A stretch of 30,045 nucleotides of DNA from a virus. Each line of letters begins with the position of its first letter. Position 1 is the first letter of the stretch. The position numbers and the translations under genes are program-made. Below are positions 1-30,045 of this stretch, one piece after another. Under the pieces are notes generated by a model. That model saw only the letters and a list, made by a program, of their open reading frames with translations, ran no database searches and was not told the DNA's origin. Location: positions 2,022-32,066 of IMG/VR virus record IMGVR_UViG_3300030116_007212. One strand, given 5' to 3'.

Positions 1-5758: not shown

Positions 5759-6096
5759 ACACAAACTTTAGATTTTCTTTTGTATAAATAACTACCGTGA
5801 GGATCACATACCTGTAGCAGTTCATTAAAATCATCCCATAAATTATATCTCTTATCTTTAACTGGAGCATTCCAATTTGCTGCTTTGTAAATATCAAGAG
5901 TATTGTTATCGACAAATGCGTGGACACTATCGCTACCACGATTTGTCACAATAATCTTAGTATACTTCTTATTAATCTTAAACCAATAGTATGCGGTTTT
6001 TTGTTCTTTAGAATGAGGCCCATGATACCTAGCAAAAGCCTTTTGCTCTAATACTTCGCACCACTCTTCGATCAAATTGATATACTTTTCTTCCAT
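5755..6096 (-). CDS. Uncharacterised conserved-type phage protein
   Basis: 113 residues. The N-terminus is helical (YINLIEEWCEVLEQKAF), then KYTKIIVTNRGSDSVHAFVDNNTLDIYKAANWNAPVKDKRYNL, which reads like a compact alpha-beta domain frequent among hypothetical proteins of environmental phages (from memory; I cannot name the family). AGGAG lies upstream of the ATG and the gene has its own promoter at 6120-6147. Function unknown. Confidence 0.75.
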   Translation of the reverse strand: MEEKYINLIEEWCEVLEQKAFARYHGPHSKEQKTAYYWFKINKKYTKIIVTNRGSDSVHAFVDNNTLDIYKAANWNAPVKDKRYNLWDDFNELLQVCDPHGSYLYKRKSKVCV

Positions 6097-6119
6097 AATT
6101 TTTCTCCTGTGTTACTACC

Positions 6120-6147
6120 AGTATACCATAGTTATCGGCATTGTCAA
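6120..6147 (-). promoter_or_regulatory. Sigma70-type promoter TTGACA-N16-TATACT
   Basis: -35 TTGACA at 6147-6142, -10 TATACT at 6125-6120, spacer 16 nt with CGATAACTATGG. It drives the gene at 5755-6096. It belongs to the shared promoter family described in the findings. Confidence 0.8.
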
Positions 6148-6163
6148 GCAGAATCTTTAGATT

Positions 6164-6427
6164 TTATTTTAACAGACTGTGAACATAGATAACTAAAACA
6201 ACCATTAATACTGTTAAAATAATTGGTGCAACCCAATAATGAAGAAGTATGTTAGACTGTATATGAATAGACCAATAATCACTGATCGCATTGTCAATTT
6301 CTCTTCTTGAATATCCTTCATTAGTTAAAACCCAGTATAATTGTTTTTCTGTTAATTGATCTTCTTCATCCCAATATCTTCGTGCCATTGTTAAAAGACG
6401 TTCATCTTCATCTATATTACGGTACAT
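6164..6427 (-). CDS. Small membrane protein, C-terminal TM segment
   Basis: 87 residues. The N-terminal half is soluble and acidic with a helical pattern (DEEDQLTEKQLYWVLTNEGYSRREIDNAISDYW), resembling a UBA/SHOCT-like helical pair. The C-terminal half has one membrane helix (WVAPIILTVLMVVLVIYVHSLL). The ATG is preceded by AAAGGAA at short distance. Family unknown. Confidence 0.65.
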   Translation of the reverse strand: MYRNIDEDERLLTMARRYWDEEDQLTEKQLYWVLTNEGYSRREIDNAISDYWSIHIQSNILLHYWVAPIILTVLMVVLVIYVHSLLK

Positions 6428-6461
6428 TTCCTTTCATCTTTTCTACCGCCTCTAATAATCT

Positions 6462-6629
6462 TTACTTATCTTTTTTATCTAAATCAGCCTTGTGTTGTTT
6501 ATGTTTCCATATAATATCATAAAATTCTTGTTCTATACTTTTAAGTGGATACCTCTTAACTTGTTCATCATCTTCACTGTGCGGTAATCCTGTGGACATA
6601 GAATATTTTGTTGGTTCTTTTTTATTCAT
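6462..6629 (-). CDS. Small charged protein (55 aa)
   Basis: ATG at 6629, TAA at 6464-6462. The product is hydrophilic, rich in Lys, Asp and His (start MNKKEPTKYSMSTG, end KADLDKKDK), with no membrane segment. It lies in a run of co-directional small genes. No family recognised. Confidence 0.55.
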   Translation of the reverse strand: MNKKEPTKYSMSTGLPHSEDDEQVKRYPLKSIEQEFYDIIWKHKQHKADLDKKDK

Positions 6630-6642
6630 CTATTTGCCCTTT

Positions 6643-6789
6643 TTATTTTGATGCTAATAAATATAAACCAATATTAGAAAAAGCATATCCAAAATAAGCA
6701 ATACCCATACCGGGATTACCTTTCCATAACTGTTCAATACTTACATATAAGTATATTAAACCAGTTAATACAATTAACCATCCACTCAT
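6643..6789 (-). CDS. Small membrane protein (48 aa)
   Basis: ATG at 6789 overlaps the TGA of uvsE (ATGA). The 48 residues form two hydrophobic helices (SGWLIVLTGLIYLYVSI and IAYFGYAFSNIGLYLLA) around a short loop EQLWKGNPGMG. The coupling with uvsE and clean hairpin topology support a real gene. No function recognised. Confidence 0.65.
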   Translation of the reverse strand: MSGWLIVLTGLIYLYVSIEQLWKGNPGMGIAYFGYAFSNIGLYLLASK

Positions 6790-7700
6790 ACTAATACACC
6801 TTCTTGATAATGTGCTATAGCTTTATCTTTCATTTTTAATTCCATATCAACATCAAAATCAATACCATAATTATTGAAAGGTTTTTCCGCATAATCTGCA
6901 TGTTTTCTAGGATTAGGATGATCTGGAATACTTTCACTATAATGAAACAAAGGTTTATATCCATTCCATGTTAATCTACAAAATCTAATAGCCTCTTCTT
7001 CAGTCCACCCGTCAGGATGGCAGGCATGATGTAGATAGTCAAATGTAATAGGTATTTTAGTTTTAGGGTAAAAATCGTTTACTAATTGTTTAACACTCCA
7101 ACAATTAAGTTTGTCGTCATTTTCTACTACAATTCTATCTCTACACATTGGATCGAGTAGCATAAAATTGTCATAGAATCTATCAACTACTTCTGCGTTA
7201 GTACCCTCTCTGTTATTGATATGGATATTCATAGGAGAATTATAGTCTGGTGGACAACCTATACGATCCAGAAAACTGCTATAAAAATTAAGTTCTGTAA
7301 TAGTTTTATCAACCGCATTTTGATTAGTAGATGCTAATACATTAAACTCACTTGGATGACAACTAATTCTGACATTTGATTCCTGTACTGTTTTATACAG
7401 CATATCAAAAGCACCTTCTATTGCTTCATAGTTGGGTAATTCTTCCCAATCTATATTTGCCTTATCATAAGTCATCAAAGGGAAAAGATCACTACTAATT
7501 CTGTAGCAATAGTTACGTTCTGCACAATATTTAATTGTAGCGTCTGTAACTACTAAATTATTTAATATTCTGTCACCTAGTATAGACAGTGCTTCTTCAC
7601 GGGGTAAAGAACTGAATCTCTTATAGGTCATAGTTTGAAATTTAAGTGGAGTGTCTGACTCTCTTAAATCTAACGATATACAGCATAGTCCAAATTGCAT
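6786..7700 (-). CDS. uvsE: UV damage endonuclease (UvdE/UvsE family)
   Basis: 304 residues, the usual length of bacterial UvsE. The start MQFGLCCISLDL, the segment YCYRISSDLFPLMT, the metal-site-type ISCHPSEFNVLAS, NIHINNREGT, VVENDDK and the PITFDYLHHACHPDG segment fit the TIM-barrel metal-dependent UV endonuclease family, which nicks 5' of pyrimidine dimers and 6-4 photoproducts to start alternative excision repair. The gene has a consensus promoter (7717-7744), and a terminator of the preceding unit lies just upstream. AGGAGG lies upstream of the ATG. It fits a phage that must repair its genome after sunlight. Confidence 0.9.
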   Translation of the reverse strand: MQFGLCCISLDLRESDTPLKFQTMTYKRFSSLPREEALSILGDRILNNLVVTDATIKYCAERNYCYRISSDLFPLMTYDKANIDWEELPNYEAIEGAFDMLYKTVQESNVRISCHPSEFNVLASTNQNAVDKTITELNFYSSFLDRIGCPPDYNSPMNIHINNREGTNAEVVDRFYDNFMLLDPMCRDRIVVENDDKLNCWSVKQLVNDFYPKTKIPITFDYLHHACHPDGWTEEEAIRFCRLTWNGYKPLFHYSESIPDHPNPRKHADYAEKPFNNYGIDFDVDMELKMKDKAIAHYQEGVLV

Positions 7701-7716
7701 AATAGCCTCCTACTCT

Positions 7717-7744
7717 AGTATAACACATACACAGAGATTGTCAA
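7717..7744 (-). promoter_or_regulatory. Promoter of uvsE (TTGACA-N16-TATACT)
   Basis: -35 at 7744-7739 and -10 at 7722-7717, 16-nt spacer. It lies directly after the terminator at 7745-7779 on the - strand. The spacer lacks the CGATA of the related sites. Confidence 0.8.
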
Positions 7745-7779
7745 GAAAAAAGTGACGACCCTGTTAAAAGTCGCCACTT
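7745..7779 (-). terminator. Rho-independent terminator after the 7.9 kb gene
   Basis: On the - strand AAGTGGCGAC, a 9-nt loop and GGTCGTCACTT are followed by TTTT. One pair is G-U on this strand. It ends the unit that contains the genes at 7.9-8.8 kb. Confidence 0.75.
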
Positions 7780-7880
7780 ATAAAAAAGGGGTTAGGTTTA
7801 CCTAAATTTAATACCGTCCTGTAAACTATTGAGTCTACTATAATTAGTCCTACCCTTTCAGGCTTGTTATAATAGTTATC

Positions 7881-8429
7881 CTATAAATTGAGTCCATCTT
7901 GAAATTCTTGTGGATTAAACAAAGTCCTTTGATCCTGTGATTGTCTTAGTTCTCTTCTTAATCTAAATGCCCTATCTGTTTCATTACTATTTAAATCCCC
8001 TTCATTGATATATTCTCTTAATTCGTCATCAGTCATAGGAACCATAGCTTCTTCTTCATAATAATATTCCCAAGGTTTCCATCTTATTCTAGTATGATCT
8101 ATGGCAATTTGTTTCCTTCCTTTTTTATCTGTATAACTATATTTAACCCAATACCATTCTTCTGCCATCATCGCTTCTTCTATAACTTTAAAATCTGTTG
8201 GATAGTTATTAAAAGAAAATATTTTAAATTGACCCATCTTGTATAAAGACTCTAACACTCCTTCATCTTCAAAATCAACAGGGAAAAATGTATTGTAAAA
8301 TGAATTACCCACAATGGGTGCTTTCCATCCTATGTATTCTATATTTAATAAGAAGCCTATAGATAATCCTACAAACAGTAAAAAGAACTGATAGAATATT
8401 GTCCTACAAACTGTTTTAGTTATAGTCAT
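7881..8429 (-). CDS. Membrane-anchored uncharacterised protein
   Basis: 182 residues. An N-terminal membrane helix (IFYQFFLLFVGLSIGFLL, about 11-28) is followed by a soluble domain rich in aromatic and acidic residues (EEWYWVKYSYTDKKGRKQIAIDHTRIRWKPWEYYYEEE). The charged C-terminus has a helical run of Arg and Gln. The start lies just after the stop of the Gly/Thr-rich gene at 8433, so the two are probably co-expressed from the 8.8 kb late-type promoter. Unknown function; a virion or lysis-related role is possible. Confidence 0.65.
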   Translation of the reverse strand: MTITKTVCRTIFYQFFLLFVGLSIGFLLNIEYIGWKAPIVGNSFYNTFFPVDFEDEGVLESLYKMGQFKIFSFNNYPTDFKVIEEAMMAEEWYWVKYSYTDKKGRKQIAIDHTRIRWKPWEYYYEEEAMVPMTDDELREYINEGDLNSNETDRAFRLRRELRQSQDQRTLFNPQEFQDGLNL

Positions 8430-8432
8430 AGT

Positions 8433-8765
8433 TTATTCCACAATGACATTTAACAAATCATCAACACTATTTTCGGGATAATTTAATACAAACCTAAAGT
8501 TAATATTTCTAGTCATAATAGCACTACCAGAAACATTTGTGCCAATACTTTTACTATCTGAAACTTTTACATTACTATAATTACCAGTAGCAAATGCACT
8601 CGCTAATGTTGTAGCTAAACCAAACGCTAAATTCGCTACTCCGCTACCAGTTCCTACCCCAGTTGGAATAAAACTTGTAATACTTCCACTAGGAATATTC
8701 AATATACCTGTTCCAACAGTTGCCCCAGTAAATATTTCTGTTAATGAATCTGTTGTAAATGCCAT
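8433..8765 (-). CDS. Putative virion-associated Gly/Thr/Ser-rich protein
   Basis: 110 residues. The N-terminal two thirds are low-charge and rich in Gly, Thr, Ser and Ala (FIPTGVGTGSGVANLAFGLATTLASAFATG), then a beta-like part (SIGTNVSGSAIMTRNINFRFVLNYPEN). This composition is typical of phage structural or membrane-interacting proteins. It is preceded by a 13-bp motif identical to the one before the fibre operon at 26.8 kb, which suggests late expression. No family recognised. Confidence 0.6.
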   Translation of the reverse strand: MAFTTDSLTEIFTGATVGTGILNIPSGSITSFIPTGVGTGSGVANLAFGLATTLASAFATGNYSNVKVSDSKSIGTNVSGSAIMTRNINFRFVLNYPENSVDDLLNVIVE

Positions 8766-8799
8766 GAGTATTTTGCCTTGTTGGTTAAGATCATATACT

Positions 8800-8812
8800 A
8801 AGTATACACCTA
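8800..8812 (-). promoter_or_regulatory. Candidate late promoter TAGGTGTATACTT
   Basis: The 13-bp motif is identical to 26780-26792 on the + strand. In both places the TATACT lies about 35-38 nt before the start codon and there is no consensus -35. Just upstream on the - strand is an 11-bp tandem repeat (AAAACTAAATC twice). It is probably read by a phage sigma factor. Confidence 0.5.
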
Positions 8813-8904
8813 CATTTGATTTAGTTTTGATTTAGTTTTCATTTGTGGGAATTATGCCCGCAATTATATTTTGATTAGTATAGATAGTGGGTTTTATACC
8901 ATAA

Positions 8905-9000
8905 TTATGAATTAGATAAATATAAAGACACTAGCAGTATAGATACCACTGTAGGGATTATAGCAATAGCACAGAGGTTAGATGTTATAATAGTTGACAA
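8905..9000 (-). CDS. Possible 31-aa single-span membrane peptide
   Basis: A TTG start at 9000 with AAGGG upstream opens a frame that is almost entirely hydrophobic (STIITSNLCAIAIIPTVVSILLVSLYLSNS). It overlaps the end of the frame at 8978-9133. Length and start codon leave it uncertain. Confidence 0.25.
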   Translation of the reverse strand: MSTIITSNLCAIAIIPTVVSILLVSLYLSNS

Positions 9001-9133
9001 TTCGTAAACCCTTATAAAATATAGACTTAGTTAAAATTACCATATGGAAGAATACTAATAAAACCAATAGGGACAATAGAAACAATAGTAGGAATAATAT
9101 AGGGTATTCAATATGCTTTATATCTATTTGCAC
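8978..9133 (-). CDS. Possible 51-aa single-span membrane protein
   Basis: A GTG start at 9133 with a purine-rich GGTGGGCGAG upstream. After a polar start (QIDIKHIEYP) comes a run of about 20 Leu, Phe and Val residues and a basic tail (TKSIFYKGLRIV), a clean membrane-anchor pattern. It lies in an otherwise gene-free 450-nt stretch. Chance cannot be excluded in such AT-rich DNA. Confidence 0.35.
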   Translation of the reverse strand: MQIDIKHIEYPILFLLLFLLSLLVLLVFFHMVILTKSIFYKGLRIVNYYNI

Positions 9134-9214
9134 CTCGCCCACCCGCAATAAGTAGAAATTAAAGTTTTTTCGGCAAAAAACAAGTAAATTTATGCAGAAA
9201 AGAATGAAAATAGG

Positions 9215-9373
9215 TTATTTTTTAATACCTGATGATTTATAACTAATAAGACTAAGACTACTAGAATGTGGAGTATTATTTCTAATCTCCCATGTATTCC
9301 ATAGAAACAAGTGACCGGGAACTATAGTGTCTATAGTATAAGAACATGAATTATAATTATTGGTATTATTCAT
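9215..9373 (-). CDS. Small uncharacterised protein (52 aa)
   Basis: The ATG at 9373 overlaps the end of the upstream gene (stop TAA 9368-9366). The product starts MNNTNNYNSCSYTIDTIVPG and continues with HLFLWNTWEIRNN and a Ser-rich end (HSSSLSLISYKSSGIKK). The non-random composition, with Trp pair and Ser/Leu periodicity, and the coupling argue for a real gene. No family recognised. Confidence 0.5.
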   Translation of the reverse strand: MNNTNNYNSCSYTIDTIVPGHLFLWNTWEIRNNTPHSSSLSLISYKSSGIKK

Positions 9374-9557
9374 CAACCGGAAAATCTATAGGGGTATCTT
9401 CATGTATAATATTAATATCATCTGCCTTACATTCAAACTCTTCACCATTTGGTAAAGATACTAATACGCCTCTATCAAAATCTAGTGCATCTTTAGCATC
9501 TTGTTCTGTTTCAAATTCAGCTAAAATATAATTATATGCTTTCCAGTAATATGGCAT
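9366..9557 (-). CDS. Small acidic protein (63 aa)
   Basis: MPYYWKAYNYILAEFETEQDAKDAL followed by an acidic C-terminus (EFECKADDINIIHEDTPIDFPVDE). AAGGA precedes the ATG. The pattern aligns with small single-domain alpha-beta phage proteins, but no function can be assigned. It has its own promoter at 9592-9619. Confidence 0.65.
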   Translation of the reverse strand: MPYYWKAYNYILAEFETEQDAKDALDFDRGVLVSLPNGEEFECKADDINIIHEDTPIDFPVDE

Positions 9558-9591
9558 TTGATAATCCTTTTAAATTTGGTGGTGATACAGT

Positions 9592-9619
9592 ATAGTAGTA
9601 AACTAAAAGATATAGTCAA
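9592..9619 (-). promoter_or_regulatory. Promoter TTGACT-N16-TACTAT
   Basis: -35 at 9619-9614, -10 at 9597-9592, 16-nt spacer as in the other - strand promoters. It drives the genes at 9366-9557 and 9215-9373. Confidence 0.55.
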
Positions 9620-9752
9620 CCACATATTCTAAATTTTAACAAAAATATTCTTATTGACAAATGGTAGATTCCCGTTATTAATTATGCAGTAGTTGGGTAT
9701 TAATATATACTATCTTCCATATCTCTTCTGTATAATCTATATAAATCTAATA

Positions 9753-9799
9753 GACTACTAAAACTAGCTGACTACGAACAATTCGGAACGATCAGATTA
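9753..9799 (-). repeat. Intergenic repeat element, copy R1
   Basis: A 47-bp stretch beginning GACTACTAAAACTAGCTGAC and containing TACGAACAATTCGGAACGAT. It is about 80% identical to R2. On the - strand it contains two GTTCG-type half sites about 10 bp apart, followed by AGTCAG. Confidence 0.6.
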
Positions 9800-9846
9800 G
9801 TTTAGATGAAACAAATATAATAATTATCTGATTATAAAAATCCCCT

Positions 9847-9893
9847 GACTACTAAAATTGACTGACTACGAACCATCCGTAACGATCGGTATA
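9847..9893 (-). repeat. Intergenic repeat element, copy R2
   Basis: Direct repeat of R1 (GACTACTAAAATTGACTGAC, then TACGAACCATCCGTAACGAT). Downstream it shares ATATTAGGTGGGACA with copy R3 at 10.5 kb. It sits between the terminator of the 9975 gene and the promoter of the 9366 gene. Confidence 0.6.
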
Positions 9894-9927
9894 TATTAGG
9901 TGGGACAATATTAATATATATAGATAT

Positions 9928-9959
9928 AAAAAAAGCCCCCGACATTTCTGCCGGGAGCT
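9928..9959 (-). terminator. Rho-independent terminator after the 9975 gene
   Basis: On the - strand AGCTCCCG, a 9-10 nt loop and CGGGGGCT are followed by seven T. It starts 15 nt after the stop codon. Confidence 0.88.
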
Positions 9960-9974
9960 ACGGAGGGAACAACA

Positions 9975-10304
9975 CTATGATTCTGTAGTATCTCTGATAA
10001 ACATAGAGTCACCAGATACACGAACTGAATATTTACCTATTTTTCTTTCATAATTTTCTTCACCTGTAAGCCAACTACTCAGACAATGAACCTTTACCCA
10101 ATCTCTAGGTGGCAAGGTATGACTATCATTATCATCTGACATGGCTAAAATAATACCATCTTTATCTACTACTTTCCACCCATAAAAATCCTCATCAATC
10201 CAATCTGCCATATTTTCAAATAACCCTATAACTTTTACAGTAGGGCATCTAGCAAATTGTGGGAAAGTATATGTAGCTAATACGTGTTGAATTTTATCGT
10301 CCAT
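9975..10304 (-). CDS. Uncharacterised protein (109 aa)
   Basis: The start at 10304 (MDDKIQHVLATYTFPQ) is chosen because GGAG lies 6 nt upstream; the longer reading would use TTG. The product is acidic, with DWIDEDFYGWKVVDKDGIILAMSDDNDSH and WVKVHCLSSWLTGEENYERKIGKYSVRVSG, which look beta-rich. It stands alone between promoter 10413-10440 and terminator 9928-9959. No family recognised. Confidence 0.7.
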   Translation of the reverse strand: MDDKIQHVLATYTFPQFARCPTVKVIGLFENMADWIDEDFYGWKVVDKDGIILAMSDDNDSHTLPPRDWVKVHCLSSWLTGEENYERKIGKYSVRVSGDSMFIRDTTES

Positions 10305-10412
10305 AGTATTCTCCAATTAGACCACTATTCTTTACTTCCTGCATAACCCGATTACTATAAAGGGTAACAGACAGTATCGACTTTGTGGTGAGGTTGTTCT
10401 TCCGTTACTACC

Positions 10413-10440
10413 ATTCTACTATATATTATCGACTTGTCAA
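10413..10440 (-). promoter_or_regulatory. Promoter TTGACA-N16-TAGAAT
   Basis: -35 at 10440-10435, -10 at 10418-10413, spacer 16 nt with TCGATAATATATAG. Repeat R3 lies just upstream. It drives the gene at 9975-10304. Confidence 0.8.
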
Positions 10441-10458
10441 CCCCTTCGACTTGAACAT

Positions 10459-10510
10459 TTTTAGCTGACTGTAAACATTCGTAAACGATCCGATTATATT
10501 AGGTGAGACA
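10459..10510 (-). repeat. Intergenic repeat element, copy R3
   Basis: Reads TTAGCTGACTGTAAACATTC, then GTAAACGATCCGATTATATT and AGGTGAGACA on the + strand. On the - strand two GTTTAC half sites are spaced 10 bp apart, upstream of the promoter at 10413-10440. Related to R1 and R2. Confidence 0.55.
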
Positions 10511-10536
10511 TTTATCATAATCACTATTATAATTTA

Positions 10537-10546
10537 GGCCCGGGCC
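10537..10546. repeat. GGCCCGGGCC palindrome, copy 1
   Basis: A perfect 10-bp GC palindrome preceded by TTTA. One of four identical copies within 4.4 kb of AT-rich DNA, each near a gene boundary and upstream of a promoter. See findings. Confidence 0.8.
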
Positions 10547-10557
10547 TGAAAGTGCAA

Positions 10558-10612
10558 GAAAAAAGCCAGTCCCGCAGTCTTGGATATCCCCATTGACGCT
10601 GCGGAACTGACT
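10558..10612 (-). terminator. Rho-independent terminator after the 10742 gene
   Basis: On the - strand a 14-bp stem (AGTCAGTTCCGCAG with CTGCGGGACTGGCT, two G-U pairs) is followed by TTTTTTC. The loop of about 21 nt is longer than usual. Confidence 0.85.
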
Positions 10613-10698
10613 TCTAAATCAAGGTTAGCTTTCGTCAAAAATCCATACCATGATTATAAATAAGATAATGATTGGCACAGTGTTGACTCCTTCCAATC

Positions 10699-10727
10699 GG
10701 GGCAGAGGCTGTTGTACAGCATACCCC
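10699..10727 (-). other. Hairpin between stop codon and terminator
   Basis: GGGG (10699-10702) pairs with CCCC (10724-10727) and encloses GCTGT/ACAGC (10708-10712 with 10716-10720). It may protect the 3' end of the mRNA or be part of a bipartite terminator. Confidence 0.4.
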
Positions 10728-10741
10728 AGACAGGGAGGGAA

Positions 10742-11122
10742 TCAGTTGACGGAAACAAGAGGGCGAATTGCATTTCCGAAAAGATGCTTGCGAGCCATGA
10801 TACCGCGACCAGTATAATACTGTCGAACATCACCTGAAGGGTCTTCAGTTACCAGCAAGTTACCGCTGCGAACAAATGCTCCTTTTTGAAGCTCGTCCCT
10901 ACGATAGTTACTGCAAGCATTAAGATGCCTCTTAGTACTGTCAGAAACATGATACTTTTCGATAACCTTCTCGAACGAACGAGGAGCATCATCGTGATGA
11001 GGCTGCAAATATCGGAAACTGATTACGTCACCGACCTTTGCCTTTTCCATAGTCGTAGGCAAGCCAAAGTAGCAAATACCCGCAACAACCAACGCAACAC
11101 CGCAAACAATAGCAATAGTCAT
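10742..11122 (-). CDS. Membrane-anchored uncharacterised protein (126 aa)
   Basis: The start at 11122 (MTIAIVCGVALVVAGICYFG) has AAGGAG 8 nt upstream; the longer reading would begin upstream of the transcription start. One N-terminal membrane helix is followed by a soluble beta-rich part (AKVGDVISFRYLQP, SFEKVIEKYHVSDSTKRHLNACSNYRRDELQKGAFVRSGNLLV, DVRQYYTGRGIM). The second half resembles uncharacterised small proteins of large phages that mediate base or protein interactions; I cannot name a family. It has a near-perfect promoter and strong terminator of its own. Its GC content is higher than in neighbouring genes. Confidence 0.7.
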   Translation of the reverse strand: MTIAIVCGVALVVAGICYFGLPTTMEKAKVGDVISFRYLQPHHDDAPRSFEKVIEKYHVSDSTKRHLNACSNYRRDELQKGAFVRSGNLLVTEDPSGDVRQYYTGRGIMARKHLFGNAIRPLVSVN

Positions 11123-11143
11123 ATTAAATCTCCTTTGTAAATA

Positions 11144-11171
11144 ATTATAGTAAAATTCCCTCAAATGTCAA
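11144..11171 (-). promoter_or_regulatory. Consensus sigma70 promoter TTGACA-N16-TATAAT
   Basis: -35 at 11171-11166 and -10 at 11149-11144 match the bacterial consensus exactly; spacer 16 nt. It drives the gene at 10742-11122. Confidence 0.88.
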
Positions 11172-11185
11172 GGCCAGAGGGCGGA

Positions 11186-11422
11186 TTATTCCGCCGTGAC
11201 CTTGTTGTTATGAGCATCACCTGCTTGTTTTGCAGTTACGCCCGTAACTCTTGCACGCCACACTTTGTAGCCTTGCTCGCTGAACTTTTTGATACCATCT
11301 GACTTGACAGTAGAAGTATTTTGAGTGTGCTGCTGATCTAAATGATTTTGCAGACCTTCAATAACTTTTTCAGAATCAAGATTTTCACCGACCATATCAA
11401 CCTTAAAAGTGTACTTATTCAT
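11186..11422 (-). CDS. Uncharacterised small protein (78 aa)
   Basis: The start MNKYTFKVDMVGENLDSEK at 11422 has GGAG 6 nt upstream. The product is polar, with a helical N-terminal half (SEKVIEGLQNHLDQQ) and a beta-like VWRARVTGVTAKQAGDAHNN. The ending RARVTGVTAKQAGDAHN occurs in small phage proteins of unknown role. Co-transcribed with the acidic gene at 11456. Confidence 0.65.
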   Translation of the reverse strand: MNKYTFKVDMVGENLDSEKVIEGLQNHLDQQHTQNTSTVKSDGIKKFSEQGYKVWRARVTGVTAKQAGDAHNNKVTAE

Positions 11423-11455
11423 AACATTCTCCAAAGTAAAAAGTGTAAACTAAAC

Positions 11456-11602
11456 TCAATCGCACCAGACACTATAAGTCCAATCATCATATTCCAAGTC
11501 GTCGTAATCATCGTCTAGGTAATCGTAAGAATATGGATTCTCGTTGATTGCCTCGTTGAAAGACTCTTCTATGTAATCAGCAATATCATCTGGGTCAGTC
11601 AT
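11456..11602 (-). CDS. Small very acidic protein (48 aa)
   Basis: MTDPDDIADYIEESFNEAIN, then an Asp/Tyr-rich stretch (SYDYLDDDYDDLEYDDWTY) to the TGA at 11456. AGGAGGT-like GGAGGTAAGA precedes the ATG. Small acidic proteins of this kind can mimic DNA and inhibit host nucleic-acid enzymes, but nothing here proves that. Driven by the promoter at 11648-11675. Confidence 0.65.
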   Translation of the reverse strand: MTDPDDIADYIEESFNEAINENPYSYDYLDDDYDDLEYDDWTYSVWCD

Positions 11603-11647
11603 TCTTACCTCCGTTTCTTAGCAACAACCGTTGTTGCTTGTCTCTTA

Positions 11648-11675
11648 AGTATACTATTATTATCGTCATTGTCAA
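11648..11675 (-). promoter_or_regulatory. Promoter TTGACA-N16-TATACT
   Basis: -35 at 11675-11670, -10 at 11653-11648, spacer 16 nt with ACGATAATAATAG. It drives the acidic gene and the 11186 gene. Confidence 0.82.
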
Positions 11676-11755
11676 GTGTTTTCTTTAGCGATAATCATAA
11701 AAAAAGTATTTTTATTTTTGTGCTGTTTGGCATAAGATTGGGGCCTAACGGTCTT

Positions 11756-12526
11756 TTATGCGACCGCCTCCTGTTTGAGAATTTTAAGAGCATTGGCCGC
11801 CTTGCTACCTTTTGGCTGTACGCCGTGAATCAGTAGAGCAAAGTCTTGATTAGCTCGTGCAGGATCAGCGGCGTGAACATCATCATGATCGACTTCTAGA
11901 CCGAGATCGTCTGCTTCTTGTTGGCTGAACACAACCTTAGCAGAGCGTAAACCATGCTTCTCGATTAGTTCGTCAGTGTAGCCTCCGCGACTAGCCGTGA
12001 GAACCAGATTGTTTGGTACGTTGTCACGGTTGGCGATCCAATACTTGAGAGACTTTGTATAGGCATAGAACAGAACATCTGGACGACGACAGGCTACCAG
12101 CATCCACGCTCTGAAATACTTTTCGTTGAAGAAATCACCAGACACATGAATACGCACGACTCTGGCATCTTTGGGTAATGCGATACATAATGCGTCGGCT
12201 ATTTCGAAAGATGTTTTCAGACTATGTATAGCATCGTGATTAGCCTTACGTCTTTTGTACGTGTTGGTGAATAAGACTTCTTGACTAGCAGAAAAACAAC
12301 GGAATTTCGTGTGTGGCCCGTCTTTTATCTTACGACTACCGTCTGCCTGTACGTCCGCCCGACTATGACATTCGTGAGCGAAAGGACAGTCTACCCCCGA
12401 TAACAAATCGAAGGAATACACTTTGGGAGTAGACCGTCCTATCTTAGCACTCAACCAACGAGAGAGAACAGATTTTGCATACTTGTATAGTTTTTTGAGC
12501 TTGTTGTTGGCTACTGAAAATTTCAT
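11756..12526 (-). CDS. GP88-family phage protein
   Basis: 256 residues. The segments GVDCPFAHECHSRAD (44-58), FRCFSASQE, RIHVSGDFFNEKYFRAW and LTASRGGY fit the phage gene-product-88 family known from mycobacteriophages and other phages. Clustered Cys/His residues (C47, C53, C77) suggest a metal or Fe-S site and the family has been compared with radical-SAM-like enzymes, but no activity is established. AAGGAG precedes the ATG. Higher GC content than the AT-rich genes around it. Single-gene unit behind promoter 12563-12590. Confidence 0.7.
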   Translation of the reverse strand: MKFSVANNKLKKLYKYAKSVLSRWLSAKIGRSTPKVYSFDLLSGVDCPFAHECHSRADVQADGSRKIKDGPHTKFRCFSASQEVLFTNTYKRRKANHDAIHSLKTSFEIADALCIALPKDARVVRIHVSGDFFNEKYFRAWMLVACRRPDVLFYAYTKSLKYWIANRDNVPNNLVLTASRGGYTDELIEKHGLRSAKVVFSQQEADDLGLEVDHDDVHAADPARANQDFALLIHGVQPKGSKAANALKILKQEAVA

Positions 12527-12562
12527 ATCGTTGGCTCCTTCGTGGGTGTTTGTTATACTCTG

Positions 12563-12590
12563 AGTATATCATATATATCGGCGTTGTCAA
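12563..12590 (-). promoter_or_regulatory. Promoter TTGACA-N16-TATACT
   Basis: -35 at 12590-12585, -10 at 12568-12563, spacer 16 nt with GCCGATATATATGA. It drives the GP88 gene. The 69-bp repeat copy A lies just upstream. Confidence 0.85.
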
Positions 12591-12613
12591 CTGGTTTTCT
12601 TTAAAAAAATCGG

Positions 12614-12682
12614 TTTTTTGGCTGACTTTATCATAAATATCGTGTCCGGCTAGGTTAGCCGGAACATTTAGGCCCGGGCCTA
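12614..12682 (-). repeat. 69-bp intergenic repeat, copy A
   Basis: Nearly identical (one mismatch seen) to 14899-14967. It holds TTGGCTGACTTTATCATAAA, the hairpin CCGGCTA-GGT-TAGCCGG and the GGCCCGGGCC palindrome (12671-12680). It lies between the structured RNA region and the GP88 promoter. Confidence 0.85.
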
Positions 12683-13120
12683 TATGCTAGTACGGCAAAG
12701 GGGAGTATCAGCTACCGCAGAGTCACGATCCAGTGTTGGGCTCACGCTTCACCGGCGATCTCGCTTGATACTTCTCCTTGCCCCTTTACCGTATGCGGCC
12801 ATAGTAGCCGGGACTTGCACCCGGTAGGTCGTCTTTTGAACTAATAGCCACAGACTTGGCTAATCATCCAACGGTCTGTAACGCCTAGGCATCTATGCCC
12901 TCTATGTATTGTACTGGTGTCTATACGATGTTGGCCCAATCTTCCCCGGCCTAGCCGGAAGGTATAGAACTCCCCCGTTCCCAGTGGAGTACGCTTCGCA
13001 AAGCGTCACCAGTTGTTTGTATTGTAGGACTTAGGTGAAACCCGTTCTAGGGCAACACTTTCCCGTATAGCTATCAGGCTGCCTAGGTGCTATACGCCAT
13101 ATCCGTCTTAATGTATTGTA
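12683..13120 (-). ncRNA. Candidate large structured noncoding RNA
   Basis: 440 nt without a plausible gene, GC-richer than its surroundings and dense in stems. Domain 1 (12691-12794) is closed by a 13-bp helix TACGGTAAAGGGG/CCCCTTTGCCGTA plus GTATCA/TGATAC. Domain 2 (about 12795-12904) has ACAGAC/GTCTGT with TTGG/CCAA and a CCGGG hairpin. Domain 3 (about 12911-13012) is closed by ACTGGTG/CACCAGT and contains ACGCTT/AAGCGT, ACTCC/GGAGT and TCTATAC/GTATAGA around CCGGC/GCCGG. Domain 4 (about 13027-13108) has GTATAGC/GCTATAC and GTG/CAC-CCC/GGG. Domains are separated by TACAATACA (- strand). Two stems have G-U pairs only on the - strand. It starts right after the stop codon of the 13121 gene, probably on its transcript. 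It resembles ornate phage RNAs (GOLLD, ROOL) in style, not in any sequence I can verify. Confidence 0.6.
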
Positions 13121-13468
13121 CTATGTGATCTCCATATTTTCAAGTTCGTTCTCAACCCAACTTTTCGCAATTTCTCTGGTGTTGACTTCGCTTATTGCTG
13201 CTCCTAGTAAATCACCAGCCAAACCTTCTTTACCTTCTCTGATCTCGTCGAGATAGTCTTTTAGTCTGTCGTCAAACCGATACCAACAATGAAACTTTTC
13301 AAATTTATACTGCGGAACTTCTCCCGATGTATCTGTAGCAATAAACAGCTCGATACATTCCCTTGCAACTTCTCGCCAGTATTCGTGTTCTGCTTGGTCG
13401 TTATCCATCCACAAGTTGACCAACCAAGTTTCATAGTTGTACCAGCCGTTGTATTCTTTATTCGTCAT
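13121..13468 (-). CDS. DUF7249-like protein
   Basis: 115 residues starting MTNKEYNGWYNYETWLVNLW. The GWxNxETWxVxLW motif is typical of a small family found in phages and bacteria (recalled as DUF7249). The remainder is acidic and helical. AGGAGG precedes the ATG. It is transcribed from promoter 13497-13524, and its mRNA would continue into the structured RNA at 12.7-13.1 kb. Function unknown. Confidence 0.75.
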   Translation of the reverse strand: MTNKEYNGWYNYETWLVNLWMDNDQAEHEYWREVARECIELFIATDTSGEVPQYKFEKFHCWYRFDDRLKDYLDEIREGKEGLAGDLLGAAISEVNTREIAKSWVENELENMEIT

Positions 13469-13496
13469 TAGTATTCCTCCTAAGTGTTATATCGAC

Positions 13497-13524
13497 ATTC
13501 TACCATATAAACTTTAGCTGTCAA
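13497..13524 (-). promoter_or_regulatory. Promoter TTGACA-N16-TAGAAT
   Basis: -35 at 13524-13519, -10 at 13502-13497, 16-nt spacer (ending TATATGG). It drives the 13121 gene and probably the structured RNA. Confidence 0.8.
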
Positions 13525-13546
13525 TAGAAAAAAAAAGATTTTTTTA

Positions 13547-13556
13547 GGCCCGGGCC
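13547..13556. repeat. GGCCCGGGCC palindrome, copy 3
   Basis: Same 10-bp palindrome with TTTA before it. A small CAGGGT/ACCCTG hairpin (about 13563-13581) is beside it. It lies between the 13609 gene and promoter 13497-13524. Copy 2 is at 12671-12680, inside the 69-bp repeat. Confidence 0.8.
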
Positions 13557-13608
13557 CGAGACAGGGTATTAAAACCCTGCATCGAAACCCGCTTGAGCAG
13601 CAGCACCC

Positions 13609-13803
13609 TCATTTAGATGCAGTAACATCGTAAGGATAATTCCAGCTATAAGGGCTATTCCTAACAGCTTCATTGTGTCTTTTTGTTTGGTCGTCAATTT
13701 CATTCTCCCCTTCAAATAGAACAGTGTGAATACTCCACATCAATACTATACCGATAGTGTAACCGATTACAACGCTCTGAAAATCTAGGTTTATAATATT
13801 CAT
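13609..13803 (-). CDS. Small membrane protein (64 aa)
   Basis: One membrane helix near the N-terminus (SVVIGYTIGIVLMWSIHTVLF, about 10-30) followed by a polar tail (EGENEIDDQTKRHNEAVRNSPYSWNYPYD). The ATG overlaps the stop of the upstream gene (ATGA). Family unknown. Confidence 0.65.
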   Translation of the reverse strand: MNIINLDFQSVVIGYTIGIVLMWSIHTVLFEGENEIDDQTKRHNEAVRNSPYSWNYPYDVTASK

Positions 13804-14036
13804 CTTTCCTCCATTCTGAAAGTCTCAACTTCACAACCTATCTGCTGCTCCACAATCCCTGTGACTGCTGCCAGTTGTTCGCTTCGTTCCAGTGAACAGG
13901 TCTTATCGACTTTAGGAACACAAACAAATACTTCTGGTCTCTCTTCACCCTCCCAGTCTACTACATCGTAACAATGGAAGTATTGACTATTAGGGTTCCT
14001 GTTTTCTTCGTGTACATTCCAACTATGCTGTTTCAT
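13800..14036 (-). CDS. Uncharacterised protein (78 aa)
   Basis: MKQHSWNVHEENRNPNSQYF, then a beta-like segment (FHCYDVVDWEGEERPEVFVCVPKV) and an acidic C-terminus. GAGGA precedes the ATG. It overlaps the genes on both sides (14 nt and 4 nt), so it is part of the 14.6-13.6 kb operon. Confidence 0.65.
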   Translation of the reverse strand: MKQHSWNVHEENRNPNSQYFHCYDVVDWEGEERPEVFVCVPKVDKTCSLERSEQLAAVTGIVEQQIGCEVETFRMEER

Positions 14037-14184
14037 AAAAATTCCTCACGTAAAGTATGTTTGCTGAAATCCTCATTCCGTCCGTGTCGTTAGTCTCCCA
14101 ACAACTCACATAGTACAGTTGTACCAAACGTGTCGATAGCTTGTCAAGTATATCGTACAAACTTTTTTCCCTGTACTCATTCAT
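14023..14184 (-). CDS. Uncharacterised small protein (53 aa)
   Basis: The start MNEYREKSLYDILDKLSTRL at 14184 overlaps the stop of the preceding gene (ATGA-type, 8 nt), which fits better than a 68-residue reading from TTG. The product is helical. No family recognised. Confidence 0.6.
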   Translation of the reverse strand: MNEYREKSLYDILDKLSTRLVQLYYVSCWETNDTDGMRISANILYVRNFYETA

Positions 14185-14353
14185 CGTCTTTATATCTCCG
14201 TAGTAATTCTTTGGCTCCTGACTTGACAATATTTTCCCAAGCTTCTACATCCTCTCCTCTCAATTTTGCCTTGGGAATTTCATCTCCTGCCCAACGAACC
14301 CAGTCCTGTATATCTTCAGTTTCAAATTCATCAAAATAGTATGGCATGTTCAT
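14177..14353 (-). CDS. Small uncharacterised protein (58 aa)
   Basis: Starts MNMPYYFDEFETEDIQDWVR at 14353 with GGGGGT 6 nt upstream and ends at TGA 14179-14177. It is a charged, mostly helical protein (EIPKAKLRGEDVEAWENI). It fills the gap between the 14357 and 14023 genes with short spacing at both ends, so it is convincing despite its size. Confidence 0.65.
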   Translation of the reverse strand: MNMPYYFDEFETEDIQDWVRWAGDEIPKAKLRGEDVEAWENIVKSGAKELLRRYKDDE

Positions 14354-14356
14354 AGT

Positions 14357-14605
14357 TTACCCCCAATCTTCTGGATAGTCAACAACGTCCATATACATAT
14401 CACCGATATAGTCGTCACCAGTGTACAAATCCTGATATTCTTCATACATGGTAGGCTGTCCGTCATCATCGGAATCATAGATGTCGTATTGATCATCTTC
14501 CATCATGCCGCGTAGCGTGTCGATACTTTCATTTGTAAACTCAACGGGATCAAGACCATCAACGTCATCAAAGTCTGAACGGTAAATGTTTTCTGAAGGT
14601 GTCAT
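14357..14605 (-). CDS. Acidic uncharacterised protein (82 aa)
   Basis: The start MTPSENIYRSDFDDVDG at 14605 has GGAG 7 nt upstream and lies downstream of the promoter at 14639-14666; a 93-residue reading would begin at the -10 box. The product is very rich in Asp, Tyr and Met (YDIYDSDDDGQPTMYEEYQD). No domain recognised; the acidity resembles DNA-mimic proteins, without proof. Confidence 0.65.
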   Translation of the reverse strand: MTPSENIYRSDFDDVDGLDPVEFTNESIDTLRGMMEDDQYDIYDSDDDGQPTMYEEYQDLYTGDDYIGDMYMDVVDYPEDWG

Positions 14606-14638
14606 ATTCATTCTCCAAGGGTTAAGTGTTATATCCAA

Positions 14639-14666
14639 AGTCTACCATATTATCGTCAGGTGTCAA
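14639..14666 (-). promoter_or_regulatory. Promoter TTGACA-N16-TAGACT
   Basis: -35 at 14666-14661, -10 at 14644-14639, spacer 16 nt with GACGATAATATGG. It drives the operon 14605-13609. Confidence 0.82.
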
Positions 14667-14675
14667 GCACAATCT

Positions 14676-14831
14676 TTAATTTTTTTCAAGAATTGTATCC
14701 AAATAAATCTCACCCGGCGTAATAACGTATCCATACTCACAATTAGGGGTATACACGCCAAAATATACTTTTCCGTTGTCATACCCTTCAAAGCCAATCA
14801 TCATCCCAAATATAGTGTAGATTGTCAACAT
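14676..14831 (-). CDS. Small uncharacterised protein (51 aa)
   Basis: ATG at 14831 with GGAG 7 nt upstream, TAA at 14678-14676. The product starts MLTIYTIFGMMIGFEGYDNG and continues with strand-like KVYFGVYTPNCEYGYVITPG. Upstream is a weak promoter-like stretch with TCGATAAGTATTAT near 14.86 kb and repeat copy B. No family recognised. Confidence 0.55.
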   Translation of the reverse strand: MLTIYTIFGMMIGFEGYDNGKVYFGVYTPNCEYGYVITPGEIYLDTILEKN

Positions 14832-14898
14832 TATTTTTCTCCGTGGGTTATTGTTTCCTATATAATACTTATCGACCCTTTACTATAAGAACTTTACC

Positions 14899-14967
14899 TT
14901 TTTTGGCTGACTTTATCATAAATATCATGTCCGGCTAGGTTAGCCGGAACATTTAGGCCCGGGCCTA
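14899..14967 (-). repeat. 69-bp intergenic repeat, copy B
   Basis: Matches 12614-12682 with one mismatch seen (G to A after AAATATC). It ends in the fourth GGCCCGGGCC palindrome (14956-14965), which touches the stop codon of the 14965 gene. Confidence 0.85.
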
Positions 14968-15228
14968 TTTTGGAATATAGGCTATACGCTCCCCTCTTTC
15001 GATTTGCTTTCGGTATATTTCAATTCGCTTGTCTTTTTCAGCCTGTACTCGTTTCGCTTCTGTTATCTTATCTCGTCGATCGCATTTACGTTCTATGTCT
15101 GCTAACGATACACAGTCTGAACGTTGATCTTGAAATTCTTCAGGCAACCAATGGTTAGGAACTGTAAAACATTCTTTAATAGCCTTGTCAAATTCAGCGA
15201 ATAGTTCTGTAGCGGTTTTACTTTGCAT
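14965..15228 (-). CDS. Uncharacterised coiled-coil-like protein (87 aa)
   Basis: The start MQSKTATELFAEFDKAIKEC at 15228 overlaps the end of the preceding gene; the longer 137-residue reading would run deep into that gene. The C-terminal half is a charged helix (ERKCDRRDKITEAKRVQAEKDKRIEIYRKQIERG). The stop codon abuts the GGCCCGGGCC palindrome. Confidence 0.6.
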   Translation of the reverse strand: MQSKTATELFAEFDKAIKECFTVPNHWLPEEFQDQRSDCVSLADIERKCDRRDKITEAKRVQAEKDKRIEIYRKQIERGERIAYIPK

Positions 15229-15571
15229 TGTAAGCGTACTCCCCAGTGTTAAAATTTCTGATCTGCTGTAATAAATCTGCAACTTCAAAAAAGTCACGCC
15301 ACCCAATAACATCAACACATCCAAGATACTCGTTAATTGGCTCATCGTATACAATCTCACTTGTGATATCTGGATCACATCCGAGAGGATACTTTAAAAT
15401 CGCCACCTCAAAATAGCCTGCATGGCCACCATAAGTACCACTATGGCATGCGACACTAGCTCCAAGTCCGTTGCTGAAATAGTAGCGTTTAACATATCTT
15501 CCTTTCTTGTGTGCTTCTGCTTCAAACCGTGTTTCATTAAGCTTCAGTGGATTCTTTTTTGTTTTCTTCAT
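15218..15571 (-). CDS. Uncharacterised protein (117 aa)
   Basis: The start MKKTKKNPLKLNETRFEAEA at 15571 lies 4 nt after the preceding stop, with GAGGA upstream. The middle FSNGLGASVACHSGTYGGHAGYFEVAIL looks like a compact beta domain. DVIGWRDFFEVADLLQQIRNF near the C-terminus is helical. No family recognised. Confidence 0.65.
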   Translation of the reverse strand: MKKTKKNPLKLNETRFEAEAHKKGRYVKRYYFSNGLGASVACHSGTYGGHAGYFEVAILKYPLGCDPDITSEIVYDEPINEYLGCVDVIGWRDFFEVADLLQQIRNFNTGEYAYNAK

Positions 15572-15575
15572 GTGA

Positions 15576-15764
15576 TTAGTCCTCAATATGTGAAACGTAA
15601 ACTTTACATTGTAACTGCTTTTCTGCTCGCCTGACAGCATCCTGTTCTGACGTAGCTTTCATTTCTCCTAATACTCGACCCGTGTATAGATGATAGACAA
15701 CATATACTCCGGTCATGTGTGTCCGTCTAAACTTAGGGTGTGACTTGCTTGCCCATACTCTCAT
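15576..15764 (-). CDS. Small basic protein (62 aa)
   Basis: MRVWASKSHPKFRRTHMTGVYVVYHLYTGRVLGEMKATSEQDAVRRAEKQ. The second part (VYVVYHLYTGRVLGEMKATSEQDAVRRA) has the beta-beta-alpha pattern of small uncharacterised domains frequent in phages. GGAG precedes the ATG, which follows the small membrane gene by 10 nt. Confidence 0.6.
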   Translation of the reverse strand: MRVWASKSHPKFRRTHMTGVYVVYHLYTGRVLGEMKATSEQDAVRRAEKQLQCKVYVSHIED

Positions 15765-15774
15765 AATTTTACTC

Positions 15775-15867
15775 CTAACAAATTGGTGTGTAATTCCAGA
15801 ACACAGATACTACGATAACAAAACAGACTACAATAATCAATAACAGTTCTTGATCAGACTCGTGCAT
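15775..15867 (-). CDS. Small single-span membrane peptide (30 aa)
   Basis: The ATG at 15867 overlaps the end of the nuclease-like gene. The product MHESDQELLLIIVVCFVIVV plus SVFWNYTPIC is one membrane helix with an acidic N-terminus. It fills the otherwise empty 90 nt between two genes, which supports expression. Confidence 0.45.
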   Translation of the reverse strand: MHESDQELLLIIVVCFVIVVSVFWNYTPIC

Positions 15868-16318
15868 TAGGTATACCTCCAAGACCTTTGATGAATGGAC
15901 TCTTTACGTTAAGACATCCGCTATTATTAACCATATCCGATGCCCGTCTACTTGTCAAGTGACGAATTTCGATATAGTCGGGGTGAATGAAAACTAATAT
16001 TAGATCGTCAAAATTTTCAGGCTTGATGCCCTTGAAGTAGAATCGTTCCTGTCCTTTCTGCACCATAGCGGATTTGACCTCGATCCGACCTTGATCTGTG
16101 TCGATATCGAATGGATGCGATCCGCCGATGTGATGGATTCCGGTGTAGTCTAATCGCATGAGGATCTTGCAGACTGCAATTTCTGCGACCTCGCCGCGGT
16201 GCTTTGTTGTCATTTCAGACAATCGCCACGCGGTAAAATTTCGCTCTGGACTGAAATCGTCACGGATAGAATCTTTTGTGCATTCTGCGATCGCTGTATT
16301 GAAAACTGTGTCAAACAT
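15854..16318 (-). CDS. PD-(D/E)XK nuclease-like protein
   Basis: 154 residues from the ATG at 16318 (GGAG upstream; the two-codon longer reading starts with TTG). HRGEVAEIAVCKILMRL gives a helix with conserved-type Glu, then SHPFDIDTDQGRIEVKSA, where PFD (D71) and EVK (E80, K82) match the catalytic signature of the PD-(D/E)XK fold. The next strand (RFYFKGIKPENFDDLILVFI) fits the core. The size suits a small restriction-like or repair endonuclease. The product probably cuts or binds DNA. Higher GC content than its neighbours and promoter 16352-16380 upstream. Confidence 0.75.
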   Translation of the reverse strand: MFDTVFNTAIAECTKDSIRDDFSPERNFTAWRLSEMTTKHRGEVAEIAVCKILMRLDYTGIHHIGGSHPFDIDTDQGRIEVKSAMVQKGQERFYFKGIKPENFDDLILVFIHPDYIEIRHLTSRRASDMVNNSGCLNVKSPFIKGLGGIPNARV

Positions 16319-16351
16319 ATCCAATTCTCCGGTGGTTAAGACAATAATGTG

Positions 16352-16380
16352 AGTCTAATATATATATCGACAGATTGCAA
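16352..16380 (-). promoter_or_regulatory. Promoter TTGCAA-N17-TAGACT
   Basis: -35 at 16380-16375, -10 at 16357-16352, spacer 17 nt with GTCGATATATATAT. A weaker member of the same family. It drives the nuclease-like gene and the operon after it. Confidence 0.6.
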
Positions 16381-16388
16381 GCGGAAGT

Positions 16389-16568
16389 TTAACCCGCCCC
16401 ATAAAAATCCAGACTCGCCTGAAAGTGGACTGCTTCGGAATCGTCATAATCGACACGATCCTCGATCACTTCGCAATGCTCGAGGCATGCTGGACAAATT
16501 TGTGAATCCGATTGAACGTATTCACCACAGCAATCGGTAACATAGTAGATTTCAAAATTCTTACTCAT
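16389..16568 (-). CDS. Small Cys-rich (zinc-binding) protein (59 aa)
   Basis: The start MSKNFEIYYVTDCCGEYVQS at 16568 has AAGGA upstream. Cys residues in DCCGEY, CPAC and HCEV could bind zinc. Acidic C-terminus. It is the first gene on the - strand left of the 16.6-16.9 kb control region. Function unknown. Confidence 0.6.
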   Translation of the reverse strand: MSKNFEIYYVTDCCGEYVQSDSQICPACLEHCEVIEDRVDYDDSEAVHFQASLDFYGAG

Positions 16569-16701
16569 AATTAAAATTCCTTTAAGGGTTAAAAAGTTTT
16601 CTTTACTGGTAGAATATATCTGCAATTACTATGCCAAAACTTTAAAATTTTTTTATCCCTATTTTTATAGGGTTAAATACTTCTATCCCCCATAATAACC
16701 G

Positions 16702-16747
16702 TGTAGCATTTTGCAAAAATTGTAGCATTTTGCATTGCATTTTGCAA
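16702..16747. repeat. Iteron-like direct repeats TGTAGCATTTTGCA
   Basis: TGTAGCATTTTGCA at 16702-16715 and 16721-16734, then TTGCATTTTGCAA at 16735-16747. Repeated TTGCA/TGCAA also makes small palindromes. Likely operator or replication-protein sites near the switch between the two transcription directions. Confidence 0.65.
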
Positions 16748-16825
16748 CACTGCTATTTTAGTGTATCATTTTGAGATAAGCTACCACCCTGTAAGTGTAC
16801 AAAATTACTGTACATATTGCTACCA

Positions 16826-16845
16826 CCCCCAAGAGGGGTTTTTTT
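16826..16845 (+). terminator. Possible + strand terminator without an upstream gene
   Basis: CCCC-AAGA-GGGG followed by TTTTTTT. The stem is short (4-5 bp) but the T-run is good. No + strand gene lies upstream within the gene-free region, so it might end a short regulatory RNA or block transcription entering the late operon. Confidence 0.4.
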
Positions 16846-16915
16846 GTTTTCTGTGTACCCCCCATTGGGGTTAAAAATTTCGCTGGTGGTGCAAAAATAG
16901 TAGGGAGACTCTATA

Positions 16916-17113
16916 TTAATTAACCACTTTCCCCTTTGGTCTTCCATTTGATTTCACAGATCCTATGGTTCTTCGTTGCTGTCGTACCATACTCCGCGTA
17001 ATAGGTTGTCCGGTTTGTTCGGTTAAAATTCTAGCGATTTCTTTGTCACTTAGATTCCCACATTCGTTTCTTATGTATTCTTTTTCCGCTATTGTCCACT
17101 TTTTATATTTCAT
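16916..17113 (-). CDS. Small Myb/HTH-type DNA-binding protein (65 aa)
   Basis: MKYKKWTIAEKEYIRNECGNLSDKEIARILTEQTGQPITRSMVRQQRRTIG reads as a tri-helical SANT/HTH domain: W-x-AEKEYI helix, DKEIARIL helix, then a recognition helix with RSMVRQQRR. Basic C-terminal tail. It is transcribed away from the late operon, and a related domain begins the terminase small subunit (LGLEEQEYIRENFGKLTVEQIAEHL). Likely regulator at the divergent promoter region. Confidence 0.7.
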   Translation of the reverse strand: MKYKKWTIAEKEYIRNECGNLSDKEIARILTEQTGQPITRSMVRQQRRTIGSVKSNGRPKGKVVN

Positions 17114-17129
17114 AGTATATATGCCTTTC

Positions 17130-17157
17130 TTGACAAAATGTGTATATACAATAATAT
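17130..17157 (+). promoter_or_regulatory. Promoter TTGACA-N16-TAATAT for the rightward operon
   Basis: -35 at 17130-17135, -10 at 17152-17157, again a 16-nt spacer. It lies 33 nt before the first + strand start codon. Confidence 0.65.
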
Positions 17158-17189
17158 ATCATATAAACCACTTTCGGCAAGGTAACATT

Positions 17190-17363
17190 ATGAATAAAAA
17201 TATAAATTCAGTATTACACGTTGTAGCTAGCGAATCTTTGGATGTTTCAGAAGACCTTAAAGCATCCGAAAATAAAGATATAAAGGAATTACTAGATGCC
17301 CAAAATGCTGAAGAACGGAGTACAGGAAGCGGAATTCCTGAAGATACTAGACAAGATAACTAA
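17190..17363 (+). CDS. Small uncharacterised protein (57 aa), first gene of + strand operon
   Basis: MNKNINSVLHVVASESLDVS followed by an acidic, Asp/Glu/Lys-rich part. AAGG lies upstream of the ATG. It overlaps the sigma factor gene by 68 nt in another frame. No family recognised. A longer frame opening upstream at 16965 would cross the promoter and is rejected. Confidence 0.6.
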   Translation: MNKNINSVLHVVASESLDVSEDLKASENKDIKELLDAQNAEERSTGSGIPEDTRQDN

Positions 17364-17895
17364 AAAATTAAGCTATACTTTTAAATTCGGATATCACAGC
17401 GCAGAAGATATAAAACAACAAGCTGCAATATTCGCGTTAGAAGGACTAGAAAAATACGATAATAAACGTCCACTAGAAAACTTTCTTTGGACACACATAC
17501 GCAATCGCCTGTTTAACTTTAAAAGAGACAAATATCAACGTCCCGACAAACCTTGCTTATCTTGTCCACACCATAGAGCTAATCAACAAAACTTTTGTGG
17601 CAAGTATTTTCACCAATCAGAGTGTAAAGAGTATTCTTCTTGGTGTAAACGAAACGACAGTAAAAAGAATATCATGAGACCAATGGTGGTAGATAATCTT
17701 AATGAACTATTTAAAAGTAATCAAGTTACAGACTTTTTACAAAATTCCGAAATATTAAATAAGATAGACAACAACCTTCCTGTAAAATACAGAGAGCATT
17801 ACTTAAAAATGCTACATGGAGACAAAGTTGCTAAATCTGACCAAAGAACCGTAATAGAACAAATTTCCTTAATTTTACAAATCAATAATGACTAA
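17296..17895 (+). CDS. Sigma-70-family factor (late, gp55-like)
   Basis: 199 residues. HSAEDIKQQAAIFALEGLEKYD and RPLENFLWTHIRNRLFNFKRDKYQRP (34-82) match sigma region 2: the DLxQEAxxGLxxAxEKYD helix and the FxxWxxxxIRNxxxxxxR helix that binds the -10 element and polymerase. An insert with Cys/His (CLSCPHHRANQQNFCGKYF, CKEYSSWC) could form a zinc site. The C-terminus (LPVKYREHYLKML, KVAKSDQRTVIEQISLIL) only loosely resembles region 4. The layout fits phage late sigma factors such as T4 gp55. AAGGA lies 8 nt before the ATG. Probably directs transcription of virion genes from motifs such as TAGGTGTATACTT (inference). Confidence 0.75.
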   Translation: MPKMLKNGVQEAEFLKILDKITKKLSYTFKFGYHSAEDIKQQAAIFALEGLEKYDNKRPLENFLWTHIRNRLFNFKRDKYQRPDKPCLSCPHHRANQQNFCGKYFHQSECKEYSSWCKRNDSKKNIMRPMVVDNLNELFKSNQVTDFLQNSEILNKIDNNLPVKYREHYLKMLHGDKVAKSDQRTVIEQISLILQINND

Positions 17896-18688
17896 AATCC
17901 CCAAAAAACGTGGACAGCTAGGTTTAGAAGAACAAGAGTATATCAGAGAAAACTTTGGTAAACTTACAGTAGAACAAATAGCTGAACATTTAAATCGTAA
18001 CACTTCCCCTATTAAAAAATATATAGAACAAGCTGACATACAAGATACTGATACTAAAAAAGTAACAGACCAATTACGACATAAATTACACGCTAAAAAC
18101 TTTTGGCCCGAAATTAAAAAACAATTCGATAGTGAGAGTGGAGAATTAAAATATTTCGAAGATGTATGGATCAATCTTGTTAAACAATTTCGTGAGGACG
18201 TACTTCCTGCAGAAGAATTACAAATAAAACAATTTATAACCATAGACATACTTATTAATCGCTCTATGAAAGAACGTAAACGTCATATTCACGATACTGA
18301 AAAACTTCAAGTAGAAGTAGATAGAGAATATAAATTACCAGAAGATGAACGAGATGCCGCAAAATTAACTAGCCTAGAAACACAATTATCATTTGCCCGC
18401 AATAGCATAGCAAACTATACAAACGAATATACAAAACTGTTAGGAGAACAACAAAAAATATCTAAAGACCTTAAAGCTACTCGTGAACAACGAATTAAAA
18501 GAATCGAAGATGGTAAAAGTAGTTGGGTAGGACTTATCCGAATGCTAGAAGATGAAGAACTACGAGAGAAACAAGGTCGTGAAATGGAAATACTTAAATT
18601 AGCTACTACCAAAGCACAAGACAATTTAAAAGCCCTTCATACATATGCAGATCAATCAGTAGATCAACCTTTTTTACTACCAGAATAA
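17888..18688 (+). CDS. terS: Probable terminase small subunit
   Basis: 266 residues. An N-terminal HTH (LGLEEQEYIRENFGKLTVEQIAEHLNRNTSPIKKYIE, 12-49) for DNA recognition is followed by a long, charged coiled-coil part (about 115-245). This order and the position four genes before the large subunit (with sigma, HNH and ERCC4 genes around) fit small terminase proteins that recognise DNA to be packaged. Overlaps the sigma gene by 8 nt. Confidence 0.6.
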   Translation: MTKIPKKRGQLGLEEQEYIRENFGKLTVEQIAEHLNRNTSPIKKYIEQADIQDTDTKKVTDQLRHKLHAKNFWPEIKKQFDSESGELKYFEDVWINLVKQFREDVLPAEELQIKQFITIDILINRSMKERKRHIHDTEKLQVEVDREYKLPEDERDAAKLTSLETQLSFARNSIANYTNEYTKLLGEQQKISKDLKATREQRIKRIEDGKSSWVGLIRMLEDEELREKQGREMEILKLATTKAQDNLKALHTYADQSVDQPFLLPE

Positions 18689-18690
18689 AT

Positions 18691-18963
18691 ATGATTAGAA
18701 ACTTTAATGATCCACAATATAAAAAATGGCGTAAAGAAATATACAAAAGAGATAACCATAAGTGCCAATGGCCCGGTTGTAATTCCCACAAAAAATTAAA
18801 TGCACATCATATTAGAAAATGGAGTGATTTTCCCCATTTACGTTATGATATAAATAATGGTATTACTCTCTGCTCAATACATCACAAATCAATTCAGAAT
18901 ATGGAAGAACTATATGAATCTAATTTCTATCAGATACTAAAAGCCAATGGAAAGTTACGATGA
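18691..18963 (+). CDS. HNH endonuclease
   Basis: 90 residues. CQWPGC (25-30) and CSIHH (61-65) supply the zinc Cys, and LNAHHIRKWSDFPHLRYDINNGITLCSIHHK holds the HNH motif (H40, N56, H64/65). Complete and compact, so probably active. HNH proteins next to terminases are common in phages and assist DNA cutting during packaging (known for HK97 gp74); a homing role is less likely because it is in an operon. Confidence 0.88.
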   Translation: MIRNFNDPQYKKWRKEIYKRDNHKCQWPGCNSHKKLNAHHIRKWSDFPHLRYDINNGITLCSIHHKSIQNMEELYESNFYQILKANGKLR

Positions 18964-19414
18964 CTTAAAAATTATTGTAGACACACGCGAACAACAACCG
19001 TGGTCGTTTGACTTTAACGAAATAGCCGTAGCTAAATTAGACACGGGCGATTATAGTGTTGCAGGTCTAGAAGAAGTATTATGTATAGAAAGAAAAAAGA
19101 GCGTAAGCGAAATTGCAAATAACATTGTGGAAAAGCGATATAAGGATTGGACAAAGCGTATGAGCAAATATAAGTATAAGTTTTTAATGCTGGAATTTGA
19201 TCTTGATGATGTTTATAGATATCCTAGAATACCCGATGTTCCTAAAAAGTTGTGGGAAAAAATAAAAGTATCTCCGAAGTTTATAATCAAATGTTTGATA
19301 GAGTTACAAGTGTATTATAATATACAAGTGGTTTTTTGCGGCGATCATGAAAATGCGGAAAGATTAGCATTGTCAATTATGAAAAAGGTTTATCAAAATG
19401 AAAACAGAAACTAA
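18947..19414 (+). CDS. ERCC4-type (XPF-like) nuclease
   Basis: 155 residues. IIVDTREQQPW (D12, R14, E15), LDTGDYSV (D35) and CIERKKS (E48, R49, K50) give the GDxnERKx3D-type catalytic site of the XPF/MUS81 nuclease domain. It lacks the helix-hairpin-helix tail of the eukaryotic enzymes. It overlaps the HNH gene and TerL. It may resolve branched DNA before packaging, as T4 endonuclease VII does, but with a different fold (inference from position). Confidence 0.85.
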   Translation: MESYDDLKIIVDTREQQPWSFDFNEIAVAKLDTGDYSVAGLEEVLCIERKKSVSEIANNIVEKRYKDWTKRMSKYKYKFLMLEFDLDDVYRYPRIPDVPKKLWEKIKVSPKFIIKCLIELQVYYNIQVVFCGDHENAERLALSIMKKVYQNENRN

Positions 19415-21419
19415 ATTTGATGATGCGTGGTTAGGACTAGGCAACTTAGAAAACTTGTCTATAGATAAAAACCCTATGATCGGTCGATCAAAACAAGAAA
19501 TAGAAAAACCCGATCTTCATTTAATAAAGATATTTAGAGATCCGTCATATCTAGGTTCAACAGTTAAATTGTTGTTCGGAATCGAACTTCATCCTATTCA
19601 AGTAGCAATTCTTCAGGAATTTTGGGTTCGTCCTTTCCCTATGTTTATTGCAAGTCGTGGTTTTGGTAAGTCTTTTCTTATGGCATTGTATTGTATATTA
19701 AAATGCGTTTTTGTTCCGGGAACTAAGATTGTAGTTGTTGGTGCTGCTTTTCGTCAGTCAAAAATTATCTTTGAATATATGGAAACTATATGGAGAAGTA
19801 GTCCTATATTACGAAGTATTTTTAGTGGCAATGACGATGGCCCAAGACGAGATGTAGATAGATGTACTATGCGTCTAGGTGATAGTTGGACAGTTGCTAT
19901 TCCTATGGGCGATGGTAGTAAGATTCGAGGTCTTAGGGCACACATTATTATTGCTGATGAATTTGCATCTATATCTCCAGATATTTATGAAACGGTTGTT
20001 GCTGGATTTGCTGCTGTTAGCGCAAGCCCTATCGAAAATGTAAAGGCAGAAGCACGAAAGCAAGCCATGAAAGATATGGGTGTTTGGAATGAAGAGTTAG
20101 AAAGTCTCACGAAAAAAATGGGAAATCAAGCAATTATTAGCGGAACAGCCGATTACAGTTTTAAACATTTTGCTAAGTATTGGGAAAGATATAGACGTAT
20201 CATAGATAGCAAAGGGGATCCACAGAAATTAGCAGATATATTTGGAGAGGAACCATCTGAAAATTTTAATTGGAGAGACTACAGTGTTATTCGTATTCCT
20301 TATGAACTTATACCAAAAGGCTTTATGGATGACAAACAAGTTTCTAGAGCAAAGGCTACTATTCATACTGGTATCTATAATATGGAATATGCCGCTTGTT
20401 TCGTTAAAGACAGCGAAGGTTTCTTTAGGCGTAGTTTGGTAGAAAGCTGTGTTGTTGATGATAAAGGAAGTGTGGTTATTAATGACAAGCCAATTATATT
20501 TGATGCAGTAACCAAAGGCAACCCTAATTTGCAATATGTTTATGGCATCGATCCAGCCTCAGAGAAAGATAATTTTAGTATTGTGATACTAGAATTGCAT
20601 CCAGATCATAGTAGAGTTGTTTGTGTTTGGACAACCAACAGAACTAATTTTAAAGAGAGACAAAAAACTGGATTGATTGATGAGCACGATTTTTATGGTT
20701 TTTGCGCAAGAAAAATTCGAAATCTTATGAAAATTTTTCCTTGTGCTAGAATAGGTCTAGATGCTCAAGGCGGTGGAGTTGCTATTGAAGAAGCGTTACA
20801 CGATAAAAATAAATTAAAAGAAGGTGAACAATTAATATGGCCTTTTATTGACTATAATAAAAGTAAGGATACAGATTCTCAACCCGGACTACACATATTA
20901 GAATTAGTACAGTTTGCGAGAGCAGAATGGACAGCTCAAGCGAATCATGGATTAAGAAAAGATTTAGAAGATAAAGCATTATTATTTCCTAGATTTGATA
21001 ATTTAACACTAGGTCTTACTATGGATCAAGAGGGTAAAGATATCCTGCAAGATGATTTGAATCCTATATATGATAATTTATCAGAGTGTGTGTTGGAAAT
21101 AGAAGAACTAAAAAACGAGCTAACAACTATTGTTATGAGTCAAACTAGTACTGGAGCAGGAGCAAGGGACAGATGGGATACTCCAGAAGTTAAAATGCAA
21201 AATGGAAAAAAAGGAAGATTACGAAAAGATAGATATAGTTCGTTAATTATAGCAAATATGATGGCTAGACAATTCAGAAATCAATTACAATCTGTAGAAT
21301 ATGATGTCATAGGAGAAAATGCACGAAACGCAGTCAAGACCAAAGGAGATATGTACAAAGGACCACAATGGTTTACTAGCAGTGCAAATGACGATATTTA
21401 CGAAGGAATTTACAGATAA
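19398..21419 (+). CDS. terL: Terminase large subunit
   Basis: 673 residues. ATPase domain: Walker A SRGFGKS (86-92), Walker B IIIADE (183-188), coupling segment IISGTADYS near 246. Nuclease domain (RNase H fold): YGIDPAS with D385, RIGLDAQGGG with D455, and a C-terminal KDRYSSLIIANMM segment. It packages DNA into the prohead through the portal. Start overlaps the ERCC4 gene by 17 nt. Confidence 0.95.
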   Translation: MKTETKFDDAWLGLGNLENLSIDKNPMIGRSKQEIEKPDLHLIKIFRDPSYLGSTVKLLFGIELHPIQVAILQEFWVRPFPMFIASRGFGKSFLMALYCILKCVFVPGTKIVVVGAAFRQSKIIFEYMETIWRSSPILRSIFSGNDDGPRRDVDRCTMRLGDSWTVAIPMGDGSKIRGLRAHIIIADEFASISPDIYETVVAGFAAVSASPIENVKAEARKQAMKDMGVWNEELESLTKKMGNQAIISGTADYSFKHFAKYWERYRRIIDSKGDPQKLADIFGEEPSENFNWRDYSVIRIPYELIPKGFMDDKQVSRAKATIHTGIYNMEYAACFVKDSEGFFRRSLVESCVVDDKGSVVINDKPIIFDAVTKGNPNLQYVYGIDPASEKDNFSIVILELHPDHSRVVCVWTTNRTNFKERQKTGLIDEHDFYGFCARKIRNLMKIFPCARIGLDAQGGGVAIEEALHDKNKLKEGEQLIWPFIDYNKSKDTDSQPGLHILELVQFARAEWTAQANHGLRKDLEDKALLFPRFDNLTLGLTMDQEGKDILQDDLNPIYDNLSECVLEIEELKNELTTIVMSQTSTGAGARDRWDTPEVKMQNGKKGRLRKDRYSSLIIANMMARQFRNQLQSVEYDVIGENARNAVKTKGDMYKGPQWFTSSANDDIYEGIYR

Positions 21420-21468
21420 TGTGTATTAATTATACATAATACAACTACAATCCAACCACAATACTATT

Positions 21469-23631
21469 ATGCCAAAAAAATACCCAAAGAGCGATGCTAT
21501 AGAAAATTCCACCAAAGAACCCCAAGAAGCTTATGTATTTTGGGGAGATGATGCAGAAAGCAAAGCTAAGGCTTTAGAACATTCTGCTGGAGCATTAGAA
21601 GAGTACGATTTAGTACAAAAGTCTACAGCAGCACACAGATACAGATTAGATTATTCAAACTTAGATACCAACACAAGTGGTCGTCCCGGACTAACAAGAA
21701 GTGATTACGACTTCTTTAGGCCAGAAGAATCTGTACCGATAAAAATTAAAAACATCCTGCAAAAAGCAGAGGAGATTTATCAACGTGTCGGATTAGTAAA
21801 AAATGTTGTTGATCTTATGGGTGACTTCGGAGCACAAGGAATTAGAATTGTCCATAAGAATAAAAGAATACAAAGATTTTATGAGCGATGGTTTGAAAAA
21901 TGTGGAGGCAAAGATCGTAGTGAAAGATTTTTAAATAATCTTTATAAGAGTGGTAATGTTGTTGTACACAAACAAACTGCTCGTATTAATACAACAGTAG
22001 AAAATAAAATGTTTCGTGGTATTGCTGCTGAAGATATTATTGTTAATGATCTGAGTCCAGAGGTAGAAGCCAAAGTTATTCCTTGGAGATATACTTTTAT
22101 TGATCCTGTGTTTGTAGATGTGTCTAGTGGACCGCTAGCGTCATTTGTTGCAAATAAAAGATATGAATTAATTTTACCACCAAGTATAAGAAAGCTGGTA
22201 AATTCTCCACAGACTGATGCTGAAAAACAAATTGTTGCTGATTTACCTCCAGCGATTATAGAAGCAGCAAAAGAAAAACAAAAGTATCCATTAGATCCAA
22301 AAAAGACTTTGGTGTTTCATTACAAGAAAGATGATTGGCAAGCATGGGCGTATCCAATGATTTATTCTATTATGGATGATATCACAGTAATTGAAAAATT
22401 AAAACTTGCTGATATGGCAGCACTAGATGGTGCTATTTCTAATATTCGTATTTTTAAATTAGGTAGTCTTGAACACAAGATTGCACCAACTAAAGCAGCG
22501 ACTTCTAAACTCGCTCAGATTTTAGGTAACAACGTTGGTGGTGGTACTATGGATTTGGTTTGGGGTCCAGATATTGAGATGATGGAATCAAGCACAAATG
22601 TACATCAATTTTTAGGAGAAGCTAAATATACTCCTCATTTAAATTCTGTATATGCTGGATTAGGAATTCCACCAACTCTAACAGGAACTTATGGTGCTGC
22701 TGGTACAACAAATAATTTTATTAGTCTAAAAACACTTACACAAAGACTTCAGTATGGTCGAGATGTTCTACAAAGATTTTGGGCCAAAGAAATTGAAGAA
22801 GTGCAAAAGGCTATGGGTTTCAGAGAACCTGCAAAAATAGAATTTGATAGAATGGATTTGAGTAATGAAGAAGCAGAAAAATCATTACTGATTCAACTTG
22901 CAGATAGAAATCTTGTATCTGATGAAATGTTAAGGAAACGATTTGGTTTTGATACAGAGATGGAGAAGTCAAGGTTAGCTAGGGAAAGTAAAGAACGAAA
23001 GAGTAAAAAAGTGTCACCTAAAGCTGGTCCTTATCATGACGCTAATTTTGATAATCAAGTTAAGAAACTTGTAATACAAAATGGTACAGCTACCCCAAGT
23101 GAAGTTGGTGTAGAATTGTCTACTAAAAAAGATGGGGAAAAAACAGCTATTGAATTAAAAGAAGCAGTATCTCCTAAATCAGATAAGCTACCCGGAAGAT
23201 CTGGTGAAGGTAGACCTAAAAATGCTACAGATACAGAGCAAAGACAGGAAAAGAAATTTTCTCCACAAACAGGAGCAGCATTAACGATTTGGGCAAATCA
23301 AGCTCAAGAAACTATTGCTAGTATTGTGAATCCTATTTTCTTAGAGTTTAATCAAAAGAAAAATCTTAGAAGTTTATCTAATGAGCAATCTCAAGAATTA
23401 GAAAATATTAAAGCTAAAATACTTTTTAATACTACTCCTAACTCAACCATAACGCAAGAATTAGTGCATAATATTCTAAATAACTGCAATGATAATAAAA
23501 CATTGTCTGTTATGGTTAATTATAATAAATGGAAAAATAATATACAGAATAATTTAAGTAGAGCATTATCACTCGAAGAACAAAAATACGCTAAGTCTTC
23601 ATTTTATTCTATGGTGTATAATTTAAAATAA
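21469..23631 (+). CDS. Portal protein
   Basis: 720 residues, directly after TerL and before the protease. The N-terminal part (SDYDFFRPEESVPIKIKNILQKAEEIYQRVGLVKNVVDLM), the wing-like IRIFKLGSLEHKI and the helix-rich DIEMMESSTNVHQFLGEAKYTPHLNSVYAGLGIPPTLTG fit portal ring subunits of tailed phages. Long, low-complexity C-terminal extension from about 505 (KAGPYHDANFDNQ, PKSDKLPGRSGEG). No clear Shine-Dalgarno. Assignment rests on position and fold-like features. Confidence 0.85.
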   Translation: MPKKYPKSDAIENSTKEPQEAYVFWGDDAESKAKALEHSAGALEEYDLVQKSTAAHRYRLDYSNLDTNTSGRPGLTRSDYDFFRPEESVPIKIKNILQKAEEIYQRVGLVKNVVDLMGDFGAQGIRIVHKNKRIQRFYERWFEKCGGKDRSERFLNNLYKSGNVVVHKQTARINTTVENKMFRGIAAEDIIVNDLSPEVEAKVIPWRYTFIDPVFVDVSSGPLASFVANKRYELILPPSIRKLVNSPQTDAEKQIVADLPPAIIEAAKEKQKYPLDPKKTLVFHYKKDDWQAWAYPMIYSIMDDITVIEKLKLADMAALDGAISNIRIFKLGSLEHKIAPTKAATSKLAQILGNNVGGGTMDLVWGPDIEMMESSTNVHQFLGEAKYTPHLNSVYAGLGIPPTLTGTYGAAGTTNNFISLKTLTQRLQYGRDVLQRFWAKEIEEVQKAMGFREPAKIEFDRMDLSNEEAEKSLLIQLADRNLVSDEMLRKRFGFDTEMEKSRLARESKERKSKKVSPKAGPYHDANFDNQVKKLVIQNGTATPSEVGVELSTKKDGEKTAIELKEAVSPKSDKLPGRSGEGRPKNATDTEQRQEKKFSPQTGAALTIWANQAQETIASIVNPIFLEFNQKKNLRSLSNEQSQELENIKAKILFNTTPNSTITQELVHNILNNCNDNKTLSVMVNYNKWKNNIQNNLSRALSLEEQKYAKSSFYSMVYNLK

Positions 23632-23648
23632 TTCTCTAGAGGTACACT

Positions 23649-25181
23649 ATGATTATTTATGACCAAGAAAAAGATGACGGAATTGATCCTAAAGTTTTAG
23701 CATCTAGATGTATTAGTTACGCTAGTCATGTTGAACCTTGCAATCAAGATTTCGTTATACAAAGCTTAAAAACAGATAAAACTATTGCTGGTATAAAAGA
23801 CAGAGACTTATATTACGTTCAATCTATTCTGGTGACAAGCAACTGGAATAAAAATGATGATGTGTTTGATGGAGCAGAAATATGGAAAGCTAAGGATACT
23901 CCTGAAGATAAACCGACAAATCTTGAACATGACGAAAATGTTATTATAGGACACATTACATCAAATCAACCGATCACCGATGATGGTAAACTCATCGATC
24001 CAGAAACTAGTGAAAGCGATCTTCCAGAAAAATTCCATATCTTAACAGGTTCTGTAATATATTTAGGCTTTACACAAGATGATTTAAAAGAGAGAGCCAC
24101 GAAATTAGTCGCAGAAATAGAAAATGGCACAAAGTATGTTAGTATGGAGTGCTTTTTTAATGATTTTGATTATGGACTGATAGATAAATCCACTGGTGAT
24201 TATAAGATATTAGGTAGAGATAACGAAAGTGCTTATCTTACAAAATACTTAAAAGCATACGGTGGTAAAGGTGAATATGAAAATTATAAAATTGGTAGAG
24301 TATTAAGAAATATTACTTTTAGTGGTAAAGGTTTTGTTGACAAGCCAGCAAATGATAATAGTATAATTTTTACTAAGAGTATGCTGGATAGTTTTGCCGC
24401 AGAAAAAAACACAGTTTCTGAAGAAAAAGGTGTAGTAGATAATAACCTCATTTCAACTAAGTCGGAGAAATTAATTATGAGCCAAGAAACATCAGTAGAA
24501 TCACTTGAGAAGAAATTTGACTCTTTCGTTGAGAGTCAAGCTAAGGCAAGTGAACTTCAAAAACAGGTAGAAGCTCTTAAAGCTGAAGCTGAAAAGAAGG
24601 ACGAAGAAGAGAAGGCCCGCGTTATGGAGCAGGCTAAGAAAGAAGAAGAAGAAGAAAAGGCCAAGAAAGAAGCTGAGGCTACTGAAGAAGAAGAAGCCAA
24701 AATGGTCGAAGCTATGAAAGAAGAACTAGCAAGAGTTAAAGAAGAACTTGCAGCTATGAAAGAAGAGAAGCTTAAGGCTGAAGAAGCTGCTGCTCTTGAA
24801 GCTCGCATGTCAGAACTCGCTGATGCTGGTGTGGCCGAAGAAGATACAGAAGCTTTATTAGCTCTTTCTGATGAGCAGTTCGCTTCAGTTGTTGCTTTAA
24901 TGAAAAAGTATGCTAAACCTGAAGAGGAAGAAGCAAAGAAGCACGACGAAGAAGAAGAAGCAGAAGTCGAAGCTGAAAAGCACGACGAAGAAGAAGCTAA
25001 AAAGCATGATGATGAAGACAAAGCTGAAGAGTCCGTTGCAGATGCAGAAATTTTGGAGCAGGTCGAAGTCGATGACGATGTAAACCTTGCTGTTAGCGAA
25101 GATTCTGCAGAGGCAGAATTACAGAGTACACGAGCAGCTTTGATTGATTTTGTAAAGTCTAGACTTCAAGTTACTAATTAA
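23649..25181 (+). CDS. Prohead protease fused to scaffold region
   Basis: 510 residues. The N-terminal 245 or so residues form a phage protease domain with NLEHDENVIIGHI (H94) and TKYVSMECFF (S165) in the expected catalytic places of herpes/T4-gp21-type serine proteases. From 276 onwards comes a long Glu/Lys/Ala coiled coil (EEEEKAKKEAEATEEEEAK, three KHDEEE-type repeats), typical of scaffolding core proteins. AGAGG upstream of the ATG. The order protease-decoration-capsid is standard. The protease should cut the scaffold and capsid after assembly. Confidence 0.85.
   Translation: MIIYDQEKDDGIDPKVLASRCISYASHVEPCNQDFVIQSLKTDKTIAGIKDRDLYYVQSILVTSNWNKNDDVFDGAEIWKAKDTPEDKPTNLEHDENVIIGHITSNQPITDDGKLIDPETSESDLPEKFHILTGSVIYLGFTQDDLKERATKLVAEIENGTKYVSMECFFNDFDYGLIDKSTGDYKILGRDNESAYLTKYLKAYGGKGEYENYKIGRVLRNITFSGKGFVDKPANDNSIIFTKSMLDSFAAEKNTVSEEKGVVDNNLISTKSEKLIMSQETSVESLEKKFDSFVESQAKASELQKQVEALKAEAEKKDEEEKARVMEQAKKEEEEEKAKKEAEATEEEEAKMVEAMKEELARVKEELAAMKEEKLKAEEAAALEARMSELADAGVAEEDTEALLALSDEQFASVVALMKKYAKPEEEEAKKHDEEEEAEVEAEKHDEEEAKKHDDEDKAEESVADAEILEQVEVDDDVNLAVSEDSAEAELQSTRAALIDFVKSRLQVTN
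24477..25181 (+). CDS. Nested scaffold protein from internal in-frame start
   Basis: Within the protease frame, GGAG (24464-24467) precedes ATG (24477) by 9 nt. Translation would give a separate 234-residue coiled-coil scaffold beginning MSQETSVESLEKKFDSFVES. This repeats the lambda C/Nu3 and similar arrangements, where an excess of free scaffold is made from an internal start. Confidence 0.65.
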   Translation: MSQETSVESLEKKFDSFVESQAKASELQKQVEALKAEAEKKDEEEKARVMEQAKKEEEEEKAKKEAEATEEEEAKMVEAMKEELARVKEELAAMKEEKLKAEEAAALEARMSELADAGVAEEDTEALLALSDEQFASVVALMKKYAKPEEEEAKKHDEEEEAEVEAEKHDEEEAKKHDDEDKAEESVADAEILEQVEVDDDVNLAVSEDSAEAELQSTRAALIDFVKSRLQVTN

Positions 25182-25194
25182 GGAGAAAATAAAC

Positions 25195-25689
25195 ATGGCT
25201 CTTAAAGCAGATCGTATCGAAACACAAACAGATGTTTCATTCTTCATGGATAATGCAACTGCCTCAACCATTGAGCGTGGCGGTATCGCCTCGATTAGTG
25301 GTGGTGGAAGTGGCGTATCTATGGATGACGCAGCAGCTAAAGTTGTTTATGCAACGACAGCTAGTGGTTCTAAGCCAGTTGGCGTTTTGTTAAACGATGT
25401 TGTTAACCTTGATCTTACAAGGCAGCACATTAACTATCACAAGGACGAAGTTCAAGGTGGTAGCAAAGTGACTCTACTTCAAGTTGGTCAGATTACTACA
25501 GATAAAATTGCGACAGACGTCACACCAGCTGCTGGTGATGTAGCGTACCTCGGAGGCACTGGACTTTTCACCAGTACTCCTACGGACGATGCTGACACAG
25601 CGGATGAGAATAACATGTATCAGGTTGGCCGCTTCTTAAGTAAAGAGGACGCCAATGGTTTCTGCAAAATTGCTATCAACATCGCTTAA
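25195..25689 (+). CDS. Head decoration protein
   Basis: 164 residues, low charge and Gly/Thr/Ala-rich (ETQTDVSFFMDNATASTIERGGIASISGGGSGVSMDDAAAK), with VGVLLNDVVNLDLTRQ and DVAYLGGTGLFTST, patterns seen in capsid decoration or head-fibre-base proteins between protease and capsid genes. AAGGAG upstream. Better codon use than the - strand genes, in line with high expression. Confidence 0.75.
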   Translation: MALKADRIETQTDVSFFMDNATASTIERGGIASISGGGSGVSMDDAAAKVVYATTASGSKPVGVLLNDVVNLDLTRQHINYHKDEVQGGSKVTLLQVGQITTDKIATDVTPAAGDVAYLGGTGLFTSTPTDDADTADENNMYQVGRFLSKEDANGFCKIAINIA

Positions 25690-25706
25690 TGAAAGGAAGA
25701 TAATAA

Positions 25707-26717
25707 ATGTCAGATACTAAAGTTTTCGAACCAACTCCAGAATTGACCGATCTTTTGGTCCGTTCAGGTTCATCAAGAAAAGAGGAGTCTTTAGCAGCTT
25801 CTGCAGAATTTGCCAAGGCATTAGAGCTTCCTCTTCGTCAAGGTGTTCTCAGTGGTAATATTCTTGATGGTATCTTCGAAGCAATTAAACTTGCTCCGGG
25901 TGCTACTCCAGAATTTCCACTTGATTTCCTTACCCCGGGTAATGAAAAGGATTTTGTGGCTTACACAATTCCTAATCATGGTTATGTGCCAGAACGACAC
26001 GTCGAAGGCGATTACGTCATGGTTCCTACTTTTGATATCGGTGCTAGCATCGACTATCTCTTAAAGTATGCTCGTGACGCTCGTTGGGACGTTGTTGGTC
26101 GTGCCATGGAAGTATTAGAGCAATCGTTCGTCAAGAAGATGAATGATGACGGGTGGCATACAGTCATTTCTGCTGGTGTTGATCGTAACATCGTAGTATT
26201 TGATGGTGATGCAACTGCTGGTCAGTTTACCAAGCGTCTTGTTAGTCTTATGAAGACTGTTATGCGACGTAATGGTGGTGGAAACTCGACTAGCAACAAT
26301 CGCGGTCAGTTGACAGATCTTTATGTTTCACCAGAAGCTATGGAAGATCTTCGCAACTGGGGTGTTGATCAGGTTGATGAGGTTACTCGTCGTGAAATTT
26401 ACGTTGCTGATGACGGTGGGGCATCCGTCAATCGGGTCTTTGGCGTAAATCTCCATGATCTTGACGAGTTGGGTGTTGATCAAGAATACCAGTTATTCTT
26501 TACTGGCACCTTAGGCGGTAACATTGGAAGTGATCAAGAGCTTGTGGTGGGCCTTGACCTTCGTAAGCGTGATTCGTTTATCATGCCAATCCGCGAAGAA
26601 GTACAGATCTTCGAAGACGACACCCTCCATCGTCAGAAGAGAGCTGGTTTCTATGGTTACGCGGAGCAAGGTTTCGCGGTACTCGACAACCGTCGCGTAC
26701 TACTCGGTACTCTATAA
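25707..26717 (+). CDS. Major capsid protein
   Basis: 336 residues, HK97-fold type. It follows the protease/scaffold and decoration genes and ends at a strong terminator. Features include the LPLRQGVLSGNILDGIF N-arm, the long spine-like helix YLLKYARDARWDVVGRAMEVLEQSFVKKMNDDGW, P-domain/A-domain segments QLTDLYVSPEAMEDLRNW, VDEVTRREIYVADDGG and the final REEVQIFEDDTLHRQKRAGFYGYAEQGFAVLD. GAAAGGAAG precedes the ATG. Codon use is shifted to C/G-ending codons compared with the fibre genes. Confidence 0.9.
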   Translation: MSDTKVFEPTPELTDLLVRSGSSRKEESLAASAEFAKALELPLRQGVLSGNILDGIFEAIKLAPGATPEFPLDFLTPGNEKDFVAYTIPNHGYVPERHVEGDYVMVPTFDIGASIDYLLKYARDARWDVVGRAMEVLEQSFVKKMNDDGWHTVISAGVDRNIVVFDGDATAGQFTKRLVSLMKTVMRRNGGGNSTSNNRGQLTDLYVSPEAMEDLRNWGVDQVDEVTRREIYVADDGGASVNRVFGVNLHDLDELGVDQEYQLFFTGTLGGNIGSDQELVVGLDLRKRDSFIMPIREEVQIFEDDTLHRQKRAGFYGYAEQGFAVLDNRRVLLGTL

Positions 26718-26743
26718 TCAATAATTATAGATCATGGGTTATG

Positions 26744-26773
26744 AAAGGGCTGGGTTTTCCCGGCCCTTTTTTT
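26744..26773 (+). terminator. Strong Rho-independent terminator after the capsid gene
   Basis: AAAGGGCTGGG-TTTT-CCCGGCCCTTT (11 bp, one T-G) followed by TTTT. It separates the head operon from the fibre operon. Confidence 0.95.
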
Positions 26774-26779
26774 ATATAT

Positions 26780-26792
26780 TAGGTGTATACTT
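26780..26792 (+). promoter_or_regulatory. Candidate late promoter TAGGTGTATACTT
   Basis: Identical 13-bp motif to 8800-8812 (other strand). TATACT lies 38 nt before the ATG at 26828, and no -35 hexamer is seen. It starts the fibre transcription unit. Confidence 0.55.
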
Positions 26793-26827
26793 TCTATGTA
26801 GGATTATAACCACAGAGGTAAATACTT

Positions 26828-27241
26828 ATGGCAGCCAGTCAATACGATTTTAAAATCGAACAAGGATCTTCTTTTAAATTACAGTTAATTTATAAAGATT
26901 CTAATTCTAATCCTATTAATTTAAGTGGTTATTGCGCTAGATTAAGTTGGAATACGAATTTAAATCAAGCTCAGTCTTTTACTACAGAAAATAGTGATTA
27001 TTCAACTTATAAATTTGAAATCAACACTCCTACTTCTGATGGTAAATTAACCTTCTTTTTACCTGCAAGCACAACAAATGGATTTAGTTTTTCTAGTGCT
27101 AAATACGATTTAGAGCTACAAACGCCAAGTGATTTGTATAGTGGTGGAGGTAAAGAGGTTTTAAGAATTTTATTTGGAAATATTAATTTAACTAAACGTT
27201 ATAGTAAATCTACTACTTTATTGTCTTGTCCAACGGGATAG
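26828..27241 (+). CDS. Virion structural protein, BppU-N-like
   Basis: 137 residues. YDFKIEQGSSFKLQLIYKDSNSNPINLSGYCARLSW, then strands to FFLPASTTNGFSFSSAKYDLELQTPSD, reads like the N-terminal immunoglobulin-like domain found in baseplate upper (BppU) and related tail proteins. AGAGG precedes the ATG. First gene of the fibre unit. Probably an adaptor of the fibre or tail. Confidence 0.55.
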   Translation: MAASQYDFKIEQGSSFKLQLIYKDSNSNPINLSGYCARLSWNTNLNQAQSFTTENSDYSTYKFEINTPTSDGKLTFFLPASTTNGFSFSSAKYDLELQTPSDLYSGGGKEVLRILFGNINLTKRYSKSTTLLSCPTG

Positions 27242-27245
27242 TATT

Positions 27246-30045: not shown

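Follow-up and report, generated by a model that had tools for sequence, protein, structure and literature searches.

A modular folded phage RNA with a tRNA-like domain that carries a pseudoknot in the place of the anticodon arm

A phage with a large genome encodes a modular, folded RNA of approximately 430 nt, described here from a window of 30,045 nucleotides (that is, the whole stretch of DNA that was analysed, itself part of a 32,066-base virus record). In aligned homologous sequences, the tRNA-like domain (TLS) of this RNA is shown to keep a 7–8-bp acceptor, a D-like hairpin, a T-arm and a purine-CC 3′ end, and its anticodon arm to be replaced by a helix with a covarying pseudoknot. We regard the structure as well supported and the function as inferred; on balance, we lean towards a non-coding phage RNA of modular build with a tRNA-like domain at its core, matured in the manner of a tRNA operon and acting as a stable tRNA mimic. 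The analysis provides covariation-supported structures for a phage RNA family that is absent from Rfam, with a pseudoknot in the anticodon-arm place, several interior types and modules in permuted order as new features.

Locus and parts of the RNA

The RNA is read from the minus strand (13120→12691); its 5′ end adjoins the stop codon of a DUF7249 gene, and a GP88 gene lies downstream. Window positions 6759–17526 are 99.9% identical to a 159,659-base contig (L083), which carries the RNA at 100% identity. An earlier note on this DNA had proposed a large, multi-domain structured RNA at 12683–13120 that no gene or known RNA explains, and both points stand: the minus strand of 12600–13120 folds better than 100 of 100 shuffles (z −3.68), homologues covary, no open reading frame of at least 60 amino acids lies inside 12683–13120 (the longest stop-to-stop frame there has 54 codons), and Rfam and ARAGORN find only a tmRNA elsewhere in the window. 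The plus strand of 12600–13120 is less clear than the minus strand (z −1.91, with 4 of 100 shuffles equally good). Folding scores of single domains are modest (z −1.73 for D1, −2.80 for D2, −1.69 for the TLS and −2.89 for D4; −1.06 for the plus-strand TLS), and the decisive support is covariation in homologues, not folding energy.

The linker TACAATACA occurs three times at the locus, always on the minus strand (12905–12913, 13018–13026 and 13112–13120), and five times in the whole window against 0.61 expected. The earlier picture of one linker between all four domains needs correction, as the copies stand before D1, D2 and the TLS and none lies between the TLS and D4; D4 ends at about 12691, and 12614–12683 forms a separate repeat. 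From 5′ to 3′ on the minus strand, the order is linker, D1, linker, D2, linker, TLS, D4, with the following parts:

13115–13143, minus: promoter-like pair TTGAAA, 17 nt, TACAAT, with the −10 overlapping the first linker; a weak candidate for the RNA's own promoter
13112–13120, minus: first linker TACAATACA, right after the stop codon of the DUF7249 gene (13121–13468)
13027–13114, minus: D1, a three-way junction of a closing helix, a hairpin CGUAUAGC/GCUAUACG and a hairpin with CCC/GGG; 11 distinct sequences
13097–13101, minus: UAUGG, 5′ strand of what we take to be an 11-nt GNRA-tetraloop-receptor sequence
13030–13035, minus: CCUAAG, 3′ strand of the same presumed receptor sequence
13018–13026, minus: second linker TACAATACA, between D1 and D2
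12914–13012, minus: D2, a four-way junction with closing helix CUGGUG/CACCAG and hairpins 1, 2 and 3
12978–12981, minus: GGAA (GNRA) loop of D2 hairpin 2, the predicted partner of the D1 receptor
12905–12913, minus: third linker TACAATACA, whose terminal CA overlaps the TLS acceptor
12796–12906, minus: TLS, with acceptor CAUAGAG/CU-A-CUAUG, D-like hairpin, long arm, T-arm and 3′ GCCG
12888–12899, minus: D-like hairpin GGCA-UAGA-UGCC, with the outer pair G-C changed to A-U in 3 of 7
12825–12887, minus: arm in place of the anticodon arm, UAGGCGU/ACG-A-CCUA, then a hairpin of UUGGA/UUCAA and UAGCC/GGCUA whose loop pairs back; covariation
12874–12878, minus: pseudoknot strand CAGAC; covariation
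12851–12855, minus: pseudoknot strand GUCUG; covariation
12808–12824, minus: T-arm CCGGG-UGCAAGU-CCCGG; covariation
12796–12799, minus: 3′ tail GCCG, which reads purine-CC-R in almost every homologue
12691–12793, minus: D4, a long helix UACGGUAAAGGGG/CCCCUUUGCCGUA; predicted by folding (z −2.89), with no homologue found
12614–12683, minus: 70-nt repeat of two GC-rich hairpins downstream of the RNA, possibly an end signal; a second copy at 14899–14968, 2.3 kb away, is 99% identical

Homologues and covariation

The RNA has no blastn match among 50,697 phage and 72,556 plasmid records, and relatives were reached in viral contigs through GP88, a D1 pattern and a T-arm pattern. With copies counted once, there are 11 distinct RNAs (in the window, L084, L213, L214, L220, L222, L224, L311, L316, L323 and L324), and the carriers are 13 viral contigs besides the window's record, including duplicates in L083 (a copy of the window's RNA), L219 (of that in L220) and L345 (of that in L311). 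By reading, the modules stand in the order TLS-D1-D2 in L084, L213, L214, L220 and L222 and as TLS-D1 in L316, L323 and L324; in L224, TLS-D1 is followed by other sequence, and in L311 a TLS is followed by a second TLS and then D1. The permuted order D1-D2-TLS-D4 was read in the window alone.

The family is narrow. A covariance model of D1 finds 8 of 100 records, known carriers included, plus one chance-like match (8 of 50 in the first half and 0 of 50 in the second), and finds D1 in none of 26 records from loci brought in by a 720-amino-acid gene, loci in which matches to the RNA are of chance length only. A scan for linker pairs yielded, among the matches listed, no relative besides the window's own phage (L197), and the class A TLS pattern (below) had no match in genome contigs. 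One match to the D1 model, in L306 (E 0.001), was dropped as chance because by eye it lies inside a reading frame. We found no description of the RNA in the open-access literature, a scope outside which most subscription papers and all preprints fall. Among isolate records, five of the eight with a GP88 relative are Synechococcus phages and the 720-amino-acid protein has no match; the photosystem reaction-centre family PF00124 was found in 0 of 25 records. In L084, the GP88 frame at 5001–5762 has stop codons in the matched stretch, and three other aligned GP88 genes have none.

The TLS falls into classes by its interior. In class A (the window, L213, L214, L222, L224, L311 and L324), the acceptor has 7 bp and a single bulged base, and within it lie a 4-bp D-like hairpin and the other arms; the replacing arm is a 7-bp helix with a bulge, followed by a hairpin whose loop pairs to an upstream strand (that is, the pseudoknot), and the T-arm loop is UGCAAGU. 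Across these seven sequences, 97.0% of 266 cells are paired, two-sided changes occur at 20 of 38 pairs (12.1 in shuffles) and in 47 cells (17.0 shuffled), and covariation is 0.574, compared with 0.227 shuffled and 0.046–0.094 when the partner is slid, although shuffles of related sequences are no strict null for covariation counts, here or below. The pseudoknot CAGAC/GUCUG becomes CCGGA/UUCGG and CCGA/UCGG in relatives, and the helices standing in for the anticodon arm rank among the most variable and yet remain paired (UUGGA/UUCAA becomes UACAU/AUGUA, UUCAC/GUGAA and CGAUC/GAUCG). The first acceptor pair varies as well (U-A, A-U, C-G and G-U), and TLS discriminators are G or A. The TLS of L224 has no D-like hairpin, and its acceptor is only partly paired. 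Class B (L084, L220, L316 and L323) has a different interior sequence in the topology of class A, with two-sided changes in 9 of 34 pairs (2.5 in shuffles) and one acceptor pair mismatched in three of the four.

Further elements were found by reading and with a descriptor of T-arm, acceptor and NCC, namely class C in L085, L254 and L276 (by reading, the helix CUCGUAGG/CCUACGAG of L254 matches ACUAGG/CCUAGU of L085) and one class D element in L311. The descriptor has 25 matches in 6.06 Mb of strands, a count that includes copies because loci overlap, and 0 in sequence shuffled in 2-base blocks; 4 of the matches overlap ARAGORN tRNAs and the other 21 are TLS elements, copies included. It misses L084 and L224 and chooses the wrong 5′ strand in L219/L220. 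One descriptor match, in L358, is AT-rich and 89 nt long. Directly upstream of the class C element in L276, at about 1020–1100, stands a T-arm-like stretch ending CACCA and then a linker TACAATA, perhaps a further tRNA-like unit.

All 15 TLS examined end in purine-C-C, or 13 of 15 without a one-base coordinate shift applied to L084 and L224; the next base is A in 5 (CCA is thus encoded in L222, L224, L311, L324 and L254), G in 9 and T in 1. Eight of the 15 came from searches that required NCC (that in L085 was first seen by eye). Purine-CC is nonetheless present in all seven from searches without that requirement (the window, L084, L213, L214, L220, L222 and L224), and CCA is encoded in 0 of 22 rows for tRNAs of such phages (duplicates included), and we therefore regard the CC as a property of the TLS.

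For D1, 90.9% of cells pair in 11 sequences, two-sided changes occur at 11 of 24 pairs (6.8 shuffled; 2 of 500 shuffles as high) and covariation is 0.375 against 0.196 shuffled, in an alignment fitted to the model; in an unfitted alignment of seven sequences, such changes occur at 7 pairs, compared with 2.0 in shuffles. In the fitted alignment, pair types are no more numerous than in shuffles, and helix 5 has two pairs that often do not form. The two-sided changes in the TLS and D1 thus bear out, in homologues, the structured RNA that had been proposed from one sequence. D1 also holds a conserved unpaired GGAAA. Its closing helix contains UAUGG/CCUAAG exactly in the window and L214, with the variants UAAGG in L084, L213, L220 and L222, UAGGG in L316 and CAUGG/CCUAAA in L224; in L311, L323 and L324, a helix inserted in the closing helix interrupts the receptor sequence. 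A candidate D1 pseudoknot, CUAGG with CCUAG, was dropped because it is broken in L214 and L220. The four-way junction of D2 is found by RNAfold in four of six sequences (not in L084 or L213), and in L222 the junction persists although the closing helix (CCCAGUG/CGCUGGG) and hairpins 1 and 2 differ in sequence. Hairpin 2, by reading, has a GNRA loop in all six (GGAA in the window, L214 and L220; GAGA in L084 and L213; GAAA in L222), and D2 is absent from L311, L316, L323 and L324. As L316 keeps a receptor-like sequence without D2, strict coupling of D1 and D2 is disfavoured.

Comparison with known RNAs

With Rfam 15 at gathering score, the tmRNA is the window's sole match; at E ≤ 5, the one result in 12500–13200 is a Tymo_tRNA-like match below threshold (15.6 bits against a gathering score of 40), and homologous loci yield ordinary tRNAs only. 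No ordinary RNA in Rfam explains the stems, and the third domain, the tRNA-like nature of which had gone unrecognised in the earlier note, is called a tRNA by neither ARAGORN nor Rfam (RF00005); a pseudoknotted arm stands where a canonical cloverleaf has its anticodon arm. The domain is tRNA-like in the general sense that an acceptor is continued by a T-arm with a 7-nt loop and has a CCA-like end.

The suggestion of kinship with GOLLD or ROOL fares less well. Their covariance models have no match at gathering score and none at E ≤ 5 in 12500–13200, and since no Rfam or ARAGORN match explains the RNA, membership is unsupported. What remains is a general likeness: all three are phage-borne, large, ornate and multi-domain, have no known role and contain a tRNA-shaped element, although that of the window RNA is not a tRNA. 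We consider it unlikely that this is a GOLLD/ROOL-like RNA forming multimers or a cage, with the TLS as passenger or handle and the receptor/GNRA contact made between molecules; such a contact could work in trans and the phage-borne, multi-domain character would fit, but the RNA is clearly shorter than the 659-nt ROOL and 800-nt GOLLD, and D2 is missing (by reading) in four relatives.

By anatomy, the closest analogue is the T4 species 1 RNA (rnaC), a stable RNA of 139 nt in a tRNA region (L381, 1409–1547) with relatives in 718 phage records. Like the TLS, it has a tRNA-like outer half around a non-tRNA interior, with a T-arm CCGGG-UUCGAAU-CCCGG and an acceptor. In a comparison of four relatives besides T4, the two U·U acceptor mismatches of T4 become U-A and C-G in Yersinia phage TG1, and two-sided T-stem substitutions occur in that phage as well as in Enterobacter phage myPSH1140. 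The two RNAs share no sequence similarity (blastn, phage collection including the 718 rnaC records), and rnaC differs in its interior, in being without D1 and D2 and in having no encoded CC tail (UAC follows the acceptor). Passages of PMC3014915, PMC9697503 and PMC12685909 call the role of species 1 RNA unknown.

The plant-virus Tymo_tRNA-like family (RF00233) shares the T-arm loop UGCAA with the TLS, which nevertheless scores below its threshold, has a pseudoknotted arm for the anticodon arm and lies in a DNA phage, away from a genome end. A tmRNA, too, has a tRNA-like outer half with other structure in the anticodon-arm place, and the TLS resembles it in this outer half without an anticodon arm; neither Rfam nor ARAGORN finds a tmRNA at the RNA locus, and a separate one lies at 1868–2207. 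D1 shares the core UAUGG/CCUAAG with what we take to be the 11-nt GNRA tetraloop receptor of group I introns (P4–P6), although the window RNA is not an intron.

Maturation, role and alternative readings

We suggest that maturation of the transcript would follow that of a tRNA operon. Enzymes of tRNA maturation read the acceptor, T-arm and purine-CC, and RNase P would recognise these features, with cuts at TACAATACA-type linkers; such cuts would let the permuted D1-D2-TLS-D4 yield the same pieces as the usual order. According to passages of PMC11143913, residues 73–75 influence cleavage by RNase P, and tRNA-like pseudoknot structures of plant viruses are among its substrates. The GNRA loop of D2 is predicted to dock into the D1 receptor and thereby to form a compact body, which would be joined to the TLS. 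The mature TLS may then serve as a non-decoding tRNA mimic that occupies or misleads a host factor reading the outer half of tRNA (candidates are RNase P, a tRNA-directed nuclease and a translation factor), the least certain step of the scheme. We prefer such a mimic because the maturation features are kept and the decoding arm is gone, and because acceptor pairs and discriminator vary among members, which makes one conserved amino-acid identity unlikely; the replacement of the decoding arm changes fast with its fold kept.

The T4 species 1 RNA may likewise mislead or occupy such a factor. This gives a structural hypothesis for that RNA (in both, the part of tRNA that RNase P reads is kept and the decoding part dropped), testable by T4 genetics and RNase P biochemistry. 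More tentatively, and at a level of confidence we would call low, both could belong to an unrecognised phage class of tRNA-mimic RNAs, with the outer half under selection and the decoding arm swapped for fast-changing pseudoknots, in which cassettes are shuffled between TACAATACA-type linkers and joined to scaffolds with a group-I-like tetraloop receptor, T4 species 1 RNA being included by function, and the job of which would be the capture of tRNA-reading host enzymes (RNase P and tRNA-cutting defence nucleases).

It is improbable, in our estimate, that the RNA is a cis-acting untranslated region of the DUF7249 mRNA (upstream) or the GP88 mRNA (downstream). It begins right after the DUF7249 stop codon, and GP88 lies within a few kb in the window, L084, L214, L220, L222 and L224, most of which were fetched through GP88; however, by reading, a TTGACA with a −10-like box stands 4–8 nt before the acceptor in 10 of 11 class A/B elements, and GP88 in the window is provided with a promoter-like site of its own. 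The exception among the elements is that of the window, where the TTGAAA-17-TACAAT pair ends at the first linker and the transcript could also come from the upstream gene; promoter-like sites in 12500–13600 number 4 against 2.1 expected in shuffles.

Somewhat more doubtful still is charging of the TLS by a host synthetase, as an amino-acid carrier or in tmRNA-like rescue. The CCA encoded in five members and the tRNA-like outer half would suit it, but there is no anticodon arm, most members end CCG, the varying first acceptor pair and discriminators leave no common identity set, and the same window holds a normal tmRNA. Even less probable is a catalytic D1-D2 that acts on the TLS or another RNA by cutting or modifying it, for which the group-I-intron-like receptor sequence, the junctions and the unpaired GGAAA of D1 would speak, and against which stand the lack of any ribozyme or intron family match in Rfam and the absence of D2 from four relatives. 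Decay of ordinary tRNA genes, which would account for the remaining T-arm and acceptor, is refuted for practical purposes, as the replaced arm covaries (helices 4–6), which decay would not produce.

Several observations concern the surroundings of the RNA. The stretch 10000–16500 of the window has a G+C content of 0.35–0.49, compared with approximately 0.3 in the flanks, is contiguous in a second contig and is perhaps an acquired cassette. Promoter-like repeats with a CGATA-type spacer, in two families named D3 and D4, precede minus-strand genes at 5722–5781, 6111–6170, 10404–10440, 11639–11698, 12554–12590 and 14639–14689, and a promoter-like stretch of the CGATA type also precedes TLS elements of relatives. 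The phage tmRNA at 1868–2207 (Rfam and ARAGORN) encodes the tag ADTSVLALAA and lies beside a 627-amino-acid gene with SIS and glutamine amidotransferase domains (2214–4097); tmRNAs of two related phages carry an asterisk in ARAGORN output, which we take to mark a permuted tmRNA gene. Finally, a second small element of approximately 65 nt, which has no Rfam match in L085, consists of a hairpin with the constant loop CTAAGTC followed by a second hairpin; it is found in L085 (3536–3600), L229 (756–821 and 3403–3466), L264 (703–774) and L241 (287–356), and the stem of the first hairpin changes on both sides (GTTGC/GCAAC and GTAGC/GCTAC).
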